Notes under the pieces: model-generated
Database searches by the model: none
What the model saw: only the letters and a program-made list of their open reading frames with translations
Told to the model about the DNA's origin: nothing
Program-made: the position numbers and the translations under genes
Part shown: one piece after another, positions 1 through 64,000 of the stretch
Layout of the letters: each line of letters starts with the position of its first letter
Position numbering within the stretch: the stretch's first letter is position 1
From: a virus
IMG/VR virus record: IMGVR_UViG_3300003324_000863
Span: 745-64,744 of that record
DNA length: 64,000 nt
Reading direction: 5' to 3' (one strand)

Positions 1-185
1 TCGTCGCCGACCTCCGTGATGAACGGCACCGGATCGATCCGAAGGTACATCAGTGCCGTGTCGGGGAACGGGGCAAACGAAGCAACCCACTGCCGGTACT
101 CCTCGGCTAGCTCGGTCGTCTGGAATGCAGCAAGCTTCTCGTCCCAGCCCGTGTGCTCCTGTACGACAAGGTAGATCTCCCGCAC
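1..185 (-). CDS. Hypothetical protein, 3' end beyond the window
   Basis: Starts at GTG (183-185), with an AGGGAGG ribosome site just upstream, and stays open to the window edge (61 codons seen). The protein begins VREIYLVVQEHTGWDEKLAA and is acidic with many aromatic residues; I do not recognise the family. If the two window ends were joined, this frame would continue without a stop into the partial frame at 63679-64000. It is the last gene seen of the minus-strand early block, just downstream of the tRNA. Confidence 0.6.
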   Translation of the reverse strand, partial: MREIYLVVQEHTGWDEKLAAFQTTELAEEYRQWVASFAPFPDTALMYLRIDPVPFITEVGD

Positions 186-212
186 TTCTCCCTCCCTTCG
201 GTTGTCTCTCGG

Positions 213-286
213 TTCCAGGGGGTGGACTCGAACCACCAACCTCGCACGTTCAGAGCGTGGTGTTCTACCAATTGAACTACCCTGGA
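213..286 (-). tRNA. tRNA-Gln (anticodon CTG)
   Basis: Cloverleaf read on the minus strand: acceptor TCCAGGG pairs with CCCTGGA, D-stem GTTC/GAAC, anticodon loop CTCTGAA (anticodon CTG, reading CAG), T-stem GGTGG/CCACC with loop TTCGAGT. The CCA end is not encoded. The top anticodon-stem pair is a C-C mismatch and the variable loop is about 6 nt, both mild oddities. It is the only tRNA I found. Phage tRNAs often compensate for codon use or resist host tRNA damage; nothing here separates these. Confidence 0.88.
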
Positions 287-362
287 ATGAAGGGCCGGAG
301 CCGAAGAGGATCCCTGCTCCCCTTGACCCCGGCCCATGTCCCCCTTCCCCCGGGGTTAGTGC

Positions 363-647
363 TTAGTAGCCGTGGACGTTCTGATAGTCCGGGCTACCGG
401 CGGGCTCCCAGTCCTCGAACTGGGCGTAGCTCCCGTGCTTGCTGACGCGGAACGTGTAGTCCGCTCGCTGGCCCTTCCGAGCGTTCTCGAGAATGGTGTC
501 GGCCTGGGCCAGCACCTGCTCGACGAGGCACTTCACGGGGGTGGAGAGACCGCGCAGCTCCAGGATCTCGACCTCTTCCGTCACGACGACGAGCTTGAGC
601 TCGGTCCGGCTCTGGGTCTCCGTTCGGGTCTTGATGTCGATCGCCAT
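363..647 (-). CDS. Hypothetical 94-residue protein
   Basis: Begins MAIDIKTRTETQSRTELKLV with GGAGGAAG upstream. The N-terminal half has alternating charged and hydrophobic residues typical of beta strands; the middle (LSTPVKCLVEQVLAQAD) looks helical. No recognised domain. It lies upstream of the tRNA in the same minus-strand block. Confidence 0.62.
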   Translation of the reverse strand: MAIDIKTRTETQSRTELKLVVVTEEVEILELRGLSTPVKCLVEQVLAQADTILENARKGQRADYTFRVSKHGSYAQFEDWEPAGSPDYQNVHGY

Positions 648-773
648 ACTCTTACTTCCTCCTGCTTTTATTTGGGTGTCTTGGGTTCGCCATGTCCCTG
701 GGTCACCGTCCCATCCGGCCCTTCACATCACCTCCTTCCAGGGGTCCCTCTATCACGCCGAGGGACGAGGCGC

Positions 774-1028
774 CTATGTCCTCCTCTCCCCACCCTCTGG
801 GCGGGGTCCCTTCGTCTTGGTCTCGATCTTGATGAACACCTTCCTCGAACACATCAGGCACTTCCAGCCCGGTCCGTCCTCCAGGTCCAGGTACTGGTCC
901 CCCCCACATTCACACCCCCGCCTCCTCCATCGGGTCTCGAGGTAGGTATTGACGGACTCGGGTCCGGCCATGCTGATGAGCTCCTCGATCGTTGGTGACT
1001 GTTTCAGTCTCGGGATAATTCTACTCAC
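774..1028 (-). CDS. Small zinc-ribbon-like protein
   Basis: 84 residues from a GTG at 1026-1028. A C-x-C (CECGG) near residue 39 and a C-x2-C (CLMCSR) about 15 residues later form a likely zinc ribbon; the N-terminus (SPTIEELISMAGPESVNTYL) looks helical. Its GTG overlaps a TGA that ends a possible 19-codon leader frame (GTG at 1084, with its own GAGG site), so translation may be coupled to the gene above. Function unknown. Confidence 0.6.
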   Translation of the reverse strand: MSRIIPRLKQSPTIEELISMAGPESVNTYLETRWRRRGCECGGDQYLDLEDGPGWKCLMCSRKVFIKIETKTKGPRPEGGERRT

Positions 1029-1098
1029 TCAAACGCTGGCTTCCCTCCCTTCGCTTTGATCCGCGCCTGGATCCCCCGGATCACGCCCTCGACCCGCC

Positions 1099-2490
1099 CT
1101 ACCCGTAGTACCCCCAGTTGTGGATGCGGAGTTCTTTTGGGTAGTCGGGGCACCCATCCCAACAGCCGAGATGCTCGTACTTCTTGCAGGTACAGGACAC
1201 CTTCTGTCCTGTGGCTGTACTCTGGACTGCTGCTTGAGCCGAAGGTCCACAGTCCTTGTCGCACGCCTCGCCGTAGTGGGCAGCGCAGTCGGTCTTGTGT
1301 CCTTGAACATACCGGTAGGTCTTGTGGTAGTTGGCGCCTCCACTCGTCGGCGCGGCCGGCTTCTTCTCCTCGGCTGCCTTGGCGGCCTTGGCTTCGATGA
1401 TGCGCTTGGCCGCCTCGAACCGGGGGCGGGTGACCTGAGAGCGGGCGATCTCCCTCACCTCCTCGTCGGCGAACGCAGCCGCCATCTCCTTCTCCAGGTT
1501 CTCCAGGTACTCGAGCTGCTTCTTGCTCTCGACTGCCTCCTCACAGTAGTCATCCCGGATCTGGAGGATGGCCTCGTGTGCTCCGTATCCCCCGAGACAG
1601 ATGAGAAGCGAGGAGAGTCCGGTGCCGGTTCGGCCGTGTCCCCCAACACAGCAGAGGGTGACCCGGCCTTCGAGCTTGCCATGCCGGTCGATGAGGAGTT
1701 CCTTGATCCGTACCCAGAGGGCCAGCCAGAAGGGAGCGCCGACGGGGGGGATGCCCTGGTCCGGCCACTTGAACTTGATGAGGGCGCCCGGCTCCTTGGG
1801 TCGAGGGACCAGGACGTTCAGCGCCCGGAACTGCTCTGGTCCGGTGAGGACGAACTTGTCCGGGTCCTTGCCGAGGGAGTAGGAGTCAGCGAAGTCCAGC
1901 ACCACGTCCGGCTCGTAGTCCATGTCCAGGTTCGCGGCCTTCGACCCGGAGAAGACGACGTCCCCGATCTTGAAGACCAGGTCCAGGTCCGAGCCATCGT
2001 GCGGCCCGCTGCAGTTGGCCTTGTAGCTGTACCCCGTGCCCCCCGTGTAGCTCTGTCCTGTCCCGGTCACCTTCCCCTCCGTCTCCGGCGCCTTTACATC
2101 AGACGCCACTGTGCTCTCCACTCCCGCCTCCGTCCCGATGATCGTCTCTCCGTAGAGGTAGGTTGCCTGGTCGGGGTCGATGAAAGCGGCCTGGCCGAAC
2201 TTCTCGAAGATGAAGTCGTACCACCAGTCATCAGTCAGCTCGTCCAGGTTCTGGTCCTCCAGCCACTTGATGTACTCGTTGTACAGGCTGTCATCGACGG
2301 CGTCGAACTGGAACTCTGGCTTCAGATCATCGTGACCTAAGAGGTAGCCCGGGTACGTCTCTTCATCCTCGTCTTCCCAGTCATCATCGTCTGCTGCCAG
2401 CTCAGCTTGGACCGCACCGACGTCCCCATCGAGGAAGAGGAGGGCATCGGACTGGGGCTTCGGCTTCCCCTTAGTCTTCGTCTTCTTCAT
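1099..2490 (-). CDS. Cys-X5-Arg phosphatase-like protein with Cys-rich tail
   Basis: About 463 residues from ATG 2488-2490 (MKKTKTKGKPKPQ), with GAGGAGGAAG upstream; a farther in-frame start would lie deep inside the previous gene. The centre carries CCVGGHGRTGTG, the HCX5R(S/T)G P-loop of protein tyrosine/dual-specificity phosphatases, followed by a helical segment (LSSLLICLGGYGAHEAI) as in that fold. The N-terminal third is acidic. The C-terminus is Cys/His-rich (DCAAHYGEACDKDCG and CTCKKYEHLGCWDGCP), probably zinc-binding. It overlaps the large upstream gene by 20 nt, so the two are probably translationally coupled and may act together. Substrate unknown; the phosphatase call rests on the motif. 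Confidence 0.75.
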   Translation of the reverse strand: MKKTKTKGKPKPQSDALLFLDGDVGAVQAELAADDDDWEDEDEETYPGYLLGHDDLKPEFQFDAVDDSLYNEYIKWLEDQNLDELTDDWWYDFIFEKFGQAAFIDPDQATYLYGETIIGTEAGVESTVASDVKAPETEGKVTGTGQSYTGGTGYSYKANCSGPHDGSDLDLVFKIGDVVFSGSKAANLDMDYEPDVVLDFADSYSLGKDPDKFVLTGPEQFRALNVLVPRPKEPGALIKFKWPDQGIPPVGAPFWLALWVRIKELLIDRHGKLEGRVTLCCVGGHGRTGTGLSSLLICLGGYGAHEAILQIRDDYCEEAVESKKQLEYLENLEKEMAAAFADEEVREIARSQVTRPRFEAAKRIIEAKAAKAAEEKKPAAPTSGGANYHKTYRYVQGHKTDCAAHYGEACDKDCGPSAQAAVQSTATGQKVSCTCKKYEHLGCWDGCPDYPKELRIHNWGYYG

Positions 2491-5215
2491 CCGCTTCCTC
2501 CTCCTCGTCGTCGTCTTCATCCATCTGGGGGCAGCAGTCCTCCGAGGTGCAGTCCCAGCAGAGGAGCTCGCCGCAGTGGTCACAGGAGTGCTGCCAGTCC
2601 ACCATGCCGTTCCCGCAGAGGACGCAGTGGTACTGGTACTCCACTTCCTCCTCGGACTCCTCGTACTCCGGGACGGGCTCGACGATCTTGGTGTCTGGGA
2701 TAAGCTGCTTATTGCAGGAGTCCTCCCCGATCAGGCAGCAGGACTCCGGTGCCGTGTAGGCAAGGCAGTTCTCGTGGATGTTGCCGACCCGGATATCCCC
2801 GTCGACCACCGGCAGCTGCTTGTACGTCATCTTGGAGTGGGCCAGGGACTTGATGTGGTCCAGAGCCAGAGCCTTCAGGTAGCTCTGGCAGTTGTCGCAG
2901 ACCCCAATGTCGTCGAGATTCACGTTGACTGCCGTGTACCCCGGCTCTCCGCCCCGCTTGTACTGGATGTGGACGAAGCCCTGCTCGGGCACCCACCGTC
3001 CCTGGGCGTAGGTCACCGGCGGCAGGGTCACCACCGTCGGCTCGGGCTTCGGCGCCTGGGCAAGGATCGCCTTGGCCAGCTCACCCACGGTCATTCCCAC
3101 GGTTCCTGACTGGGGTGGCGCCGACATCTTCATGGCCGCTTCGTACTTCTTCTTGTTGGCGGCGATGAGCTTCGCCTCGTACTCTGCGTGGGCCTTGGCC
3201 TGCTTCTCCAGCTCGACCTGCTTGCGGTACTCATGATCTCGGATGATCCGCTCGGTCTTGGGATCGGGCACCCAGGTCGGGACAGTGTGCATCTTGCCGA
3301 GCACCGAGATCACCCGGTCTCCCATCTCGAAGACCGTGCCGTCCCGCCGCAGCCGCTCCGCTTCCCAGATGGAGATCGCTGCTCGGGCGGGCACGATGGG
3401 ATGGCCCTGGGCTGCGAGGTCGAAGGTGTGGCCGTGGGCCCACTTGTTCAGCCACCAGCCCCCGTTGTGGACCTGGTCGACGGCGACGTTGAGGGCCTTG
3501 GCCAGGCCGTCCACCTCCAGCTTCCCCGTAACGAAGTCCCGGATGGCCTGGTCGACCTGGAGCGTCGCCACCGCGCAGTCCTTCCACCGCCGACCGCCGA
3601 TGGACCCCGCTCCCCAGGGGTACTTCTCAAAGATCCATCGGGCCCGCTCCAAGGCCTGCCGTCCCCCGAACGGAGACCGGAAGCTCTCCGTGTACACCTC
3701 CTCCCGCGTCCGCTCCCGCCGGGCCAGCCGGGCATGCCGTGCCTCACCGAGACAGGCCGCCGATCCGTACCGCAGGATCATGGCCATGGCATAGCCGATG
3801 TGGTACGTATCCTGACCGCGGAGGAGGCCGGAGTTGTGGGCTGCCCAGACCAGGTGGTTGATCTTCGACGCATGGCCAACGTATGCCGTGCCCTGATCGT
3901 AGTCCAGCTGCTTCTTGATGTGCTTCAGGTCCGTCATGAAGCCGGCGACCAGTCCATCCAGTGCCGCCTCCCTGCTGTAGGGCTCGAGATCGAACGTCGG
4001 TTCAAGCACGTCTCCGACCTGGGGCTCGAAGCTGATGACGATCGGGATGCGGGACGAGAGACAGTGGGCGCCGTAGTGGGTCGCCAAGCTGCCGCCTGGG
4101 TGGTAGACCACGGTACCCGGCTCGAACTCCTTGACCTTCCGCTCCCATTCGAGGAGGTCACCTGACGCTTCGACGACGTGCTGGACGGTCATCTTCTCGG
4201 GGATGTAGTCCCGCTTGCCCTCGGCCTTGGGCCCGGCCCGGAGCTGGACGAACTTGGCGCCCCCGTTCTCGTCGATGACCACCTCGAAGTAGGGATGCTC
4301 ATCGGCCACGTCCACCCCGGCGTTCTTCATCCGGTGGGCATGCTCGATGTGCCACTCGGATGCCTGGGGTAGGACCACCGCACCCTTCCCACTCGTCGCC
4401 CCGTCGTGCCCGGGTCCGATGGTGAGGAGGTTCGGGGTCCAGACCACGTTCAGCTGCGCATTGACCGGCGGCATGAGGATCAGCTCAGCCTCGGGGTCCT
4501 CGGCCAGTGCCTCCTCCAGGACCTTGACCGCCTCGTCTGCGGTCTTCACCTTCCGGCTATCGACGAAGCCGTGGCGTGGCCGAGTGGGGGCAGGCCGGGC
4601 GAACACCTCACCGATCGGGTTCTTGAACCGCCCCGACTTGTGATGGAAGGCGAAGCGCACCCCGTCCGCATCCTGGGCCACGACGTAGCTCAGGGTCGGG
4701 AGGCTGAAGCCAGGGAGCTGGGGCAGCCCCTTCGCCTTCTGGGTACGGAGCCGCTTGGCATCCGTGTACACCCCGTAGGCCTCGGGATCATAGACCCACG
4801 CCTTCGGCACCTCGACCCTGGGTGCAGAGCTGACCCCCGTTCCGCCGACCGAGGAGCGGAAGACCCCCAGCATCTCCTCGAAGCTGATCGCCTTCGGCGC
4901 GTCCAGGGTAGCGGGGATCTCCGCCCCGATCTCCACCTGAGGGGACTCCTCTAGGGCATCGTCGGAGACAGGCACGATCCATTCCTCCTTGTACCCGAAG
5001 GCCGTAGAGGAGTAGTAGGTAGGGTCCTCCCCCGGGTCAGGGATAGGGGCCGGCTCGGGCCACGTCACCTGGTAGTCGTAGAAGCCTCCGGGCTCGAGAA
5101 CGTTCGCCACTGTACCGACCAGGTGATCCGGGGGGCAGTTGGCGCCTGAGTTGGGGTTGACCTTGACCTTCATCCCAACCTTCAGCTTGGTCGGCGTGTC
5201 AACGAGTGCTGCCAT
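2471..5215 (-). CDS. Large protein with PEP-synthase-like phosphohistidine swivelling motif
   Basis: 914 residues. The N-terminus (VGMKVKVNPNSGANCPPDHL) looks like an SH3/KOW-type barrel. Mid-protein, LLTIGPGHDGATSGKGAVVL and AKFVQLRAGP recall the end of an ATP-grasp-like dikinase unit. PGGSLATHYGAHCLSSRIPI then matches the GG-x-(S/T)H-x-A-x-x-(A/C)R-x-x-x-IP signature around the phosphohistidine of PEP-utilising enzymes, with the His kept. A long helical, charged region follows, then C-terminal CxxC zinc ribbons (CVLCGNG, CDHCGELLCWDC) and an acidic tail. No complete PEP-synthase catalytic domain is evident, so the reaction is unknown. ATG at 5215 has CCTCCTTT (plus strand) as its SD. It overlaps the phosphatase-like gene. 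Confidence 0.72.
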   Translation of the reverse strand: MAALVDTPTKLKVGMKVKVNPNSGANCPPDHLVGTVANVLEPGGFYDYQVTWPEPAPIPDPGEDPTYYSSTAFGYKEEWIVPVSDDALEESPQVEIGAEIPATLDAPKAISFEEMLGVFRSSVGGTGVSSAPRVEVPKAWVYDPEAYGVYTDAKRLRTQKAKGLPQLPGFSLPTLSYVVAQDADGVRFAFHHKSGRFKNPIGEVFARPAPTRPRHGFVDSRKVKTADEAVKVLEEALAEDPEAELILMPPVNAQLNVVWTPNLLTIGPGHDGATSGKGAVVLPQASEWHIEHAHRMKNAGVDVADEHPYFEVVIDENGGAKFVQLRAGPKAEGKRDYIPEKMTVQHVVEASGDLLEWERKVKEFEPGTVVYHPGGSLATHYGAHCLSSRIPIVISFEPQVGDVLEPTFDLEPYSREAALDGLVAGFMTDLKHIKKQLDYDQGTAYVGHASKINHLVWAAHNSGLLRGQDTYHIGYAMAMILRYGSAACLGEARHARLARRERTREEVYTESFRSPFGGRQALERARWIFEKYPWGAGSIGGRRWKDCAVATLQVDQAIRDFVTGKLEVDGLAKALNVAVDQVHNGGWWLNKWAHGHTFDLAAQGHPIVPARAAISIWEAERLRRDGTVFEMGDRVISVLGKMHTVPTWVPDPKTERIIRDHEYRKQVELEKQAKAHAEYEAKLIAANKKKYEAAMKMSAPPQSGTVGMTVGELAKAILAQAPKPEPTVVTLPPVTYAQGRWVPEQGFVHIQYKRGGEPGYTAVNVNLDDIGVCDNCQSYLKALALDHIKSLAHSKMTYKQLPVVDGDIRVGNIHENCLAYTAPESCCLIGEDSCNKQLIPDTKIVEPVPEYEESEEEVEYQYHCVLCGNGMVDWQHSCDHCGELLCWDCTSEDCCPQMDEDDDEEEEADEEDED

Positions 5216-5266
5216 GCGTCCTCCTTTCGTCGCATCACTTCACTCCGCGTCAGCGGAGAGCGGAGA

Positions 5267-5280
5267 GTTAAGCGCTTAAC
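5267..5280. promoter_or_regulatory. Operator-like palindrome GTTAAGCGCTTAAC
   Basis: Perfect 14-bp palindrome overlapping the stop codon of the 5268-5534 gene. It is the cleanest member of a dispersed family. Others include ATAAGCTGCTTAT (2700), ATAAGCGCTTAT (6764), TGCTTAATAAGCA (14338), TTAAGCGGCTTAA (22430), TTAAGCGGCTTAT (29410), TTTAAGCGCTAAA (34204), GTTAAGCACTTAAC (39898), TTAAGTACTTAA (51107) and ATAAGCAGCTTAAC (51775). Probably a repressor or other phage protein binding site (inference). Confidence 0.6.
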
Positions 5281-5534
5281 TTGTAGGCCAGCCGCACTAT
5301 CGCTTGCAGCTCCAGCAGACTGATGGGGAGCTGCTCGCCCCGTGGATCGTAGACTCCGGCAGTACTGAAGTGGCCCTCACTCTTGCGGAACTCCTGATCG
5401 GCGGCGTAGGCGATGGCTGCCTGGAACGAGGGGAACCCGGACCGAGAGAGCAGCTTGCCCTCGACCCAGTAGGTGACGCGGTACGAAGGACTGAGCATGC
5501 GCTCGAACTCTGCCTTGTCAAGGACCTTGACCAT
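5268..5534 (-). CDS. Hypothetical 88-residue protein
   Basis: Begins MVKVLDKAEFERMLSPSYRV at ATG 5532-5534. I reject the longer reading from 5663, because it would run through a well-formed promoter (5589-5618). The sequence (YWVEGKLLSRSGFPSFQAAI) suggests a compact alpha/beta protein; the family is not recognised. The last codons and stop form a perfect 14-bp palindrome, GTTAAGCGCTTAAC (5267-5280), one of the dispersed operator-like sites. Confidence 0.68.
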   Translation of the reverse strand: MVKVLDKAEFERMLSPSYRVTYWVEGKLLSRSGFPSFQAAIAYAADQEFRKSEGHFSTAGVYDPRGEQLPISLLELQAIVRLAYKLSA

Positions 5535-5588
5535 TGACCTAACCCCCTTTACCTGGGACTTCGTGACTGTTTCGTTCGGTCGATCGGC

Positions 5589-5618
5589 ATTGTCGCACGA
5601 TCGAGCGGCGGCCGTCAA
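5589..5618 (-). promoter_or_regulatory. Sigma70-type promoter, copy 1
   Basis: On the minus strand: TTGACG, 18 bp, GACAAT. The spacer GCCGCCGCTCGATCGTGC is nearly identical to that of the second copy at 7014-7043. It sits 55 bp upstream of the ATG at 5534, and its flank (CCATC before the -35) is also shared with copy 2. Confidence 0.7.
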
Positions 5619-5634
5619 GATGGGGAACGCGGGT

Positions 5635-6447
5635 CTACGGGGTGAAGGTGTGCGTCTTCCCACGAGCGAGGGAGTAGAGCTGAACCCTATCTTTGGTGTT
5701 AGGGCACAGCCGTTCCCCGATCTCCAGCACTGCCTTGAGGGCGCCGTCGGTGAGAGGGAAGTTGTAGCTGGTGGGGTAGGTGGGATTAGCTAGCATATTT
5801 TCAGCCCGGATCAGTAGAGATCGGGCGATGATGCCGAGCACGTCTTTCCCCATACCGTATCTCTTCCGGAGTTCCTCCTCGAATGGCCGCAGCCCCTCGA
5901 CGATGCACCTGGCCAGGGCCTCAGCCTTCTCCTCGATGGTCTCACCCACCGGCGTGCTGGTCCAGGGATCGAGCCACTCGGGCTTGTAGTAGAGCTTGAG
6001 GTTCGGGGTATATCCCATCTTGGTGCCCGTCAGTGGGTGGTGGGTCTGTGGTGTCTCAAACTCCACAATGATGGGATTGAAGGGATGCGGGGTGTCCTGA
6101 GGATTGAACCCGGTGACCTTGCCCCTGATCTCTGGATTTCCATGTCCCTCCCTGGTCCGGACCTCGTCCCCGATCTGGAACCCTCCGGTTACCAGCTCCG
6201 GCGTCTCTTCCTGCGGAGCAGCCAGCTCCAGCTCCCAGTCGTAATAGTGGTCCTCGTCCTTGCCCTCCTTCAGCCAGTAGGGCGTGCCTGATGCAGTCCC
6301 GTAGTGGCCGTTCGGCTGGTCCCACTTGACAAGGAACAGGCCATCGTAGATTTCCGCGGTCACCATGCCGAGGGTCTCGGGGCTGACGACGTGGTGCCCG
6401 TCGAGCTGGTTCGCCTTGAACCTGACCTTGTCTCCGACCTTGAACAT
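5635..6447 (-). CDS. Protein with two SH3/KOW-like modules
   Basis: 270 residues. Two similar units begin FKVGDKVRFKANQLDG and FQIGDEVRTREGHGNPEIRG, each followed by strands ending in a W-D/E segment. This is the pattern of KOW or Mib/Herc2-type SH3 barrels, which usually bind protein or nucleic acid. The C-terminal 100 residues are helical (IEEKAEALARCIVEGLRPFE). ATG at 6447 has AGGAGGAG upstream. The same 'VGD+V' style recurs in the 914-residue protein and in 9603-9740. Function unknown. Confidence 0.72.
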   Translation of the reverse strand: MFKVGDKVRFKANQLDGHHVVSPETLGMVTAEIYDGLFLVKWDQPNGHYGTASGTPYWLKEGKDEDHYYDWELELAAPQEETPELVTGGFQIGDEVRTREGHGNPEIRGKVTGFNPQDTPHPFNPIIVEFETPQTHHPLTGTKMGYTPNLKLYYKPEWLDPWTSTPVGETIEEKAEALARCIVEGLRPFEEELRKRYGMGKDVLGIIARSLLIRAENMLANPTYPTSYNFPLTDGALKAVLEIGERLCPNTKDRVQLYSLARGKTHTFTP

Positions 6448-6495
6448 CGCTCCTCCTCTCTAGCCCAAGTCTCCAGCGTGCCGCCGGCAGTCCAG

Positions 6496-6687
6496 CTAGA
6501 AGACATAGGTCAGGTCCACGGGCTCACGGGTTACTTGGACTACGAACCACCCCAAGCGTAGCTCTAGGACCGGCCGCTCGGAGTTGTCCCGCCGGATATA
6601 GAATGGACAGCATCCCTCCTTATCGTAGGTATCCGACTTCAAACGCCATCTCTGGCCGAATGGACACCGATAGATGCTGATCGTCAT
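6496..6687 (-). CDS. Small Cys-containing hypothetical protein
   Basis: 63 residues, MTISIYRCPFGQRWRLKSDT, with CPF, CC and aromatic residues that could fold as a small zinc or beta protein. Its ATG overlaps the stop of the upstream gene (ATGA, 6684-6687), the packed arrangement seen throughout, which supports it as real. Function unknown. Confidence 0.6.
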   Translation of the reverse strand: MTISIYRCPFGQRWRLKSDTYDKEGCCPFYIRRDNSERPVLELRLGWFVVQVTREPVDLTYVF

Positions 6688-6923
6688 CGTGAGTACCGAT
6701 CCTCCCCTTGCCCAGCCACTCGGGTGAACTGGCCGCCGTTGAAGTCGGCGTAGTCCTCCTCGAATAAGCGCTTATACCATCGGGTCACCTCGTCCCAGAA
6801 CTCCGCATCCGGCTGGGTCTTGGGGTGGCCCTGCTTGTCCCGCTCTTCCCGTCGGGTCAGGTCCAGGCCGTGGCGGAGGGCCGAAGCTACTTCACCTATG
6901 TTCTTCCGATCCGCTCGGGACAT
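6684..6923 (-). CDS. Hypothetical 79-residue protein
   Basis: Starts MSRADRKNIGEVASALRHGL at ATG 6921-6923. A longer reading to 7064 would cross the promoter at 7014-7043. Charged and helical (LDLTRREERDKQGHPKTQPD), ending Gly/Arg-rich. An internal ATAAGCGCTTAT palindrome (6764-6775) is one of the dispersed operator-like sites. Confidence 0.65.
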   Translation of the reverse strand: MSRADRKNIGEVASALRHGLDLTRREERDKQGHPKTQPDAEFWDEVTRWYKRLFEEDYADFNGGQFTRVAGQGEDRYSR

Positions 6924-7013
6924 AGGGCTCTTCCTTATTGCTTCTGGCAGACTTCTCACCTCCCTTCTTATAGTCTCCCGTCTGACACTAGGCGTCCGAC
7001 GTGAAACGGGTCG

Positions 7014-7043
7014 ATTGTCGCACGGCCGAGCGGCGGCCGTCAA
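7014..7043 (-). promoter_or_regulatory. Sigma70-type promoter, copy 2
   Basis: Minus strand TTGACG, 18 bp (GCCGCCGCTCGGCCGTGC), GACAAT. Compared with the copy at 5589-5618, the spacer differs at only two positions. It drives the 6923 gene and those below. A half-symmetric TTTAGCCGCTTAAC (7072-7085) lies just upstream and belongs to the operator-like family. Confidence 0.7.
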
Positions 7044-7121
7044 GATGGTCTCGCGTCCCATCACCTCCGACTTTAGCCGCTTAACTATGGCTGCACCCCA
7101 AGGCCGAGGCTGAGTCTTTGT

Positions 7122-7268
7122 CTAGGCGGTCTCGGCCCAACACGAGCGGATGTAGGCGCGAAAGTACACCAGGTCTCCCGTGCTCTGCCAGAGTCTTGCC
7201 CAGTCTTGGGACTTCATCGTGGGCCAGACGGCGTGCCAGAGGATCATGGTGAGGTCGACGAAGTCCAT
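7122..7268 (-). CDS. Small hypothetical protein
   Basis: 48 residues from ATG 7266-7268 (MDFVDLTMILWHAVWPTMKS), with CGGAGG upstream; the longer reading lacks a ribosome site. Trp-rich and amphipathic. Contains two of the clustered GTCTTG motifs (plus strand), read in two different frames. TAG is followed on the minus strand by ACAAAGACTC and a GC-rich stretch similar to 54408-54445. Confidence 0.6.
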   Translation of the reverse strand: MDFVDLTMILWHAVWPTMKSQDWARLWQSTGDLVYFRAYIRSCWAETA

Positions 7269-7270
7269 GG

Positions 7271-7423
7271 TCAGCCTCCGATCTGGTCTTGCCAGTATGC
7301 CGCGGCCGTCTTGGCGTGGCGGTAGACCATCCATGCCCCAGGACAGCCGGTCTTGAGGAACTCCTGCCAGAAGCGATCGGCCCGTCTCAGGCAGGCCTCC
7401 CGCTGCGTCTCGGCGTAGCTCAT
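7271..7423 (-). CDS. Small hypothetical protein
   Basis: 50 residues from ATG 7421-7423 (MSYAETQREACLRRADRFWQ) with GAGGGA upstream; helical. Overlaps the 7420-7602 gene by ATGA. Three repeats of the GTCTTG cluster lie inside, as KT and QD codons. Function unknown. Confidence 0.6.
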   Translation of the reverse strand: MSYAETQREACLRRADRFWQEFLKTGCPGAWMVYRHAKTAAAYWQDQIGG

Positions 7424-7602
7424 GGTCGATCCCTCACGATCGGTTCGTGGAAATGGTGCGGTCTTGCGACGGAGATCACCCGCCGATTCTTTCCGTGCAG
7501 GCTCAAGGATCGGCTCTTGGTTTGCCTCTTGGGGCAGTCTGGGTTGGGGCATGGGTCTCGCTGGTCTCCCCGTGGGCAGCGGCAGGCACGGCAGGTAACC
7601 AT
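7420..7602 (-). CDS. Small Cys-rich (zinc-finger-like) protein
   Basis: 60 residues, starting MVTCRACRCPRGDQRDPCPN. C-x2-C-x-C, then C and C within the next ten residues, suggest a small zinc knuckle, followed by a basic tail. Ends in an ATGA overlap with the next gene, which supports it. Function unknown. Confidence 0.55.
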   Translation of the reverse strand: MVTCRACRCPRGDQRDPCPNPDCPKRQTKSRSLSLHGKNRRVISVARPHHFHEPIVRDRP

Positions 7603-7623
7603 CGCTCATCCTCCGAAGATAAA

Positions 7624-7661
7624 GCAAGACCAGGGACCGATTGTCTCAGCCCCTGGTCTTG
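7624..7661 (-). terminator. Stem-loop built from two inverted GGTCTTG copies
   Basis: CAAGACCAGGG ... CCCTGGTCTTG form an 11-bp stem around a 15-16 nt loop. On the minus strand the stem is followed by CTTTATC, so it may be a terminator after the 7689-7991 gene. It is also the only place in the cluster where the repeat word is inverted. Confidence 0.5.
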
Positions 7662-7688
7662 GGTCTATTCGATTGGCGCGGTCTTGGG

Positions 7689-7991
7689 CTAGGCCACCAG
7701 GTACAAGCTGGCGATGGTCTTGATGGTCTCGAACCCGGCGTACTCCTCCACCTCGAAGGCCGTCCCCTCAGGCAGCCACGTAATGGCCAACGTATCCTCC
7801 CCGAGGTAGCAGAAGTGCTCGTCCATCCCTAGCACGAAGGGGCAGGGGCCAACCTTTCCACCCTCAACCCACTCGACGGTCTTGGGATCGAACAGGCACT
7901 CGGGGTGGTCTTGGTTCCAGGTATACCAACCCGCGCCGTAGCCGGGTGAGTACAGCACCGCCACCTTCCCGTCTCGGATCACCTTCTCCAT
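7689..7991 (-). CDS. Conserved phage/viral hypothetical protein
   Basis: 100 residues from ATG 7989-7991 (MEKVIRDGKVAVLYSPGYGA). The opening VAVLYSPGYGAGWYTWN and LFDPKTVEWVE resemble a small protein I recall from several phages and large viruses, with no known function. The rest (TLAITWLPEGTAFEVEEYAG) looks like a small beta protein that could pack onto itself. Longer readings would overlap the next gene. Confidence 0.72.
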   Translation of the reverse strand: MEKVIRDGKVAVLYSPGYGAGWYTWNQDHPECLFDPKTVEWVEGGKVGPCPFVLGMDEHFCYLGEDTLAITWLPEGTAFEVEEYAGFETIKTIASLYLVA

Positions 7992-8076
7992 CGGTCTATC
8001 CTCCGTCTTGCTATGGGCTAGGCCCACGCTTAGAAGGCCGAAGGCACGGACACCTTGGGCCCTCTCTAGCGTGGTC

Positions 8077-8331
8077 TTAGCTGGCCAGTGCCACCGCTTC
8101 GGTCTTGCCCACCGCGTCGAAGTCCCGCGCCAGGATGGTCTCAAGCTCATCAGCGGTCTTGCCCGTGGCGCGGCAAATGTCGGTCTTGGGCAGCCGCGAG
8201 GTCTTGGCGAACATCTTGGCGCACCAGTCTTCCAAGTCCTGCAAGGATGGGTCTGCCTTGGCGCGACGCTCTTGGGCTCGGGCAATGGTGCGGGCCTTAA
8301 GCGGCTTGTTGTGGCGCGCGGTCCTTGACAT
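8077..8331 (-). CDS. Small basic hypothetical protein
   Basis: 84 residues from ATG 8329-8331 (MSRTARHNKPLKARTIARAQ), with GGGAG upstream. Basic N-terminus, then a helical segment with four Lys-Thr pairs (AKTSRLPKT, GKTADEL, GKTEA), each encoded by a copy of the CAAGACC word. The RATGKTADELETILAR stretch recalls an HTH. Possibly DNA-binding, not proven. Confidence 0.62.
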   Translation of the reverse strand: MSRTARHNKPLKARTIARAQERRAKADPSLQDLEDWCAKMFAKTSRLPKTDICRATGKTADELETILARDFDAVGKTEAVALAS

Positions 8332-8435
8332 GGGTCTAACTCCCTTCCCTCTGCCCCTGTTCTCAGGCGACAGCACTAACCCCCGAACCCGGAGGCTCAG
8401 GGGCTAGGGTTGTGGCCGGAGGATTAAGCGGTAGT

Positions 8436-8663
8436 CTACACGACTTCCCCGTTGTAATAGCAGTACTCGGAGACCTCCCAGTCCCAGTATAGGAGTACCG
8501 CACTCCGCATATCCTCCCAGATGTCTACTCGGGGATTGTCTGCGGCCCACCCAACCCACCGTAGGCCGTCATGCTCGTACCCCATATCCATTCTGGTACT
8601 CCACTCCCTAGGTATTGGGTGATCCTTCGGACATTCACCCTGGGGGTTTAGGGTAGGGCCCAC
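8436..8663 (-). CDS. Small acidic, Trp/Tyr-rich protein
   Basis: Up to 75 residues from a GTG at 8661-8663; a better ribosome site (GGGAGTGGAG) precedes an internal ATG at 8589-8591, which would give 51 residues beginning MDMGYEHDGLRWVGWAAD. Acidic and rich in Trp/Tyr. No recognised domain. It is followed on the minus strand by GC-rich inverted repeats near 8380-8405. Confidence 0.5.
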   Translation of the reverse strand: MGPTLNPQGECPKDHPIPREWSTRMDMGYEHDGLRWVGWAADNPRVDIWEDMRSAVLLYWDWEVSEYCYYNGEVV

Positions 8664-8684
8664 ATCCCTACCCCCGTCACCCGT

Positions 8685-9236
8685 CTAGCTCTTGGCGAAG
8701 CGGGCCTGAAGCTTGGCGAGCCGCGCCTTGTACTCCGCTTCCCGTCCTTCCTTGACCGCGATGCCCCCGTCGACGTTCACGGGCTGGCTGGCCATGATCC
8801 CGAGGATCTCTTCCTCCCACTCGAAGAACGTGAGCCAGTGCTCGGGGAAGTGCACGGCGGGGAAGCGGCCCAGTCCCGTCAGAGCGATCGTTCCCGATCC
8901 TACCGTGGGCTTCCCGTCCTTATCGTTGTTGCCCGTGGGGATGCCTTTGCCGTAGACCCGCAGCTTGATTGTGCTCGCCCCCGTGGACTTCGCAGCCTGG
9001 AGCGCCGCAATCTGCGCGTCTTTCTCCGCGAGCTTGGCGTCCTGGACGTTGATTTGAGCCTGTAGGCTAGCCAGCATCGCCTCGAGCTTGCCCATGTCCA
9101 TGCTCGCCGCGGGGGTCTCCGTGGTCGTCGAGGTCGCCGTGGTCGTCTTGCCCATGATAGTCTCTCCCTTCATATCGGCCATAGCCGCATTCTTGGCATG
9201 CAGTAGCTCAGGGTGCATCTCACCCAGGGTAGGCAT
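8685..9236 (-). CDS. Hypothetical protein with N-terminal coiled coil and beta C-terminus
   Basis: 183 residues; ATG 9236 with GGAGGT upstream (an internal ATG at 9155 also has GGGAGAG). A Thr-rich stretch (TTTATSTTTETPA) is followed by a short coiled coil (LQAQINVQDAKLAEKDAQIA), then a beta-rich segment (KLRVYGKGIPTGNNDKDGKP) and a helical end. Possibly oligomeric; function unknown. Confidence 0.68.
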   Translation of the reverse strand: MPTLGEMHPELLHAKNAAMADMKGETIMGKTTTATSTTTETPAASMDMGKLEAMLASLQAQINVQDAKLAEKDAQIAALQAAKSTGASTIKLRVYGKGIPTGNNDKDGKPTVGSGTIALTGLGRFPAVHFPEHWLTFFEWEEEILGIMASQPVNVDGGIAVKEGREAEYKARLAKLQARFAKS

Positions 9237-9240
9237 AGGC

Positions 9241-9600
9241 TTACCTCCGATTCAGCTTGGTTGCCTCCGATAGCCTGTACTGTCGGTCCCTGTCGGGCTT
9301 CCAGCCTTCCAGGGCCCAGGGGTATTCCTCGGCTACACCGTCCTTCCAGCGGTTAGCCGCAACATACCGACGCTTACTCCGCTCCGCGTCCTGTTCCCGC
9401 ATATCGGAGACACGGGACTGTAGCGCTACGGCGTCGGACACCCTTTTCTGGGCATTGTCAAGGGGCAGCTCCCCAGTAAGGATACGTCGCTTAACTTCAG
9501 CCCGAAGCACGACGTTCCGTGCCTGATCCCCCAGAACCTGACGTGCCAGCAACTCCGCTTGGAGCTCAAGCATCTGCGCTAGCACGTCCGCCTCAGCCAC
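9241..9600 (-). CDS. Helical hypothetical protein
   Basis: About 119 residues, from a GTG (9598-9600) two bases after the stop of the previous gene, with GGGGGAA upstream: VAEADVLAQMLELQAELLAR. Mostly helical and charged. The start reading from 9642 would overlap the previous gene. Function unknown. Confidence 0.6.
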   Translation of the reverse strand: MAEADVLAQMLELQAELLARQVLGDQARNVVLRAEVKRRILTGELPLDNAQKRVSDAVALQSRVSDMREQDAERSKRRYVAANRWKDGVAEEYPWALEGWKPDRDRQYRLSEATKLNRR

Positions 9601-9602
9601 GG

Positions 9603-9740
9603 TTAGTTCCCCCAGTCCAGGTTGTCGAGGGGGATCATCCATCCCCGCGTCCCATCCGCGAACTGGACGTTGGCGAAGTCACCGATAACACGGTGAATGA
9701 TGCCCCACCGTCCATCGAACCAAACCCGATCGCCCGCCAT
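9603..9740 (-). CDS. Mini SH3/KOW-like protein
   Basis: 45 residues from ATG 9738-9740 (MAGDRVWFDGRWGIIHRVIG), chosen because GGAGGT lies 6 nt upstream. It is one small beta barrel of the 'GD+V ... G.I..V.. ..V.F.DG' pattern, similar to the modules in 5635-6447. It is the first gene of the minus-strand early block, directly after the repeat-bearing gap. Confidence 0.58.
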   Translation of the reverse strand: MAGDRVWFDGRWGIIHRVIGDFANVQFADGTRGWMIPLDNLDWGN

Positions 9741-10152
9741 GTCCAAACCTCCCACGTCGGCGTCCGTTGCTCGGTCGCCAGATGGGGAAATCATCGTGTA
9801 TACACGGCCGAGAATCAATACCCGAAACGGACCAATTTGACTCGGATTCTGTGTGCGTCAAAAAAGTGACACGTCGGAAAAGTGACATACGTAGGCACGA
9901 ATCGGCGATTCTGTAACAAAATCGCCTCGTGTTACTGCACAAAAATTGTTGATCAACAATCCCGACAATCGGCCGCCCAGTGGCCCCCGATGTGTCAGTA
10001 GCGGGGCATATCGCCAGAAACCGACACGTCAAAAAAGTGACACATCGCCGCGCAGCGCGGAGCTCCCACGGCCCCGCAGAGGCAGCGCCAGCCCGTCGGA
10101 AACGTAGGGCGGGGCAGCGCTGGGGACACCCCCCCTCCGATTTTTCTGCCCC
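9741..10152. other. Non-coding control region with AT-rich repeats
   Basis: No convincing gene. It contains two adjacent and one distant 16-bp repeats (9856-9871, 9872-9887, 10027-10042), a perfect 16-bp palindrome ATTGTTGATCAACAAT (9945-9960), and an inverted repeat GGCGAT ... ATCGCC (9904-9926). This AT-rich patch stands out in a GC-rich genome. It probably drives the minus-strand block below 9740 and could be a replication origin or master operator. Confidence 0.6.
9856..10042 (-). repeat. Three 16-bp iteron-like direct repeats
   Basis: On the minus strand: TGTCACTTTTTTGACG (10027-10042), TGTCACTTTTCCGACG (9872-9887) and TGTCACTTTTTTGACG (9856-9871). The last two abut. The T-rich core with a TTGACG end could also act as a -35 element. 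Between them sits the ATTGTTGATCAACAAT palindrome. Confidence 0.7.
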
Positions 10153-10512
10153 TCAATTTTGGGCTCGAACCTTTCCTGACCGCTTCCTGACCGATGCTTC
10201 CGGCCTTCCCAGAATCCGCTGCACGATCTGACGCGGCATCTCCGGGTGCTCCTCGAGGAACCGCAGCTCGGTGGGCGTCCAGGGGCGGCCGGAGTTCCGC
10301 GCGGTTCGGTGGTCGGAGAGCGGCCGCGTGAGGTTCAGGTGGGTCCAGGTCTTTCGGACGGCAATGTCGTGGATCGTCACTGGGGACACCCCGAACTCCG
10401 CCGCGATCTCCCGCTCCGTCTTCTCAGCGACCAGGAGCGCCCAGACCTGCCGGACCTTCTCCTCGGTCAGCCTGGCCCGGCCGTTCTGCGCCCCGACCCG
10501 TTCCATACTCAT
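10153..10512 (-). CDS. Helix-turn-helix DNA-binding protein
   Basis: 119 residues from ATG 10510-10512 (MSMERVGAQNGRARLTEEKV), with GGGAGGGA upstream. First motif: EKTEREIAAEFGVSPVTIHD, a clear HTH of the resolvase/homing-nuclease accessory type. Second: WTPTELRFLEEHPEMPRQIV with ILGRPEASVRKR, Myb/SANT-like. No nuclease residues seen. Next to the repeat-bearing gap at 9741-10152, it is a candidate binder of those repeats (inference). Confidence 0.72.
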   Translation of the reverse strand: MSMERVGAQNGRARLTEEKVRQVWALLVAEKTEREIAAEFGVSPVTIHDIAVRKTWTHLNLTRPLSDHRTARNSGRPWTPTELRFLEEHPEMPRQIVQRILGRPEASVRKRSGKVRAQN

Positions 10513-10655
10513 ACATCCCTCCCACAGTGCGGACAGACCGTGGCCCAGCGGCTCCGTGTCTTCCGACACAGCTTGCACGTCACGTTCGCGTAGGCCATGA
10601 AGAGCGGGAAGCCGATGAGCAGCCCGAGGAAGCCGATCGCGAGCAGGTTCTCCAC
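10509..10655 (-). CDS. Tiny membrane protein with zinc ribbon
   Basis: 48 residues from GTG 10653-10655, with a perfect AAGGAGG upstream. A membrane segment (LLAIGFLGLLIGFPLFMAYA) is followed by CKLCRKTRSRWATVCPHCG, a four-Cys ribbon with two C-x2-C pairs. The stop overlaps the ATG of the HTH gene. Zinc ribbon and membrane anchor in one small protein; function unknown. Confidence 0.65.
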   Translation of the reverse strand: MENLLAIGFLGLLIGFPLFMAYANVTCKLCRKTRSRWATVCPHCGRDV

Positions 10656-10672
10656 GCCCCACCTCCTTCGAG

Positions 10673-10798
10673 TCAGTCGACCTGCTTCCAGGCGGGGCCG
10701 ACGATCTGTCGCGGCACGCGGCCATCGGGCGGAACCAGCACGTCACGCTGGTAGGTCGCCAGCGTGACCGGGTGCGGGGTCAGGTTAATGACGGTCAT
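10673..10798 (-). CDS. Small conserved phage protein (NLTPHPVTL type)
   Basis: 41 residues: starts MTVINLTPHPVTLATYQRDV, ends PRQIVGPAWKQVD. GGAGGACTGAG precedes the ATG. The opening 'NLTPH' is common in short phage and plasmid proteins of unknown function. Its ending resembles that of the 11285-11521 protein (IVGPAWRQIE), suggesting shared ancestry of the tails. Confidence 0.62.
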   Translation of the reverse strand: MTVINLTPHPVTLATYQRDVLVPPDGRVPRQIVGPAWKQVD

Positions 10799-10799
10799 C

Positions 10800-10991
10800 T
10801 CAGTCCTCCTCGCACCAATCGATGGCATATTCGACAAAGCCACCATCCGTCATGGTGACCGCCACCGGTTCATCCCGGTGCTCGGGGCACCGCACGATCC
10901 GTCTCGTGACGAGCCAGCCCTCGCGCGGCTTGTCGTCGCGCACGCGACGATGACAGTAGTCGCAGACGAGGAAGCGGTGGTGAATTCTCAT
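10800..10991 (-). CDS. Small zinc-binding-like protein
   Basis: 63 residues from ATG 10989-10991 (MRIHHRFLVCDYCHRRVRDD). C-x2-C near the start and RCPEH further on give a likely zinc site; the end is acidic. SD AGGAC. Part of a run of short genes with similar 'aggactgagATG' starts. Function unknown. Confidence 0.62.
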   Translation of the reverse strand: MRIHHRFLVCDYCHRRVRDDKPREGWLVTRRIVRCPEHRDEPVAVTMTDGGFVEYAIDWCEED

Positions 10992-10992
10992 C

Positions 10993-11241
10993 TCAGTCCT
11001 GCTCGTAGGCCCACGCGCAGTCGTCGGGGTCACCGCTGCTCATGACGGCATTCTCCAGCGTCTCGCGGGTGACCTCGCTGCGAGGCAGCGGGCCGAGGAT
11101 AGCAGTGTAGTTGGCCGAATAGCCTGGTGCATTGTCCTGCTCGAGGATGTAGACCTCGCCGCTTGGATGGTGGCTGAAGAAGCCTCGCCAGGTTTGGCCG
11201 TCGTTGTCGGTGTACATCCCGTACTCTCCGTAACGGCTCAT
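10993..11241 (-). CDS. Hypothetical 82-residue protein
   Basis: From ATG 11239-11241 (MSRYGEYGMYTDNDGQTWRG), with AAAGGAGG upstream. Aromatic and acidic; GQTWRGFFSHHPSGEVYILE looks beta-stranded. No family recognised. Confidence 0.6.
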   Translation of the reverse strand: MSRYGEYGMYTDNDGQTWRGFFSHHPSGEVYILEQDNAPGYSANYTAILGPLPRSEVTRETLENAVMSSGDPDDCAWAYEQD

Positions 11242-11284
11242 CAGTAGGGCCTCCTTTACTTTGGCTCTCGTCTCAGGCTTGGGG

Positions 11285-11521
11285 TTACTCGATCTGCCTC
11301 CACGCGGGACCGACGATCTGTCCGTTCTCTTCGTGGGGGTGGATGTACTCCCAGCGATGCCCGAGCTCACATCGAGCGGTTGAGTTCCCGATATCCGCGA
11401 GGAACACGGCGCTGCCGTCGATATCGCACCGAGAGTTTGAGTACACGTCATGCGCCTCAATCTCGGCGGGCGGGACGATCTGCTTCGTGTGCTCGTCGTA
11501 CCAGGTCGTGGTAAACGTCAT
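11285..11521 (-). CDS. Hypothetical 78-residue protein
   Basis: From ATG 11519-11521 (MTFTTTWYDEHTKQIVPPAE), with GGAGGACTACCG upstream. Contains two Cys (SRCDIDG, ARCELGH) and ends IVGPAWRQIE, like the ending of the 10673-10798 protein. It is the first gene after the 11548-11576 promoter. Confidence 0.6.
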   Translation of the reverse strand: MTFTTTWYDEHTKQIVPPAEIEAHDVYSNSRCDIDGSAVFLADIGNSTARCELGHRWEYIHPHEENGQIVGPAWRQIE

Positions 11522-11547
11522 CGGTAGTCCTCCTCTCCAGTTGACCC

Positions 11548-11576
11548 AGTATACAGGCCGCACCTGCCCAGACAAA
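11548..11576 (-). promoter_or_regulatory. Promoter TTTGTC-17-TATACT preceded by a stem-loop
   Basis: Minus strand TTTGTC (11571-11576), 17 bp, TATACT (11548-11553), 27 bp before the ATG at 11521. Just upstream, GGACCGAGGGCGCAGTCC (11577-11594) forms a stem-loop whose sequence, with the CTTTGTCT tail, matches the one after the plus-strand promoter at 23085. The rest of 11595-11692 holds no gene I can support. Confidence 0.55.
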
Positions 11577-11692
11577 GGACTGCGCCCTCGGTCCTCTGGT
11601 GTCGCCTTACGTCAAGTAGAACCATAACAACTCCTCCGTTTTCCTGCATACTTCCTCACCGTTTCACCATGTATAATCTGGTCAAATTTTGG

Positions 11693-12889
11693 CTAACTCC
11701 CCAAACCCGGGCCAATCCGTGCCTGGAGTCCTTCATCTTCCGAACGATCTGACCCAGTACCCGACCCACTATCTGACCCAGTATCCTGACCCAGCATTCG
11801 GTTCATCGACTCCGCGACGCGCTGCCGGCTCTCGTCGTACCAGTGACCATACAGGTTCGCCGTGAGCCCGATGTTCGAGTGCCCCAGCGTCCGTGCCACA
11901 TCATTCAAGGATAGCCCCGAGGCCAGGAGAAGGGACGCCGCCAGGTGTCTCAGGCCATGGAAGGTCTGCCTGGGGAGCCCCGCCTTCCTGAGGATGTGCT
12001 GCATGTGCTTGGTCATCATCGCGGGGTGGATCGGCTTCCCCCGACGCACCCCACGGAAGAGCAGCTCGTCCTCCGACTCGGGGTGCCGCTTCTCCTTCAG
12101 CTTTACCAGCAGATCCCAGGTGAGCTTCGGGAGTCCCACGACGCGCCGGCTCCTCCGGGTCTTGGCATACTCCTTGACGACGAACTCCTTGTCGATCAGG
12201 TGCATCGTCCGGTTCACGGAGACGGTCCCCTTCTCCAGATCAATGTCCCGCCAGGTGAGAGCCCGCGCCTCCGCGGAGCGTAGCCCACAGGTCGCAGCGA
12301 TCACGTAGCACAAGCCCAGCCAGTCGTCTTGGATCACGGCAAGGAACTTCCGTGCCTCCTCAGGCGTCAGGGGCTTCATCTCCTTTCCCTTGACCTGGGG
12401 CGCCTCTGCCAGCTTCGCCACGTTCCGGGTCACCACGCCCCACTTCAGCGCGTGGTTCAGGGCCATCCGCAGGACCGCGCGGTGCTGGCCGATGGTCGAC
12501 TTCGCCAGGCCCCACTCGAGCTTCTTGGCAATGTAGGTCTCGACGTGGAGGGGCGTCAGCGCCCGGAGCCGGTACGCACCCAGCCCCGGGATGAGGTGGT
12601 GGGTCACGATGCTGGAGAAGGTCTGGTAGGAGTTCGCCTCGACATGGTTCTTCCGAAGGGCGAGCCAGTCCGTGAGGAAGTCGGCCAGGGTCGGGTCTTC
12701 ACTCAGCTCGCCCTGCAGCTCGGTCGGCGGCGTTCCCGTCCCCGCCCGCAGCAGCTCGATGGCCTGGTGGGCCTCCGATTCCGTCCGCCCGTAGACCGAG
12801 TGGAGGGTACCCCCGATCGTGATCCGACCTTCATACCGCCCATCCGGCCGGAGGCGAACGCTCCCTGTGCCCTTAGCCCTCCTGGCCAT
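11693..12889 (-). CDS. int: Tyrosine integrase
   Basis: 398 residues. An N-terminal AP2-like segment (RLRPDGRYEGRITIGGTLHS) and SAM-like core-binding helices precede the catalytic domain. Catalytic residues fit the family: Arg in GLRSAEARALTW, Lys in the beta hairpin KTRRSRRVV, HGLRH, and His in LGHSN with the nucleophile Tyr in LTANLYGHW. It would splice the phage into a host site. The C-terminus is extended by a Gly/Ser/Asp repeat (GSDSGSGTGSD). Its start lies 17 nt inside the DGQHR gene upstream, so they are probably co-translated. The att site is not identified. Confidence 0.93.
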   Translation of the reverse strand: MARRAKGTGSVRLRPDGRYEGRITIGGTLHSVYGRTESEAHQAIELLRAGTGTPPTELQGELSEDPTLADFLTDWLALRKNHVEANSYQTFSSIVTHHLIPGLGAYRLRALTPLHVETYIAKKLEWGLAKSTIGQHRAVLRMALNHALKWGVVTRNVAKLAEAPQVKGKEMKPLTPEEARKFLAVIQDDWLGLCYVIAATCGLRSAEARALTWRDIDLEKGTVSVNRTMHLIDKEFVVKEYAKTRRSRRVVGLPKLTWDLLVKLKEKRHPESEDELLFRGVRRGKPIHPAMMTKHMQHILRKAGLPRQTFHGLRHLAASLLLASGLSLNDVARTLGHSNIGLTANLYGHWYDESRQRVAESMNRMLGQDTGSDSGSGTGSDRSEDEGLQARIGPGLGS

Positions 12890-14306
12890 CGCCCTGCTGC
12901 CAGCGCTCCCGATCCTTCTGGATGATGTCGAAGACCGGCGATCGCTCCTCTTCAGGTGGTGCTGTTTCGGTCTCTGTGATCTGATTCACATTCACCTTGA
13001 GGAACTCGGGCCGGTTGGCGAACCACATCTTCAGGTAGTCCACCGCCCGCTGGAGGTCCTGCCGCCGGCCCATGGGCGCCGATGCCCCGACCTCGAACGC
13101 GCCGGTCTTCATCCAGATCGAGTCCTCGGTGATCGGGACCGCGGTGTGCTGGGCGATGGCGCCGAAGAACTCCCGAATGTCCTCCGCACTCGCGTCATCC
13201 TTGACCTCGTGGTAGAAGCCCGCCAGGACCCGCAGGAATGCCGTACTCCCGAGGAGGCTCGTCGTCCGGAGGTACTGAGGGCTGATGTCCTTGGTCAGCA
13301 TCTTCTCCACATCAGGGAAGGCCTTGAACAGGATCGTCAGGAACTGCTTCGTCGTGTCGGCCAGCTCCCGGTCCTTGTGACTTCGCTCCGCCTCCCGCTC
13401 CATGGCCCGGCCCACGCGGCCAGAGATCCCCACCTCGATGTCCCGCGTCAGGTCCGCGATGTGCTTGGCGCTGATCCAGTACGGGCTCTTCCCCGTGGTC
13501 CGGTCCCGCGCCAGGTCGACGACGTCCTTCAGGGCCGGCATCTCGAGCACGTAGTCCGTGGCACGGTTCACCACCTTGCGCCGGTCGAAGAGGACCCGCA
13601 GCGTGGCCCCCACCCCGAGCTGGGTATCGTTGATATCGACGAACATCTGCTCGTAGACCCGTTTGTCGTCCGTTACGTGAATTTGGATGCTTATCCGCTC
13701 GTTGAAGAACCGCCGCCGCTCGGCCTCCAGGTCCCGCAGCTGCTTCTCGAAGTGGGCCACGAGGCCATGGTTCTCATCTCGCTTCGCTGCGGCGAGGGAG
13801 CTCCGAGTGTCGTCGATCTTCTTGTTGAGCTCCCGGTAGGCAACGTGCAGGCCCTTGACCCGGTGCTGCCCGTCCAGGATGTGCAGGTCCCCCCGCGCGT
13901 CGCGAGGAATAGAGAGCACCCCGAACTGGCTCCCCCCGATTTCCTCATGCGCCTCGAAGTGGAATCGATCCCCAGGAGCCCGCAGAAGCAAGGCCCCCGA
14001 GACCCAGTCCTCATTCCCCCGCACGTAGTCTCCGAAGCCCTTGGCATGTGGGACGTTCAGGGGGCGCTGCCCTGTGTCAACCGTCTCCGACTCAGGCTCC
14101 GGAAGCGATGCAACGATCGCTGCGAGGCTGAGATCGATCGAGTAGACCGTCCGCTTTCCCTGGTGATACCGGGTTGCGAAGTAGCGGTCTGCCGTGTCGT
14201 ACCCCGTGAGGGCCACGTTCTCCCCCGAAGGTAAGACCACCTCTGCCCCCTGATCCTGTTCTTCGGCCCGCCGACGCCGCGGCCGGGCCTTCGCTGGCTC
14301 GCTCAT
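12873..14306 (-). CDS. DGQHR-domain (DndB-like) protein
   Basis: 477 residues. DLHILDGQHRVKGLHVAYRE carries the DGQHR signature shared with DndB and ParB-like proteins; DndB represses the DNA phosphorothioation genes in bacteria. A coiled coil follows (NKKIDDTRSSLAAAKRDENH) and then QMFVDINDTQLGVGATLRVL, also typical of the family. A basic N-terminal stretch (ARPRRRRAEEQ) may bind DNA. No dndC/D/E genes are nearby, so a role in regulation, host interaction or integration control is inference. Expressed from the 14338-14376 region and overlapping the integrase. Confidence 0.82.
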   Translation of the reverse strand: MSEPAKARPRRRRAEEQDQGAEVVLPSGENVALTGYDTADRYFATRYHQGKRTVYSIDLSLAAIVASLPEPESETVDTGQRPLNVPHAKGFGDYVRGNEDWVSGALLLRAPGDRFHFEAHEEIGGSQFGVLSIPRDARGDLHILDGQHRVKGLHVAYRELNKKIDDTRSSLAAAKRDENHGLVAHFEKQLRDLEAERRRFFNERISIQIHVTDDKRVYEQMFVDINDTQLGVGATLRVLFDRRKVVNRATDYVLEMPALKDVVDLARDRTTGKSPYWISAKHIADLTRDIEVGISGRVGRAMEREAERSHKDRELADTTKQFLTILFKAFPDVEKMLTKDISPQYLRTTSLLGSTAFLRVLAGFYHEVKDDASAEDIREFFGAIAQHTAVPITEDSIWMKTGAFEVGASAPMGRRQDLQRAVDYLKMWFANRPEFLKVNVNQITETETAPPEEERSPVFDIIQKDRERWQQGDGQEG

Positions 14307-14337
14307 GACTATTCCTTTCCGCCGTTAGGCGTTTATG

Positions 14338-14376
14338 TGCTTAATAAGCATACCTCACATGTGATCTGGTTAACAA
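14338..14376 (-). promoter_or_regulatory. Promoter and operator of the DGQHR-integrase operon
   Basis: Minus strand TTGTTA (14371-14376), 18 bp, TATGCT (14347-14352). The palindrome TGCTTAATAAGCA (14338-14350) covers the -10 and likely start site and belongs to the TTAAGC operator family. A second palindrome, TCACATGTGA (14355-14364), lies in the spacer. This fits a repressed lysogeny promoter. Confidence 0.55.
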
Positions 14377-14405
14377 GAAGTATTCGGTAACTGTTCAGGA
14401 ATGTT

Positions 14406-14603
14406 TCAGGAAACAGCCCGTAACCTGTATAGCACATAATGTGAATGATACCCGGGGACATAGATCAGCTCCCCCTCTTCCAGATCCTCGACGACCTGAT
14501 ACCCCAGCTTCTCAACCGATCGCGCCTCATCATCGCTGCACGGCTCGTCCTGGACCTCAACCTCCTCGTCGGAAATCCGGTACGCTGGGAACAACTGGAA
14601 CAT
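14406..14603 (-). CDS. Small acidic hypothetical protein
   Basis: 65 residues, MFQLFPAYRISDEEVEVQDE, strongly acidic, with a beta-like end (EGELIYVPGYHSHYVLYRLR). GGAGG upstream. No family recognised. First minus-strand gene at the divergent boundary with the plus-strand block. Confidence 0.55.
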   Translation of the reverse strand: MFQLFPAYRISDEEVEVQDEPCSDDEARSVEKLGYQVVEDLEEGELIYVPGYHSHYVLYRLRAVS

Positions 14604-14756
14604 CCGTTCTATACCTCCACTGTCTTAGATAAGCGATGCCCTCCTCCTGAATTCTCAGTGGGGTCGTGACATAATGGAACAGGCGTGGCCACAATGCTAC
14701 CACCAGCGCACGAGTATTTCAACATCGTTACATCCCCTCACACTGGAATACCGTCC

Positions 14757-14885
14757 ATGCATGACGCCTCTCCGAATAAGCCGCCTAAGTCCATTCCCTG
14801 CCCGGTCTGCGGCCATCCGATCCCCGACCTGGCCGGCACGAAGCAGCCCTGCCCGAACTGCGGCTACCGAGAGGGTTGCTGTTAA
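14757..14885 (+). CDS. Small zinc-ribbon protein
   Basis: 42 residues from ATG 14757 (MHDASPNKPPKSIPCPVCGH): two CPxCG knuckles (CPVCGHPIP and CPNCGYREG), a rubredoxin-type zinc ribbon. An upstream in-frame ATG at 14685 is possible. Immediately precedes the small terminase gene. Function unknown. Confidence 0.55.
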   Translation: MHDASPNKPPKSIPCPVCGHPIPDLAGTKQPCPNCGYREGCC

Positions 14886-14894
14886 AATTACTAT

Positions 14895-15572
14895 ATGGAT
14901 ACCCCGCAGCCGACCCAGGTCCCGAACGTCACGCTCTTCTGGAGGACTGACGAGCCCCCGAAGGCGAAACAAGCGTTCAAGGACTACCTTGCCCTCGGAC
15001 CCTCCCGCTCGATCGAGCTGCTCTACGAGAGCTACCTGCGGGCCGCTGAGGAGACGGACACCAAGCCCTTCGCCCCACCCGCCACGCTCCGCAAGTGGGC
15101 GACCGAGTTCAACTGGGACCAGCGCCTCACCGAGCAGTCCGAGGCGGCCTCCTATGACGAGGAGATGAACCGCCTGGACCTCATGCGCCTGGAGCACGAG
15201 CACGCGGTGAAGCGGATCGAGGCGTGGGACGAGGTGCAGGAAGAGCACCGCTCCCGCATGGTGGACCTGGGCAATAAGCTCTACTCCCGGATCCTCGAGA
15301 TGCTGGCCCAGCCCATCGTCAAGGATGAGATCGACGAGGATGGGGTCACGGTCATCCGCTACCCGATCAAGTACGCCGCGTCGGATATTGCTCGCTACGT
15401 CGAGGTCATGGACAAGCTCGTGCGCCTGGCCGCCGAGATGGATACCTCCCGGGACAAGACAACGATCATCAGCGAAGAGCAGATCGACGCCGCCGCCCGG
15501 CAGTACGGGGTCCGGCGCGAGGACCTGGTCCGACGGCTGGACGAGATCACCAAGACCCTTACCAAGAAATAA
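14895..15572 (+). CDS. terS: Terminase small subunit (probable)
   Basis: 225 residues. The N-terminal half (KAKQAFKDYLALGPSRSIEL ... LRKWATEFNWDQRLTEQ) matches the HTH-like opening of phage small terminases, with long helices after (LRLEHEHAVKR region) and a basic C-terminal HTH-like end (AARQYGVRREDLVRRL). It would recognise phage DNA and feed it to the large terminase. No SD is visible: TTAAAATTACTATATG suggests the transcript starts almost at the ATG (leaderless). It lies over 8 kb from the large subunit, on the other strand. Confidence 0.65.
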   Translation: MDTPQPTQVPNVTLFWRTDEPPKAKQAFKDYLALGPSRSIELLYESYLRAAEETDTKPFAPPATLRKWATEFNWDQRLTEQSEAASYDEEMNRLDLMRLEHEHAVKRIEAWDEVQEEHRSRMVDLGNKLYSRILEMLAQPIVKDEIDEDGVTVIRYPIKYAASDIARYVEVMDKLVRLAAEMDTSRDKTTIISEEQIDAAARQYGVRREDLVRRLDEITKTLTKK

Positions 15573-15593
15573 GCGCGTAACGCCGGAGGCATC

Positions 15594-15962
15594 GTGGCGA
15601 ACGAGATCTCATACACGATCATCGGCAAGCTCCAGAACGGGGGCTTCACCGACGATCTAGGGACCGTGACCTATGCCTTCGACCAGTCCGCCGAGGGCGC
15701 CTGGCGCAACATCGTGACCGTGACGACCTCCGAAGGAGACATCACCCCGACCGGCATCACCACGGCTGGGTACTGCTTCATAAAGAACCTCGATACGACC
15801 AACTACGTCCAGGTCGGACCCAAGAGCGGGGGCTCCATGGTCGCGTTCACCAAGATCAAGCCGGGCCGCTTCGTGATCCTCCCACTCGATCCGGGGGCGA
15901 CGATTCGGGCCAAGGCCAACACCGCTTCCTGCCTCGTGGACATCCGCATCTGGAATGACTAA
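15594..15962 (+). CDS. Virion-associated beta-sandwich protein (probable)
   Basis: 122 residues from a GTG (VANEISYTIIGKLQNGGFTD). Regular beta-strand alternation with VGPKSGGSMVAF and RFVILPLDPGATIRAKA, the pattern of small phage head or tail decoration proteins. It begins the fibre gene block. Specific role unknown. Confidence 0.6.
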   Translation: MANEISYTIIGKLQNGGFTDDLGTVTYAFDQSAEGAWRNIVTVTTSEGDITPTGITTAGYCFIKNLDTTNYVQVGPKSGGSMVAFTKIKPGRFVILPLDPGATIRAKANTASCLVDIRIWND

Positions 15963-16022
15963 GCGTGCAGAGTGACGAGGACCGTCCATTCGTGAAGGGG
16001 GAACTTCACCTAGGGACGTGCC

Positions 16023-16739
16023 GTGAGCGACTTCACCAGCATCCAGTTCCAGTTCAACAGTAATACGAACGCCAGCCCGACGTGGACCGACCTCATCGGG
16101 GCGAACCACGAGCTGCGCTTCCACGACACGAACACGGCCGGCCTCTCGACCGCCTCAGCCGCGTGGCCCTACGTGACGCGCCCCTCCTCGACCGGCATGG
16201 TGAGCTACGCCTATGGCTATACCGCCGACGCCGTTGGACTCGGGCTCATCGGGTCCGGCGGCGCGCCGACCGCCTGGGCGCGGACGAACTATCTCCAGTA
16301 CCGCTGGCACTGGGACAACACGGGCACCTTCGCCTCGGCTCCCGTCATCACCTGCTACGCCACGACCGCCCACGCGGCGATCACGAGGGGCGACGGCTCC
16401 ATCCTGGGCGGCCATGCGACGGATACCGGCGCGACGGCGAAGAGCTACATCAAGTGCGCCATCTTCGGGCGCGTCGGGAGCGCGGGCGTTCCCGCGGCGG
16501 CACCCGGTGCCGATCCGGTCGTGACCGATGGGACGGTGGGCTCGATCAGCCCGACCGCCGGGGCGAATTGGAGCGGCTGGCAGGGGCTCATGGGGGACAA
16601 CGACTGGCTGACCAGCGTCTTCACGCCCGCGGCGACGACGGCTGATGACCTGTACGAAGAGCTGACCATGTTCGATGGGCCGAACGAGACGCCTGGGGTG
16701 CTGCTGCCCGTTCACAGCTTCAAATACACCTATGCGTAG
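16023..16739 (+). CDS. Tail/virion structural protein, paralogue A
   Basis: 238 residues from GTG 16023. Beta-rich, with LQYRWHWDN and WSGWQGLMGDNDWLTSVFTP. Its neighbour 16749-17471 shares the order of motifs (LRF-D ... AGL ... AWP ... YAY ... NYLQYRWHWD ... SWQGLMG ... LVP), so the pair is a tandem duplication. Probably a fibre or receptor-binding component; a role outside the virion is possible. Confidence 0.65.
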   Translation: MSDFTSIQFQFNSNTNASPTWTDLIGANHELRFHDTNTAGLSTASAAWPYVTRPSSTGMVSYAYGYTADAVGLGLIGSGGAPTAWARTNYLQYRWHWDNTGTFASAPVITCYATTAHAAITRGDGSILGGHATDTGATAKSYIKCAIFGRVGSAGVPAAAPGADPVVTDGTVGSISPTAGANWSGWQGLMGDNDWLTSVFTPAATTADDLYEELTMFDGPNETPGVLLPVHSFKYTYA

Positions 16740-16748
16740 CGGGGACGC

Positions 16749-17471
16749 ATGACCGCGTTCGGCAGCATCACCTTCGAGCCCAATGTCGGATCGCAAGGCT
16801 CGCCCGACTGGAGCCACAACCTCGTCGGGGGCGCCGGGAGCGGCAAGGAGTTGCGCTTCTACGACTCGGACGCGGCCGGCCTCGCAATAGGATCGCTCGC
16901 CTGGCCCTTTATCACGCAGCCGGCGAGCGCTCAGGCGATTCCCTACGCCTACGCCTACACCACGGACACCACCGGCTACGGCGTGCTGGGGAACGGCGGC
17001 AATCCAGCGGCGTTCACCATCAGCAACTACCTGCAATACCGCTGGCACTGGGACGCGGTGGGCACCTTCGCAGCAGCGCCGCTCACGACCTGCTACCACT
17101 CATCACTCCGCACAGACCTCTCACGCGGCGACGGCACGATCCCCGGCGGCGCGGTGCCCGATACGGGCGCGGCAACCGCTCGGAGTTACCTCAAGGGCGC
17201 GGCCTGGGGCGCGGTCGGGACGCCATCGGGTGCGCCGTCCGGTGCGCCGACCGCGACCGATGGATCGACGGGAGCTGTGACCGCGGGTCCGGGCGCGGCC
17301 TGGAGCGCGTGGCAGGGGCTCATGGGCAACATCGACTGGATCGTTGCTGGCTTCACGCCGGCGGGGGCGGCGGCCAACTGGTGGAACGTCATGCTCGAGA
17401 TGTTCCTCGGTCCAACCATCACGCCCGGCGAGCTGGTCCCGATCCTCTCGCTCAAGTTCACGTTCACGTGA
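16749..17471 (+). CDS. Tail/virion structural protein, paralogue B
   Basis: 240 residues. Diverged duplicate of the gene just upstream: ELRFYDSDAAGLAIGSLAWP corresponds to LRFHDTNTAGLSTASAAWP, then NYLQYRWHWDAVGTF and SAWQGLMGNIDWI. A Gly/Pro/Ala-rich linker (GTPSGAPSGAPTATDGSTGA) is specific to this copy. Probably part of the adsorption apparatus. Confidence 0.65.
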   Translation: MTAFGSITFEPNVGSQGSPDWSHNLVGGAGSGKELRFYDSDAAGLAIGSLAWPFITQPASAQAIPYAYAYTTDTTGYGVLGNGGNPAAFTISNYLQYRWHWDAVGTFAAAPLTTCYHSSLRTDLSRGDGTIPGGAVPDTGAATARSYLKGAAWGAVGTPSGAPSGAPTATDGSTGAVTAGPGAAWSAWQGLMGNIDWIVAGFTPAGAAANWWNVMLEMFLGPTITPGELVPILSLKFTFT

Positions 17472-17478
17472 GGCAGGA

Positions 17479-18180
17479 ATGACGCACATCCTCTCCGGTA
17501 TGCAGGACGCCATCTGGGCCAATCGGGTCTACGCTCGGCCGCAGGCGATCATGGCGCGCGCGAATGGGCAGTCCTTCTGGGCTGCGCGCTTCCGTGACCG
17601 GGTGGACCTCTACGAGTGGGACTGCCCGTGGGAGGAAATCCCGAAGGCCACGAAGAAGACGATGGTCGAGTTGCGCCTGTGCTGCCCCAACGGCCGGGTC
17701 CTGCCCCTCGGGGCCGAGCCGGCACCGGGCGCGGGAAGACGGATCGACTTCGGGGAGCGCTTCTTTCAGTTCAAGGTCGCAGCCGTGACGACGGGAGCCA
17801 TGCGCGGGGTGAGCAGCATCGTCGATCTCATGAGTGGCCGACAGAGTCCCATGCAGCTCCAGGGCCACGTCATCGGCTTCATCGACGGCGTAAATGGAGA
17901 GTGCATCCTCCATGCGTGGGAGCCGCCGTGGAAGGTGAGCTACGAGGAGCAGTACGACGACTCGCGCCCCCAGGACTTCCAGGCCCCGGCGAACGATGGG
18001 AGTGGGGGCGTCGTGTGGCTCCCCAGGAAGACCATCGTTGAGCGCCATCCTGGCGTCACTCGGGAAGGGATGCGCTGCCGGATCGAGGCATTGACCGGGA
18101 AGGAGATTCGGATCGTGGGCTACCAGGACAACGTCTTGACCCGGCTCAGCCAGGACGTGCTCGGGATCAGGGCGGACTAG
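17479..18180 (+). CDS. Tail-associated hypothetical protein
   Basis: 233 residues from ATG 17479 (MTHILSGMQDAIWANRVYAR), chosen over a longer reading that overlaps the previous gene. Mixed alpha/beta, with LYEWDCPWEEIPKATKKTMV and a Cys pair. Order between the paralogues and fibre genes suggests a baseplate or fibre-base role; no family recognised. Confidence 0.58.
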   Translation: MTHILSGMQDAIWANRVYARPQAIMARANGQSFWAARFRDRVDLYEWDCPWEEIPKATKKTMVELRLCCPNGRVLPLGAEPAPGAGRRIDFGERFFQFKVAAVTTGAMRGVSSIVDLMSGRQSPMQLQGHVIGFIDGVNGECILHAWEPPWKVSYEEQYDDSRPQDFQAPANDGSGGVVWLPRKTIVERHPGVTREGMRCRIEALTGKEIRIVGYQDNVLTRLSQDVLGIRAD

Positions 18181-18184
18181 GCTC

Positions 18185-19132
18185 GTGAGTACCGAGAAGC
18201 TGATCCTCAGCTACGTCACCAACCCGAACACCGACACGCCCGACACGACGCTCAACAACGGCGGGACGCTGACTTCGGGGGCGACCTCGCTCACCGTGAA
18301 CACGCTCCCCGCCGGCGTCTCGGCCGCCCAGTTCCGCATCAAGATCGACGACGAAATTCTGCTCGTGACGGCCATCGGCGGGACCGGCAACAAGACGTGG
18401 ACGGTGACGAGGGGCGTGGAGGGCACGTCTGCCGCCTCACACGTTGACGGGAGCAACGTCTACATCATCCCGACGCCGGGTGGGTTCCTCCAGTGGCTCC
18501 AGGACACGATCCTCGGATCGACCGCCCCCGCTGATCCAGGGAATGCTGCGTCCAACGGGTCCGGCACCGAAGTCGCGCGGGCGAACCATGTCCACCGCGG
18601 CGGCCTGGTGCTGTTGGAGCAGCACACCGCGTCCACGTCGGCCTCGCTCGACTTCACGACGTGCATCACCGCGACCTACGACGAGTACCTCTTCGAGCTC
18701 CTGAACCTGATCCCCGCCACGAACAACGTCAATCTCTGGCTGCGCATGTCGACAGACGGCGGGGCGACCTACGACTCGGGGACCAACTACGGGTGGTCCG
18801 TCAACCGGTTCAGCAGCGGTGGTGGGGCGTTCTCGGGCGGCAACAGCGGACAGGCATCAATCGTCATCGACGGCGGCGGGGCCGGAGACAAGGTATCGAA
18901 CAGCAGCAACTACGGCATCTCCGGCTCGCTGCGGCTCTTCTCCCCCTCGAGCACGAGCCTGTACAAAGCCGCCTCCTGGCAAACCAATATGTTCTCAGCC
19001 GCATCCTCCATCCAGCCAGCGTATGGGGGCGGCTTCTACCTGTCGACGACGGCGGTCAACGCCGTCCGGTTCCTCTTCAGCAGTGGCAACATCACGTCCG
19101 GGATCGTCCGTGCATTCGGCGTGATGAAGTAG
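18185..19132 (+). CDS. Tail fibre / receptor-binding protein (probable)
   Basis: 315 residues from GTG 18185. The N-terminal beta region (SGATSLTVNTLPAGVSAAQF ... DEILLVTAIGGTGNKTWTVT) is a common phage baseplate/fibre motif, followed by a linker (ANHVHRGG) and a Ser/Gly/Asn-rich C-terminal beta domain (SGGGAFSGGNSGQASIVIDG) as in carbohydrate-binding fibre tips. Likely contacts the host surface. Confidence 0.68.
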   Translation: MSTEKLILSYVTNPNTDTPDTTLNNGGTLTSGATSLTVNTLPAGVSAAQFRIKIDDEILLVTAIGGTGNKTWTVTRGVEGTSAASHVDGSNVYIIPTPGGFLQWLQDTILGSTAPADPGNAASNGSGTEVARANHVHRGGLVLLEQHTASTSASLDFTTCITATYDEYLFELLNLIPATNNVNLWLRMSTDGGATYDSGTNYGWSVNRFSSGGGAFSGGNSGQASIVIDGGGAGDKVSNSSNYGISGSLRLFSPSSTSLYKAASWQTNMFSAASSIQPAYGGGFYLSTTAVNAVRFLFSSGNITSGIVRAFGVMK

Positions 19133-19135
19133 CCG

Positions 19136-20521
19136 ATGTTCGGCTCCCGCTTCGGCAGTATTCGCGCCCGCCTCGGCCTCTCCCGTCTTGGGGCGCTTCC
19201 AGGCGGCCTTCCCTTCCGCGAGGCCGCGCTCCGCTTCCATCTCGACCTCAAGACCGTGCATTCGGCTGTCCGCTTCAACCTGGCGAAGACGAAGGACGCG
19301 GCGACCCGGTTCCAGCTCAAGAAGACGGCGGACGTTGCCGAGCGCTTCAAGCTCCAAGCCCAGGGCTACAAGGACGTCGCCACACGGGTCGCCTTCACCC
19401 TCGCTGGCGGTCCGACCACCGCCAACATCCTCTACTTCCGCAACCAGGCGCAGCGCTCCGACCTGGTGCCGACCGCCGGGACGCACTCTGGCCTTTCCGC
19501 GTCGGTCGCCAACAGCGGCAGCCCCTTCGAGGACCGGATGCTGAGTCCGCAGAAAGGGCCGAGCGGTGGGCAGACGAGCTTCGCGATCTTCTCGACGACC
19601 GGGACACGGAACTTCTACATGGCGCGCGGGACGAGTGGGCCGCTCAAAGCGCAGCATGTGAACGCGGGCAACTGGATCACCGGGGTCGGCCAGAAGGTCG
19701 GCAACACCTTCATCGAGATGGCGAGTTGCGATGCGATCTACATCTGGCGGCCGTCCACGAGCAGCGTCGTCGCCACCATCCGTTCGAGCCTCGGCAACGC
19801 CAGTTCCCCACCGAACGACAACGCCGAAGATTGGTACATCAACGTCTACACCGGCCTGAACGGCGGCGCGGGGCCAGCGTTCGATACGCAGGATGGCGAC
19901 GTGCTGGTGTGGGAGGTCTGGTTCTCCGGCTCCTACGCGGTCACCACCGGCAACACGACCTTCTTCTTCAACGGGTCCGATGCCTCGAAGGCGAACCGGG
20001 CAGCCGTCAGCGACGCCGCGTCGTATATCCGGGCCCCGCAGGCCCTCCAGTTCATCAATCCCTCTGATGCCCACATGCGCTTCAAGATGTGGGTTGGGCC
20101 GAAGTGGCGCGACACGCAGATGCTCGTCTGGCTGCGCCTCGGGGGCTACGCCTTCGCGACCATCCGGACGAACCTGGCGCAGTTCTTCTTTCGCGAGACG
20201 TCGATGCGCGTGGAGCTGCGGCCGGGGAACGTGCTCGTCGACGCGGCCATGCGCGCGGTCTATCGTCCGCTGGCCTTCAAGGACCCACAGCTCCGGTTCA
20301 ACGTTCCCACCTGGACCTACCGGGATGCCGGGCTGCGGATCGCGCTCCAGATTCTCAGTGCCATCAAGGATGCACAGATGCGCTGCAACCTGATCCAACC
20401 CACCTTTCAGGAGCCTACCGTGCGGTTCCAGCTTCAGGAAGAGACGTTCCAGGGGCTGGCCCTCCTGGATGAGACCACGGGGCTGCCGATCTGGCAGAAG
20501 ACCCAAGCGAGTGACTTCTGA
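19136..20521 (+). CDS. Fibre protein with short tandem (K/R)DxxxRF repeats
   Basis: 461 residues. Two arrays of about 14-residue repeats of the form (Y/F)-(K/R)-D-x-x-x-R-(F/L)-x-L: near the start FREAALRFHLDLKTVHSAVR and KDAATRFQLKKTADVAERF, and at the end AFKDPQLRFNVPTWTYRDAG and AIKDAQMRCNL. Between them is a jelly-roll-like domain of about 200 residues with GNTTFFFNGS. Such repeats usually form a fibrous shaft. Stop and next ATG overlap (TGATG). The same repeat appears at the end of the next gene. Confidence 0.7.
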   Translation: MFGSRFGSIRARLGLSRLGALPGGLPFREAALRFHLDLKTVHSAVRFNLAKTKDAATRFQLKKTADVAERFKLQAQGYKDVATRVAFTLAGGPTTANILYFRNQAQRSDLVPTAGTHSGLSASVANSGSPFEDRMLSPQKGPSGGQTSFAIFSTTGTRNFYMARGTSGPLKAQHVNAGNWITGVGQKVGNTFIEMASCDAIYIWRPSTSSVVATIRSSLGNASSPPNDNAEDWYINVYTGLNGGAGPAFDTQDGDVLVWEVWFSGSYAVTTGNTTFFFNGSDASKANRAAVSDAASYIRAPQALQFINPSDAHMRFKMWVGPKWRDTQMLVWLRLGGYAFATIRTNLAQFFFRETSMRVELRPGNVLVDAAMRAVYRPLAFKDPQLRFNVPTWTYRDAGLRIALQILSAIKDAQMRCNLIQPTFQEPTVRFQLQEETFQGLALLDETTGLPIWQKTQASDF

Positions 20522-21576
20522 TGGGACAGCCGTACAACTACGTCGATGCCGTCCAGGCCCGACTCCTGGTCAGCCCGAACAACTACATCGCCGGCCCGTG
20601 GGGATCGGTCTCGCATCCGGCGCATCCCATCGTGGGTGGGGATGAGCGCGACTTCTTCGTGGCCAATGGCTCGTCATTCCGACCGACCGAATGGATGCTC
20701 GCGCGTCATGCGCCGTTCATTGCGAACACCTACTGGGTGTTGACGATCTCCCACCGGAGCTTCTGGGACCTGATTCTCCGCGAGCAGATCAACCCGCTCC
20801 TCGACTCGCCTCCATGCCCTTTCCGGGACGTGTGGCGCACCTTCTGGTCAGAACCAGAGTACTTCTCCTTTTACGCAGGGATCATCAGCAGCCTCTGCCC
20901 GGTGATCCTCTCGCCAGCAGACGGGTTCGACTCCCACTGTATCCATCATCACAGCACCGACATGCACCATTTCCTCGCGAATTTCCACTTCGAGTATCTG
21001 TTCAACCGCACCCCGACGAACCAGATCGAATGTCAGGTCACGATGTACGGGGACCCGGACTGCCCGGGGGAAAGTCCCGTCACGCCCGAGGGTGGCCCCC
21101 TCGCGACGCCGACGCTCTCGACGCAGGTCACGAATGCGACGGTGGGCATCAACACGCCCTTCCGGGACACGATCACGCTCGGCGGCGGCAACCGGCCGAC
21201 GGGCACGATCACGGTCACGCTCTATCTGAACGGCGCGCCGATCAGCCAGGAGACGATCCCCATCTCGGGGAACGGTACCTACGCGAGCGGTCTGATCCAG
21301 GCGGCGGTCGGGAGCGTCTACAGCTACTCGGCCTATTACTCCGGCGATGCGCGCAACAACCCGGTGACGATGGGCTACGGCGACCCGCACGAGCAGACCA
21401 CCGTCGTGCAGCACGACCAGATCGGCTACAAGGACGTCCAGCTCCGCATGCACGTCCAGCCGCTGTGCTATGAGGACGTAGGGCTCCGGGCGAACGTCTC
21501 GCCCGTTCATCCGGGGATCGGCCACTACCAGCCGAGCGATGGATCGCGGATCAAGTACAAACGGACGCATCCATGA
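20521..21576 (+). CDS. Virion protein with Ig-like domain and fibre repeat
   Basis: 351 residues. The N-terminal 180 residues contain many aromatic and His residues (FDSHCIHHHSTDMHHFLANF). An Ig-like domain follows: TPTLSTQVTNATVGINTPFR ... GTITVTLYLNGAPISQ ... GSVYSYSAYYSGDARNNPV. The C-terminus repeats the YKDVQLRMHVQPLCYEDVGL motif of the upstream fibre. Likely part of the adhesion structure. Confidence 0.68.
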   Translation: MGQPYNYVDAVQARLLVSPNNYIAGPWGSVSHPAHPIVGGDERDFFVANGSSFRPTEWMLARHAPFIANTYWVLTISHRSFWDLILREQINPLLDSPPCPFRDVWRTFWSEPEYFSFYAGIISSLCPVILSPADGFDSHCIHHHSTDMHHFLANFHFEYLFNRTPTNQIECQVTMYGDPDCPGESPVTPEGGPLATPTLSTQVTNATVGINTPFRDTITLGGGNRPTGTITVTLYLNGAPISQETIPISGNGTYASGLIQAAVGSVYSYSAYYSGDARNNPVTMGYGDPHEQTTVVQHDQIGYKDVQLRMHVQPLCYEDVGLRANVSPVHPGIGHYQPSDGSRIKYKRTHP

Positions 21577-22433
21577 CGCGGATGCAGCGTGGGGACGTCG
21601 CGATCGGCGGCGGGCTCGGCTACGACGAGGTCATCACCAAGGTCGCCGAGTGGGAGCAGTACCTCCAGGCTTACGATGACGCCCACCTGGACAACCCCAT
21701 CCTTATCGACAACCCGATGCTGGTATCGGGGGCGACGTTCTCCCCCTCAGGGCACCTGTATCTCTCATGCGCTGACCCGACCCAGAACTCGGACTACGAC
21801 CCCCATGGCATCGTGTGGCTTCCCAAGGCTCATGCGGGCGCGCAGCTCGCCGTCCTTATTGCCCGAGTCGGGGATACGCTCGAGCTGTGGGAGTACGACT
21901 CGACACTGAACGATCCCGTCACGGTCCATACCGGTCTCGACGTCGATCCTGGATGGAACCGGAAGACCTACACCCATCTCGACTGTCTCTCGGACGGCCG
22001 CACGATCTACTACACCACGCAGGGGAAGACGATCTTCCGCTACCACCTGGACGACGGGCAGCTCACCCCGTTCACGCAGCTCGGGCCTGAGGCGCACCAC
22101 ATCTACGCCGACCTCAAGATCGTCCAGAAGACCGGCCGGGTCCTGGTGGCGATGACCTCGACCGGGCATGGGCCCCGGAACGCCGTGTGTTTCGACTCGA
22201 ACGGCACCTCGCTCTGGCATGACGAGATCAACCCGCCCGGCGCGTACAACATCTGGAAGCGGCTTATCGCCGATGGCTCGCTCGTCAATGACGTCGCCCA
22301 GGGGGTGCCGGAGGGGAAGTTCGAGGTGTCCCTGGCGCCTGGAGTTGCGGGGGTCGGGAACAATGCCGAGGTGTTCAGTCTCGCGTGCTGGCTCCAGGGC
22401 ACGTTCGGAGCCCACATCACCGTGCTCGGTTAA
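21573..22433 (+). CDS. Beta-propeller-like virion protein
   Basis: 286 residues, overlapping the previous gene by ATGA. Repeating units such as MLVSGATFSPSGHLYLSCAD, HLDCLSDGRTIYYTTQGKTI and KTGRVLVAMTSTGHGPRNAV read like short beta-propeller blades. Probably a tail-tip or receptor-binding component. The stop codon lies inside the palindrome at 22430-22442. Confidence 0.6.
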   Translation: MTRMQRGDVAIGGGLGYDEVITKVAEWEQYLQAYDDAHLDNPILIDNPMLVSGATFSPSGHLYLSCADPTQNSDYDPHGIVWLPKAHAGAQLAVLIARVGDTLELWEYDSTLNDPVTVHTGLDVDPGWNRKTYTHLDCLSDGRTIYYTTQGKTIFRYHLDDGQLTPFTQLGPEAHHIYADLKIVQKTGRVLVAMTSTGHGPRNAVCFDSNGTSLWHDEINPPGAYNIWKRLIADGSLVNDVAQGVPEGKFEVSLAPGVAGVGNNAEVFSLACWLQGTFGAHITVLG

Positions 22434-22454
22434 GCGGCTTAATCACCGTATACT
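22430..22454 (+). promoter_or_regulatory. Operator TTAAGCGGCTTAA overlapping a promoter
   Basis: A 13-bp palindrome (22430-22442) followed by TCACCG and a TATACT -10 box (22449-22454). The GGCTTAATC element before TATACT is shared with 23085 and 24913. The leader then forms a stem AAGGGGA ... TTCCCCTT before the start at 22491, so promoter - hairpin - gene is repeated here. Confidence 0.6.
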
Positions 22455-22490
22455 TTAGAGAGAAGGGGAGACCGACCACCGGAGTTCCCC

Positions 22491-23066
22491 TTGCCGCGTG
22501 TCTATACGAGTAGGGTCAAGTTCACAGCTGGCCTCGAGCTGGAGAACGCCGTCCAAAACCATACCGCGAAGGTCACCCTGACCGACGCGCAGATCAAGGC
22601 GCTCCCGACGACGCCGGTGGTGGTGGTGCCTGCGCCGGGGGCTGGGAAGATGATCTTGCCGGCGACGGCGTTGCTCCGGGTGCAATTCCCATCGGCTCCA
22701 TCTGGCGGGTATAGCGGGATCGACACCGACTTTGCGGCCATCTATCTGCAATACCAGGCCGGGCAGCAGATCGCCGCTGGGGTCATGAACCAGAACTCCC
22801 AGTTCACCATGCAGAACCTCAATACGCTTCTTGGCGTCGGCGGGGCGACCGACGACACCTGGGCGCTGATCCAGGTGAGCACCATCAACAATGCGGCCGC
22901 CGCGATCACCGCATTCGGTTCGCCCGTCATCGCGGATGGCGGGTCGCCGGTCGACAAGGCCATCGTCATCGCCGGGAACGACAACGTCGCCAGCGCCTGG
23001 ACCGGCGGCGACCCGGCGAACAGCCTGAAGGTCACGGTCGTCTATCTGGTGCTGGACCTGTCCTGA
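22491..23066 (+). CDS. Conserved virion beta-sandwich protein
   Basis: 191 residues from a TTG (MPRVYTSRVKFTAGLELENA). VTLTDAQIKALPTTPVVVVP and APGAGKMILPATALLRVQFP belong to a phage structural-protein pattern I recall ('...ALPTTP.. VPAPGAGK...'), with strands and a C-terminal NSLKVTVVYLVLDLS. Probably attached to the capsid or tail; exact role unknown. Has its own promoter and leader hairpin. Confidence 0.65.
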   Translation: MPRVYTSRVKFTAGLELENAVQNHTAKVTLTDAQIKALPTTPVVVVPAPGAGKMILPATALLRVQFPSAPSGGYSGIDTDFAAIYLQYQAGQQIAAGVMNQNSQFTMQNLNTLLGVGGATDDTWALIQVSTINNAAAAITAFGSPVIADGGSPVDKAIVIAGNDNVASAWTGGDPANSLKVTVVYLVLDLS

Positions 23067-23084
23067 CCTGGGAACTGCGAGTCC

Positions 23085-23102
23085 GGCTTAATCTGCTATA
23101 CT
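23085..23102 (+). promoter_or_regulatory. Promoter GGCTTAATCTGCTATACT
   Basis: GGCTTAA, 5 bp, TATACT, then AAGGACACACC and a stem-loop GGACC ... GGTCC (23117-23145) with a TTTGTCTA tail. The mirror copy on the minus strand at 24896-24913 differs at one base in the 18-bp core. No standard -35 box at 17 bp. Confidence 0.65.
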
Positions 23103-23116
23103 AAGGACACACCAGA

Positions 23117-23152
23117 GGACCGAGGGCCGGGCGCGAGTCCGGTCCTTTGTCT
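23117..23152 (+). terminator. Leader stem-loop with TTTGTC tail
   Basis: GGACC ... GGTCC stem with inner GGGCC/GAGTCC pairs, then TTTGTC. It sits between promoter and gene rather than after a gene, so it may attenuate or stabilise the transcript. Very similar sequence at 11577-11594 (minus). Confidence 0.45.
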
Positions 23153-23176
23153 ACCCTGCTTCGGAGAGATCCTCCC

Positions 23177-23362
23177 GTGATCGCCTTGCTTCCCCTTGCC
23201 CTCGCCGCGCTCCTCTTCCGACGGCCTACCCAGCGTCGGGTGGCGCTCCTGAAGATGGCGGCGGCGGGAGTCCTATCCGTGTCCGCAGCTCGGGATCTAC
23301 AGGAATGCCGCAGTACTGGCAGCTCACCCCGGCCCAGTCCCCGGTCAGTGACGTGTCCGTGA
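23177..23362 (+). CDS. Possible small membrane protein overlapping terL antisense
   Basis: 61 residues from GTG 23177 (VIALLPLALAALLFRRPTQR), with GGAGAG upstream: one short membrane segment with a basic tail. It follows the 23085 promoter and leader. The second half overlaps the end of terL on the other strand, which lowers confidence; only the first 50 bases are free of it. Confidence 0.35.
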   Translation: MIALLPLALAALLFRRPTQRRVALLKMAAAGVLSVSAARDLQECRSTGSSPRPSPRSVTCP

Positions 23363-24845
23363 TGGGGTTGCCGCAGTAGTCGCAGACCACGCAGCTCTGG
23401 GCGTACGCGCTCATCAGGTCCTGGAAGCTCCGCCCCTCCATCCAGAAGGCCATGGCCACGGCGTCCCCCGCGTCCGTTGACCGTCCGAGCCGTTTCCGGA
23501 TGTGCTCCTTATCCTCGACGCGGATCTTGCCCCCGGGCATCAGGTCGTAGGTTGGGGTGATCAGGTCGTAGGTCAGCTTCTCATCCGGGGGGAGCGCCAG
23601 GTCCTCGCCATGCACGGGGTCGAGCATCTCTCGCAGGTGCCACCACATCTCGCTCCGCTTATTCGAGAACCCGAGCTCCCGCGTCCGGTCCTTGGCGGTG
23701 CTCTTCTGGCTGGCCACGAACGCGACGTGCTCGATGCCCGCCCGCTGCAGGCTCTCCACCACGCCCGTGCCGATCCCGATGGCGTCCACCACCGCGATGC
23801 CGCCGTGCGCCTTCACCATCCCCGTGACGATGTCTGCAAGGGTGAGGGTATTGCCAGTGTTGGGCTTTCGCAGCTCGGTGATGGTGTGGCCCACACGAGG
23901 AGCCAGGACAGACTCGTCATGAGACAGACCAACGTCAACGCCGAGACTGTCCATGCGATCAAGAGGAACGAACCCGCTATCACCAGCCTGCAGCTCCCAC
24001 CGCCGGTTTGCGGCCTCCACCCAGCTGAGCGGGATGACGCCATTCGTCTCATCGTGTGCGAACTCCCCCAACACGCGGATCTTGAAGAGCGGGCTCTCCT
24101 CACCCCACACCTGCGCGCGCTCGTCCACCCACTCACGACTTGGGAGATAGGGATAGGACCCGGGATGGGCATACTCGGGCGTCTCCTTGGCGCTCAGGGT
24201 GATCGGGTGGTACAGGTGGCGCTGGCTGTTGAAGGCGTCAAAGAAGTAGCCGCTCGTCTGGGTGGGGTTCCCGATAAGCACTAAATGCGGGTCCTGCCCG
24301 GTCAGGGTCGCCTCGATGCCCACGGCAATGTCCGGGTCGATCCCCGACGCCTCGTCCACGATCACCAGCACATGCGGCGCGTGGATGCCCTGGAACTGCT
24401 CGGACGTGGTCGCCGTGAACCCGATGATCTTGTGCTGGTCGTTGACGACGTTCGTGTCCTCGAGCTTCAGCTTGAACAGGTTCCCGGGGAGCATCGCGCG
24501 GGCGTGCATGGACCGGATGTAGCCCCACATGGCCACTTCCACCTGCCGCGCCGTTGGCCCCGTCGTCACCACGATCGAGTCATCGAAGGCGTAGTAGAAG
24601 GCTAGCGCGGCCATCGCCATGCCCCGGGTCTTCCCGACCGAGTGGGCGCTCTTCACCGCGACCCGCTTCCGCGAGAATACGGACCGGATGATCTCTTCCT
24701 GCCGCGGCCAGGGATCCTCGTGGAGCACGTCCCGCACCCAGCGCACCGGGTCTTCCCGGATCCGCTCCTGCGCTTCCCGGTGCCCCAGCAGCTCCGCGAT
24801 CGCCAGGGCTAGCGGATCGACCCGGGCCTTACTCTGGATAGACAA
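23226..24845 (-). CDS. terL: Terminase large subunit
   Basis: 539 residues. ATPase: Walker A SAHSVGKTRGMAM, Walker B HVLVIVDEASGI. RNase H-like nuclease: SLGVDVGLSHDESV, a second acidic cluster near AVVDAIGIGTGV, and STDAGDAVAMAFW. Packages DNA into the prohead. The C-terminus carries a zinc ribbon (CVVCDYCGNPITD ... CQYCGIPVD), unusual for the family. The first codon in frame is TTG, inside the leader CTTTGTCTATCC, so the exact start is uncertain. Transcribed from 24896-24913. Confidence 0.93.
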   Translation of the reverse strand: MSIQSKARVDPLALAIAELLGHREAQERIREDPVRWVRDVLHEDPWPRQEEIIRSVFSRKRVAVKSAHSVGKTRGMAMAALAFYYAFDDSIVVTTGPTARQVEVAMWGYIRSMHARAMLPGNLFKLKLEDTNVVNDQHKIIGFTATTSEQFQGIHAPHVLVIVDEASGIDPDIAVGIEATLTGQDPHLVLIGNPTQTSGYFFDAFNSQRHLYHPITLSAKETPEYAHPGSYPYLPSREWVDERAQVWGEESPLFKIRVLGEFAHDETNGVIPLSWVEAANRRWELQAGDSGFVPLDRMDSLGVDVGLSHDESVLAPRVGHTITELRKPNTGNTLTLADIVTGMVKAHGGIAVVDAIGIGTGVVESLQRAGIEHVAFVASQKSTAKDRTRELGFSNKRSEMWWHLREMLDPVHGEDLALPPDEKLTYDLITPTYDLMPGGKIRVEDKEHIRKRLGRSTDAGDAVAMAFWMEGRSFQDLMSAYAQSCVVCDYCGNPITDTSLTGDWAGVSCQYCGIPVDPELRTRIGLPPPPSSGAPPDAG

Positions 24846-24895
24846 AGACCCCGGATCCTTTCGGACGCGGGGCCTCGGCCTTGGGGTGCGTCCTT

Positions 24896-24913
24896 AGTAT
24901 AGCAGAATAAGCC
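24896..24913 (-). promoter_or_regulatory. terL promoter GGCTTATTCTGCTATACT
   Basis: Minus-strand twin of the 23085 promoter (one base different), followed by AAGGACGCACC and a GC-rich leader stem-loop (GACCCCGGATCC against GGACGCGGGGCC, 24847-24880). TSS expected about 45 nt before the terL start. Confidence 0.65.
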
Positions 24914-24917
24914 GTAC

Positions 24918-25115
24918 TCACAGCCGTATCCCCCGGTTCACGAGGAACTCCCGCAGCCTCCGTTCCCGCTGCTCGTCTTCACTCAGCGCGGGGTACCAGA
25001 CGCAGCACTCGCAGCACGCGGCGCCCGTACAGCCACACGGGCATGCGGGCCACGGGTGCGCATCGAACCATCGCCAGAGGTCGAGCCAGGTCAATCCGTG
25101 CAGCGCTCCGTCCAC
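24918..25115 (-). CDS. Small Cys-rich protein
   Basis: 65 residues, with CPCGCTGAACCECC in the middle (seven Cys in 14 residues), Trp-rich N-terminus and charged helical C-terminus (EDEQRERRLREFLVNRG). The start overlaps the end of the CAP gene by 25 nt. Likely metal-binding; function unknown. Confidence 0.55.
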   Translation of the reverse strand: MDGALHGLTWLDLWRWFDAHPWPACPCGCTGAACCECCVWYPALSEDEQRERRLREFLVNRGIRL

Positions 25116-25858
25116 TCGTTCTCATCCCCATTCACCCGCACGCACGCGCGTTCATGCACATACGGATCGGGCGTCGGGGTCGGGGGCACCTGGGTTGCCG
25201 TTGGCGGAACCGCGGTTGCCGTCGGGGGGACCGGAGTCCTGGTGGGCGTCGGCGGAACAGGCGTTGCCGTCGGCGTGGGGGTATTGGTCGGCGGGGCGAT
25301 GCCGCCTGACTCCGGCAGGGTGCCGGCTTCCAGGACCCAGTAGTCCGGATAGGGGCACGTCGTGCAATGGTAATGGCCGAGGGCAGCAACGCTCCACCCC
25401 GGCGGGAAATACGCGGGAGCGTACAGAATACCGTTAAACTCGCCACAGCACGCGTACTGCCAGGTCGAGTACACCCCATACGGGTCCGAGAGGAAGCTCT
25501 GCACCCGGGCCTCGCTCACCTGCGCATCCGACCGGTAGCCGCAATAGGTGTCCCGCGTCCGTGTATCGCGCCCGAGGCTATCGGTGGCGGTGTAGATGTC
25601 CCGGCGCGTCGCCATGTCCTTCGCCATCCACGCACCTGCCTGCGCGAGCTGGGGCGACCAGGTGAGCGGGGATTCGCCCACGCCGGTTCGGGTGTTCATG
25701 ATGTACTGCCAGATCCCAGCGGTCGTTGGGTCGGACAGGGAAGTGGCCGTCGCGGTGCAGTCCCCCGAAGCCTCGGCGGCTGGCAAGGTCACGGACTGGA
25801 CGAGGATCGTGCCGCTCGCAATGATGCCGAGGGCGGTAAGGACGAGTCGCTTCAACAT
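25091..25858 (-). CDS. Secreted CAP-domain protein with Thr/Pro tail
   Basis: 255 residues. Signal peptide MLKRLVLTALGIIASGTILV, Ala-rich cleavage region, then a CAP/SCP-like domain (IMNTRTGVGESPLTWSPQLA, MAKDMATRRDIYTATD, HYHCTTCPYPDYWVLEAG) with Cys pairs that can form disulphides. A Thr/Pro repeat (TPTPTATPVPPTPTRTPVPP) and a short Cys-containing end follow. Repeats of this type are frequent in secreted Chloroflexota proteins. It sits between portal and terminase, suggesting an accessory (moron-like) gene, or a virion or lysogenic surface protein. Confidence 0.75.
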   Translation of the reverse strand: MLKRLVLTALGIIASGTILVQSVTLPAAEASGDCTATATSLSDPTTAGIWQYIMNTRTGVGESPLTWSPQLAQAGAWMAKDMATRRDIYTATDSLGRDTRTRDTYCGYRSDAQVSEARVQSFLSDPYGVYSTWQYACCGEFNGILYAPAYFPPGWSVAALGHYHCTTCPYPDYWVLEAGTLPESGGIAPPTNTPTPTATPVPPTPTRTPVPPTATAVPPTATQVPPTPTPDPYVHERACVRVNGDENEWTERCTD

Positions 25859-25871
25859 GGATCTTTCTCCG

Positions 25872-26054
25872 TTACTTCATCACGCACTTGGTCTCAACTC
25901 TCGACAGCACGGCTCGGACCATGCCGTTGTGGAAGTCCACGATGATTGTCATGGACTGCAGATCGTGTTCCGAGTCCGTCAGTTCCTGGCCCAGGCGGAA
26001 GGCGATCTCATTGGCCACCTTCTGCTGGACCTCTTTCACCCGCTCAGTCTTCAA
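25872..26054 (-). CDS. Hypothetical 60-residue protein
   Basis: MKTERVKEVQQKVANEIAFR, an amphipathic helix, then a beta end (MTIIVDFHNGMVRAVLSRVE). The start lies 11 nt inside the end of the portal gene. Function unknown. Confidence 0.58.
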   Translation of the reverse strand: MKTERVKEVQQKVANEIAFRLGQELTDSEHDLQSMTIIVDFHNGMVRAVLSRVETKCVMK

Positions 26055-27867
26055 GGCCGAGACTCACACACGCATCCGCGATCATCTTCTGGACCCAGAC
26101 CCGCTCCTCGACCTCGGCCGGCCGACTGAGCCACACGTTTCCTAATGCATCGACCACCTCGTCCGGGAGGACGACGGGGTAGAACGGCCGGTCCGCGTGC
26201 TTCAGGAGATGGTTCCCGAGGTTCCCCAGCTCCTTCAGCAGGGCCTTCTTCCGTGCTACCGTCCGGCCATCCGGCACCACCTCCGTCGTTGGCTGATCGC
26301 CGGCGCCGGTGCCCACGTTTTCCTCATCCTCCGCATCGACCGGAGCAGGCGATCCTGGCGCCTCATGCACCGGCTGCGGCGCCTCGACTTCGGGCAGGGG
26401 CTCCCCCGTCGCTGAGGCGAGACTCACCACACCCGAGCGGGTCGTCACGAGGAGCATGTTCGCTTCAGGCTCCTCGGCACGGTTCCAGCCGTTCTCTTCC
26501 CGGATCTCGTTCCGCGGCCGGAGCCCCCCAGCGGCATAGATGTTGTCGATCTGCGCCTTCTGCAAGAGGTCCTGCTGACTCAAGCTCAACCACCGGAAGG
26601 AGAACCGCCGCTCCCCGATGATGTTGTGGATGACGAAGTTGAAGATCTCGGCCAGGTAGATGAGCCGCGGCCTGATCGCAATCCGCAGCTGCCGCCTCGT
26701 CGACTCTTCCGCCCAGCCGCCACCACCCAACCCGCTCTTCGGGCTCAGGTTCATGGACTCCGGGGAGATCGAGTAGGCCATGGAAATAATCCGGATCAGG
26801 AACTCATCGAAGCTCAGGTCGTACTGATGCGGCCGCACCTGCGTGATGTTCCCGCCGCCCGTCGGCACGACCTTGATCCGGTGCTTCCACCCGGGGTCCC
26901 CGGCCATCTCCATGTTGATGTTCCGCTGGTACTCCTTGATCTGCTGCGGGCCCCAGTCCTCGGGCGCGGGGAAGAACATGGCGGGCATATCGCTCTGATC
27001 GAAGTACGCCTGGTGGTACTTCTCCCGGTCCATCCACAGCTTGATCTCATTCAGACAAGATTCCGTTTCTGAGAACCCATAGGGTGTCCACGAGAGCCGG
27101 TGGAAGGGCTTGTAGATGATCTGCCGGCCGGTGAAGTTCTGGACCACGGGGTTCTTCCCATCGCCCAGCTCCTCCTTCACCCACGGGGCAATGAGGTCTG
27201 CCCGAGGCGCACCATACAGGTACTGCTGGAAGGCGGGGGCCGGGGGCTGGGGCCGTCCACCGCGGATGTCACGGAGGGGCTTGATCAGGGTGCCGTCAAG
27301 GATCTGGAGGCTGTGGAGACCAGAGCCGAGAACCCCGGCCGACTGCGCCCGGGTCTTCCGCACGTACACCGAGAGCGCGTCGATGACACTGATCTCCTCC
27401 TCGGCCATCTTCACCCAGTCGCTGAAGGACAACCCCTCGTCCCGATCCGGGTGGGCAAAGAACTCAATGAGCTGCTTCCGGACATCCTCGACCTCCGGCC
27501 CCTTCTGATCGTGGTACTCCGGGAGCAGGACAATGTCCCACTCCATCGAGGCGATCTCGGACTTCCGGACATCAATGGCGCGCCACACCGGGAGCACCAT
27601 CTTGCTCGTGGCCCGCAAGAGCGCGAAGGGCACCAGCTTCGTGTATCCGGGCAGGCTGAACTGGTTCCACCCGGGCAGATATTCCGCGAGTCTCGGTTCC
27701 CCCGACTCGTCAATCGGGTACGGGTTGATCGGGATCCCCGGTCCGAACTGCCCGGCAGTAAAGAGCTCCGGCGGTCGGGGCAGGGCCACATCCCCCACGG
27801 ACGCGGCATCCTGGGGCTCGAGGATCTGCTTCGGGGCTTTCTCTAGGAGCCAGCGGGCATCACGCAC
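26044..27867 (-). CDS. Portal protein
   Basis: 607 residues from GTG 27865-27867. Phage-portal features: KMVLPVWRAIDVRKSEIASM, a WMDREKYHQAYFDQSDMPAM region, ISMAYSISPESMNLSPKS and the helical C-terminal half. It forms the dodecameric ring for DNA entry and tail attachment. A Pro/Glu-rich tail (EAPGSPAPVDAEDEENVG) precedes a final helical segment. Oriented opposite to protease and capsid, which is unusual. Confidence 0.88.
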   Translation of the reverse strand: MRDARWLLEKAPKQILEPQDAASVGDVALPRPPELFTAGQFGPGIPINPYPIDESGEPRLAEYLPGWNQFSLPGYTKLVPFALLRATSKMVLPVWRAIDVRKSEIASMEWDIVLLPEYHDQKGPEVEDVRKQLIEFFAHPDRDEGLSFSDWVKMAEEEISVIDALSVYVRKTRAQSAGVLGSGLHSLQILDGTLIKPLRDIRGGRPQPPAPAFQQYLYGAPRADLIAPWVKEELGDGKNPVVQNFTGRQIIYKPFHRLSWTPYGFSETESCLNEIKLWMDREKYHQAYFDQSDMPAMFFPAPEDWGPQQIKEYQRNINMEMAGDPGWKHRIKVVPTGGGNITQVRPHQYDLSFDEFLIRIISMAYSISPESMNLSPKSGLGGGGWAEESTRRQLRIAIRPRLIYLAEIFNFVIHNIIGERRFSFRWLSLSQQDLLQKAQIDNIYAAGGLRPRNEIREENGWNRAEEPEANMLLVTTRSGVVSLASATGEPLPEVEAPQPVHEAPGSPAPVDAEDEENVGTGAGDQPTTEVVPDGRTVARKKALLKELGNLGNHLLKHADRPFYPVVLPDEVVDALGNVWLSRPAEVEERVWVQKMIADACVSLGLED

Positions 27868-28140
27868 TCATGCCTCGGGGTCCTCTTCCAATTCGACCAC
27901 GACCCCCCACAGCTCCTCTGATGCCCCTTCCCAGAACTCGATGCTCTCGATCCGTCCCAGCTCCTGGCCCACGGACGGTGGATAGAACGTTACGTGCTTA
28001 ATCCGCGGGCAGAAGAACGTATGGACACACCCGCACCATCGGCAGACATCGACAACCCCGCCGGGCCCCATGATCCGTCCGTTCTCGTACCGCACGGGGA
28101 GCGACGGGCGGGCCTTCGGCTTCGTCCACGGCCAGTCCAT
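27868..28140 (-). CDS. Small Cys-containing protein upstream of portal
   Basis: 90 residues (MDWPWTKPKARPSLPVRYEN), with CRWCGCVHTFFCPR as a likely zinc site and an acidic end (VVVELEEDPEA). Stop and portal GTG abut, so translation is coupled. Function unknown. Confidence 0.6.
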   Translation of the reverse strand: MDWPWTKPKARPSLPVRYENGRIMGPGGVVDVCRWCGCVHTFFCPRIKHVTFYPPSVGQELGRIESIEFWEGASEELWGVVVELEEDPEA

Positions 28141-28170
28141 ACGTCTCCTGTTTCACTATGCTATCATCTA

Positions 28171-28176
28171 ATTGTA
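28171..28176 (-). promoter_or_regulatory. TACAATT box for the portal operon
   Basis: Minus strand CCGGTTACAATTAGATG, 31 nt before the ATG at 28140. It belongs to a set of five minus-strand CCGGTACAATT-like boxes (also 40650, 46747, 51388, 57550). The region 28141-28265 is divergent; the plus-strand side holds a leader terminator. Confidence 0.5.
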
Positions 28177-28216
28177 ACCGGTTAACTGAATACCTTGTTG
28201 AAGCCCACAGGTGTAG

Positions 28217-28256
28217 GAGCGGCTGTCCTCTTCGGAGGCGGCCGCTCTTTTTGTTT
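28217..28256 (+). terminator. Strong intrinsic terminator in the capsid leader
   Basis: GAGCGGC ... TTCG ... GCCGCTC stem followed by TTTTTGTTT, ten bases before the protease ATG. A terminator directly before a late gene implies attenuation, or antitermination by a phage factor. Confidence 0.8.
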
Positions 28257-28265
28257 GGGGAGCGA

Positions 28266-29720
28266 ATGGCCACCGACCTCACCCGACTCTACGTGCCCAT
28301 CACCGTCAAGATGGACCCCGGCAACCCGGGCGTCCGCGTCGTCTCCGGCCTCGCCACGGACCCAACGCTCGATTCCGACCGGCAGATCTGTGACCCGGGA
28401 TGGCTCGAGAAGGCGATGCCGGCCTACGAACGGTGGGGCAATATCCGCGAGATGCATCAGCCCATCGCCGCCGGGGTGGCCACCTCCATCATCAAAGAGG
28501 GCGATGCCTACTACGTCACCTCCAAGATCATTGACCAGGGCACCTGCGCCAAGCTCGACGCGGGGGTCCTCAAGGGTTACTCGATCGGTATCGCCCACCC
28601 CCAGGTGATCCGGGACACCAAGGCGATCGGGGGCCGCATCGTCGGGGGCGAGATCATCGAGATCTCCCTCGTCGACCGCCCGGCCAACCCCTCCGCCCTC
28701 ATCGACTCCGTTGAATTTGCCGAGAAGATGGACAAGGTCTTCCTCCTTCCTCCGGAAGACGAGCGTCTCACGGCCGTCAAGACCCACCTCGCGTCCCTCG
28801 TCAAGGGCGACCTCGACCCCGCTAACGCCGACGTCATGAACGTGCTCCAGCTCAATGAACTGGACGATGCCCAGCTCGCCCTCCTGGCAGCCGATCTTAT
28901 CCGCCGCCTGATGATTCGCGAGCTGCACGAGGGCGCCGAGCCGGGCGAGGGTCTCTCCTACTCCATGGGCACCCTGTCCTACTGCTACGACTGCCTCCTG
29001 GCCTACTCCCGTGAGGAAGCCGAGGAAGCCTGGAGCTACCTTGCCGCCCAGCTCATCGGCCGCATGGAGACCGGTCACACCGTAAGCCAAGCCACTGAGG
29101 TTGTTATGGATAACGCAGAACAGAACCAGCCCGAGGGGAAGGCCCTCCTGGCTGAGCTCCAGAAGGCGCTCTCTCGTGCCGACACCGCGACCCTCCGTGA
29201 GGCTCACGACATGCTGGCTGAGGTCACCAAGAGCGCCGACATGTGCAACGACTTCGCCACCAAGTTCTCTTCCGCTGTCGCGGAAGCGGCGAACAAGGAC
29301 GCGGAGTCCGAGGACCCCAAGGTTGAAGAGCCTGAGGCGGTGAAGTCCGAGGGTGAAGAGGCTCCCGAGCTTGTTGCCGGCGAGCCCGTCCCGACGGTTG
29401 AAGAGATCGTTAAGCGGCTTATCGAAGCCCGAGAAGCGGAATGGACCTCCCAGCTGGAAGCGGCGACGACCAAGGTTGCCGAGCTGGAAGCCAAGCTGAC
29501 CGAGCTCGGGAACCAGCCGGACGATACGAACTCCCCGCTCCTCCAGTCCCCACCGATCGTGAAGAGCTACCTCGAGAAGCAGCTCGATGGGCTGAAGGAG
29601 CGCCAGAAGTCCCTCGACTACACCGCCAGCAACCACCCGGACGGGACCATGCGCGCCCGCGCCTTGGGGGACCTCCGCAAGGTGAACGCGCAGATCAAGG
29701 AGATTGAAGGCAATGTTTAG
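28266..29720 (+). CDS. Prohead protease fused to scaffold-like tail
   Basis: 484 residues from ATG 28266 (GGGGAG upstream); a reading from 28158 would run through the leader terminator. The protease part has the HK97-type catalytic set: His in REMHQPIAAG, Ser in LKGYSIGIAH, and a following ISLVDRPANP. The rest is acidic with a coiled coil (REAEWTSQLEAATTKVAELE), typical of scaffold fused to protease. It matures capsid and scaffold. The stop overlaps the capsid start. Confidence 0.85.
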   Translation: MATDLTRLYVPITVKMDPGNPGVRVVSGLATDPTLDSDRQICDPGWLEKAMPAYERWGNIREMHQPIAAGVATSIIKEGDAYYVTSKIIDQGTCAKLDAGVLKGYSIGIAHPQVIRDTKAIGGRIVGGEIIEISLVDRPANPSALIDSVEFAEKMDKVFLLPPEDERLTAVKTHLASLVKGDLDPANADVMNVLQLNELDDAQLALLAADLIRRLMIRELHEGAEPGEGLSYSMGTLSYCYDCLLAYSREEAEEAWSYLAAQLIGRMETGHTVSQATEVVMDNAEQNQPEGKALLAELQKALSRADTATLREAHDMLAEVTKSADMCNDFATKFSSAVAEAANKDAESEDPKVEEPEAVKSEGEEAPELVAGEPVPTVEEIVKRLIEAREAEWTSQLEAATTKVAELEAKLTELGNQPDDTNSPLLQSPPIVKSYLEKQLDGLKERQKSLDYTASNHPDGTMRARALGDLRKVNAQIKEIEGNV

Positions 29721-31389
29721 TTACGACTCCACCCTCGGGCCCGATGCGGTCAAGGGGATGGGCCAGGCGTACGGCGCGGAGGTGAGCGTCGATGCCATGC
29801 TGGAGGCCTGCGAGCGCGCGAACAGCGTGTTCAAGGCCTCCATGGACAATGTGAAGAAGTGGACTAACCCGGCCCACGAAGCGTTCGGCCAGGGTGACTG
29901 GGACAAGGTCAGCCCCCAGATGGTCCCCCAGCTCGCGGCCATGTCCAACATGATGGGCAAGGCGATCAACACCGAGCAGCTGATGCAGCGCCTCCAGTCC
30001 ATGCAGCAGGACATGGCGAACGGTCTGCAGAAGGACTTCACGCTCACCTCGCCCCTCTCGACCGGCCTCGTGCCCTTCGACCTGGTCGCCCCGGCCAAGC
30101 TGATCTACCCGGTCTACTCGCCCATCCGCAACAAGATCCCCCGCACCCCCGGTATGGGCACCTCCCGGAAGGGCAAGCGGATCACGGGCATCGACGGGTC
30201 CAACGGCGTGTTCTCGAACATGTTCCTGGCGGATCTCCCCGGCGGGAACTTCGGCACGTTCAACTACCCGACGGCCATGTCCAACATCACGGCCGACGAC
30301 AAGGACTTCCCCTACGCCTACTACGGCCTCGGGAACAACGCCTCCCTCCTCTCGATCCTGGCCGGCCGCGGCTACCAGGACATCGAGAGCCTCACCACGC
30401 AGGTCCTCTTGCAGTCGATGTTCCTCCAGGAGGAGGGCCAGATGCTCTTCTCCCGCCGGACCGCCGCTCTGGCCGTCCCGGGAACCCCGACCGTCACCGA
30501 CCACGTCCCCTCGGCCACTGGCACGGCGTTCAACTCGGGCGGTGCCAAGTACGTCTTCGTGAAGATCACGGCGCTCTCCGGCATCGGTGAGACCACGGCG
30601 TCGGCCACGGCGGGCACGGTCCAGATCACGGCGGGCAACAACCTCCTCGTCTCGTGGACCGAGGTCCCGGGTGCGGTGGCCTACCGGGTCTATGTCTCGG
30701 ACAACACGGCGAACTCCGATCCGGGCGACGGCTCTCGCTTCCTCTACGCCACGGTGGGCCAGGTCACGAACGTCGAGATCGGCTCCCGCGTGACCTCCGG
30801 TACGACGGCTCCGGTCTCCAATACGACCCAGCAGACCAACGGCTACGACGGCATCTTCGCCAACGTGGCCGCGGGCGGTGACTACACCCAGCTGAAGGCC
30901 GGCTTCACCACGGGCGCCCCGGAGATCCAGAAGGCGTTCGAGCGGGTCTACAACAGCATCAAGGCCGACCCCGACGAGATCTGGCTCTCCGGCTCCGACC
31001 GCCTGCGCCTGTCCATGAAGCTGGTCGAGGACCAGTCCAACACCTCCGCCTACCGCCTCTCGATCATGTCGAACGAGCGCGGCTCTATGACGGGCGGGGT
31101 GGTGGTCACGGCCCTCTACAACTCGGTGACGGGCAAGGAAGTCCCCCTGACGGTCCACCCCTGGATCCCCCAGGGCAACGTGCTGGGCCTCAGCTACCAG
31201 TTCCCGTTCCCGGTCAACGACACCCCGAACATCTGGGAGATGGTGATGGTTCAGGACTACCTGGGCCTGGCCTTCCCGCAGATCGACCTGGCCCGCCGGT
31301 TCGCCATCATCGCCTACGGCGGCATGGCGTGCTGGTCCCAGGCCTTCAACTTCTGGATCGGCGGCGTCGAGAAGAGCGCGCTGCCCTAG
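29713..31389 (+). CDS. Major capsid protein with FN3-like insertion
   Basis: 558 residues from ATG 29713 (MFSYDSTLGPDAVKGMGQAY). HK97-type features: N-terminal helical region, LVAPAKLIYPVYSPIRNKIP, the middle FLADLPGGNFGTFN, and a C-terminal GLSYQFPFPVNDTPNIWEMV followed by ARRFAIIAYGG. Roughly residues 260-375 form an inserted FN3/Ig-like module (KYVFVKITALSGIGETTASA ... VSWTEVPGAVAYRVYVSDN), probably displayed on the outside. It builds the capsid shell. Confidence 0.88.
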   Translation: MFSYDSTLGPDAVKGMGQAYGAEVSVDAMLEACERANSVFKASMDNVKKWTNPAHEAFGQGDWDKVSPQMVPQLAAMSNMMGKAINTEQLMQRLQSMQQDMANGLQKDFTLTSPLSTGLVPFDLVAPAKLIYPVYSPIRNKIPRTPGMGTSRKGKRITGIDGSNGVFSNMFLADLPGGNFGTFNYPTAMSNITADDKDFPYAYYGLGNNASLLSILAGRGYQDIESLTTQVLLQSMFLQEEGQMLFSRRTAALAVPGTPTVTDHVPSATGTAFNSGGAKYVFVKITALSGIGETTASATAGTVQITAGNNLLVSWTEVPGAVAYRVYVSDNTANSDPGDGSRFLYATVGQVTNVEIGSRVTSGTTAPVSNTTQQTNGYDGIFANVAAGGDYTQLKAGFTTGAPEIQKAFERVYNSIKADPDEIWLSGSDRLRLSMKLVEDQSNTSAYRLSIMSNERGSMTGGVVVTALYNSVTGKEVPLTVHPWIPQGNVLGLSYQFPFPVNDTPNIWEMVMVQDYLGLAFPQIDLARRFAIIAYGGMACWSQAFNFWIGGVEKSALP

Positions 31390-31406
31390 TAGCTGACCCT
31401 GTCTGA

Positions 31407-31444
31407 GGGGGCTGGGGCTTCACGGCCCTGGCCCCTTCTTTCGT
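31407..31444 (+). terminator. Terminator after capsid gene
   Basis: GGGGCTGGGGC TTCAC GGCCCTGGCCCC stem followed by TTCTTTCGTC. It sits between the capsid gene and the CTG-start gene, so the latter is probably reached by read-through. Confidence 0.7.
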
Positions 31445-31457
31445 CTAGGAGGACCAC

Positions 31458-33473
31458 CTGACGAGCTTCCGTGACCCCTCCACCCACTCCGTCCTCGCCG
31501 GCTCCCTCGACCTCACCGCCCTCGCCTCCCGCATCCGCACGACCAACCTCTCCCCCGGCGGGCACGGCGATGCCACGATCGAGTTCGAGGATGTGGCCCC
31601 CCTCTCGGTCCCATCCCCCGGTGACCTCCTCGTCATCTCCGACGAGCTGGGCCCCTACTGGACGGGCCGCGTCGAAGAGCCCACGGTTGCCTTCCGACCC
31701 GGTGGGGGGAAGGTCAGCATCCTGGCCCGGGGCATGGCGTCCTCAGCCGGGGACCAGATCGTCAACACGACCATTGCCTGGAACCCCTCGACGGGCCTCC
31801 CCTACCCCTACTTCCCCGCGGGCATGGCCTGTCGCGATGCCTTCATTGCCGTTATCCTGAACATCTGTCCCAACATCAGCTTCTCCGCGCCGGACTTCCA
31901 CGTCGGCGCTACCCTAGCCGGGGACTCGCAGCCGCTCTGGGGCCGCACGGGCCTCGAGTGCTTCAACGAGATCGCCACCCTGGGCTCATCGTATGGCCCG
32001 GCGGCCACCGGCGGCGAACAGGTCTACTGGCACGTCTACTGCGACGGCGCCCTCCGGCCCGGCAGCAGCACCACGTCGCTCCTCGAAGCCGTCTACTACG
32101 GCCAGGTCCCGGCCTACGAGATCGCCATGGCCGAGTGCGACGAGACCGAGATCAGCTGGCCGATGAAGTACGTGGCCAACCGGGTCCATGTCCAGTGGAA
32201 GGACGCCTCGGGGAGCGGGGGTATTGCGACGGCTACCGACCCCGTCTCCTTCTCCCAGCTCCGCATCTGGAAGGACCACTTCATCGACGGCTCCTCCCAT
32301 GTGACGACCCACTACGAAGCCTGGCTCATCGCCAACACCGTGCTGGCCCGCGTGAAGAACATTCGGGCGGTGGGCCACCAGATTCGGATCAAGTCGCCGG
32401 CCATGGTCACGGGCCTCGATGGCAACCCCTGTCCCCTGTGGCGGGTCCTGGCCGGGCGCATGATCCGCATCACCGGTCTCTCGGCCACCAATCCCACCTG
32501 CGACGCGGCCGGCAATACCTTCTTCATCCGTGAGACGGAGTGGGACGAGTACGAGCGCACCCTCACCCTCATCACCGAGGAAGTGGAGACCATCGCGTCG
32601 GTCGTCGGCCGCACGCTCCCCGCCCAGCTCGGGGCCCTCAACACCAGTAACCCCAGTGCTGCCCGTCCCGCGCTTCCCCGCAACGATCCTCCTGCTGCTG
32701 CCGGCAGTCCGAACTCTTCAACCGGGGGTGCTTTCCCCGCCTCGGTCAAGCCCGGCCATCTGAACGAGGTCGATCGCGGCGCGGCTGAGCGGGACATTGT
32801 GAACCCCCAGATCATCGCCAACGGCTTCGGCTCGCCGATTCCGACCGACAAGATCCTGGGCTGGCTCGCCATCTCCTTTGCCGGGTACCTGACCAAGGTC
32901 ACCATGGACGCGACCAAGGCTGCCGATCCGGCCCTCGTTGCCGCGGCCTCGGCCACCGTGGAGGTCTGGCGGGCGGACTGGAACGACGGCATCCTGGACT
33001 ATGACGGACGCACGGTCCTCCATACCCTGGACACCACGACCGGCTTCGACGAGTGGTCCCCGACCGATCCCGTCGAGCTCTACCGCAACTCCCGCCTCGG
33101 CTTCACGTACACGGCCGGGGACGCGGAGATCCTGGTCATCCCCTCGGTCTATACCCGGGATGCATCCCTGGTCGACCCGGGCGCCACGCCTGTCACCCCG
33201 ACCATCTCCAACGTCGCCCTCACCCCCGAATCAGCGGCGAGCGGTGGCGTGGGCTTCCTGGCCATCTGGGATACCGACGTCCTCTCGCGGGGCCAGATCA
33301 GCTGGGGTGTCTCCGACGTTCGGGAGAACTGGAAGGTCCAGCACACGGGCCTGATGAAGCACCACGAGGTCCACATCCCGGCCGTCGCCCCGGGCCAGGA
33401 GTTCCTGTTCGAGATCACCGCGACCTCCCAGGACGGGACCGACGGGACGAAGGCCGGGACCTTCCACAGCTAG
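31458..33473 (+). CDS. Large virion protein with C-terminal FN3-like domain, CTG start
   Basis: 671 residues. The only start giving a full N-terminus is CTG at 31458: AGGAGGACCAC lies 5 nt upstream and the frame reads LTSFRDPSTHSVLAGSLDLT through clean sequence; the next ATG (31734) and GTG (31593) lack ribosome sites. Beta-rich, with a TISNVALTPESAASGGVGFL domain that resembles the FN3-like N-terminal unit of purple acid phosphatases. Likely a structural protein downstream of the capsid; not recognised more closely. Confidence 0.7.
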   Translation: MTSFRDPSTHSVLAGSLDLTALASRIRTTNLSPGGHGDATIEFEDVAPLSVPSPGDLLVISDELGPYWTGRVEEPTVAFRPGGGKVSILARGMASSAGDQIVNTTIAWNPSTGLPYPYFPAGMACRDAFIAVILNICPNISFSAPDFHVGATLAGDSQPLWGRTGLECFNEIATLGSSYGPAATGGEQVYWHVYCDGALRPGSSTTSLLEAVYYGQVPAYEIAMAECDETEISWPMKYVANRVHVQWKDASGSGGIATATDPVSFSQLRIWKDHFIDGSSHVTTHYEAWLIANTVLARVKNIRAVGHQIRIKSPAMVTGLDGNPCPLWRVLAGRMIRITGLSATNPTCDAAGNTFFIRETEWDEYERTLTLITEEVETIASVVGRTLPAQLGALNTSNPSAARPALPRNDPPAAAGSPNSSTGGAFPASVKPGHLNEVDRGAAERDIVNPQIIANGFGSPIPTDKILGWLAISFAGYLTKVTMDATKAADPALVAAASATVEVWRADWNDGILDYDGRTVLHTLDTTTGFDEWSPTDPVELYRNSRLGFTYTAGDAEILVIPSVYTRDASLVDPGATPVTPTISNVALTPESAASGGVGFLAIWDTDVLSRGQISWGVSDVRENWKVQHTGLMKHHEVHIPAVAPGQEFLFEITATSQDGTDGTKAGTFHS

Positions 33474-33703
33474 AAGCAGTCGAGGAGCTTCTCGGCCGCC
33501 GCCCGGTACGCCAGGTCCACTGTCTCCTCGACCGAGAGGTCCAGGGCCCGGACCAGGTCCACCGTTGTGTGAATCGTGGGCCGCCGTCTCCCCGCTTCCA
33601 GCTCCCGGACCAGGGACTCGGAGACCGACGCGGCAACGGCGAGGTCCGCCTGCCCCCACTTCCTGGCCTTCCGTAGCTCCCTCATCTTGCGGCCAAAGCG
33701 CAC
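33470..33703 (-). CDS. XRE-family HTH regulator
   Basis: 77 residues from GTG 33701-33703, with GGAGGTGATC upstream. Cro/C1-type HTH: WGQADLAVAASVSESLVREL followed by EAGRRRPTIHTTVDLVRAL. The stop overlaps the plus-strand gene's stop (CTAG). A candidate repressor for the TTAAGC palindromes, though its location among structural genes is unusual; no direct evidence. Confidence 0.82.
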   Translation of the reverse strand: MRFGRKMRELRKARKWGQADLAVAASVSESLVRELEAGRRRPTIHTTVDLVRALDLSVEETVDLAYRAAAEKLLDCF

Positions 33704-34440
33704 TCGATCACCTCCTGGCAGAGATCGCTGGCCCGCTTGTAGTCCGGTTCCCCGGGGAGCGGTGAGCAGATGTACGCTTCCTTCAGGGCATCGAGGAGTC
33801 GTTCCGCTTCCGCGAACGCCCGCTCCTCGTCCCATTTCCCAGCCCGGATATCTCTCAACTCCTCCGCGTCTGCATGTCGGAAGACCTGGAGTTCCCCGTC
33901 GGTGAGGAACTCGACCCCCATCCGCAGGACTCGGATCGCGTGCATCATGTCCTTCCATGGGAACGGGGGCCAGGTGTCGTATCCACCACACGGAGGACAC
34001 GGGGCCTCTGCGCAACACCGATCGCAGCGCTGGAATGGCCGGTTCTTCATCCGCCGCAGGTGCCCGGTGGCCATGTCCTTGAACGCGCCGTAGACGTGCC
34101 GGCCCACGAAGACGTCCCGGTTCTTCCGGAGGAGATCCCCGGCATCCGTAGTCCGCACCGCGTACATCGGGACCCAGAGTACCTCGAGCACCGATGGGTT
34201 CCCTTTAAGCGCTAAACTGAAGAACTTCCGGCACTCATACACGACGATGTCGAACTCGCCCTCCTTGATCTCCTTTGTCCCTTCAGCTCCGTACCGCTCC
34301 AGCCCCGCGTAGTGCGAGAGGGGCGGCACGCAGATGGACAGAACGTCGAAGTCACTCGTCTCCGTCGCCAGGTTGTACGCCCGGCTCCCGCGTGGGCAGG
34401 AATAGATAGACCACTCTCCGAACCCCGGATCGTCGATCAT
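33682..34440 (-). CDS. RlaP-like nucleotidyltransferase
   Basis: 252 residues from ATG 34438-34440, with GGAGGGG upstream. CPRGSRAYNLATETSDFDVL is the GSRxYxLAT..SDxD motif of the RlaP branch of DNA polymerase beta-type nucleotidyltransferases, found in phages with RNA repair systems; EFDIVVYECRKFFSLALKGN is also typical. A Cys-rich insert (CDRCCAEAPCPPCGGYD) may bind zinc. No RNA ligase is nearby, so the partner and substrate are unknown. Confidence 0.85.
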   Translation of the reverse strand: MIDDPGFGEWSIYSCPRGSRAYNLATETSDFDVLSICVPPLSHYAGLERYGAEGTKEIKEGEFDIVVYECRKFFSLALKGNPSVLEVLWVPMYAVRTTDAGDLLRKNRDVFVGRHVYGAFKDMATGHLRRMKNRPFQRCDRCCAEAPCPPCGGYDTWPPFPWKDMMHAIRVLRMGVEFLTDGELQVFRHADAEELRDIRAGKWDEERAFAEAERLLDALKEAYICSPLPGEPDYKRASDLCQEVIECALAAR

Positions 34441-34628
34441 CGTCCCCTCCTTCTCGACGCATGCCCGGTGTGGTACGCCGAGCAGAAGGCGCACTTGTAC
34501 ACCGACATCACGTCGTTCTTCCCCCGGTCCCGATTGAGCGCACGGGCGTGCAGGTATGCTGAGGTTGCGCTCGGGTGCTTGAACTTCCCTTCGCAGGACT
34601 TGCGTCGGACATGCCGCTTGGATGCCAC
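34437..34628 (-). CDS. Small basic zinc-finger-like protein
   Basis: 63 residues, strongly basic (MASKRHVRRKSCEGKFKHPS). CEGKF, then YKCAFCSAYHTGH, gives a treble-clef-like C/H pattern. The stop overlaps the nucleotidyltransferase ATG (ATGA). Probably nucleic-acid-binding; function unknown. Confidence 0.65.
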   Translation of the reverse strand: MASKRHVRRKSCEGKFKHPSATSAYLHARALNRDRGKNDVMSVYKCAFCSAYHTGHASRRRGR

Positions 34629-34667
34629 ATCTCCCCTCCTATCCCTTCTACCCCTTCAGACACGAGG

Positions 34668-34759
34668 ACGGCCCCGTCACACGGTGTTAAGCCGCATGCC
34701 GGGGCCGTTGCCCTGGGGAAGGGGGAACCCAAGGCGTGGTCGGAGGACACTTACATTAT
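34668..34759 (-). promoter_or_regulatory. TATAAT promoter and stem-loop leader
   Basis: Minus-strand TATAAT at 34754-34759 with no strong -35, then a 125-nt leader with ACGGCCCC ... GGGGCCGT stem (34668-34708) before the ATG at 34628. Another small stem (GGCGC ... GCGCC, about 34787-34803) ends the gene before it. Otherwise 34629-34802 holds no gene. Confidence 0.55.
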
Positions 34760-34802
34760 AACAGTCTGTTTCGCATCGTTGCACTCGGCGCGCGAAGCGC
34801 CG

Positions 34803-35168
34803 TTAGAAGGTGAACACCATGAACTCGATGTCCGTAGTCTCGGGCGTGATCGTGATCTTGCCGGTCTCCGTATCCACCCACCCATCGGTCGAGGAGAAGT
34901 AGAAGCCGGCCGTCTCCCCCGCACCGATCGAGTAGTCCGTGATGTCGCCCGTGCGGTTATACGGCGTGTCCACCACACTCGAGATCGTGACGGTATGGGC
35001 GCCCGCGTCCGTGTTCCGCATCAGGACCAGGTACCGGGTTGCCCCAGAGACCGCGATGGTATTCCCCGACGCATCGCCCGTCGTCCAGGCGAGATCGAGC
35101 GAGTTGGCTGCGACAGGCAGGGCAGGATACGGACCGATCTTCGTGACCGGAGTCAGCGCAGTGGCCAT
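34803..35168 (-). CDS. Small head/tail decoration-like protein
   Basis: 121 residues (MATALTPVTKIGPYPALPVA). Regular beta strands, SVVDTPYNRTGDITDYSIGA and GWVDTETGKITITPETTDIE; of the type often placed next to tail tube genes. The start overlaps the end of the upstream gene by 16 nt. Confidence 0.6.
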   Translation of the reverse strand: MATALTPVTKIGPYPALPVAANSLDLAWTTGDASGNTIAVSGATRYLVLMRNTDAGAHTVTISSVVDTPYNRTGDITDYSIGAGETAGFYFSSTDGWVDTETGKITITPETTDIEFMVFTF

Positions 35169-35422
35169 GCAGGCTTCTCCTCAACAACAGGTACAGGTTC
35201 GGTATCCTCGGTCACCTTCTTCGCCCAGCCCTTCGTCGAGGGAGGCGCCACCGCTTCCGGCTCGGGCTCCTCATGTTCCCCGGCGACCTCCCAGTCCTCG
35301 CGGTCCCGGACCTCGTCCTCGGGCATGATGCAGTCCTCGCCCTCCGCGACGATCCCGCCCCACGGCAGGACAACCGGGCCGTAGCCCTTCTTCCTTCGCG
35401 CCCACGTCAGTCCAGATTCCAT
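35153..35422 (-). CDS. Small acidic hypothetical protein
   Basis: 89 residues (MESGLTWARRKKGYGPVVLP), basic start and a Glu/Pro-rich disordered middle (EHEEPEPEAVAPPSTKGWAK). Possibly a structural accessory or assembly protein. Confidence 0.55.
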   Translation of the reverse strand: MESGLTWARRKKGYGPVVLPWGGIVAEGEDCIMPEDEVRDREDWEVAGEHEEPEPEAVAPPSTKGWAKKVTEDTEPVPVVEEKPAWPLR

Positions 35423-35880
35423 TACTCTGTCACCTCGTACGCTGCGTCCGGCATGATCACCGGCATCACCACGTACCTGACCATGAGGGTCGACCGGCCC
35501 ACGCTTGCATCCGTTCCCACGGTCACCACCGTTGCCGTCACCACCCCGCCGTTCGGGTAGTAGCCCGGGGACGCACTCGTGGGATCCATCGTCCCGATGC
35601 CCTGTGCTATGCCGATGCTCTCCCCCTTGGCTGGGACGGTCTTCACATCCACCCCGTCCATGAACAGACTGGCATCAGACTCGTCGCCGCAGTCCAGGGT
35701 GGCTGAGGTCCCCGCGCCCCACAACTCGCGGTTCGCCCACCGGACATCCAGGAGCTGGCTATTCGGAGGGAGCGGCACGCTCGCGGTATACGTCCCGGCC
35801 GCGCCCTGCTCGGTGAAGTTGCAGACGGCGGTGATGACCTCCGCCGCCCACTCGCTCGCCAGTGCTTGTACGTTCGTCAT
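35422..35880 (-). CDS. Virion structural protein (probable)
   Basis: 152 residues: helical start (MTNVQALASEWAAEVITAVC) then beta sandwich (AGTYTASVPLPPNSQLLDVR ... GRSTLMVRYVVMPVIM). The 'lasting of T-rich beta' composition suggests a head-decoration or head-tail protein; no closer family. Confidence 0.6.
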   Translation of the reverse strand: MTNVQALASEWAAEVITAVCNFTEQGAAGTYTASVPLPPNSQLLDVRWANRELWGAGTSATLDCGDESDASLFMDGVDVKTVPAKGESIGIAQGIGTMDPTSASPGYYPNGGVVTATVVTVGTDASVGRSTLMVRYVVMPVIMPDAAYEVTE

Positions 35881-35889
35881 GCCCGCTCC

Positions 35890-36105
35890 TTAGCTTGCCG
35901 CCAGGATACCCGCGGTCTCCAGCGCATCCAAGATCGCCGCGATCGCTGTTCGTGCTTGGCTATCCGTGGTGGCCCCGCCGGTCGGGTCCGCGATATGGGC
36001 CGCCTGGGTCATGAAGACGTCGACCGTCGGGTCCTCGAAGATGTCGATCGTGGCTTCCGCGTCCAGCGTCCGCTTGTTTAGGGGCTTATTCTGGGAAACG
36101 CTCAT
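35890..36105 (-). CDS. Small virion-associated hypothetical protein
   Basis: 71 residues (MSVSQNKPLNKRTLDAEATI), ending in a helical Ala-rich segment (ARTAIAAILDALETAGILAA) common in small phage head proteins. Function unknown. 36106-36181 upstream holds no gene. Confidence 0.55.
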   Translation of the reverse strand: MSVSQNKPLNKRTLDAEATIDIFEDPTVDVFMTQAAHIADPTGGATTDSQARTAIAAILDALETAGILAAS

Positions 36106-36181
36106 ATCTCGTCCTGCTCCTTACACGTAGGCTAGGCTACATCATCCGTCGTGAACATTGGCGATATGTTCGCTGACCCTA

Positions 36182-37174
36182 TCACACGTAAGCAGACGCG
36201 GTTGCGTTCTGGCTCTCGATCTCGCAGATATGGGTATTCGTTCCCTTGAGTGCCTGGCCCTTGGCCTGGATCATGAACGCCTTGGCATTCGCGTCGTAGG
36301 TCGGCTTCGCATCGCTCATGACGATGTTGTAGAGCTTGATCTGCGTGTAGTGATCCGGGCTCCCGCCGAGGTCGAACTTCAGCTGCAGGCTCGTGAGGAT
36401 ACTCGGCGCGGCGACCGGAGCCGTGGCGCCCGAGCTGCCGAAGAACACTTTCCGATAGAGCGCGTTGTCCGGCACGAACACCGTGAAGTCCAGCGTGAAC
36501 TCTCGGGCGGTGGGGAAGATCACGGCCGGGCTGATCCCACAGAACGTGTAGATCTGCTCGCCCGTATTCTTCATGTCGATCGAGACCTGGGTCACATCGC
36601 ACGGCGCCACGTCCACGCCGACGAGGGTCAGCGTGCCATCCGCGTAGATCGCCGGGCGGTCCGTCTCGAAGGTCACCGTCGCGCCCGATCCCTGGGCCAC
36701 CGCACCCGTCCCCTTGGCCACCACATCCAGCGTGGTCAGGTTCCCGGCCACGGCCTTCAGGGTGAGCTGGTCGACGAGACAGTCCTTGATCCGGTCGACC
36801 TCCAGGCCGTTCCCCATCGAGTGCTCGAAGGAGACGATGGGCAGGGAGGTCAGGGCGCCGGACAGCTCGTTGAAGCTATGCTTGTAGGGATCGGCGCCAC
36901 CTGTGACCGTGTCCGCGCCGCCGAGGAAGTAGTTCAGCAGTGCGGTCGAGGCGTCCGGGTAGAGCCAGGTGGTGTAGGCGATGTCGTGCCAGGTCGCCAG
37001 CTTGAGGCCAATCGTGGCATCCCTCGAGCTGCCGTCGTGGTAGTAGCCCATCCGCATGGCCTCAGACGCCTCGCGGACAGCACTCCACCTCGAGAACCGG
37101 GTCGGGGCAACGGCGGTCCCGGCAACGGACTGCTTCCCGAAGCCGATATACGCCAGGGCTGGCTGGTGGGCCAT
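36182..37174 (-). CDS. Major tail tube protein
   Basis: 330 residues (MAHQPALAYIGFGKQSVAGT). The opening, with GFGKQS..GTAV, ALLNYFLGG and repeated strands (SLPIVSFEHSMGNGLEVDRI, EFTLDFTVFVPDNALYRKVF), fits phage tail tube proteins of the lambda/Gp9 type. It assembles the non-contractile tail tube. It has its own long leader (37175-37340). Confidence 0.78.
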   Translation of the reverse strand: MAHQPALAYIGFGKQSVAGTAVAPTRFSRWSAVREASEAMRMGYYHDGSSRDATIGLKLATWHDIAYTTWLYPDASTALLNYFLGGADTVTGGADPYKHSFNELSGALTSLPIVSFEHSMGNGLEVDRIKDCLVDQLTLKAVAGNLTTLDVVAKGTGAVAQGSGATVTFETDRPAIYADGTLTLVGVDVAPCDVTQVSIDMKNTGEQIYTFCGISPAVIFPTAREFTLDFTVFVPDNALYRKVFFGSSGATAPVAAPSILTSLQLKFDLGGSPDHYTQIKLYNIVMSDAKPTYDANAKAFMIQAKGQALKGTNTHICEIESQNATASAYV

Positions 37175-37185
37175 GTCTCACTCCA

Positions 37186-37220
37186 TAACGAAAGGCACCC
37201 GAACACGAGATCCAGGTGCC
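37186..37220 (-). terminator. Stem-loop with T-tract in the tail tube leader
   Basis: GGCACC ... GGTGCC stem with TTTCGTT after it, 12 nt before the tail tube ATG. A further stem CCCGTGC ... GCACGGG lies about 37250-37291, and a TAGAAT -10-like box near 37320. Nothing else in 37175-37340. Confidence 0.6.
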
Positions 37221-37340
37221 CTCCGCCCCGGGTGGGCTTAGCTATGGAGTCCCGTGCATACGAGTGCCTAGCGCGAACTCTCCTAAGCACGGGAGGACAG
37301 ATTCAGTTATCCCTTAATTCTACCATTCGCAAGCTCAGCT

Positions 37341-37583
37341 CTACGAGCAGCAGCCATTGGGGGCCGGGACCGTGTACCCTGCCATCAGGTGGCTCACGTC
37401 CTGGTCCAGGACCCAGTCCTCCCGGTCGATCGCTTCTTGCAGCGGGAGGTAGTAGACCCCGCCCTCGGGGATCGTCGCCCGGGCCTCGGGCATGTACGCC
37501 GCTCCCCAACCTGTCGCTCGCCGTACCCGGACCCGACCGGGGAGCTTGCTGATCTGCTCAAGGAACGGGTTCACCTCAGACAT
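37341..37583 (-). CDS. Tail-completion-region hypothetical protein
   Basis: 80 residues (MSEVNPFLEQISKLPGRVRV), with YMPEARATIPEGGVYYLPLQ. Overlaps the start of the previous gene by 8 nt. Position between tail terminator and tail tube suggests a tail assembly role. Not recognised. Confidence 0.6.
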   Translation of the reverse strand: MSEVNPFLEQISKLPGRVRVRRATGWGAAYMPEARATIPEGGVYYLPLQEAIDREDWVLDQDVSHLMAGYTVPAPNGCCS

Positions 37584-38055
37584 CCCGGACCTCGCGGATC
37601 CAGTCCCAGATCGTGGCGTGGCGGAACACCGAGGGGATGGACGCCGTGGTCTCCGAGTGGCTAGCCTTCCGGTCGATCCGCTCGGCGTGCAGCAGCAGGA
37701 ACCCCGGGGGGATATCTGCCCGCCCCGACAGCCGGTAGTCCGAGGACAGGACCTCCTTCACCCGGAGCACCAGCTGCTCGAACGCCTTGTGCCCATCACC
37801 ATTGTCGAAGCTGAAGATGTGGATCTCCAGGGGCCAGTCCACCTGCTTGTATCCGCCGAGGCTCGCCCCCTGCCCGAAGCCCCCCGCGAGCCGCGTCTCC
37901 TGCACGTTCACGTTGTCCGGGACCTTGAGCCGGATTGCGGGGCACTCGTGGAGCTCGGGCTCGGGCTTGTCCTCTTCCCAGATCGACACGGTCTTGGCCA
38001 CCGCGTGCTGGTTCAGGAGCCACTCCACCGCCTCCATGACGGACAGCTCGCTCAT
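37576..38055 (-). CDS. Tail terminator protein (probable)
   Basis: 159 residues. Pattern of tail terminators (gpU-like): beta-alpha-beta with NVQETRLAGGF, DWPLEIHIFSFDNGDGHKAF and a helical EQLVLRVKEVL. Position directly before the tail tube gene supports it. It would cap the tail and join it to the head. Confidence 0.6.
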   Translation of the reverse strand: MSELSVMEAVEWLLNQHAVAKTVSIWEEDKPEPELHECPAIRLKVPDNVNVQETRLAGGFGQGASLGGYKQVDWPLEIHIFSFDNGDGHKAFEQLVLRVKEVLSSDYRLSGRADIPPGFLLLHAERIDRKASHSETTASIPSVFRHATIWDWIREVRDV

Positions 38056-38198
38056 ATGACCGCATAGTCCGACCGCAGACGACGGTTCGGATCCTGGAGC
38101 ACGAGGATCGTAATGAACTGCTCGGCCATCTCGCGGGTATTGAACTCCCCGAGAATCTCATAGGAGTACTGATCACGGACCTTATAGGTCTTAGACAT
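38052..38198 (-). CDS. Small hypothetical protein in the head-tail cluster
   Basis: 48 residues from ATG 38196-38198: MSKTYKVRDQYSYEILGEFN, ending RRLRSDYAVI. Overlaps both neighbours (ATGA with the tail terminator start, 8 nt with the previous gene), which supports it as a real small gene. Confidence 0.6.
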   Translation of the reverse strand: MSKTYKVRDQYSYEILGEFNTREMAEQFITILVLQDPNRRLRSDYAVI

Positions 38199-38766
38199 CC
38201 GCCAACCTCGCAAAGATATCTCGGACGAGCCGCTCGGGATGGATCATGGCCGGGTTGTCCCGGATCATGTTCCGTACCCGCTCGGCTGCTGGATAGGCAA
38301 AGTCATTGGGCTTCACATTCCCCCGAACGATCTCTCGTGCAAAGTGCTTCTGCCCATCCCGGCCGTAGAACATCAGACGGTTCCGTCCCTGCGGATCGAC
38401 CAGGGTATGTGGCCTGACGGGTCCGGGCCGCAGGGGACTCCCCGATGTCATCATGACCGTTCGCGCATACTTCGGTCGGATGATCGTACCACCCTTCGTC
38501 CCTTTCAGGATCCACTCGATCAACGGCTCTGGGAGATCCGCGTAGACCTCGATGACCGCGTGGTCCAGGTCGTTCCAGGTCACCCGCGCCCGGATCGCCC
38601 GCTTCACCTGGCCGGCCACCGCCTGCTTCCGAGGATCGCCGCCGGTGTACTCGGGCGCCTCCTGGACCGCGATCTCCCGGGCCCGCTCCGTCACCGAACC
38701 CACCACACCCTCATCGAACACCCCGCCGGGCGTCGAGGTCTGCGTCAACGTTGCTGTTAGCGTCAT
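38191..38766 (-). CDS. Head-tail joining / tail component
   Basis: 191 residues from ATG 38764-38766 (MTLTATLTQTSTPGGVFDEG). The GYKVxR-like HK97 gp10/minor-tail pattern is seen in ARVTWNDLDHAVIEVYADLP and PLIEWILKGTKGGTIIRPKY. Order (connector, this, tail terminator, tail tube) matches siphovirus head-tail joining genes. ATGA overlap with the upstream gene. Confidence 0.6.
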   Translation of the reverse strand: MTLTATLTQTSTPGGVFDEGVVGSVTERAREIAVQEAPEYTGGDPRKQAVAGQVKRAIRARVTWNDLDHAVIEVYADLPEPLIEWILKGTKGGTIIRPKYARTVMMTSGSPLRPGPVRPHTLVDPQGRNRLMFYGRDGQKHFAREIVRGNVKPNDFAYPAAERVRNMIRDNPAMIHPERLVRDIFARLADV

Positions 38767-39620
38767 GGGGTCAGGATGTAGCCGTGCTCTTGCAGCAGGT
38801 TCACGGCTCGCTTGAAGTAGTTGACGGGGCGCTCGATCTGGTCCCCGCCCATGAGGTCCAGGCTCGCGATGGTCAGCGTCTGCCGCGTGTGGCTCTGCGC
38901 AATGTCCCAGCACAGCCAGACCGCGGCCCGCCACACCGTTCGGGGAATCTCCGTCACTCGGATCCCGGCCGCATGGTTCCCCGCGAACTGCTCCGCGAAG
39001 GTCAGGGTCTTGGTTCCCGCGTTCACTGCCGTGACCGTCATCCCCTCGGCCAGGTCGTCCATGACCTCGACCACGTCGCCCACGAGGAACCCGGTCACGT
39101 CATCCACCACTGCCGTGCTCGCTCCCGACGAGACGGGATTGGTGAGCAGGGTGTTGGGGAACCCATTCACATACGTGGCCGTGATCCGCATCGCCTGACT
39201 CCGCATGTACTCCCACATGCCGGTGACAATGATGTCCCGCCCGTCGATGTAGACATAGTCAATCGGGATGATGTTCACCTGCGTCGGCGCCGCTACCGGG
39301 TTGTAGGTCATCTGCGTCACGGACCGGACGGGTCGGTAGTTGCTGATGAACACGAGCTGGCCCAGCTTGTCCACCATGACCTGGTCCCGATCGGTGGTAA
39401 TCGACGACTCGGTATCCTCGGTCGCGCGGAGGACGTACTTCTTCCGACTCGTATACACGTACTTCCCGCAGATATCGTCGACCAGGTCCGTCACCTCCCG
39501 GCACAGCTTCACCAGCTTCTGGTCGGGGGAGAGCTGCGACTCGGGGTACAGGCCGGAGAAGTCTACCCCGCCCGACTCGGCCAGCAGCTCTGCGGGGAGG
39601 ATGTACGGCACGCTAGACAT
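38763..39620 (-). CDS. Head-tail connector (adaptor) protein
   Basis: 285 residues. Starts MSSVPYILPAELLAESGGVD, with DLVDDICGKYVYTSRKKYVL and a helical C-terminus (NYFKRAVNLLQEHGYIL), as in gp6/HK97-type adaptors. Region YVNGFPNTLLTNPVSSGAST is an inserted beta part. It would sit under the portal ring. Confidence 0.7.
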   Translation of the reverse strand: MSSVPYILPAELLAESGGVDFSGLYPESQLSPDQKLVKLCREVTDLVDDICGKYVYTSRKKYVLRATEDTESSITTDRDQVMVDKLGQLVFISNYRPVRSVTQMTYNPVAAPTQVNIIPIDYVYIDGRDIIVTGMWEYMRSQAMRITATYVNGFPNTLLTNPVSSGASTAVVDDVTGFLVGDVVEVMDDLAEGMTVTAVNAGTKTLTFAEQFAGNHAAGIRVTEIPRTVWRAAVWLCWDIAQSHTRQTLTIASLDLMGGDQIERPVNYFKRAVNLLQEHGYILTP

Positions 39621-39825
39621 TGCTCATTCCTTCGAGGTACGGCTGGAAGTCTTCAGGCCCGAGATCGAGGTTCAGCACCTGGTGCCGGACGATGAAGTTC
39701 TCGATGCACGGCGTGCTGCAGTACCAGAACCGGTACTCGACCGGCGAGTCCGAGTCTGTCCGCAGCACGAAGCTCACGGTCCCATCCTTAGGCACGAGCC
39801 GCCGGCACGATTCACACTGGACCAT
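39613..39825 (-). CDS. Small zinc-binding-like protein
   Basis: 70 residues from ATG 39823-39825 (MVQCESCRRLVPKDGTVSFV): CESC and YCSTPC form a treble-clef-like zinc site. Overlaps the connector start by 8 nt. Often seen as accessory genes between structural genes; function unknown. Confidence 0.62.
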   Translation of the reverse strand: MVQCESCRRLVPKDGTVSFVLRTDSDSPVEYRFWYCSTPCIENFIVRHQVLNLDLGPEDFQPYLEGMSNV

Positions 39826-39827
39826 GC

Positions 39828-40085
39828 TCAGACCCACTCGACGTCCTCCGATCCGCACCACTTGCACTCGGGCCCGAAGAGACTCTGGTGTCCACAGGTT
39901 AAGCACTTAACGCCAGGGATGTTCGTGTGGCTGAGGCTCGTCACCTTGGCCGTTACATCCGCGACGTGCCGGATCATCCGAGCGATCGTCGGGGGAACTT
40001 CGGCTCTCCCGTCCTGGGCCTCATACCTCCGCCCCGCGATATCAACACTCTTGGCGCCCTTCGGAAGATTGACGTTGTAGCTCAT
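39828..40085 (-). CDS. Small protein with zinc ribbon tail
   Basis: 85 residues from ATG 40083-40085 (MSYNVNLPKGAKSVDIAGRR), ending VKCLTCGHQSLFGPECKWCG, a two-knuckle zinc ribbon. The GTTAAGCACTTAAC operator-like site (39898-39911) lies in the region that encodes its first knuckle. Confidence 0.62.
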   Translation of the reverse strand: MSYNVNLPKGAKSVDIAGRRYEAQDGRAEVPPTIARMIRHVADVTAKVTSLSHTNIPGVKCLTCGHQSLFGPECKWCGSEDVEWV

Positions 40086-40119
40086 CGCTTCACTCCGCTC
40101 AGCGCCGACATAGGAGGCG

Positions 40120-40611
40120 TCATGTGAGATCGTTCTCCTCTTCGGGCGCATCGCACCGGATCTCGAAGTTGGACCGGATCCCCCCAGAGGGCAGCCACAC
40201 CCGTGCCCCCTCGACCTCATCCCCAGTCTGCACCAGGTACCGAGTCACCGGGCTCAGGCTCCCCTGGTTCAGGAACTGTTCGGTGTAGTAGACCGGGGGC
40301 CAGGGGTTCGGACTATCTTTGAGATGTCTCCAGTACTGCCGGGCATCCTCGAGCATCCGCCGGAGGGCGATCAGCCTGGCCAGTGCCGCGTCGTACCCAT
40401 CCACGGGGTCCGGGACGAAGTCCAATTGCGCCGACATCTGCACGGCCATGATCCGGGAGTAGGCCAGATCCGATCCGCCCGACCGCCGTTCCCGGAAGAT
40501 CTCCCGCTTGAGATACTCCTTGTGGAAGCCATCCGGCGGGAAGATGTACCGGGACGTATCGGACAGCACGATCTCCGAGGCCGTCGGCCCCAGCTTGATG
40601 ATGCACGTCAC
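40120..40611 (-). CDS. Hypothetical structural-block protein
   Basis: 163 residues (MTCIIKLGPTASEIVLSDTS), beta N-terminus (RYIFPPDGFHKEYLKREIFR) and helical middle (ALARLIALRRMLEDARQYWR). It lies directly below the tape measure gene. Some phages have a tail-tip or distal tail protein here; I cannot be sure. Confidence 0.6.
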   Translation of the reverse strand: MTCIIKLGPTASEIVLSDTSRYIFPPDGFHKEYLKREIFRERRSGGSDLAYSRIMAVQMSAQLDFVPDPVDGYDAALARLIALRRMLEDARQYWRHLKDSPNPWPPVYYTEQFLNQGSLSPVTRYLVQTGDEVEGARVWLPSGGIRSNFEIRCDAPEEENDLT

Positions 40612-40649
40612 CGCGTCGTTCTACTCCGCGCCGATAGGCGACATGATCT

Positions 40650-40655
40650 ATTGTA
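40650..40655 (-). promoter_or_regulatory. TACAAT box
   Basis: Minus strand CGTAAGGTACAATAGATC just below the tape measure stop, 39 nt before ATG 40611. It belongs to the set of TACAATT boxes. Confidence 0.4.
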
Positions 40656-40657
40656 CC

Positions 40658-43600
40658 TTACGGCTGCCCTGAAACAGATCGCCTGGTCTCCATCCGATCG
40701 ATCTGCCGCCGCTCGGTCCGCCCGTCCACGACGATGGTGATCTCGATGGGCTGACTCTTCACGGCATCGGAGATCCTGCGCGCACTGCCATCCGTCACCT
40801 CGACCGAGACCGCGCGGGAGAGGCGACTGTCTACGCTCTTCATGACGTCGTAGATCTTCTGGCTGTCCGTCGCGTCCTTCCGCGCAGCAGCCGAGAGCTC
40901 CTTGTCATGCCCCGGGCCGGCCATGTTCCGGATCACGTCGGCCGTGTACCCATGCAGGTACTGACTGGCAAAGGCATCCGGTGACCCCGCCCCCGACCGC
41001 CGGATCAGATCCAGGATGTAGGGCGTCACGTTCGCCAGGGCCGACTGGCTGACCTGACTCGCTGTCGCGTTCCTCTGAGGAATTGGTACTGCCGCTGCGG
41101 CTTCTCTTGCGTAGCGCAGCATGTCCTGGAAGTCCGGCACGGTCTCGCCGGTCGTGTCCTTCACATCCTGCCAGGCACGGACATTCTTCTCCGCTTCCTC
41201 CCGCATCTGGCCCATCAGGTCCAGGCTCTGCTGCAGCTCGGTGTTCCACTCGGACTGCGCGTCCTTCACCCGGGCCAATGCAGCATCAGAGTCCTCACCT
41301 ACGAGCGTATGGGCCTTGACCTCCTGCTCCTGGAAGAAGAGCTGCATCCGTCGATCACTCGCCCGCAGCTCCCGCTCGGCCTGCTGGGTGGCCTGGAGCT
41401 GCTCCTGGGCCGCGCGGCGGTTGATGTTGGCGATCTGCCGGTCCGTGGCCAGCTTGTCCTTGGAATCCGCGTCGATGTGGAGCTTCTCTTCCAGGGCCTG
41501 CTTGTACGCGGCCACCCGGTTGGCGTTGTCCTCCTGGACCGCGCCCTTGTCGATCTCGTCCTGGATGGCACGGTCCTTGGCCATGGCCTCCTGGATGAGC
41601 TGCTTCGCCAGCTTCGCGGCAGCGACCCGGTCCTCCTCTTCCTGGACCTGGCGCTGGAACTTCAGCTTCTCCTGCTCAAGCTGGAGCTGCTTCATCGCCT
41701 TGTCCCGCTCGGCCTGGATCTTCTTGTCTTCCTCCGCGTTCCCCGTGAAGTCCACCCGAGAGGCGACGGTGTTCTGGCCGTAGTAGCTGGCGCCGAAGGC
41801 CTTCAGGCGATTGAGCTCGGAGTCCTGGGACTTCTCCTTCAGGTTGTCGATCTGGTCCTGGACGTGCTCGACGAACGCATCCATCTGGTCCTGGACCTTG
41901 TCCGTGAGCTGCTCCTGCTTCAGGGTCTCCTGGAAGCCCTTCACGAACTGGTCGGCCACGAGCTTCCCGCTCTGCTCGAACTGCTGATCTTTCAATCGCG
42001 TGTAGATCTGGTCGAGCCCGTCCGCCTGGGTATCCGCGATCCGCTGCCAGGTCTCGTTGAACGACCCGACCAGGTCATCCTCGCCGCCGCCCATCAGCTC
42101 GTGCAGCTTCTCCAGGGCCTGGTCCACCTGCTTCGTCACAGCCTCGCCCAGCTGGGCATTCGCGACGTCCGTGGCCAGGGCCATGATCGCCCGGCTCGCC
42201 TCTTCCGCTGCCTCTGGGGTCCGGTCGGCCAGCGCCTTCTGGGCCGCGTCGGCCACGTCGTTGAACCGCTGGGCGAGGTCGGGGAGGTTCGCTTCCCGGC
42301 CCTTCTCGATCAGCCCCTGGATCTGGTTGAAGAGATCCCGCCCCGCGCCCGCGGCCGTCGGCACCCGGATCCCCGTCTCCAGGTCCTCGATCGCCTTGGC
42401 TGCCAGCTTCCCGTAGGTATCCTCAGCCAGCAGATCCCCGACGTCCCCGCGGGCTGCCATGAACTCCCCGATCGCCGTCTGAACAACCTTCTCTTCCTTC
42501 GGCTTCTTATGGCTCGGCGGCGGGGGTGCCGTGACGGTGAGTCCACCACCAGGAGCTGGCGCTTCCCCTGGCGACCCGGTGTCCGGAGCCGATCCCGCTG
42601 GGGGTGGAGAGATCCGCCCGACCTCGATGCCATTGACGTAGGTGACTTGGGACCCGTCCGGGAGATACTCGGTAGTCGTCACTGGAAGGCCCGGTGTGGG
42701 CTGAGGATTCGTCCAGTCAGTCCGTGGTGGCAGCTTCGGGGTATTTGAGCCTCCCAAACCCGCGCCCCCAAAGGGTGAGTTCGCCAGGGCAGCGGCGAGT
42801 GGGCCCAGCGCCTCGCGGAACCCATCTGCCCAACTCGTTCCAGCGGCCTTCCCCGCGTTCTTGATGGGCTCGTGGTTCTCAGCGAAGGCCTTCGCCGCAG
42901 CGGTCGCAACGTCGGTTGCCGCCTGCGTGGCCTCATCCTTTGCGGAACTCAGCCCCGTTGCGTACGCCGATCCTGCCGCCTGGCCCGCCGCCCGGACCTG
43001 GACGTTGGCGCCCTCCATGGAGCTGATGACCGTCTGCACCATCTTGACGGTCTCATCCCCGGCGCCCCGCTGCTCGACCAGCTCGTCCCGGTAGTTCTTC
43101 AGCTCGCCGACGAGGTCCGAGGTCTTCCGAGTCTGGTCCTGCTGGGCCGCCACGACGCTCGTCGCCGCTTCCCGGGAGTCCTGGAGGGCCTTCTTCTCGT
43201 CGTCCAGGACGGTCTTCTCGTCCTTCAGCTTGTCGATCTGCTGCTGCATCTGGGCGACTTGCGCGGCGAGGGCCGGGTTTGAGGCGTTGGCGATCACATA
43301 GGCCAGGTCCTGCTGCTTCTTCGTGACCTCGTCGATGTTCCCGCCGCTCTTCAGCATGCGGTCCAGCTCTTCCTGGAGCTTTGCCACACTCTGCGCGCCC
43401 TGGCCCATCAGCGTGATCTGGGCCTGGATCTGGGAGATCTTGGCCTGGACGACGTCGGACTGCGCCTTGAGCCCCAGCTCCTCCTTCGTGGGCTCCTTGG
43501 TCAGGTCCTTCAGCTTGTTCTGGGTCGCGTCGATCTCCCGCTGCAGATCCTGGAAGTGCTTGACTGCGTCGCCGGTCGAGTCATCCAGGTGCTTCTTCGT

Positions 43601-46033
43601 CTCCTGTGCCTGGTCGGAGAGCACCTTGAAGGCACCGGCTCCAGCGAGCGCACCGGCTGCCAGGACTGCCCAGCCAATCGGACCCATAGCTGCGTTGAGC
43701 GCAATGAACGCGATGGCGAGCGCCCCGACAACCCCACCGAAGAGGAGTGCCCCCGCGATCGCCGCTCGGAACCCGGGGTCGATCTTGGCGACAGCCAGCG
43801 CCACCTGCTGGATCCCACGCTCGAAGCTCGTCAGGATGGGCGCCATCTCCGAGCCCATCGTGGCGAAGATCGCCTGGATCGTGGCGTGCATGCTGGTCCC
43901 GGCCGTCTCCAGCTCGTGAAAGCGCTCGGCCTGCTGCTCGGTGCCAACACCCATAGCCTGGAGGAGCTCCAGGTAGAACTTGATCGGCTCGGCCCCGCCC
44001 TGGAAGACCTTGACCAGCTCCACCCCGCGCTCACCCAGGATCGCCATCCCTCTTCCCAGCGTCTCGTCCGCCTGGCCGGTGAGCTTCACCTGGTCCTCGT
44101 GCCGCTTGAAGGCGTCGGCCATCTCGAGGGTGACCTGGAAGGTGCTCTTCGCCTTGCCCTGGTTGTCGACGAGGCTGATCCCCATGGCGTCGAGGGCCTT
44201 GGTCATGTCGTTGACGGGGACCTTGCCTCGGGCCATCCCATCTTCGACACTGACAATGTCCTTCGCCATCTGTGCCATGACACGGGTGAAGTTGGTCCCG
44301 TCTACTCCCGCGCTCCGTGCAGCCAAGGAGATCGCTCCGAGCTGCTGGGCGGTCATCCCGGCACCCGAGCCGACGACCTCGAACTCTTTCTCCATGCTCT
44401 TGAACTGGGCGATCGACTCCGCGACCAGGAGCCCGCCAGCGGCAATCCCTGCAACCGAGAGGAGCCCCGGGAGGAGGAACCGCTGGAGCCCATTTGCCCA
44501 GCCCACCGATGCCGTGTTCGCCGCAGTCATCGCCGCCGCGTTCTGCTCCGCCGCACGGGTCGCCAGGTTCATAGCCGCCATGGCAGCGAGGCCACCCTGC
44601 GTCACCTTCCCAAGTCCCGTTACACCGAACGACTCCGCGGCCCACGCGGCAGCCAGGACCGTGTACCCGACTTCCCGTGCCTCATTACGGAAGTCCCGCA
44701 TGCCGGCGGCCAGCTCCTCTGGGGTTTTCCCGACCAGGAAGGACCGATCCCCGGTCGCGGCAGCGCGCAGCCTCCCGAGGTTCGCGGCCTCGTTCATGTT
44801 GCTACGGCCATCATCCCCCAGGCTGGACGTGATCGGCTTGCTCAGGAGCCGGGCGTTGCGCTCCCGGGCCGCGGCCATCTGCTCCTCGTACTGGAGGATC
44901 TCCTTGTCCGTGCCAAGGACCTTCCGGAGAGCGTCCAGTCCATCCTGCTCAGCCCGCGCCGCCCGCTCGGTGCTCTCCCCGCGGGCAATCCGGGCTGCGG
45001 CCAGGCGCTGCTCGGTCTCCGTCAGCTGGCCATTCACGTCCAGTGCGTTCCGGAGAGCATCGATATTCCTGCGCTCCGCCTGGGCCGCCTCGTCCAGCTG
45101 GGCAGCCCGGGCTACCCGCGCATTCAGGTCCTCCTGCCGTTCGACGCGCCCTCCCTCGGGATCCTTTAGGAAGGCACTGCGCTGCTGCTCGAGGACCTTG
45201 TTCCAGGCGTCGGCAGCCTGCCCCGCTTCGCGCTGCTCCTGCTGGAACTGCTGCTCAACATCGCGGGCCGACTGCGCCAGGATACTCCGCTGCTGCTGAA
45301 GAGACTTCGACCAGTGGTCGACCACTTCCTGGGTGGTCTTCACTTCCCGCTGGACCGCACGGAACCCGTCGACGTCGGCCTCCGATTTCTTGAGAGCGAC
45401 CTGCATCTGCCCGATCAGCTCGCTCTGGGCCCTGATCCGTTCACCGTATGGGCCGGAATCGAACTCCGCACCCGACTCCGCGGCGGCCACCCGTGCCTCA
45501 GCCATCTCGACCTGGATCTTCCGGAGGTTCAGGATCTCCTGGGCAAGGACACGAGCTGCCGCTGCCTTCTCCTCCATGGTCTGACGGGTCCGGGCATTCG
45601 CGGAGGCGAGGTCGGTATTGGCCTGGTACTCCTTGTGGAGGGCAGACTCCACCTCAGATGCAGCCCGAACCTCCTGCTCCATAGCCTGACGAACCACGGC
45701 TTCCTGGAGGGCGAGCCGTTCCAGGGCCTTGGTGAGCTGATTGTAGGCTTTTTCAACATCGATAACCGCGTCCTTCGTCGAGCTGGCCATCTGCTTACTC
45801 GAAGACCCCGCTCGTCGGGCCGCCTGCTCCACCTGTTGGACGCCCTCGGACATCTTCCCGAAGGTGGGCATAGCAGAGCCGAGCTGGTCCATCCCTTGCG
45901 TCAGGGACGCCAGCTCGGCCTTCAGCTCTTTGATCGCGTTCCGGGAAAGCTCGACGAAGTCGGTGAAGGAGGCGAGGGCATTCTCACCCCCGCTCGCATC
46001 GAGGTCAACGCGGAAGAGGACCTGGTCTGTCAC
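40658..46033 (-). CDS. Tape measure protein
   Basis: 1791 residues. Long coiled coils at both ends (LASLTQGMDQLGSAMPTFGK; ELRASDRRMQLFFQEQEVKA), the TP901-type core GSGAGMTAQQLGAISLAARS near the middle, and hydrophobic stretches there (FLLPGLLSVAGIAAGGLLVA, IAGALLFGGVVGALAIAFIA). A Pro/Gly linker (PPAGSAPDTGSPGEAPAPGG) separates a C-terminal helical part. Sets tail length and passes with the DNA. A short gap of 17 nt separates it from the frameshifted chaperone gene. Confidence 0.92.
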   Translation of the reverse strand: MTDQVLFRVDLDASGGENALASFTDFVELSRNAIKELKAELASLTQGMDQLGSAMPTFGKMSEGVQQVEQAARRAGSSSKQMASSTKDAVIDVEKAYNQLTKALERLALQEAVVRQAMEQEVRAASEVESALHKEYQANTDLASANARTRQTMEEKAAAARVLAQEILNLRKIQVEMAEARVAAAESGAEFDSGPYGERIRAQSELIGQMQVALKKSEADVDGFRAVQREVKTTQEVVDHWSKSLQQQRSILAQSARDVEQQFQQEQREAGQAADAWNKVLEQQRSAFLKDPEGGRVERQEDLNARVARAAQLDEAAQAERRNIDALRNALDVNGQLTETEQRLAAARIARGESTERAARAEQDGLDALRKVLGTDKEILQYEEQMAAARERNARLLSKPITSSLGDDGRSNMNEAANLGRLRAAATGDRSFLVGKTPEELAAGMRDFRNEAREVGYTVLAAAWAAESFGVTGLGKVTQGGLAAMAAMNLATRAAEQNAAAMTAANTASVGWANGLQRFLLPGLLSVAGIAAGGLLVAESIAQFKSMEKEFEVVGSGAGMTAQQLGAISLAARSAGVDGTNFTRVMAQMAKDIVSVEDGMARGKVPVNDMTKALDAMGISLVDNQGKAKSTFQVTLEMADAFKRHEDQVKLTGQADETLGRGMAILGERGVELVKVFQGGAEPIKFYLELLQAMGVGTEQQAERFHELETAGTSMHATIQAIFATMGSEMAPILTSFERGIQQVALAVAKIDPGFRAAIAGALLFGGVVGALAIAFIALNAAMGPIGWAVLAAGALAGAGAFKVLSDQAQETKKHLDDSTGDAVKHFQDLQREIDATQNKLKDLTKEPTKEELGLKAQSDVVQAKISQIQAQITLMGQGAQSVAKLQEELDRMLKSGGNIDEVTKKQQDLAYVIANASNPALAAQVAQMQQQIDKLKDEKTVLDDEKKALQDSREAATSVVAAQQDQTRKTSDLVGELKNYRDELVEQRGAGDETVKMVQTVISSMEGANVQVRAAGQAAGSAYATGLSSAKDEATQAATDVATAAAKAFAENHEPIKNAGKAAGTSWADGFREALGPLAAALANSPFGGAGLGGSNTPKLPPRTDWTNPQPTPGLPVTTTEYLPDGSQVTYVNGIEVGRISPPPAGSAPDTGSPGEAPAPGGGLTVTAPPPPSHKKPKEEKVVQTAIGEFMAARGDVGDLLAEDTYGKLAAKAIEDLETGIRVPTAAGAGRDLFNQIQGLIEKGREANLPDLAQRFNDVADAAQKALADRTPEAAEEASRAIMALATDVANAQLGEAVTKQVDQALEKLHELMGGGEDDLVGSFNETWQRIADTQADGLDQIYTRLKDQQFEQSGKLVADQFVKGFQETLKQEQLTDKVQDQMDAFVEHVQDQIDNLKEKSQDSELNRLKAFGASYYGQNTVASRVDFTGNAEEDKKIQAERDKAMKQLQLEQEKLKFQRQVQEEEDRVAAAKLAKQLIQEAMAKDRAIQDEIDKGAVQEDNANRVAAYKQALEEKLHIDADSKDKLATDRQIANINRRAAQEQLQATQQAERELRASDRRMQLFFQEQEVKAHTLVGEDSDAALARVKDAQSEWNTELQQSLDLMGQMREEAEKNVRAWQDVKDTTGETVPDFQDMLRYAREAAAAVPIPQRNATASQVSQSALANVTPYILDLIRRSGAGSPDAFASQYLHGYTADVIRNMAGPGHDKELSAAARKDATDSQKIYDVMKSVDSRLSRAVSVEVTDGSARRISDAVKSQPIEITIVVDGRTERRQIDRMETRRSVSGQP

Positions 46034-46050
46034 TGGGACATCCTTACCCG

Positions 46051-46721
46051 CTAGTGCGGGAGAACTAGCTCGCCGTTAGCCCGGATCTCCCTCATCTCGC
46101 GCATCCACTGCGCATCCTCCGCCGACCGCTCGGCTTGATGACTGTCCCTGCTCGCTTGCAAGAGACGGGTAAATGCGTGCATCGGGGTCTTGAGGACGTC
46201 CCGGTACGTGTGCCCGGGGTACGCCTGCATGAACATGCTGATCAGCTCTGACCAGTAGACGCGCTGCTCTCGCTCTTTGACTCCGGGGGTGGGGAGGTCT
46301 GGTCGTCCGGGGTCTTCGGGGTCCCAGTCGAGTCCTCCTCCGAAGCCGTCAGCTTGCCCGTGATGATCCCCGCGATCCGCTCGGCCGTCTCCTTCTTGAT
46401 CTGGCCGGCGCTGGGCGCCATCACTGCGAAAAAACCGTATGCCCACCCGATGTGCTGGCGGGAGCACTTCTGATAGATCTCGTCCTTGGTCCAGTCGGGG
46501 TTCGCCGGGAGGACCAGCTCGGCAAAGAGGTCGGTCATGAGCCGGATGGCCTTGACCTCATCCCCTGCCTCCATGAGCTTGGTCTCCTCTTTGAGCGCCT
46601 CTTTGACCTTCAGCTCGAACTCGACGGTGTACATGCTCGGATCGAGGACGAGGTCCTTCCCCTTGACGGCGATCGCAATGGCCACGGGCTGGATGTCGTT
46701 CTCGACGGTGATGCGGTCCAT
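46051..46721 (-). CDS. Tail assembly chaperone, frameshifted long form (G-T)
   Basis: About 223 residues if a -1 shift occurs at 46428-46434: the first 98 codons are shared with the short form, then the frame continues RSDGAQRRPDQEGDGRADRG to the end at 46051 (NGELVLPH). This is the lambda G/GT type arrangement directly before the tape measure. The helical C-terminal part (WSELISMFMQAYPGHTYRDV) resembles the T part, which contacts tail tube subunits. Confidence 0.75.
46242..46721 (-). CDS. Tail assembly chaperone, short form (G)
   Basis: 159 residues (MDRITVENDIQPVAIAIAVK). Acidic and helical (EVKAIRLMTDLFAELVLPAN), ending in a Ser/Glu/Pro-rich tail. Coats the tape measure before tube assembly. 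The gene after it is read in the -1 frame from the slippery site within it. Preceded by the TACAATT box at 46747. Confidence 0.78.
   Translation of the reverse strand: MDRITVENDIQPVAIAIAVKGKDLVLDPSMYTVEFELKVKEALKEETKLMEAGDEVKAIRLMTDLFAELVLPANPDWTKDEIYQKCSRQHIGWAYGFFAVMAPSAGQIKKETAERIAGIITGKLTASEEDSTGTPKTPDDQTSPPPESKSESSASTGQS
46428..46434 (-). other. Programmed -1 frameshift site TTTTTTC
   Basis: On the minus strand, GGT-TTT-TTC in the zero frame places T-TTT-TTC across the ribosome sites, the classic X-XXY-YYZ form. The next bases, CGCAGTGATGGCGCCCAGCG, are GC-rich and could fold. Slipping joins the 46242-46721 frame to the 46051 frame without a stop. Confidence 0.8.
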
Positions 46722-46735
46722 CTGTTTCCCTTCCG

Positions 46736-46897
46736 TTAGCTAGTTAATTGTACCGGCTCAGGCTTGCACAGCTTGCACACCCCGAGCGGCCCGACACGGT
46801 CCCCGGGCTGCGTGACATACGCCAGGTTCTCGGCCGTGAGGATGAGGCCACAGCCGCAGCAGGGGGTTCCGAGAACTCGGTTCGCCGCGTCTGGCAT
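46736..46897 (-). CDS. Small zinc-ribbon protein
   Basis: 53 residues from ATG 46895-46897 (MPDAANRVLGTPCCGCGLIL): CCGCG and CKLCKP form a zinc ribbon. It overlaps the endolysin stop by one base (TGATG). The TACAATT box for the chaperone genes lies inside its end. Function unknown. Confidence 0.6.
   Translation of the reverse strand: MPDAANRVLGTPCCGCGLILTAENLAYVTQPGDRVGPLGVCKLCKPEPVQLTS
46747..46752 (-). promoter_or_regulatory. TACAATT box for the tail operon
   Basis: Minus-strand GCCGGTACAATTAACTAG, 26 nt before ATG 46721. Shared sequence with boxes at 28171, 40650, 51388 and 57550. Confidence 0.5.
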
Positions 46898-47673
46898 CAG
46901 ATCAACCCCTTTCCACGGGCGATATCGAGGTAGGCATTCACTGCCCCGATGAAGGTGTCCCAACCATTCAGGCCCCCGTTCACCCCCGTCCGGACACGCT
47001 GCCAGTCCCCTCGCTGCGCAGCGGCACAGAGGTCCCGGTCGGTGAAGTAGAGGACGAACACCCGGGCACTCACCTCGGGGTCAAGCGCGAGATCAGGATT
47101 AGACTCAAGATCAATCCCAAGACGCTGGCCATAGTTCCGGTAGTTGGCACGGCCCGTAAGTTGAAGCAGTCCGCGGCCACAGTAGCGAGCACCATCACCA
47201 GGATAGACGTTACCCAGATCAGATCGTCCTTCGTACAGTCGGGTGAAATACGCATCATCTCCGTACTCATGGATGGGCCAGAAGGGCGGGCACTCCACCC
47301 GGATCGTGGCCAGTGTAGCGATCGCGGTGTAGAGATCCGGCGCCCCGGCCTGGGCGAACCCCTGTGCCAGGAGCGGCCACTGGTCCACGATGTTGTCGAG
47401 TGGTGCGCCATAGGAGACCGTGTGGATCTCATCCGGTGTGAAGTACGCCGTGGCGTCCGAGGGCTCCTGGACCGTGTCGTCGTGCCACCAGTCGGCCTGG
47501 TTCTGCGGATCCCCGCCAACACGGAGGGCCCAATGCGGGGAGTTCGGGTCGTACTCGAAGCCGTCCGGCGGCATCTGCCACCAGGACTCGGGCTGGTTCG
47601 GATCCCCCTCCGGATCGTAGTACCAGCCGGGGCTATTGGCGTCCTCCAACCACCCACTCGGTGGCTGGGCCAT
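46897..47673 (-). CDS. GH19-type endolysin
   Basis: 258 residues. The N-terminal 75 residues repeat a W/D/P pattern (GWYYDPEGDPNQPESWWQMP, HWALRVGGDPQNQADWWHD), probably a binding or linker unit. The catalytic part has the GH19 signature GRGLLQLTGRANYRNYGQRL, with the conserved Glu-containing segment TIRVECPPFWPIHEYGDDA. It would cut peptidoglycan (or chitin-like polymer) and release progeny. No signal peptide, so it needs a holin such as the neighbour at 47683-48147. Confidence 0.85.
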   Translation of the reverse strand: MAQPPSGWLEDANSPGWYYDPEGDPNQPESWWQMPPDGFEYDPNSPHWALRVGGDPQNQADWWHDDTVQEPSDATAYFTPDEIHTVSYGAPLDNIVDQWPLLAQGFAQAGAPDLYTAIATLATIRVECPPFWPIHEYGDDAYFTRLYEGRSDLGNVYPGDGARYCGRGLLQLTGRANYRNYGQRLGIDLESNPDLALDPEVSARVFVLYFTDRDLCAAAQRGDWQRVRTGVNGGLNGWDTFIGAVNAYLDIARGKGLI

Positions 47674-47682
47674 GTCCTTCTC

Positions 47683-48147
47683 CTAGCTCGGATCGTCCGC
47701 TGGGGGAAGCCCGGGGAGTCCGGTCACTTTGTAGCCGGTATAGTCCATCCATGTCTGCATGGCCAATGCGCACCCCTTCGCGAAAGCTTGGTCAAGCGAT
47801 ATATGGCCGAGAACACCAAAGATCAAGAACCCGACTCCGATCGCTAGGAGTACGAGAAGGATCTTGCCGTACTTGTGTTGGTTAATCCAACTCTGTTGCT
47901 TGATGTCATTGAACATGAGCGCCATGGCCTTGGCGATCCACATCACGTCAGTTCCGGCACTCGCAGCTGTCATCCCGTTCGAGGCAGCCAGTACCCCTCC
48001 ACCGATGCCGATGTTAACCGGAACGGAGTTGGTAAGGCCCGGCGTCCCGGGTGGGGTAGTGGTGAGGCTGCTTGGCAGAGCAGGCGGAGGAGGCGCTGGG
48101 TTCCCCCCCGCCTGCCGAGCCTTCATCCATGGAGGTACGGTTGCCAT
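47683..48147 (-). CDS. Holin-like membrane protein (probable)
   Basis: 154 residues. Pro/Gly-rich N-terminus, helical middle, then a single strong membrane segment ILLVLLAIGVGFLIFGVLGH, and a short charged end. Directly upstream of the endolysin, so holin is the best guess; a tail-associated membrane protein is an alternative. Confidence 0.55.
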   Translation of the reverse strand: MATVPPWMKARQAGGNPAPPPPALPSSLTTTPPGTPGLTNSVPVNIGIGGGVLAASNGMTAASAGTDVMWIAKAMALMFNDIKQQSWINQHKYGKILLVLLAIGVGFLIFGVLGHISLDQAFAKGCALAMQTWMDYTGYKVTGLPGLPPADDPS

Positions 48148-48149
48148 GG

Positions 48150-48449
48150 TTACGGGAGCGGGATCGCCTCAGCCGCGGCGCCCAGGACCTTGTTCAGGCG
48201 CTCCTGGGTCCGGTCCGCGAAGTCTGCGATGCGCTTCATGAGGTCCGCCCGCTCGCCCTCGATCTCAGCCAGGGCCTCGTTTGCCATGGTGTGGAGGTGG
48301 CCCGTGGTATCCTCGGCCGCGCCGGCCAGGGTCTGGACCGCGTCCATGCCCTCACCCGTCGCCGCGTCGAGCACGGCAACCGCCACGTCCGAGGCCTTGC
48401 CCACCATGTTCACCGACTGGGTCACGCCGATCTTTGCAATGTCGCTCAT
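48150..48449 (-). CDS. Helical hypothetical protein
   Basis: 99 residues from ATG 48447-48449 (MSDIAKIGVTQSVNMVGKAS). Ala-rich amphipathic helices throughout (AGAAEDTTGHLHTMANEALA); possibly a phasin-like or membrane-associated coiled coil. It lies in the lysis block; function unknown. Confidence 0.55.
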   Translation of the reverse strand: MSDIAKIGVTQSVNMVGKASDVAVAVLDAATGEGMDAVQTLAGAAEDTTGHLHTMANEALAEIEGERADLMKRIADFADRTQERLNKVLGAAAEAIPLP

Positions 48450-48850
48450 CAGCAATACCATCCTTCGTATTCGTAGTTGTACTGGCCTGCCGGATACTCG
48501 GGCCGCGGTTCTTCGTCCTCAGCTACCGTCCGGATCAGGTAATCGCATCCCTCGACCATCGCCCGGCGCGCCTCTTTCCCCATCCGCTCGAGCCCGGTGA
48601 ACTCCGTCGCGCCACTCCGGTTCAAGTGGTGAGCTGGGGACTGCTTCATCTCGTAGTCCAGCTCGTAGCAGATCCCCTGGAAGACCGTCTCCACCTCCTC
48701 ATCGGTCAGGGGCGGCTCACGGATCGCCCAGGGATCTCGGACGATCAGGTCCTCCCTGCCCATCTCCAGCTTCTCGAAGCAATCCTGGATCCACGCGATG
48801 ACCGCCAGCGTTCGGTCCGGGACCCAGACGTTCTCGATCTTCTCACCCAT
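48449..48850 (-). CDS. Hypothetical 133-residue protein
   Basis: From ATG 48848-48850 (MGEKIENVWVPDRTLAVIAW). Acidic and helical, with a Tyr-rich end (EYPAGQYNYEYEGWYC). GGGAG upstream. Overlaps both neighbours by a few bases. No family recognised. Confidence 0.58.
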   Translation of the reverse strand: MGEKIENVWVPDRTLAVIAWIQDCFEKLEMGREDLIVRDPWAIREPPLTDEEVETVFQGICYELDYEMKQSPAHHLNRSGATEFTGLERMGKEARRAMVEGCDYLIRTVAEDEEPRPEYPAGQYNYEYEGWYC

Positions 48851-49034
48851 GCTTTGGCAGCTCCCGCTCGATGCGCCTGACGACGCGATTCTTCTGGCCT
48901 GGGCAGATTTTCCCTGGGTTAAGCCTCCGACTCGGCTCCACTTCCGGCGCTGGGAGCTTGAACGGTCCGCGCTCCGGCTCCGGCGTCTTGGTCGGGGTCT
49001 TCGTTGGCGTCTTCGGTTCGACCTTGAGCGGCAT
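48843..49034 (-). CDS. Thr/Lys/Pro-rich small protein overlapping the next gene
   Basis: 63 residues (MPLKVEPKTPTKTPTKTPEP), then a basic tail (KNRVVRRIERELPKHG). ATG 49034 has GGAGCAGGAAG upstream. It overlaps the 48919-49464 gene by 116 nt in another frame, more than usual here. It may be a true overlapping gene, or reached by a frameshift from that gene. Confidence 0.45.
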   Translation of the reverse strand: MPLKVEPKTPTKTPTKTPEPERGPFKLPAPEVEPSRRLNPGKICPGQKNRVVRRIERELPKHG

Positions 49035-49464
49035 CTTCCTGCTCCTTCCATTCAGCCATCAGCTTCAGCACATCGACCTTCTCCAGTTCCCCATCCCCGG
49101 TCGGCTGCCCCATCTGCCGGGCAAGCCAGCCCTTCTCGGTCTCGGGGTTGAGGAGTCCAGAGAAGATCTTCTCTAACAGGCGGATGCCGAACTTCGGGTC
49201 TTCTGGGGTTCCATCGAGCGACGAGACTTTGGTCCGGATGAGCCAGAGCTCGGCCTCGGTCAGGTCCACGGCCAGGAGCTTACTGGACAGCTCGGCCTGG
49301 TCCATCTGGTTGGCCAGGAGTGGCCGAACGACGGCGAGCCAACGGTCCGCCATCTTGCGGAGCAGCTCGAAGGTGTCCACCTCCTGGTCTTCCCAGCCGC
49401 AGTCATCGTTCTCGATCTTGTCTGTCAGGTAGAGAATCTCTCTCGGCGTCAGGTTGATAAGCAC
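48919..49464 (-). CDS. Acidic hypothetical protein
   Basis: 181 residues (MLINLTPREILYLTDKIEND), helical with a Glu/Asp/Ala-rich end. The opening 'LTPREILYLTDKI' is neat and may be a small phage domain. Overlaps the Thr/Pro-rich gene at its end. Function unknown. Confidence 0.6.
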   Translation of the reverse strand: MLINLTPREILYLTDKIENDDCGWEDQEVDTFELLRKMADRWLAVVRPLLANQMDQAELSSKLLAVDLTEAELWLIRTKVSSLDGTPEDPKFGIRLLEKIFSGLLNPETEKGWLARQMGQPTGDGELEKVDVLKLMAEWKEQEDAAQGRTEDANEDPDQDAGAGARTVQAPSAGSGAESEA

Positions 49465-49475
49465 ACATTCCCCTC

Positions 49476-50552
49476 CTATGCGATCTTCGCGTAATGGATC
49501 TCACCATCCTCTTCCCAGATCCGGTACGTCGGGGTGATCAGCTCCCCACCATCCCAGGTCACCTGCTGCAGGTGGAAGCCCTCCCCAACGTGGATCACCT
49601 CAGTCCATCCATTGGCCCAGTCCGGCGTGTTCGTCCAGCCCAGACCGCCAAGGATCTTGCACATCGTTCCATTCTCGACGGCGTACAAGGTTCGGAGCTC
49701 CGTGTCCGAGAGATGGAGCGTCTTGCGGATAATGGCAAGTCCGTGCGTGTGTCCTTGGATGTACGAGTAGGTCACGTTCTCTAGCTCGGAGAGGGCGGCG
49801 CCTCCCCGGATCTTCCGTGACCGATCGCCATGGAATCCGTAGAAGTTCGGGGCAATCTCGATATGGGCAAGGGGGTACTCGTTGGCACCACAATCACCAA
49901 CCCACTCAATGTCAAGCTCTTCCAGGCCGAACAGTCCGGGCAAGGACAGAGCGGGGTATCGTGCCCCAGCTGCTCGCACACCGAACAGCATTGGAGCCTT
50001 GCTGAGAAGGGTCTTCGTGAGGTTGTGCTCATGATTCCCCGGCAGGTAAGTGATCTCGGTGTCCCAGCCGCAGGACTCCCGGTAGTCCTCCAGCACTGCC
50101 CGCCCCGAAGTCACCGTCTCCTGCAAAGACTCTCTGACTGCCGAGTCCAGGTGCCGCGAGGTCGCGGCGTTGTCCACAAAGTCCCCGAGGATGATGAGGC
50201 GCTTCGGCTTGGTGACCCGGAGATAGGTGCAGAAGAGCTTGTGCAGCTGCTTATCGTGCTGGGGGATCTGGTGATCCGAGACGATGATGGTCTTATCGGC
50301 CACCTCCCGCGGCCCCCGCACGCCCTTCAGCGTGTGACTGAGGATGGGCGCCCGGACGATTCTTGGGGTGAGCGTGACCTTGTAGTCCTTGCTACTGACC
50401 ACTGTCTCATCGACCTGCCAGAGCGCAGCGTCGAGCCCCAGGGCCTCCATCGCCTCGGCCAGGGTGCCCTCGGAGAACGTGACCTCCAGCTCCTCGCCCT
50501 TACTCTTCAGCTTGACCTCGGTCTCCTTCGCAACGTACTCCAGGAGATCCAT
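49476..50552 (-). CDS. Metallophosphoesterase
   Basis: 358 residues. Calcineurin-type motifs in order: SDHQIP (D-x-H), GDFVDN, GNHEHN, HGD and GHTHG, all metal ligands present. The N-terminal 90 residues are extra, with a helical start (LLEYVAKETEVKLKSKGEEL). Phage relatives act on phosphoesters of unknown substrate. Overlapping small genes on both sides. Confidence 0.88.
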   Translation of the reverse strand: MDLLEYVAKETEVKLKSKGEELEVTFSEGTLAEAMEALGLDAALWQVDETVVSSKDYKVTLTPRIVRAPILSHTLKGVRGPREVADKTIIVSDHQIPQHDKQLHKLFCTYLRVTKPKRLIILGDFVDNAATSRHLDSAVRESLQETVTSGRAVLEDYRESCGWDTEITYLPGNHEHNLTKTLLSKAPMLFGVRAAGARYPALSLPGLFGLEELDIEWVGDCGANEYPLAHIEIAPNFYGFHGDRSRKIRGGAALSELENVTYSYIQGHTHGLAIIRKTLHLSDTELRTLYAVENGTMCKILGGLGWTNTPDWANGWTEVIHVGEGFHLQQVTWDGGELITPTYRIWEEDGEIHYAKIA

Positions 50553-50554
50553 GG

Positions 50555-50803
50555 TCAGCCCCGCTGGGGGCGCTGGAGGAGTCCCGGCGCCTCCGTGGTC
50601 CCGAAGAGCACAGCATCCAGACGGCTGTGAGAGCCCTTGAACCCCTTCTCTTCACAGAGCCAGCGGTACACGGCGGCGATGGTCCCGCCCTGCTTCACGT
50701 ACTCTTCGATCTGAAGAACGAGCTCCGGCCGGGCCAGGAGCCAGTTCCGGATGCTCTTCCGGGGCGGCGCCTCATAGCGCCCGATCTCAATCGTCTCGAC
50801 CAC
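50555..50803 (-). CDS. Probable DNA-binding partner of the phosphoesterase
   Basis: 82 residues from a GTG (MVETIEIGRYEAPPRKSIRN). EYVKQGGTIAAVYRWLCEEK and GFKGSHSRLDAVLFG resemble the small HTH-like proteins paired with metallophosphoesterases in other phages. Overlaps the 50787 gene by 17 nt. Confidence 0.6.
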   Translation of the reverse strand: MVETIEIGRYEAPPRKSIRNWLLARPELVLQIEEYVKQGGTIAAVYRWLCEEKGFKGSHSRLDAVLFGTTEAPGLLQRPQRG

Positions 50804-51245
50804 TTACCCCCCTCATCCGATCCACCAGCGCTCGGTCAATCGCGATCACCACCTTCTCGGTCATGTGATCGATGCGGTCCAGGATCTGCTTCCGCTCGTC
50901 CGCGGCATCCCGGCGCTGGTTCTCGGAGATCATCAGGTAGTCTCGGTGCTGCTCCCGCATGGTTCCCAGGGTCTCACGGTTCTGATTCACAGACTCCTTC
51001 ATGACGTTCGCCATCTCGGCAATGGTCCGCATCTCCCGGGCTCGGTCCTGCCCCACCTGCTCCGCGAACTCCTTCGACTCGGTGCGCAGGACCTCGATCT
51101 GGCCGGTTAAGTACTTAATGTGCTCGTCTTTCCCGTGACCGTACTCCCGCCATAGGTAGAAGGAGACGAGTGCCAGGGCCAGGAAGAGGGCCGAGCCCGG
51201 CCCGAAGGTGGTGTAGATGCCGCTGAGAATATCGGACCAGGGCAC
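50787..51245 (-). CDS. Membrane-anchored coiled-coil protein
   Basis: 152 residues. N-terminal membrane segment ALFLALALVSFYLWREY, then a long charged coiled coil (ESKEFAEQVGQDRAREMRTI). This is the build of spanin-like or inner-membrane phage proteins. Carries an internal TTAAGTACTTAA palindrome (51107-51118). Function unknown. Confidence 0.58.
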   Translation of the reverse strand: MPWSDILSGIYTTFGPGSALFLALALVSFYLWREYGHGKDEHIKYLTGQIEVLRTESKEFAEQVGQDRAREMRTIAEMANVMKESVNQNRETLGTMREQHRDYLMISENQRRDAADERKQILDRIDHMTEKVVIAIDRALVDRMRGVSGRDD

Positions 51246-51254
51246 TCAGCGCTC

Positions 51255-51845
51255 CTACTCACGGTCGAGGAACCTGGCAACGGTTACCCCCCATGGCACC
51301 CCCTGCTTCCTGGGGCTCCGCCGGGTCTTTCGAGGAATGGCGACGAGGTCCTCTGTAACCTGGTCAGCTTCCTGCTGCCACGATTCAATTGTACCAGGTG
51401 AGAGCCCCTTAACGACCGCGCGGCGATAGAACGCCCGGAAGGTCATGGCTACACCGTCCCGGTCCGGCACCCAGATCGGCATCATCTCCAGCTTCCGGCA
51501 GAAGGAGTAGATCGCCATCTGCATGGACCCGATATGCCAGCCCGTATCCCGCTTCCGGTAGACCACATGGCTCCCATCCAGGGACCAGGCGCCCTCGAGG
51601 AGGAGGATCCGGGTATCGAACTCGTGCCGCATCCGGGTGCATTGGGCTTCGAGGCGGCCCGACTTGAGGGAGGAGAGGAAGTCACTGACGGTCTTCCGCT
51701 CCATCCCCAGCCGGACCCCCTCACACTCGATGACGTAGTCGCCGGTCTCGATCATCTTGATCTCGGTACCTGGGATAAGCAGCTTAACTGCGTCCTTGTA
51801 GATCGCCGGTTCGCGGGCATCGACAGTCGCGACCACCTTGTGCAC
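51255..51845 (-). CDS. ERCC4-type nuclease
   Basis: 196 residues from GTG 51843-51845. VVATVDAREP and GDYVIECEGVRLGMERKTVS form the GDx(n)ERKxxxD motif of ERCC4/XPF/Mus81 nucleases, and DFLSSLKSGRLEAQCTRM is the following helix. Cleaves branched DNA. A basic C-terminus (RKTRRSPRKQG) may bind DNA. A TACAATT box (51388) and an ATAAGCAGCTTAAC palindrome (51775) lie inside it. Confidence 0.85.
   Translation of the reverse strand: MHKVVATVDAREPAIYKDAVKLLIPGTEIKMIETGDYVIECEGVRLGMERKTVSDFLSSLKSGRLEAQCTRMRHEFDTRILLLEGAWSLDGSHVVYRKRDTGWHIGSMQMAIYSFCRKLEMMPIWVPDRDGVAMTFRAFYRRAVVKGLSPGTIESWQQEADQVTEDLVAIPRKTRRSPRKQGVPWGVTVARFLDRE
51388..51393 (-). promoter_or_regulatory. TACAATT box
   Basis: Minus-strand ACCTGGTACAATTGAATC, 140 nt upstream of the 51245 gene, inside the ERCC4 nuclease gene. 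Part of the set with 28171, 40650, 46747 and 57550. Confidence 0.4.
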
Positions 51846-51894
51846 TGGCGGACCTCATGCGAGATTCGCCCTCCGACCAGCGGGCCCCCACCCG

Positions 51895-52326
51895 CTAGGC
51901 TGCCTCTGGATCAGGCAGCGGATCGATCCCTTCCGGCCACTTGTCCCTCGGCACGTCATGCCAGAAGGAACATCGGGGCCAGGATCGCAGCCGTTCCGGT
52001 TCCTTCGGCGCATCCGGCCCGTAGAAGTTCTGGTACCAGGGGAAGCCGGCGCAGATCTCCGGCTTACGATCCTGGGCCATGCACTCGTGCGTCTCACGGT
52101 CGTACTGATCGCACTCGTAGTACGGTCCGGACCCCTGGAACCCGAGTCGTTCGGACGCTGTCTTCTTACTGATCCGGTGCCAGTGTTCCCGGAGGAACGG
52201 GCCATCCGTCTTGATGATGTTCCCGTCCCCATCGACCGTAGCATTGATCCCGTCGTGCATGTCCTTCTTCAGCCGAGGGAAGTAGATGGCATCGCAGCAC
52301 ATCCCACACTTCGCACATCCGGTCAT
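51895..52326 (-). CDS. CxxCxxCC (YkgJ/UPF0153-like) protein, copy A
   Basis: 143 residues. GCAKCGMCCDAI at the N-terminus and ECDQYDRETHECMAQDRKPE, then GFPWYQ and WPRCSFWHDVPRDKWPEGID. This is the C-x2-C-x2-CC type of zinc/iron-chelating family. Paralogue of 53058-53465. Probably binds an iron or zinc site; substrate unknown. It flanks a GP88-like gene. Confidence 0.75.
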   Translation of the reverse strand: MTGCAKCGMCCDAIYFPRLKKDMHDGINATVDGDGNIIKTDGPFLREHWHRISKKTASERLGFQGSGPYYECDQYDRETHECMAQDRKPEICAGFPWYQNFYGPDAPKEPERLRSWPRCSFWHDVPRDKWPEGIDPLPDPEAA

Positions 52327-52334
52327 CCGTCCTC

Positions 52335-52997
52335 CTAGTGCTGATGGTACGAGACTTCGACGCCGGGCTTATCCCAGCAGACCCGGCAGGACCCGCACTG
52401 GTTCCCCTGGTACGCTGCCGGACAGGTGTATCCCTTGGCCGTCGCCGTGGTCCCCGCTGCCAGCCCTGGGATCTTTGGTGGAAGATCGCCGAACTTCAGG
52501 GCAGAGGGACGGAGCGCCACGTTGGGCAGGGCTCCCAGCTCGAGAAGGGCATCCTTCCACTTCGGATTCGCCATGAACTGCCAGGTCCTGGTCGGGATGT
52601 AGAACTTGACGTCCGGGAGCCGCCGGCAGACCTCGGCCCAGGCCCGCACATACGTGGGGTTGAAGAGATCCCCCGAGTCGTGGACCCGGAAGTACGGGTT
52701 CTTCGTCGCCTTGATCGCTCCGACCATGGTGGAGATGAACTCCTCGATCCCCTCGGGCGCCCGCATGCACTGGGTCACCCACTGGAACCGGAGCGCCTGG
52801 GACTCGCGGACGTTGGGGAACGTGTACATCCCCTTGTCCGCGTAGCATGCCCCGCAGATCGTATCCGGCCCGAACACCGCTGCCGGGCACGCCTTCTTCG
52901 CTGGGAGAGACCAGGACTTACACGGCATCTTCGAGGTCCTGGTTAGGAGAGACGTACTGGTATTGGGTACAGTACGCCTAGCGCTGAGGTTTGGCAC
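52335..52997 (-). CDS. Phage GP88-family protein
   Basis: 220 residues from GTG 52995-52997, with GGAGGGGTGA upstream; the family opening LLTRTSKMPCKSWSLPAKKA supports this start. CGACYADKGMYTFPNVRES and YFRVHDSGDLFNPTYVRAWA are family hallmarks; CGSCRVCW gives a further Cys cluster. Gene product 88 proteins are widespread in phages, with no settled function. Several Cys clusters suggest a metal or Fe-S site. Confidence 0.78.
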   Translation of the reverse strand: MPNLSARRTVPNTSTSLLTRTSKMPCKSWSLPAKKACPAAVFGPDTICGACYADKGMYTFPNVRESQALRFQWVTQCMRAPEGIEEFISTMVGAIKATKNPYFRVHDSGDLFNPTYVRAWAEVCRRLPDVKFYIPTRTWQFMANPKWKDALLELGALPNVALRPSALKFGDLPPKIPGLAAGTTATAKGYTCPAAYQGNQCGSCRVCWDKPGVEVSYHQH

Positions 52998-53057
52998 TCA
53001 CCCCTCCGCGTTAGGCCGGGGGTACAGGGATTAGGCCCCCTGCCCCCGGCCGATTCT

Positions 53058-53465
53058 CTAGCTATAGATCTTTGGCACGTTCGGGTCGGGGAGTGGATCG
53101 GTCCCCGCGAGCCACTGCTGCTTTGGCAAGTCATGCCAATAACTACACTTGGGCCACCACCGGATCCGCTGGGCCTCGGGCTGGCCGGTGTACCAGGGGA
53201 ACCCCGTGCAGACGTAGGGCTTCTCCCAGCCCGCCATGCACTGGTGGGTCTCCTTGTTGTACTTGTCGCACTCGTAGGTGCTCATCCCCTTCAGCTCCTC
53301 CTCGGGGATGTTCGGGTTCCGCTTCAGCACCTCGGCCCTGGAGATCGGATGCCAGTGCTTGTTGACGAAGCCCCGGGATGGGTCACCATAGGCCCAGTTG
53401 GACTTCGGCTTGTCGACGACGATCGCTTCGCAACACGACCCACACTGCGCACACCCGGCCCCCAT
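53058..53465 (-). CDS. CxxCxxCC (YkgJ/UPF0153-like) protein, copy B
   Basis: 135 residues. GCAQCGSCCEAIVV, then YECDKYNKETHQCMAGWEKP, GFPWYTG and WPKCSYWHDLPKQQWLAGTD match copy A. The pair flanks the GP88-like gene, one on each side. Probably a gene duplication around the central gene. Confidence 0.75.
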   Translation of the reverse strand: MGAGCAQCGSCCEAIVVDKPKSNWAYGDPSRGFVNKHWHPISRAEVLKRNPNIPEEELKGMSTYECDKYNKETHQCMAGWEKPYVCTGFPWYTGQPEAQRIRWWPKCSYWHDLPKQQWLAGTDPLPDPNVPKIYS

Positions 53466-54197
53466 CTACTCACCCCCCAGCAGCGAGCGGAGCGTGGCGT
53501 AGTCCGGGTCGGGGAAGCGGAACCCCCGCAGCTTCGGGTTCGACCGGCAGCTCTCGATCGTGGCATGGAACTTCTTGTCGGTCTGGTCCTGCTCCATGCG
53601 GATCGTCACCCCCGCATAGGCCGGCACCTCACCCCAGCCCTGCATCTTGAACTGGCCGGGGATCTCGTTACCGCCGTTGTCATAGACCTTGGCCGCGCGG
53701 TGGATCAGCACGAGGTTGACGTTGGGCAGGTTCCAGGCCTGGTTGATGTAGTCGCCGGTCCGGACGTTGGCCTCGGCGTAGTCGAACGGGAAGACCTTGA
53801 CATCCTCCTCACTCTTGTTCGACGACTTTGCCCGCCGCGCCCGGACCTCGTTCAGCTTGGCGTTGTCGATGAGCTGCCGGATCTGGGTGTAGGTATCCAC
53901 GACCACGGTGCCGCTCCTCTTCGATGCTTCGCGGAGCGCCTCGCCGTAGTCCTGCTCGAACTGGGCCAGGGTCTGCTCGGCGCTGATCCCGTTGAGGAGG
54001 CCGGTCTTGATATGCGAGACATAGATCTCTTCGTCGGGGAACTTCTGGATCACGCCCTCCAGGGACCCGGCGTCCAGTCCGAGGTAGTAGAGCGGCTTCG
54101 GGAAGGTCAGGGCTGTATGGGTCTTCCCCTCCTTCTCCCGGCCCCACAGGGCGCAGATGATGCGGAATGGAATCGTAGTTACTTTCTCGAAAGGCAT
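53466..54197 (-). CDS. Sak4-like RecA-fold ATPase
   Basis: 243 residues. Walker A GREKEGKTHTA, Walker B SGTVVVDTYTQI, and VNLVLIHRA as in RecA-like Sak4 ATPases. These anneal single-stranded phage DNA with the help of an SSB. Neighbouring genes (Cas4-like nuclease, SSB-like, helicase, polymerase) fit a recombination/replication module. Confidence 0.78.
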   Translation of the reverse strand: MPFEKVTTIPFRIICALWGREKEGKTHTALTFPKPLYYLGLDAGSLEGVIQKFPDEEIYVSHIKTGLLNGISAEQTLAQFEQDYGEALREASKRSGTVVVDTYTQIRQLIDNAKLNEVRARRAKSSNKSEEDVKVFPFDYAEANVRTGDYINQAWNLPNVNLVLIHRAAKVYDNGGNEIPGQFKMQGWGEVPAYAGVTIRMEQDQTDKKFHATIESCRSNPKLRGFRFPDPDYATLRSLLGGE

Positions 54198-54206
54198 TCG
54201 TCCTCC

Positions 54207-54365
54207 TTAGCTCAGATCGATCACGACGGCGATGAGGTTGAGGATCACGACGACAACGTCGAAGAGTACCAAGCCAGCCTTTCCTCGTATGGCATCATTG
54301 ACCGCCTCGCGCGCCATCCACCCAGCGGCGGCAGTGCTGAGGAGTAACCCCCACGGAACGGTCAT
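54207..54365 (-). CDS. Small membrane protein
   Basis: 52 residues from ATG 54363-54365 (MTVPWGLLLSTAAAGWMARE), AAGGAGGAC upstream. Two hydrophobic segments, the second being LVLFDVVVVILNLIAVVIDL. Function unknown. 54366-54445 contains a minus-strand stem GGCGGC ... GCCGCC (54403-54433). Confidence 0.58.
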   Translation of the reverse strand: MTVPWGLLLSTAAAGWMAREAVNDAIRGKAGLVLFDVVVVILNLIAVVIDLS

Positions 54366-54445
54366 AGTGTCCTCCTTGTGTACGTAGATTTGCCGAGCGT
54401 AAGGCGGCACCCCAAGGCCGAGGCCCCGCCGCCGGAAGTCTTTGT

Positions 54446-54631
54446 CTAGCCCGCGTTCGGACCAGGCTCCTCGGTCACCTCGACCTGAATCTCCCCGTAG
54501 TCGTAGCTGAAGCCGCGGTGCAGGTATTCCTGTATGGCATCAGCGCTGTACCAGTCGATGCCCGAGGCCAGCGAGCTCTCCCGCACGGAGTCGGGGATGA
54601 GGAAGGTCACCTTGTACTCCCGCTTGATCAT
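54446..54631 (-). CDS. Hypothetical 61-residue protein
   Basis: From ATG 54629-54631 (MIKREYKVTFLIPDSVRESS), overlapping the nuclease stop by ATGA. Short alpha/beta protein; ends acidic. Its TAG is followed by ACAAAGAC and GC-rich inverted repeats similar to 7090-7125. Confidence 0.58.
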   Translation of the reverse strand: MIKREYKVTFLIPDSVRESSLASGIDWYSADAIQEYLHRGFSYDYGEIQVEVTEEPGPNAG

Positions 54632-55365
54632 GCCTCTCCCTTCAGCAGCTTCTCCGCCTCGAACCAGTGGTGCTCCCGGCCCGGCCCCCCGGGGCACAGC
54701 GTTCCCTTGGCGGGGCAGTACTTACACTGCCAGGCCACATGCTGGTCGAAGAGTATGGCCCGGACGTTATCGTTCCAGAGCGGATCCCGGTCGGCAGGCT
54801 CATACCCCTCGACCGCAGCGACGAGGAGTCGGAGACGCGCGATCAGCTCTTCTCCCCAGGCCTGGAGCTCATCGTCGGAGAACTCGAAGCTGTAAGCCTT
54901 GGCCACCTTCTTGTAACCAGTGTTGTGGATGACGTACAGCCGCCCCTCGTTCACTTGGAGCATCCAGCAGTAGGCGGCGAGCTGCTCGACGTAGGTATCG
55001 CTGACCTTGCCGGGCGCCATGCTGGTCGTTTTCAGCTCGCAGGGGATCTCACCGTCCATGAAGTCGACGTAGCCGGTGATCTCCATCTCATACATCGGGG
55101 CCGTCCAGTACACGGGCACGTCTTCCTCGGTCCCAGCCTTGCCGAACACCCCGTGGCCCGATGTCCCCAGGAGCAGGGTCAGCATGGACTGGGTATCAGG
55201 CGCGTCGGTGATCTGCCCGGTCCGCTGGTAGTACGCCTTGAGGAGGCAGCCGATCAGTGTCGTGACCCCGGCCGACTTGGGATTGTAGGGGTGCTTCCGC
55301 TCCTGAGCGTTCCATGCCGCCTCGACGAACGCCTGTGCCAGGTCGGCCCGCTCCTCGACGATCAC
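54628..55365 (-). CDS. Cas4-like PD-(D/E)XK nuclease
   Basis: 245 residues from GTG 55363-55365 (overlapping the previous stop by GTGA). ITGYVDFMDGEIPCELKTTS holds the D...(E)xK core, and QLAAYCWML the QxxxY motif. Cys in TTLIGCLLK and the C-terminal CKYCPAKGTLC give the four-Cys iron-sulphur site of Cas4/AddB-type nucleases. No other cas genes or CRISPR are near, so a recombination nuclease is likely. Confidence 0.85.
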   Translation of the reverse strand: MIVEERADLAQAFVEAAWNAQERKHPYNPKSAGVTTLIGCLLKAYYQRTGQITDAPDTQSMLTLLLGTSGHGVFGKAGTEEDVPVYWTAPMYEMEITGYVDFMDGEIPCELKTTSMAPGKVSDTYVEQLAAYCWMLQVNEGRLYVIHNTGYKKVAKAYSFEFSDDELQAWGEELIARLRLLVAAVEGYEPADRDPLWNDNVRAILFDQHVAWQCKYCPAKGTLCPGGPGREHHWFEAEKLLKGEA

Positions 55366-55511
55366 GAGGCGATCCCGCAGAGCATGGCGAGGCCGAGGAC
55401 CAGCCAGCCCCACGGCGTCAGCGGCACCAGGTAGGCCCCCATCACCACCAGGATGATCCCCGGCGGGATGAGGTACCAGTTCCCGTGGTACCCAAAGATC
55501 TTATGCAGCAT
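55362..55511 (-). CDS. Tiny two-segment membrane protein
   Basis: 49 residues from ATG 55509-55511: MLHKIFGYHGNWYLIPPGII, two hydrophobic stretches (GIILVVMGAYLVP and WGWLVLGLAMLCGI). The stop overlaps the nuclease GTG. Overlaps the possible 55501 frame upstream by 11 nt. Function unknown. Confidence 0.58.
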   Translation of the reverse strand: MLHKIFGYHGNWYLIPPGIILVVMGAYLVPLTPWGWLVLGLAMLCGIAS

Positions 55512-55764
55512 CCTCCTTCTCCTTTCGCCTTCGCTCGTCGAGCTCTCGCTGGGCCAGAGCCCTTGACTGCTTCCAGATCCGCGGCTTAGTCAGGCCCAGC
55601 TTCCGCTTCTGCTTATGGTTGGGCCCCGGGTGCGGTCCCGTTAGGTACGAGGACTGGCGAACCGTCCGGGTTGGCCACTGGTACCGGGACGTAGCGCTTG
55701 AGGTCGTAGTCCCATCGGATGTTGGCTGGGAATGGCTGATCGCAGATGGCGTGGGGGAATCCAA
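55501..55764 (-). CDS. Possible frame with basic helical end (start unclear)
   Basis: The last 45 residues (KQKRKLGLTKPRIWKQSRAL ... ERRRKEKEDAA) look like real coding sequence, but no ATG/GTG/TTG lies near the end of the upstream gene; the TTG at 55762-55764 is deep inside it. It may be joined to the 55613-56116 gene by a +1 shift near its end, or start at a rare codon. Confidence 0.35.
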   Translation of the reverse strand: MDSPTPSAISHSQPTSDGTTTSSATSRYQWPTRTVRQSSYLTGPHPGPNHKQKRKLGLTKPRIWKQSRALAQRELDERRRKEKEDAA

Positions 55765-56116
55765 GCGGGGCCTCCTGATGCACGTAGCTCTTGTCCTTGT
55801 ACCTCGTCGTCTCGTCCTGCGGCAGCACGGGCGCCATCTGCATATAGTCCAGGTACAGCTTGAGGATCAGGACCCCATAGACCGCCCGATCGAGGAGGTT
55901 GTCGTACAGCTCCTCGTAGGGACGGCCTGCTTTCAGCATGTTCTCGGTGCGGGTGTCCTTGTCCCCGGCCCGGATCAGCGCGCCCTGCCAGGCTGGTATC
56001 CCCATCCGCTCACAGCGCCGCAGGTTGTCGTACTCGTCGAGGTGATTCCCATACCCGGCCTCGCCCTTATGCACATGGACCTTCCCGATGAACTCGAGCA
56101 CCTCGTCGAACGTCAT
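55613..56116 (-). CDS. Hypothetical DUF1599-like protein
   Basis: 167 residues (MTFDEVLEFIGKVHVHKGEA). GYGNHLDEYDNLRRCERMGI, RAGDKDTRTENMLKAGRPYE and LYDNLLDRAVYGVLILKLYL resemble the nucleotide modification-associated DUF1599 pattern (R..DK, DxxxDxxxY). The end is Pro-rich. It could act on nucleotides, though the call is by memory of the family pattern. Confidence 0.55.
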   Translation of the reverse strand: MTFDEVLEFIGKVHVHKGEAGYGNHLDEYDNLRRCERMGIPAWQGALIRAGDKDTRTENMLKAGRPYEELYDNLLDRAVYGVLILKLYLDYMQMAPVLPQDETTRYKDKSYVHQEAPLGFPHAICDQPFPANIRWDYDLKRYVPVPVANPDGSPVLVPNGTAPGAQP

Positions 56117-56119
56117 AGG

Positions 56120-56194
56120 TCACCCCCTTGAATGTCTGGCTGCCACGAGCAGGATCACCAGGATGAATAGCGCGGCGAAGACCAATGCCCCCAT
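56120..56194 (-). CDS. Tiny membrane peptide
   Basis: 24 residues from ATG 56192-56194: MGALVFAALFILVILLVAAR. One membrane segment with a short basic tail; AAGGAGG upstream. Two similar genes follow directly upstream, so the run looks like a set of small membrane proteins. Confidence 0.5.
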   Translation of the reverse strand: MGALVFAALFILVILLVAARHSRG

Positions 56195-56204
56195 CTTCCC
56201 TCCT

Positions 56205-56288
56205 TCACTTCGAGTACGCGGCCGTGACCCAGATGGCCACGATGATCGCCGCCCCCGTCAGCAGGCCCACGAAGAACACCCCGTCCAT
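56205..56288 (-). CDS. Tiny membrane peptide
   Basis: 27 residues from ATG 56286-56288 (MDGVFFVGLLTGAAIIVAIW); single membrane span. The start overlaps the stop of 56288-56692. Function unknown. Confidence 0.5.
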   Translation of the reverse strand: MDGVFFVGLLTGAAIIVAIWVTAAYSK

Positions 56289-56692
56289 CACTTGCCTCCC
56301 GCGGCCTTGCCCAGGAGCTGCATGATCGTGGCCCCCTCCGGTGCGATGAGGACTGGCAGCCAGTACGCGAGCGAGCTGAGGATGCAGATCGACCCCAGAA
56401 CTGCGCCTGGCACGGAGACGACAGCGACCAGCCCAAGAAAGTCTCCGCTGGTGGGAAACTCTCCAGCTGACCATCCCCCCTGCTTCTGGAGCGCTCCTCT
56501 TGCGGCATGGATTAAGATGCCTACGCCCATCCACATCCCAACGAGCGCCGCCAGTAGCACGAGCGTTGTCCCGATGGCCTGCGCCCAGATGTAGCGGACC
56601 ACTGCCGGATAGGCATACTCGAACGCGACCCCGAGCTGGCCAGCGGCATCCCGCAGGAACCCGAGCACCTTGTCAACCGTTTGCTGATCCAT
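56288..56692 (-). CDS. Integral membrane protein (three or four spans)
   Basis: 134 residues. Segments TLVLLAALVGMWMGVGILIH, FLGLVAVVSVPGAVLGSICI and LAYWLPVLIA, with a helical amphipathic N-terminus (TVDKVLGFLRDAAGQLGVAF). Could be a holin, pore or superinfection-exclusion protein; nothing decides. Preceded by a strong terminator (56715-56763). Confidence 0.58.
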   Translation of the reverse strand: MDQQTVDKVLGFLRDAAGQLGVAFEYAYPAVVRYIWAQAIGTTLVLLAALVGMWMGVGILIHAARGALQKQGGWSAGEFPTSGDFLGLVAVVSVPGAVLGSICILSSLAYWLPVLIAPEGATIMQLLGKAAGGK

Positions 56693-56714
56693 GTCCCCTC
56701 CTTACGTTGCAGTG

Positions 56715-56763
56715 TGGAAAAGGGACCGAGGCTCCTCACCCCGGCCCCTCCTCCGGTTGTCCC
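56715..56763 (-). terminator. Terminator between SSB-like and membrane genes
   Basis: Minus-strand GGGACAACCGGAGG ... CCTCGGTCCC stem followed by TTTTCC. It lies between the stop of the SSB-like gene and the ATG of the membrane gene. Confidence 0.7.
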
Positions 56764-56803
56764 AGTCCTTGAGGTCGGTCAGCTCTCAAGGGTTGACCGG
56801 TCT

Positions 56804-57496
56804 CTAGCTCCGGCGGACCACGTCTCCGTCCAACACGGCGAAGCCCTTGTCCACCATCTGCTGGATGATGCTCTCGTCGGCCAGGGCGGCCCCCACATCA
56901 CCACCCTCTTCAGCGGCAACTCTCATCCGCTGGATCCGGGTGAGCCCCTCGATCTTCTTCAGCACGTCACCCAGGGTCAGGTCGTCGAACTCCTTGGCGG
57001 CCGGGGGCTGGTAGGGCTGGGCGCTCACCCCGCCCTCACCCTGGTCCTTCCAGCTGGGATCCTTCCCGAGCGGCGCCAGGTTCTGAGCCAGGGCCTTCTG
57101 CTCTTCTGTCGCCAGGCCCACAGGGATCGTCATGCGCACACCTTTGCCGCCGAACTTCCGGGTCCCGCGGATGAAGAGGCCGATCTTCCCGACGAGCTTG
57201 CCCTGCCCCACCGGGACGATCGATGCGTGCTCGCTCTTGGGGATGGCCTTCTTGAAGCCCTCGATGTACAGGCCCAGCTTGGACGTGGGGCTCGTCGAGT
57301 CGTTGGCCCGCTCATGGAACACCCCACCCTCACTCTGGAGGGCGTAGTCCAGGGGCCGGATGGCGAAGTGCCACTGCTCCCCACTCTCGTTGTACTGGTT
57401 GGGGATGATCTCGTCGGCCACCACCAGGCCCACGAACGGATCGCTGTCCTTCTCCTCGAAGGTACTGGTCAGACCCACGTTGTCGAATGCGCCCAT
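56804..57496 (-). CDS. SSB-like recombination protein (probable)
   Basis: 230 residues. N-terminal beta barrel with PFVGLVVADEIIPNQYNESG, WHFAIRPLDYAL and SKLGLYIEGFKKAI, then a disordered linker and a helical end. Similar sequences sit next to Sak4 ATPases in other phages and act as their single-strand-binding partners. It is the first gene after the GGCTTAA/TACAAT promoter at 57550. Confidence 0.55.
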   Translation of the reverse strand: MGAFDNVGLTSTFEEKDSDPFVGLVVADEIIPNQYNESGEQWHFAIRPLDYALQSEGGVFHERANDSTSPTSKLGLYIEGFKKAIPKSEHASIVPVGQGKLVGKIGLFIRGTRKFGGKGVRMTIPVGLATEEQKALAQNLAPLGKDPSWKDQGEGGVSAQPYQPPAAKEFDDLTLGDVLKKIEGLTRIQRMRVAAEEGGDVGAALADESIIQQMVDKGFAVLDGDVVRRS

Positions 57497-57549
57497 ACTT
57501 CCTCCTTCTCACGCCCCTCTTGGGCGTCTCCTGTTTCACTTGGCTCTCA

Positions 57550-57570
57550 ATTGTACACGATGGTTAAGCC
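57550..57570 (-). promoter_or_regulatory. Promoter with GGCTTAA and TACAAT
   Basis: Minus strand GGCTTAACCATCGTGTACAAT: the GGCTTAA element (57564-57570) and TACAAT (57550-57555), 8 bp apart. It combines the upstream element of the 23085/24913 promoters with the -10 box of the TACAATT group. 54 nt before ATG 57496. Confidence 0.55.
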
Positions 57571-57571
57571 A

Positions 57572-57775
57572 CTAAATCTTCACCTCCATCCCGGGGTGGA
57601 ATAGCTCCGACAGCTTCTTCCACATCTCCATCAGTGCCCCAGCCTCCCCGACGAACTCCATCCGGATCTCCATCTCATGGGCTGGAGGGATTACCGGAGC
57701 GCCCCCCAGTGCGTAGTGTCCATAGGTGGCCGACGACTTCATGTCCGCATCCATCTTCACGAGAATCGTCTTCAC
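57572..57775 (-). CDS. Hypothetical 67-residue protein
   Basis: From GTG 57773-57775 (VKTILVKMDADMKSSATYGH), overlapping the helicase stop by GTGA. Beta-alpha pattern, ending EMWKKLSELFHPGMEVKI. Possibly a helicase-associated small protein; unknown. Confidence 0.58.
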   Translation of the reverse strand: MKTILVKMDADMKSSATYGHYALGGAPVIPPAHEMEIRMEFVGEAGALMEMWKKLSELFHPGMEVKI

Positions 57776-59247
57776 TTCACCACTGCCTCCAAGAACCAGT
57801 TGGGTAAGAACCTCTTCGCCGCGTGCTTGAACCACCCGAAGTTGGCATCACACAGGTACGTGATCCCCCAGTCATCCTCGGCCCGCATCGCCCGCCCGTA
57901 GGCTTGAACCAGGGCGCTTGCCGTGTCGTAGATGGCCATGTCCTTCCCGACCTGGCTCCTCGCCTGGGCTACCCTCACTGGATCTGACCGATCGGGGAAG
58001 GGCAGCTTGAGGATCACCTGGAACCGACACTGCTCGAACGGTGCATCGAACCCCACCATCGCACTAGGGGAGATCAATACCGCAGGGAACGTAGCACTTC
58101 GGTAGTTCCGGAACGTCTGCTCTCGGTCCTTGCTGTCGTGGCACAACAACCGATGCGTATTCCTCGAACGGCGTAAGACTTCCTGGGTCAGCCGGTAGCT
58201 CACGCTGTGGATGATCCCCTTGTCCCCCGGGTGCGCCTCCAGGATCCGGTCCACCTCCTCCACCAGGCTCGCGATCTCGTCCTCCCCCATCGATGCCGAG
58301 ACCTTCGTAACTAATCTCAAGCGTAAGGGTCTTCGTTCCACTGGGAACGGCGAAGGTATATCGAAGAAGGCAGTCCGATCCATCGCCAACCCCAACTGCC
58401 GACAGAAGAGATATGGGTCCAGGATGGTGGCGGACATAATAACGGCACGCTTTGACCAGGAGAGAATAGTCGGAGACGCCCACATCCCCGCCCACACGGG
58501 CTTCACGCTCCACCCGTAGGGTTCCTCGACCACGAGCCTTTCGCCTGAGCCATTCAAACACTGGACGTACTCCTCTACAGCCTTGGCCGACCGAGCATGT
58601 CTCTTGTCCTCCGTCTTGGGAATCTCGACCCGCTTTCCCCAAGCTCGCCACTCCTCGATCCCAGTTCCGCGCGGAGGATGTGGAGCGTCGACGGATGCAA
58701 GATCCCCCCGCTTGAGATCGCGAGCCATCCAACTAGACATCTCAGAAGCCAGCTCATGGCCCTCATCACACACGAGGAGCTCGGGCTTGAACCCGGAGTC
58801 TGGCTCCATGTTCCGGAGTGCGTAACTGTAATTGGTCACCACCTCCCTACTCTGAATCGCTGCCCTCTTGGCATCGTAATAGCTACACCCAGGTAGCCCT
58901 GTCGGCCCGGCGTAGTCACAGGGGATCCCGAAGGTGCAGTTCCCCCAGTCCGCCTGGAGTCTCTCATCGATCTTGCACCGGAAGTTCTGCCGGCCCCGCA
59001 TGTCCACCATCCCACCCATGCTGAGGTACTGGTCCTGCAGCTGCTTGGTGCTGGTGAGGTACATGGTCTGGGACGGGCTGAGCATGCGGCTCACGAGGAT
59101 GGCGATGGCGGTCTTCCCTACCCCCGGCGGCGCCTGGACCAGGACATGCTGCGCCCCATCCCTGAACTTCCTCACAATCTCCTGTGCCAGCTCGAGCTGC
59201 CCCTCCCGGAAGCTCTCGAATGGCAGGCCCCAATCACTCGGGGTCAT
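57772..59247 (-). CDS. XPD/DinG-like SF2 helicase
   Basis: 491 residues. Motif I QAPPGVGKTAIAI, four Cys of an Fe-S domain (NFRCKID, GNCTFGIPCDYAG, LPGCSY), DEGH box VCDEGHEL, and motif VI VQAYGRAMRAEDDWG. A 5'-3' DNA helicase of the XPD/DinG family, probably for replication or recombination. Unwinds branched or repair substrates; ATP-driven. Confidence 0.92.
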   Translation of the reverse strand: MTPSDWGLPFESFREGQLELAQEIVRKFRDGAQHVLVQAPPGVGKTAIAILVSRMLSPSQTMYLTSTKQLQDQYLSMGGMVDMRGRQNFRCKIDERLQADWGNCTFGIPCDYAGPTGLPGCSYYDAKRAAIQSREVVTNYSYALRNMEPDSGFKPELLVCDEGHELASEMSSWMARDLKRGDLASVDAPHPPRGTGIEEWRAWGKRVEIPKTEDKRHARSAKAVEEYVQCLNGSGERLVVEEPYGWSVKPVWAGMWASPTILSWSKRAVIMSATILDPYLFCRQLGLAMDRTAFFDIPSPFPVERRPLRLRLVTKVSASMGEDEIASLVEEVDRILEAHPGDKGIIHSVSYRLTQEVLRRSRNTHRLLCHDSKDREQTFRNYRSATFPAVLISPSAMVGFDAPFEQCRFQVILKLPFPDRSDPVRVAQARSQVGKDMAIYDTASALVQAYGRAMRAEDDWGITYLCDANFGWFKHAAKRFLPNWFLEAVVK

Positions 59248-59447
59248 TCGGTGTTCTGCCTGATCTCACTCGTGACAGGGTCGACATCTATGAATCCAAG
59301 CTCATCGTGTGTGATGAGATGGTTGTCAGTTCCCCAGGGTGATGCATTACTCCAGATACTGATCCCGTGGTCCTCACCTTCGTACACGTCGACCAGGGCA
59401 TTCCCGGGGTACTTCTGCAACTCCTCGATCAGCTCGTCTACGGTCAT
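59244..59447 (-). CDS. Small conserved hypothetical protein
   Basis: 67 residues (MTVDELIEELQKYPGNALVD). DELIEELQKYPGNALVDVYE is a small alpha/beta opening common in phage and bacterial genes. ATGA overlap on both sides. Function unknown. Confidence 0.65.
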   Translation of the reverse strand: MTVDELIEELQKYPGNALVDVYEGEDHGISIWSNASPWGTDNHLITHDELGFIDVDPVTSEIRQNTE

Positions 59448-59911
59448 TCGTCCTCCTCTCTGGATAAGAGCTTAATCACCCCGTCGACCCGGTGGAAGTG
59501 CATCCCGTCCCACTGGTAGTAGCCCCCGTTGATGGCGGGCCGCTCGATGTAGATCCCCAGGGGCTCGTGCCGGTGGTCCTCCTCCCAGTGCTGGGCCATG
59601 AACGCCACGGCCTCCAGGAACGGGGAGATGTCCGACTCCTCATACTCCCAGGCCTGGTCGACATACCCCGTCAGCTCGGGCCAGGGCGAGTCCTCGGTGT
59701 CCCGATGCTGCCGGAAGATATGGATCGCCCCGGGACTCAGGCTCCAGACATGTCCCTCGATCTCACTGGAGAGCCCCACGTTCCCCGGGTTCGAGATGAC
59801 CACCGTCCGCTCGATCGGGGACCAGTGAAAGATCCGGAGGGTCAGTCCACCCTCGAGCTGGATCTCCTCCTTGGGCACGCCTCTGTGCCCATCGCCGTCA
59901 CCGTCCTGCAT
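59444..59911 (-). CDS. Hypothetical beta-rich protein
   Basis: 155 residues (MQDGDGDGHRGVPKEEIQLE), beta segments (LTLRIFHWSPIERTVVISNP), acidic middle and Glu-rich end. Operator-like GATAAGAGCTTAAT near its stop (59463-59475). No family recognised. Confidence 0.58.
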   Translation of the reverse strand: MQDGDGDGHRGVPKEEIQLEGGLTLRIFHWSPIERTVVISNPGNVGLSSEIEGHVWSLSPGAIHIFRQHRDTEDSPWPELTGYVDQAWEYEESDISPFLEAVAFMAQHWEEDHRHEPLGIYIERPAINGGYYQWDGMHFHRVDGVIKLLSREEDE

Positions 59912-60155
59912 GCGTCAGCCACCTCCATGCCTTGGGGCCCCAGACATCGATGGTCCAGGGATGTGCTTCCTTCCGCACCTCGTCGACGACCTTGAGCTGC
60001 GCGATGGCTCCCATCGTGTACCCAATTCGGAACAGCATCTCCTGGTCGGCAACCGTTCCCATCCCGATCTGGCACTGGACAAACTTCCAGTCGTTGGTGA
60101 GATGAGCTTCCCATAGGCGGTCTGCGATGGTCATCTCCTTATCCGGCTTGGGCAA
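59898..60155 (-). CDS. Hypothetical helical protein
   Basis: 85 residues (MPKPDKEMTIADRLWEAHLT). The middle ADQEMLFRIGYTMGAIAQLK is helical. Its start lies inside the end of the polymerase gene by 17 nt. Function unknown. Confidence 0.6.
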   Translation of the reverse strand: MPKPDKEMTIADRLWEAHLTNDWKFVQCQIGMGTVADQEMLFRIGYTMGAIAQLKVVDEVRKEAHPWTIDVWGPKAWRWLTHAGR

Positions 60156-62436
60156 GGTAGACCTCCAAGGGTTCCTGATCGACCCAGTTCGGGCCCGCCG
60201 TCACCTCGACGACTAGGGGCACCATCACCTCAGGAGCCCCGCACTCTGCTCCGATCCGCTGCATCGCTTCGCCCACCTCCTTCACCGCCCCTATGGGCAC
60301 CTCAGCATTGACCTCATCGTGAACCTGGAGCACCGGCACTGCATCGTAGTAGTCGAACACCTCCTGCATCTGGGCCATCCACCGCTTGATGATCCCCGCT
60401 TCCGTTGCCTGGATGGGCATGTTCGCCGCCTCCCTCAAGGCTGCCGCCTTCTCCCGGTAGATCGGGCTGAAGTACTGGGGGTAGTAGTTCATCCATCCGT
60501 ACTTGCTCTCCACATACCCATGCATCTCGAGGAACCGTTCCACCGTCTCGGGCCACTCCAGGAAGGCGGGCATCCTGGTCTTGATGGTCTTGAGGAACGC
60601 ATCCGCCTCCCCTGCCGGGACGCCCGCTGTGACCGCCAGCTTATCGATCGCTACTCCGAACATGACTGCGAACAGGCTGTTCTTCGCCGGCTTCCGATCG
60701 ATCCCGAGCATATCCGCCGCAGCCTGATGGACGTCCTGGCCCGTTCGATACGCTTCCAGAAGGACGGGCTCCTGGGTGTAGTCCGCGAAGACCCGAACCT
60801 GTAGCTGAGAAAAGTCACCGTGTACCCAGACGTGGCCGGGTCGAGCGACAAATGCACGTCGTAGTTGCTTGCCAAGATCAGTCCGTGCCGGAACGTTCTG
60901 CAGATTAGGCTTGCTCGAGCTGAGCCGATCCGTATCTGTAACTGTCTGGTGGTACTGGGTGTGGACCCGGCCCTCGCCATCCCGCAGAGCCAGGAGCTTT
61001 CGGACGTAAGTGGATCGGAACTTGATGAGGCCACGTCGATCGAGAACCGCCTGAGCAAACTCCCGAACATCCTCGCCCAGCTCACCCTTGACCACCTCCT
61101 CCAATACAGCCTCATCGACGCAGATCTTCCCGGTCTCGGTGAACTTCTTCGGCACCCATCCCCTGGCCATGAGCCACTCGGCTACCTGCTCGTTGGACCC
61201 GGGGTTCTCGATGTCCGCGTTCGCTTTCAGGAGACCGTCACAATCATCGAGCGCTTCGTTGGCCCACTCTTCCAGACCTGCAAGGATATCCGGATCGACC
61301 AGCACCCCGGCAGATTCCATGCGGTGAAGGATCGGGACCACGGGCTTCTCGAACTCCAGGTAGTAACGTCGCCTGGGCGGGTCCCGATCCAGGAGTTCTC
61401 GAATGATCTCCCAGCACCGGGCAGTAACCACCGCGTCAAGAATCGCATACTCCACCCCTGACTCGTAATCCTCTTCCAGGACCTGACTGAACTTCCGGCC
61501 CTTAGCCACCTCGTTGAACGTCCGCATCTGCATCCGGGTCAGCTTCGGGCCCAGCTCCTTCAGTGCGTGGGGGAGCCGGAGCACGTACGCGGCGAGGAGT
61601 ACGTCCTCCCAGTTCACCTCGTCGAACCCGAGCCCCATCTTCGGGAGGTCTGCCCGGATATGAGCGAACGCGGTGGTCTTCTCTCTGGCCCGGAGCTTCT
61701 CCTGGATGAACGGGAGCTGGTCCGCAGTCCAGAGGTACCCGCACCACGGCGCCGCTACCTGTACCGACACCAGCGTATCCTGCCCGGCCACGTCCCCCTT
61801 GTCCGCGGTATCGTACTCCGTGTCCACCCCGAGCACGTCGGCCGTCCAGTTGGCGTACTGCGTCCACGGTTCTGGCTCGGGCAGCTGCTCCGGTGTCACC
61901 CCGACCAGTTCCTCCACGATCCGTCTGATCTCCGCTTCCCATGCCGTCCGCTTCCCCGGACTCCGGAGGATGTACGCCGGGTGGTAGACGTGGGCCACCA
62001 TCCCCTCGTACCCCGTGTCCTCGAGCACCTTGGCCAAGCCCTTCTCACTGACCTCACCAAGACATAGGATGAGTCGTGGCTTCAGCTTCAGGATCTCGTA
62101 GGCCAGGTACGGGGAGCAGTTCTCCACCTCCTCGGCCGTCGGCTTCCGATCGCCCCCGCCTTTCGGGTTCTTCCCGGGGTAGCACCGCACGGCGTTCGTG
62201 TACCAGGTGCTGAGAAGTGGGAGGTGCTGCTCCATGCAAACGGTGCCGATGATTGTCGCCAACACTGGCCGGATGAGCTGCCCCGCCTGTCCTGCGAACG
62301 GGTATCCTAGCTGGTCTTCCGTCCATCCCGGTGCCTGGCCGATGCACAGGATGTCCACCTTCTCCGGCGGGACCGGGCTCACCACCCTACTCCTGGTCTC
62401 GCACATGCTGGGGCACAAAGAACACGTCTGATTCAT
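60139..62436 (-). CDS. polA: Uracil-DNA glycosylase / DNA polymerase I fusion
   Basis: 765 residues. First 170: UDG family-4-like (CSLCPSMCE, GQAPGWTEDQLGYPFAGQAG, HPAYILRSPGKR) with Cys pairs for an Fe-S cluster. Next, a 3'-5' exonuclease-like region (DTEYDTADKGDVAGQDT, AHIRADLPKMGL, LEEDYESGVEYAILDAVVTA). C-terminal 390: polymerase A, with motif A HGDFSQLQVRVFADYTQEPV, B RKPAKNSLFAVMFGVAI and C LQVHDEVNAEVP. In motif A the usual Glu (DYSQIELR) is Gln. The phage replicative polymerase. Confidence 0.92.
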   Translation of the reverse strand: MNQTCSLCPSMCETRSRVVSPVPPEKVDILCIGQAPGWTEDQLGYPFAGQAGQLIRPVLATIIGTVCMEQHLPLLSTWYTNAVRCYPGKNPKGGGDRKPTAEEVENCSPYLAYEILKLKPRLILCLGEVSEKGLAKVLEDTGYEGMVAHVYHPAYILRSPGKRTAWEAEIRRIVEELVGVTPEQLPEPEPWTQYANWTADVLGVDTEYDTADKGDVAGQDTLVSVQVAAPWCGYLWTADQLPFIQEKLRAREKTTAFAHIRADLPKMGLGFDEVNWEDVLLAAYVLRLPHALKELGPKLTRMQMRTFNEVAKGRKFSQVLEEDYESGVEYAILDAVVTARCWEIIRELLDRDPPRRRYYLEFEKPVVPILHRMESAGVLVDPDILAGLEEWANEALDDCDGLLKANADIENPGSNEQVAEWLMARGWVPKKFTETGKICVDEAVLEEVVKGELGEDVREFAQAVLDRRGLIKFRSTYVRKLLALRDGEGRVHTQYHQTVTDTDRLSSSKPNLQNVPARTDLGKQLRRAFVARPGHVWVHGDFSQLQVRVFADYTQEPVLLEAYRTGQDVHQAAADMLGIDRKPAKNSLFAVMFGVAIDKLAVTAGVPAGEADAFLKTIKTRMPAFLEWPETVERFLEMHGYVESKYGWMNYYPQYFSPIYREKAAALREAANMPIQATEAGIIKRWMAQMQEVFDYYDAVPVLQVHDEVNAEVPIGAVKEVGEAMQRIGAECGAPEVMVPLVVEVTAGPNWVDQEPLEVYLAQAG

Positions 62437-62452
62437 CCCCCTCCTCGTCCTC

Positions 62453-62680
62453 CTAGAGTCCTGGTCTTGGGGTGATCCGCACCCTCGGTCTCTCCTCCTC
62501 GACCCGCATGGTCTCCCGGAAGTAGGAGATCAAGAGCCCCCGGACGAACTCACTCCTGGTCTGGCCGTACTCGTACCGTAGCTCGTCGATCCGCTTGAGC
62601 ACCGAGGCGGGCAGCCGGAACGTGATTCGCTGGTCCTGCTTCACTACCCGGTACCGCTTGTTCACCTTCGCCGTGGTCAT
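62453..62680 (-). CDS. Ribbon-helix-helix regulator
   Basis: 75 residues (MTTAKVNKRYRVVKQDQRIT). QRITFRLPASVLKRIDELRY followed by GQTRSEFVRGLLISYF is a CopG/Arc-type RHH fold; basic N-terminus. A candidate autoregulator or another binder of the operator-like sites. Confidence 0.8.
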   Translation of the reverse strand: MTTAKVNKRYRVVKQDQRITFRLPASVLKRIDELRYEYGQTRSEFVRGLLISYFRETMRVEEERPRVRITPRPGL

Positions 62681-62943
62681 CCGTGGATCTCGCGGCGGAT
62701 CACGTAGTCGACGGACCGTTGCAGCCCGAGTATCCGGATGGCCTGCTCCAGGTCCCTGATCCGCTGCGCTGCTTCCATGGCCAGGCTTGCGGGCACATGG
62801 TCGCCGGTACAGACCGAGTCACCGGCATTCCAGTCATCCGGGTATGTTGGGTAGCCGAGGGCCTTGCCGAGGATCTGGTCGATCTCATGGTCGGACCTGA
62901 TCCAGGCCTCGAGCACCTCTTCCTTCGTCTCGTCTCCCCTCAT
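62677..62943 (-). CDS. Hypothetical helical protein
   Basis: 88 residues (MRGDETKEEVLEAWIRSDHE). Charged helical sequence ending RSVDYVIRREIHG. Overlaps neighbours by ATGA at both ends. Function unknown. Confidence 0.6.
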   Translation of the reverse strand: MRGDETKEEVLEAWIRSDHEIDQILGKALGYPTYPDDWNAGDSVCTGDHVPASLAMEAAQRIRDLEQAIRILGLQRSVDYVIRREIHG

Positions 62944-63230
62944 ACGTGCCGCCCCACGCCCGTCCCATCAGCGATCCACTTCCGGGCACGGTTCTTCCGC
63001 ATCTTCTGGTCGATCGCCTCGTGCAGGTCCAGGCCCATGGTGCTGGCCAGCTGGTACAGGACGATTACCACATCGGCCATCTCCTCGGCCACATAGTCAT
63101 CCGGCTTGGTCTTGGCCACAGCGGTCAGCAGCTCGGCCATCTCCTCGTTCGCACGGGCCGCTGCGACGATGGGCTCCGGACTCCCGAAGGTCACCGTCGT
63201 CCAGGCGGCTACGCTATCCTGTGTCTCCAT
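62940..63230 (-). CDS. MazG-like NTP pyrophosphohydrolase
   Basis: 96 residues from ATG 63228-63230 (AGGAGG upstream). ANEEMAELLTAVAKTKPDDY then VAEEMADVVIVLYQLASTMG is the ExxE(x12-28)ExxD metal-binding core of MazG-type enzymes. Likely hydrolyses a nucleotide; in phages it often trims ppGpp-like or unusual dNTPs. Next to a UDG-polymerase, dUTP or damaged nucleotide removal is plausible. Confidence 0.82.
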   Translation of the reverse strand: METQDSVAAWTTVTFGSPEPIVAAARANEEMAELLTAVAKTKPDDYVAEEMADVVIVLYQLASTMGLDLHEAIDQKMRKNRARKWIADGTGVGRHV

Positions 63231-63391
63231 CACTCCTCCTCCAGTCGGCAGGCCCCATGCTGGCAGCTCGTCCAACACCGCCGACAGATCCCCGTGCCGT
63301 TCGGGTTCTGGGTCTCGTACTCCTGTCCGCAGCAGCCGCAGAGCATCAGGTGCCAAGGCTGCTCCGTCTTGCGGTAGTCCCGCCGCCTCAT
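63230..63391 (-). CDS. Small zinc-finger protein
   Basis: 53 residues from ATG 63389-63391 (MRRRDYRKTEQPWHLMLCGC). CGCCGQ, then CRRCWTSCQHGAC gives two or more zinc knuckles, with a basic start and acidic end. ATGA overlap with the tiny gene upstream. Function unknown. Confidence 0.62.
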   Translation of the reverse strand: MRRRDYRKTEQPWHLMLCGCCGQEYETQNPNGTGICRRCWTSCQHGACRLEEE

Positions 63392-63483
63392 CGCCACCAG
63401 CCCAGGACGATCCACACGCCGAGGAACACCCAGGTCTGCGCTGCTCCCACGACGATCAGGTTCGCTAACCCGATCCGTCTCAT
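63388..63483 (-). CDS. Tiny membrane peptide
   Basis: 31 residues from ATG 63481-63483: MRRIGLANLIVVGAAQTWVF, one membrane segment ending LGWWR. ATGA overlaps on both sides (63483 and 63391) support it. Function unknown. Confidence 0.55.
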   Translation of the reverse strand: MRRIGLANLIVVGAAQTWVFLGVWIVLGWWR

Positions 63484-63695
63484 CCGAGCACCGTGTCCAG
63501 GGCCCGCTCCAGGACGTCATCCTCGACCCCGTACACATCGCCCTGCGGGTTCCCGAGGCAGACGTAGATGAGCTGGGTCAGTCGCAGATCTGGGAACCGG
63601 CGCCAGTGCTCCCGGACCTTGTCCAGCATCCGGTCGATCCGCTCCGGGTCCCGCTCATAGGCCGTGGTCCTCGGCGCCTCAGCGAGCATGCGCAT
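63480..63695 (-). CDS. Hypothetical 71-residue protein
   Basis: MRMLAEAPRTTAYERDPERI, helical (RMLDKVREHWRRFPDLRL), then a beta end. This resembles small phage proteins that begin with a helix 'DRMLxKxxxxWxxxPDLRLxQL'. Function unknown. Overlaps the partial gene by 17 nt. Confidence 0.62.
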   Translation of the reverse strand: MRMLAEAPRTTAYERDPERIDRMLDKVREHWRRFPDLRLTQLIYVCLGNPQGDVYGVEDDVLERALDTVLG

Positions 63696-64000
63696 GGTAC
63701 GTCTCCCGCACGGCGAGGAACAGCTCCTTCTTCTCGAGCTCCAGGTCGACCATGAAGTCCGGCTTGCCCTCCGCCGCGGCCTTGAGCGCCCGACCCACGG
63801 CGATGCGGTAGCCCAGCTTGTGGTTGTAGTTGTCCCGCTCGTGGCACTTCGCCTTGCCTACGAAGCACTCGCCCCGCTTGGACACTACGACGGCAACGTG
63901 GACCGTGTTCCAGTCAGCGACGAGCTGCCCGTGAAAGTAGTTGAGCGACTTGGCTTCCGTGCGGAAGTGCTCGATGTCCTTGATGGGGCCGATGGTGAAC
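63679..64000 (-). CDS. Hypothetical protein, 5' end beyond the window
   Basis: At least 106 residues: begins in frame FTIGPIKDIEHFRTEAKSLN at the edge and ends LFLAVRETYHAHAR. A GTG at 63883-63885 (VSKRGECFVGKAKCHERDNY) would be a late start, but the frame upstream stays open and reads as protein, so it is probably partial. It would run in frame from the partial 1-185 gene if the window ends were joined. Confidence 0.6.
   Translation of the reverse strand, partial: FTIGPIKDIEHFRTEAKSLNYFHGQLVADWNTVHVAVVVSKRGECFVGKAKCHERDNYNHKLGYRIAVGRALKAAAEGKPDFMVDLELEKKELFLAVRETYHAHAR

Follow-up and report, generated by a model that had tools for sequence, protein, structure and literature searches.

What function is served by the 412 non-coding bases at positions 9741-10152 of this phage sequence, and by the three 16-bp repeats that they harbor? 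The window, i.e., the entire stretch of 64,000 nucleotides analyzed here, extends from position 745 to position 64744 of a virus record of 66,169 bp, which stems from an uncultivated phage. Its gene set is that of a tailed phage, with genes for terminase, portal and tape-measure proteins as well as for a helicase and a PolA-type polymerase. The phage also encodes a DndB-like DGQHR protein and a tyrosine integrase, and because of their presence it may be temperate. The two ends of the record do not overlap, and the record may therefore be incomplete; a run of C at its last bases is probably an assembly artefact. We propose that the gap constitutes the cis-regulatory region of a leftward block of genes starting at position 9740. 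The gap and its surroundings comprise the following features.

9241 to 9600, minus strand: second gene of the leftward block, encoding a 119-aa protein with no assigned family
9603 to 9740, minus strand: opening gene of the leftward block, located downstream of the gap; 45-aa open reading frame whose ribosome site is GGGAGG
9741 to 10152, no strand: non-coding gap of 412 bases between two minus-strand genes, delimited by codon-usage gene calls and the table of open reading frames
9851 to 9970, no strand: 120 bp with 44% GC, the most AT-rich part of the gap
10153 to 10512, minus strand: gene for a 119-aa helix-turn-helix (HTH) protein, a candidate to bind the repeats; the stop codon of the gene adjoins the gap

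A preliminary description of this locus had the HTH gene start next to the gap. According to the codon-usage gene calls, it has its ATG at 10512 and runs down to 10153; as the gene lies on the minus strand, it is its stop codon, and not its start, that faces the gap. Since the HTH gene ends at the gap and the next minus-strand gene starts at 9740, the gap represents the upstream region of the leftward genes. These form a run of 14 small or unknown-family genes, most of them without a known family in family searches. The same description had called the gap AT-rich, a characterization that is correct for positions 9851-9970, the second AT-richest region in the window after that around 14.3-14.5 kb; it does not apply to the gap as a whole, which has a GC content of 57.8% vs. 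63.6% for the window and is GC-rich between 10051 and 10150. No Rfam family was detected in the gap, the sole match in the window being a tRNA near position 250 (a tRNA-Gln gene with the anticodon CTG is located at 211-286 on the minus strand). A GC-rich hairpin that follows the stop codon of the HTH gene is, when folded as RNA, no stronger than its shuffled counterparts (z -0.4); the whole gap, folded as DNA, is stronger than shuffles (z -3.2).

The most conspicuous elements of the gap are its direct repeats, which on the plus strand all match CGTCRRAAAAGTGACA with 0 mismatches (9856-9871, 9872-9887 and 10027-10042) and on the minus strand read as follows.

9856 to 9871, minus strand: repeat 1, TGTCACTTTTTTGACG (CGTCAAAAAAGTGACA on the plus strand), with the inner symmetry GTCA-N6-TGAC
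9872 to 9887, minus strand: repeat 2, TGTCACTTTTCCGACG, abutting repeat 1 with a 16-bp period
10027 to 10042, minus strand: repeat 3, TGTCACTTTTTTGACG, identical to repeat 1 over 17 bp and separated by 139 bp from repeat 2

The three repeats, two of them abutting and the third at a distance previously given as 140 bp, are hence present as described, have the same orientation, and are spaced by 139 bp. A search that tolerated up to 3 mismatches revealed no further copy in the window, and one that tolerated up to 2 revealed none in the rest of the 66,169-bp record. Exact direct repeats in the gap reach a length of 17 bp, whereas the maximum attained in 5000 Markov-simulated gaps was 15, and none of the other intergenic gaps of at least 150 bp contains a direct repeat longer than 11. 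Moreover, the abutting pair is the only tandem with a period of 16 and at least 14/16 identity in the 64 kb. Each repeat carries the same sense as the downstream leftward genes and reads TGTCAC-TTTT-YYGACG in the transcribed sense, with the half-sites GTCA and (T/C)GAC spaced by one helical turn. The window contains no more than four instances of the symmetric motif GTCA-N6-TGAC, and repeats 1 and 3 account for two of them. The repeats are a real, non-random and well-placed cluster of cis-elements.

Two further elements with dyad symmetry sit between the abutting pair and the third repeat, and both the perfect 16-bp palindrome and the additional inverted repeat that had been noted before could be located.

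9904 to 9926, no strand: near-perfect 23-bp inverted repeat GGCGATTCTGTAACAAAATCGCC (10/11 pairs), composed of GGCGATTCTGT-A-ACAAAATCGCC
9945 to 9960, no strand: perfect 16-bp palindrome ATTGTTGATCAACAAT

The palindrome taken alone is only mildly unusual, as perfect palindromes of 16 bp or more turn up in about 0.7% of the simulated gaps, and the window has two more of 16 bp elsewhere. In addition, a 10-bp inverted pair is formed by CGATGTGTCA (9988-9997) and TGACACATCG (10038-10047), the right member of which takes in the edge of repeat 3. Might the gap then have no function at all, its repeats stemming from a word of 16-17 bp that was duplicated locally and its palindromes from chance? Slippage and recombination do generate short duplications of this kind, the two additional palindromes of the window fit such a view, and no relatives were found that would attest to constraint. 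However, three copies, one of them distant from the other two, have been kept nearly identical together with their internal symmetry, a constellation that the simulated gaps never reach, and we consider this explanation improbable.

The gap is most simply proposed to be an operator because three confined, two-fold-symmetric sites of the same sense precede a block of genes. An operator region is expected to contain several sites of near-identical sequence, restricted to non-coding DNA ahead of a transcription unit, and this is what was found. We infer that the repeats are protein-binding sites that control transcription, and we lean slightly toward the gap being a cis-acting transcription control (operator) region for the leftward block beginning at 9740. 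In such a scheme, a DNA-binding protein of either the phage or its host would recognize the 16-bp repeats; by occupying the abutting pair as well as the distal copy, on either side of the two palindromes, it would repress or activate leftward transcription. The adjacent HTH protein with its two units would be the nearest candidate for the binding partner. In favor of an operator speak the position of the gap between two co-directional minus-strand genes, ahead of a gene whose ribosome site is good, the two palindromes, and the DNA-binding HTH protein encoded next door. Against it speak the lack of a recognized promoter in the gap (see below), the distance of 116 bp between the last repeat and the start of the first gene, the nature of the adjacent HTH gene, which is not of the CI/Cro type, and the absence of comparative support, as relatives were searched for and none were found. 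Taken together, the gap is most likely an ordinary phage control region.

A promoter to which such an operator would belong was sought in the gap. No sigma-70-like promoter reached the threshold of the scan. The extended -10 motif TGNTANNNT has no copy in the gap either. Throughout the window, 10 of its 21 copies are intergenic, and intergenic DNA accounts for 13.7% of the sequence; this concentration suggests that the motif marks the usual promoter type of the phage. The promoter of the leftward block may be of another type, may be located elsewhere, or may depend on an activator.

The HTH protein itself matches HTH_23 (weakly), HTH families associated with HNH endonucleases, and a D5-like regulator family; no match to CI/Cro (CI-type) repressors was recognized. 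Its structure model consists of two helical units and is of low confidence (mean pLDDT 63). The protein remains a candidate ligand of the repeats, and their implied pairing is weakened because the HTH gene ends at the gap and its product resembles the DNA-binding tails of HNH endonucleases and D5-like regulators. A more elaborate scenario would have the product of 10153-10512 serve as the regulator of the phage. A monomer would contact the 16-bp site with both of its DNA-binding units, and control of the block would come about by a bridge from the abutting pair over the palindromes to the distal site, in a lysis-lysogeny or early switch derived from a captured homing-endonuclease domain. We deem this very unlikely.

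The main rival to the operator is a replication origin, in which an initiator would bind to the 16-mers as its iterons, and the palindromes together with the stretch of 44% GC would form the unwinding element. The preliminary description had left the choice between an origin and the main operator of the early block open. The operator is backed by the anatomy of the gap and by its confined, symmetric sites of uniform sense; for an origin, the short AT-rich stretch is the only one of the other hallmarks that we encountered. Direct repeats do adjoin a stretch that is exceeded in AT content by only one other in the window. Iteron plasmids can possess as few as two or three iterons, usually of 17-22 bp (PMC4980987). 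A shift in synonymous-site skew lies somewhere between 8.9 and 11.7 kb and thus brackets the gap; however, comparably large shifts are seen elsewhere, near 45 and 57 kb, and the one at the gap is consequently not specific. The 16-bp period corresponds to approximately 1.5 helical turns and places neighboring repeats half a turn out of phase, and half-turn offsets abolished cooperative Rep binding in a case that was studied (PMC4980987). No initiator or Rep-like protein was recognized among the screened genes of the left block, many of which lack any family, and the genes for the polymerase and the helicase are situated about 50 kb away on the record. A DnaA box (TTWTNCACA, up to 1 mismatch) does not occur in 9741-10152, although DnaA boxes are not needed by all phage origins. 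An origin is accordingly possible, but a weaker reading than the operator, and on its own terms rather unlikely.

A second function that could call for repeated binding sites is site-specific recombination. The tyrosine integrase is encoded at 11693-12889, about 1.5 kb away, and the gap could be its attP site, with the repeats serving as arm-type sites. The first 66 residues of the integrase, ahead of a SAM-like core-binding domain, could form an arm-binding domain, and the layout of the repeats, with a pair on one side and a single copy on the other, resembles that of an attP. Five genes or gaps, however, intervene between the integrase gene and the repeats, and the arm-like repeats TACTGGGTCAG are found much nearer to this gene, a more natural position for an attP: at its 3' end, four copies in tandem occupy 11747-11796, and a fifth lies at 11539-11551, in the gap next to the gene. 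We consider the gap at 9741-10152 very unlikely to be attP, as it lies 1.5 kb off and not beside the integrase gene, to which a separate set of repeats adjoins. The TACTGGGTCAG repeats look like integrase arm-type sites, and attP may be located around 11550-11750; with 3 mismatches allowed, they are not strongly enriched across the window, and this position of attP is only suggested.

The gene for the DndB-like DGQHR-domain protein (12873-14306, minus strand) overlaps the start of the integrase gene, and the best plasmid matches of its product are actinobacterial, with 35-36% identity. No part of the window is richer in AT than the stretch just upstream of this gene (14300-14450); this stretch, which contains TGTTCAGGAA/TGTTTCAGGAAA repeats, may be a further control region.

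Least probable of all, in our judgment, is that the repeats, with their GTGACA ends, are sites for a TnsB-like transposase or a ParB-like protein and hence mark a transposon end or a recombination or partition site. Arrays of the similar words TGTCANAAAAGTGACA occur in a few unrelated bacterial contigs. However, the neighbors that we checked in these contigs comprise neither a transposase nor a partition gene, and no transposase gene was recognized beside the gap. The scan of bacterial contigs allowed 3-30 bases between the words (the window has 2), so that exact 16-bp tandems fell outside its scope; its 106 matches are scattered and stay at or below the chance estimate of about 200. The idea of a transposon end was dropped, the neighbors of the contig matches being unrelated. 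The exact 16-mer as a single copy is present in 13 IMG/VR stretches, none of them with a second good copy nearby. A correctly spaced tandem of it was not found in IMG/VR, and a literature search gave no match to the repeat sequence.

To place the locus into a comparative frame, relatives were sought at several levels. Neither blastn with the gap region nor megablast with the first 25 kb retrieved anything from the phage collection, and tblastn of g12, g13 and the DndB-like protein against phages gave no match. Scans of IMG/VR with peptide patterns from the 914-aa protein, the HTH protein, the portal, the DndB-like protein, the integrase and g12 yielded no relative, nor did a scan of GTDB genomes with that of the integrase; such scans with single proteins reach close relatives only. 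Among 346 sampled genomes of one phylum, only generic integrases (at most 39% identity) and one DndB-like protein (37%) turned up. With the methods used, no relative carrying the flanking genes was thus found in IMG/VR, the phage collection or the GTDB genomes.

Both phage operators and iteron-type origins are well-known elements, and the gap can be set against established examples of each. Like the OL/OR-type operators of lambda, it offers a few near-identical, two-fold-symmetric sites of 16-17 bp in non-coding DNA that precedes a block of genes. It differs from them in that no CI/Cro-type gene was recognized alongside, the HTH gene is co-directional and not divergent, and no sigma-70 promoter was recognized. 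With the iteron origins of pSC101, RK2, P1 and lambda (lambda ori), it shares direct repeats of the same sense beside an AT-rich stretch; unlike in these, the period is 16 bp (half-turn phase), neither a Rep gene nor a DnaA box was recognized, and the third copy is 139 bp away. The stoperators of cluster A mycobacteriophages likewise consist of repeats in the sense of transcription with a protein possessing two DNA-binding units nearby. They number, however, more than twenty, are 13 bp long and occur throughout the genome (PMC9283540), whereas the phage studied here has three 16-mers, all in one gap, and not dispersed over its genome; we therefore rejected an identity with stoperators. Should the leftward block have its operator in the gap, the control point of a phage without a close sequenced relative would be located, and a defined 16-bp target for finding the regulator of this phage would be at hand; our general understanding would be unchanged even so.

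Two further genes of the window deserve a brief mention. The 463-aa protein encoded at 1099-2490 (minus strand) has one region weakly like DSP/PTP-type phosphatases; it also matches a PHROG labelled thymidylate synthase, a label that is probably wrong. The 748-aa protein encoded at 60139-62385 (minus strand) joins an N-terminus resembling family-4 uracil-DNA glycosylases (residues about 7-160) to a PolA-type DNA polymerase.

Follow-up and report, generated by a model that had tools for sequence, protein, structure and literature searches.

A gene of the GP88 family (PF17338, named for mycobacteriophage gene product 88) flanked on both sides by genes for small, paralogous CxxCxxCC proteins, here termed A and B, was found in the replication and recombination region of a virus of microbes. 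In the reading that we prefer, and to which we would give an even chance, GP88 is an enzyme of a compact, non-canonical radical-SAM-like type with a [4Fe-4S] cluster, and the two flanking genes encode lineage-duplicated, probably Fe-S-binding proteins that may assist it. The DNA analysed (64,000 nucleotides, referred to as the window) is part of a virus record of 66,169 bases with a GC content of about 0.63. The terminase has its best match in the phage collection in a Methanosarcinales virus (34.5%), and it is conceivable from this match that the host is anaerobic.

The three genes were found where the preliminary description had placed a GP88-family gene between two CxxCxxCC paralogues. All are on the minus strand: gene B (53058..53465) encodes 135 amino acids and scores 21.9 bits against PF03692 (cut-off 23), the GP88 gene (52335..52997) starts with GTG, encodes 220 amino acids and scores 102.7 bits against PF17338 (cut-off 24.4; 102 bits in a search of the whole record), and gene A (51895..52326) encodes 143 amino acids and scores 23.4 bits against PF03692. 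They belong to a co-directional minus-strand run that is read in the order Sak4-like, B, GP88, A, ERCC4 nuclease, i.e., from a Sak4-like AAA ATPase/ssDNA annealing protein upstream (53466..54197, minus strand; phrog_124 1.3e-10; PF13479 1.6e-11) to an ERCC4-type nuclease downstream (51255..51845, minus strand; PF02732 1.1e-11). The gaps between these genes are 0, 60, 8, and 49 bases, in reading order, and Shine-Dalgarno-like motifs precede the starts of A (AGGAGG), GP88 (GGAGGGG), and B (GGGGGG). Farther upstream than the Sak4-like gene are a Cas4-like nuclease, a DinG/YoaA-like helicase, and a family-A DNA polymerase with a family-4 uracil-DNA glycosylase domain, and the setting of the trio is a region of DNA replication and recombination. 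The flanking that had been called symmetrical is so as a gene order, but all genes point one way and lie within a longer co-directional run.

The motifs that had been quoted for A and B are all present and are found at matching places in the two proteins, with CX2CX2CC starting at residue 4 in A and 5 in B, ECDxY at 71 and 65, WP[RK]CS[FY]W at 116 and 104, and DPLPDP at 135 and 123. Both proteins have exactly eight Cys residues (4, 7, 10, 11, 72, 82, 92, and 119 in A; 5, 8, 11, 12, 66, 76, 86, and 107 in B). They share CX2CX2CC with downstream Cys with the PF03692 (CxxCxxCC/YkgJ) family and differ from it in their lengths of 143 and 135 amino acids, the extra WP[KR]CS[FY]W motif and DPLPDP end, and the score of B slightly below the cut-off; a profile search of the whole record likewise placed A above and B below it. 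Over 147 columns the two proteins share 39% identity (E 4e-35), which is far beyond chance and makes A and B paralogues. As each is only about 32% identical to the copy of Alicyclobacillus phage MMB025, a duplication within this lineage is the simplest history. In viral contigs B alone as query found no relatives and A3 found one locus, and among other CxxCxxCC relatives used as queries that of a Vibrio phage gave no loci and that of a Klebsiella phage nine. Loci L076 and L077 were dropped as relatives of A, the underlying open frame being 565 amino acids long. A direct sequence search for solved-structure relatives of the CxxCxxCC proteins gave nothing credible, and the structure prediction for B was poor (pLDDT 50.9). 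The sole functional precedent found is the lysine methyltransferase FliB, with which A and B share just the small Cys domain; a passage in PMC8598068 describes its CX4CX3CC motif, as opposed to CX2CX2CC in A and B, as binding an oxygen-sensitive [4Fe-4S] cluster that is required for SAM-dependent methyl transfer. From this precedent A and B are probably small Fe-S cluster-binding proteins.

GP88 relatives were found at 70 viral-contig loci, in 354 of 50,697 phage records (tblastn), and in 31 of 72,556 plasmid records, and the collection of bacterial genomes gave a single locus with the patterns used. In none of the surveys did the arrangement around GP88 recur. Among 78 other GP88 virus records searched for PF03692 (49 and 21 viral records behind GP88 loci and 8 phage genomes), many of the viral ones being short fragments in which absence is weak evidence and the 8 phage records being searched whole, one had a match above the cut-off, at 6096 and thus about 15 kb from its GP88 gene at 21711 (G031), and another (G019) matched only below it (E 0.0039). 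Two PF03692 genes are present in the bacterial bin to which locus L083 belongs, neither of them within that locus. Conversely, in none of the 16 records from which CxxCxxCC loci had come was GP88 found; the search recovered it in 13 of 13 positive controls. The 16 records include L076 and L077 as false carriers and near-duplicates (L080 with L084–L086, L078 with L082), so that fewer are independent. In a profile scan of 217 loci (11,163 ORFs) the two families co-occurred only in L001, L073, and L075, all of which are the window itself, and in a plain regular-expression survey of 71 loci CxxCxxCC was seen in the window copy alone. Among the four ORFs to either side of GP88, the neighbours that recurred were specific to particular groups, and one weak PolA match was seen; none of the recurrent neighbours matched A, B, Sak4, or ERCC4. 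Twelve annotated GP88 neighbourhoods from phages and plasmids were varied and had no fixed partner, and no DNA-level relatives of the trio were found in phages. A conserved B-GP88-A cassette was rejected on these neighbourhood surveys, and the proposal of a dedicated symmetrical enzyme set was not supported. The survey of GP88 neighbourhoods had been named beforehand as a check, and its outcome, that such neighbours are generally missing, is one half of what the preliminary description had said would speak against it. As far as these searches go, in the literature as well as in sequences, the arrangement is new and a single case, so that the argument for a joint function of A and B with GP88 is their being neighbours in one genome.

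The absence of the pairing elsewhere is what one would expect if A and B were functionally unrelated to GP88, i.e., if they were small PF03692 metal proteins, with a role in redox, host takeover or anti-defence, whose gene had come to lie beside GP88 in one mosaic phage genome and was duplicated around it. This is the strongest of the alternatives, and we consider it somewhat less probable than the preferred reading. It agrees with the phage collection, where the 354 records with GP88 and the 42 records with relatives of B have no organism first word in common, and with the CxxCxxCC relatives of other phages, which are found among small hypothetical genes. On the other hand, A and B are mutually closest among the relatives compared, and they bracket GP88 so tightly, at 8 and 60 bases, that some co-expression is likely.

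The claim that the centre gene has several Cys clusters holds. The Cys residues of GP88 (26, 37, 48, 51, 77, 124, 192, 201, 204, and 207) include C37-X10-C48-X2-C51 and C192-X8-C201-X2-C204-X2-C207. The first of these, followed by Tyr (residues 37–52; 52842..52889, minus strand, computed from the gene start), is family-invariant, being present in 38 of 38 aligned members, i.e., an alignment of 26 sequences with 30–38% identity to the window GP88 to which 8 members from phages and 4 from plasmids were added, the plasmid members being read from 4 of the 31 plasmid records. Invariant in all 38 are C37, C48, C51, Y52, A53, R104, G109, and T136, and the family core can be written C-X(5-14)-C-X(2-3)-C-Y-A. 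The spacing of the first two Cys varies; in the 26-sequence alignment it is X13 in 21, X14 in 3, X12 in 1, and X10 in 1, the last being the window, and, counted from the sequences, the motif reads CX6CX3C in actinophages and CX5CX3C on plasmids. Its score makes the centre gene a full member of PF17338, with which it shares the three-Cys CYA motif and the DSGD strand and from which it departs in having X10 where the actinophage and plasmid members examined have X5–X6, and in its unusual neighbours A and B. The DSGD strand is part of FRVHDSGD (residues 103–110; 52668..52691, minus strand), in which R104 and G109 are the invariant positions. The second Cys site (residues 192–207; 52377..52424, minus strand) is present in 34 of the 38 members, the exceptions being the four plasmid proteins, which score 165–199 bits against PF17338. 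These are encoded on Streptomyces and Embleya linear plasmids (L157–L160) and keep the three-Cys motif. C26 is missing in divergent phage and plasmid members that were retrieved without the pattern SKMPCKSW; this word was dropped as an invariant catalytic motif since it had served as a search pattern and its invariance in the 26-sequence alignment is partly by construction. Streptomyces phage Evy (L097, NC_055809.1) has two equal-scoring GP88 copies (4928–5608 and 126657–127337) near both genome ends, as expected for terminal repeats.

A relation of GP88 to another phage family, DUF5131 (PF07505, phage Gp37/Gp68), was found by profile comparison. The 38-member GP88 alignment matched an alignment of 20 DUF5131 proteins, chosen by motif from 27 loci, with a probability of 91.5% (hhalign; E 8.4e-7, score 52.0), the maximum score of 100 column shuffles being 24.6; smaller GP88 sets gave 54.5 and 66.8%. 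In agreement with this, one DUF5131 protein matches PF17338 slightly below the cut-off (E 4.3e-5, 23.9 bits), three plasmid GP88 proteins match PF07505 at E 0.012–0.06, and the DUF5131 copies inspected have CX6CX2C-YA. The window protein itself has no match to PF07505 at E ≤ 10. Judged by these profiles, the GP88 and DUF5131 families are related yet distinct. The corresponding comparisons with a QueE set were negative, both for GP88 (0.1–0.15%) and for DUF5131 (0.66%).

The AlphaFold2 model of GP88, built from an alignment of 26 rows, has a mean pLDDT of 80.9 and a pTM of 0.83. Direct sequence search for solved-structure relatives of GP88 gave nothing credible, and Foldseek found no match of the model in the PDB at E ≤ 0.001. 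When the model was re-aligned to PDB chains with VIA-align, radical-SAM enzymes took the first eight places and 13 of the first 14; they account for 22 of the 50 chains listed, counted by title and, for some titles, by a class that we take them to have. The best fold match is the PFL-activating enzyme 8fo0 (Z 7.1, rmsd 3.5, 138 residues), and lipoyl synthase 4u0o (Z 6.5, rmsd 3.8, 153 residues), EpeE 8ai2 (Z 6.3, rmsd 4.4, 139 residues), and a viperin-like enzyme 9dfn (Z 6.0, rmsd 3.7, 149 residues) are likewise matches of fold only; all GP88 matches have Z below 8, which is middling by the tool's own scale. The ninth place is taken by a GH18 chitinase (Z 6.1), and most of the remaining chains listed are other TIM barrels. 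In a library of viral models there were 13 matches at E ≤ 0.001, 7 of them named gene product 88, and the next were a DUF7227 protein (1.2e-3) and a Gp37/Gp68-like protein (2.0e-3, probability 1.00); weak matches included QueE (0.31) and Radical_SAM proteins (1.4 and 1.8). The modelled fold is thus suggestive of a radical-SAM enzyme, and such enzymes are the top-ranked structural matches. They differ from GP88 at the sequence level, as the Radical_SAM profile (PF04055) has no match to the window protein at E ≤ 10, the canonical CX3CX2C is not present in it, CX10CX2C being found instead, and no profile similarity to the QueE set was detected. The tie of GP88 and DUF5131 to radical SAM, via fold resemblance and motif logic, is likewise suggestive.

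Middling Z values that are common to generic TIM barrels would also suit a GP88 that is a zinc-dependent protein which has two Cys sites and either binds nucleic acids or plays a structural part, and not a radical enzyme. The C-terminal C-X8-C-X2-C-X2-C could then bind zinc, and zf-CXXC matches weakly there (E 0.027, below its cut-off). We nevertheless regard this as unlikely. The core three-Cys motif persists where the C-terminal site is lost, and it has no fourth conserved Cys, C26 being lost in divergent members; with no further ligand conserved, such a core would be better suited to an open-site [4Fe-4S] cluster than to structural zinc.

Counting the genes farther upstream, as many as six proteins with a probable Fe-S or Cys cluster are encoded within about 11 kb (51255–62436). 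The Cas4-like PD-(D/E)XK nuclease (54628–55413, minus strand; phrog_1706 6.6e-15; TIGR00372 E 6e-4, below cut-off) has Cys 56, 230, 233, and 240. In the DinG/YoaA-like helicase (57772–59247, minus strand) Cys 91, 104, 110, and 121 follow the Walker motif and are likely to mark an XPD/DinG-type Fe-S domain. In the family-A DNA polymerase (60139–62436, minus strand) the N-terminal part is a family-4 uracil-DNA glycosylase domain, which has Cys at 5, 8, and later positions and matches PF03167 (3.4e-24) and, under the cut-off of the profile, TIGR00758 (1.9e-25); the fused protein was covered to at least 80% in 1 of 2,944 matching phage records (MW202455.1), and the patterns used gave no PolA-UDG relatives in viral contigs. 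Family-4 uracil-DNA glycosylases, DinG/XPD-like helicases, and Cas4-like nucleases are families that carry Fe-S clusters. That A and B handle iron or Fe-S and supply the several probable Fe-S enzymes of the replication module, i.e., the glycosylase-polymerase, the helicase, the Cas4-like protein and GP88, would accord with these Cys residues but seems improbable. In the flanks of the 56 viral loci with relatives of the helicase (22–32% identity), neither CxxCxxCC nor GP88 genes were found.

Non-canonical Cys spacing is known in radical-SAM enzymes; a passage in PMC4389238 gives QueE and HmdB as cases and describes the stretched CX14CX2C loop of QueE as still forming a standard cluster. With this precedent for the long-spaced GP88 loop, and with an invariant three-Cys core, C37, C48, and C51 are proposed as the site of a SAM-binding cluster. 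In the preferred reading, with GP88 as a radical-SAM-like enzyme, a [4Fe-4S] cluster would sit in the loop C37-X10-C48-X2-C51 with one of its iron sites left open, and S-adenosylmethionine would bind at this iron beside the FRxxDSGD strand, the suggested counterpart of the radical-SAM GGE strand. An auxiliary cluster (or zinc) would be bound at the C-terminal C-X8-C-X2-C-X2-C. A, B, and GP88 would be expressed together as part of the replication and recombination gene run, and A and B are most plausibly partners of GP88 in electron transfer or substrate handling, or else independent small redox or metal proteins. The likeliest target of GP88 would be a nucleic acid or a nucleotide, a guess made from the gene neighbourhood. 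What the sequences and the model show is the order of the genes, the paralogy of A and B, the families to which the proteins belong, the conserved Cys, the homology of GP88 with DUF5131 and the likeness of fold; the type of cluster, the use of SAM, the partnership and the substrate are inferred. The metal or Fe-S dependence that had been suggested for the trio is accordingly likely for the centre gene, with the three-Cys motif in 38 of 38 members and the radical-SAM fold matches both pointing that way; for A and B there is the PF03692-like motif of FliB, which PMC8598068 links to a [4Fe-4S] cluster. The enzyme set as such was not supported.

It is tempting to go further and speculate that GP88, DUF5131, and DUF7227 form a large phage-borne superfamily of minimal radical-SAM-like enzymes in which the cluster loop is stretched and the auxiliary cluster is detachable, and that in this phage a three-part system carries out a radical modification of replicating phage DNA or its nucleotides, A and B being dedicated to GP88 as Fe-S donors of electrons or as carriers of substrate; this would be a long shot.

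The GP88 and PF03692 families are already known by name. In the part of the literature covered by searches for PF17338/GP88, YkgJ/PF03692, and DUF5131/Gp68, no paper on GP88 function is apparent. GP88-family genes are common in phages and are also found on actinobacterial plasmids. We know of no phage PF03692 protein that has yet been tested for Fe-S binding, and A and B would be the first examples. If the radical-SAM-like reading of GP88 is true, a whole phage family of "unknown" proteins would become a directly testable enzyme class, and GP88 may have roles in the modification of DNA, RNA, or nucleotides and in the evasion of host defences.
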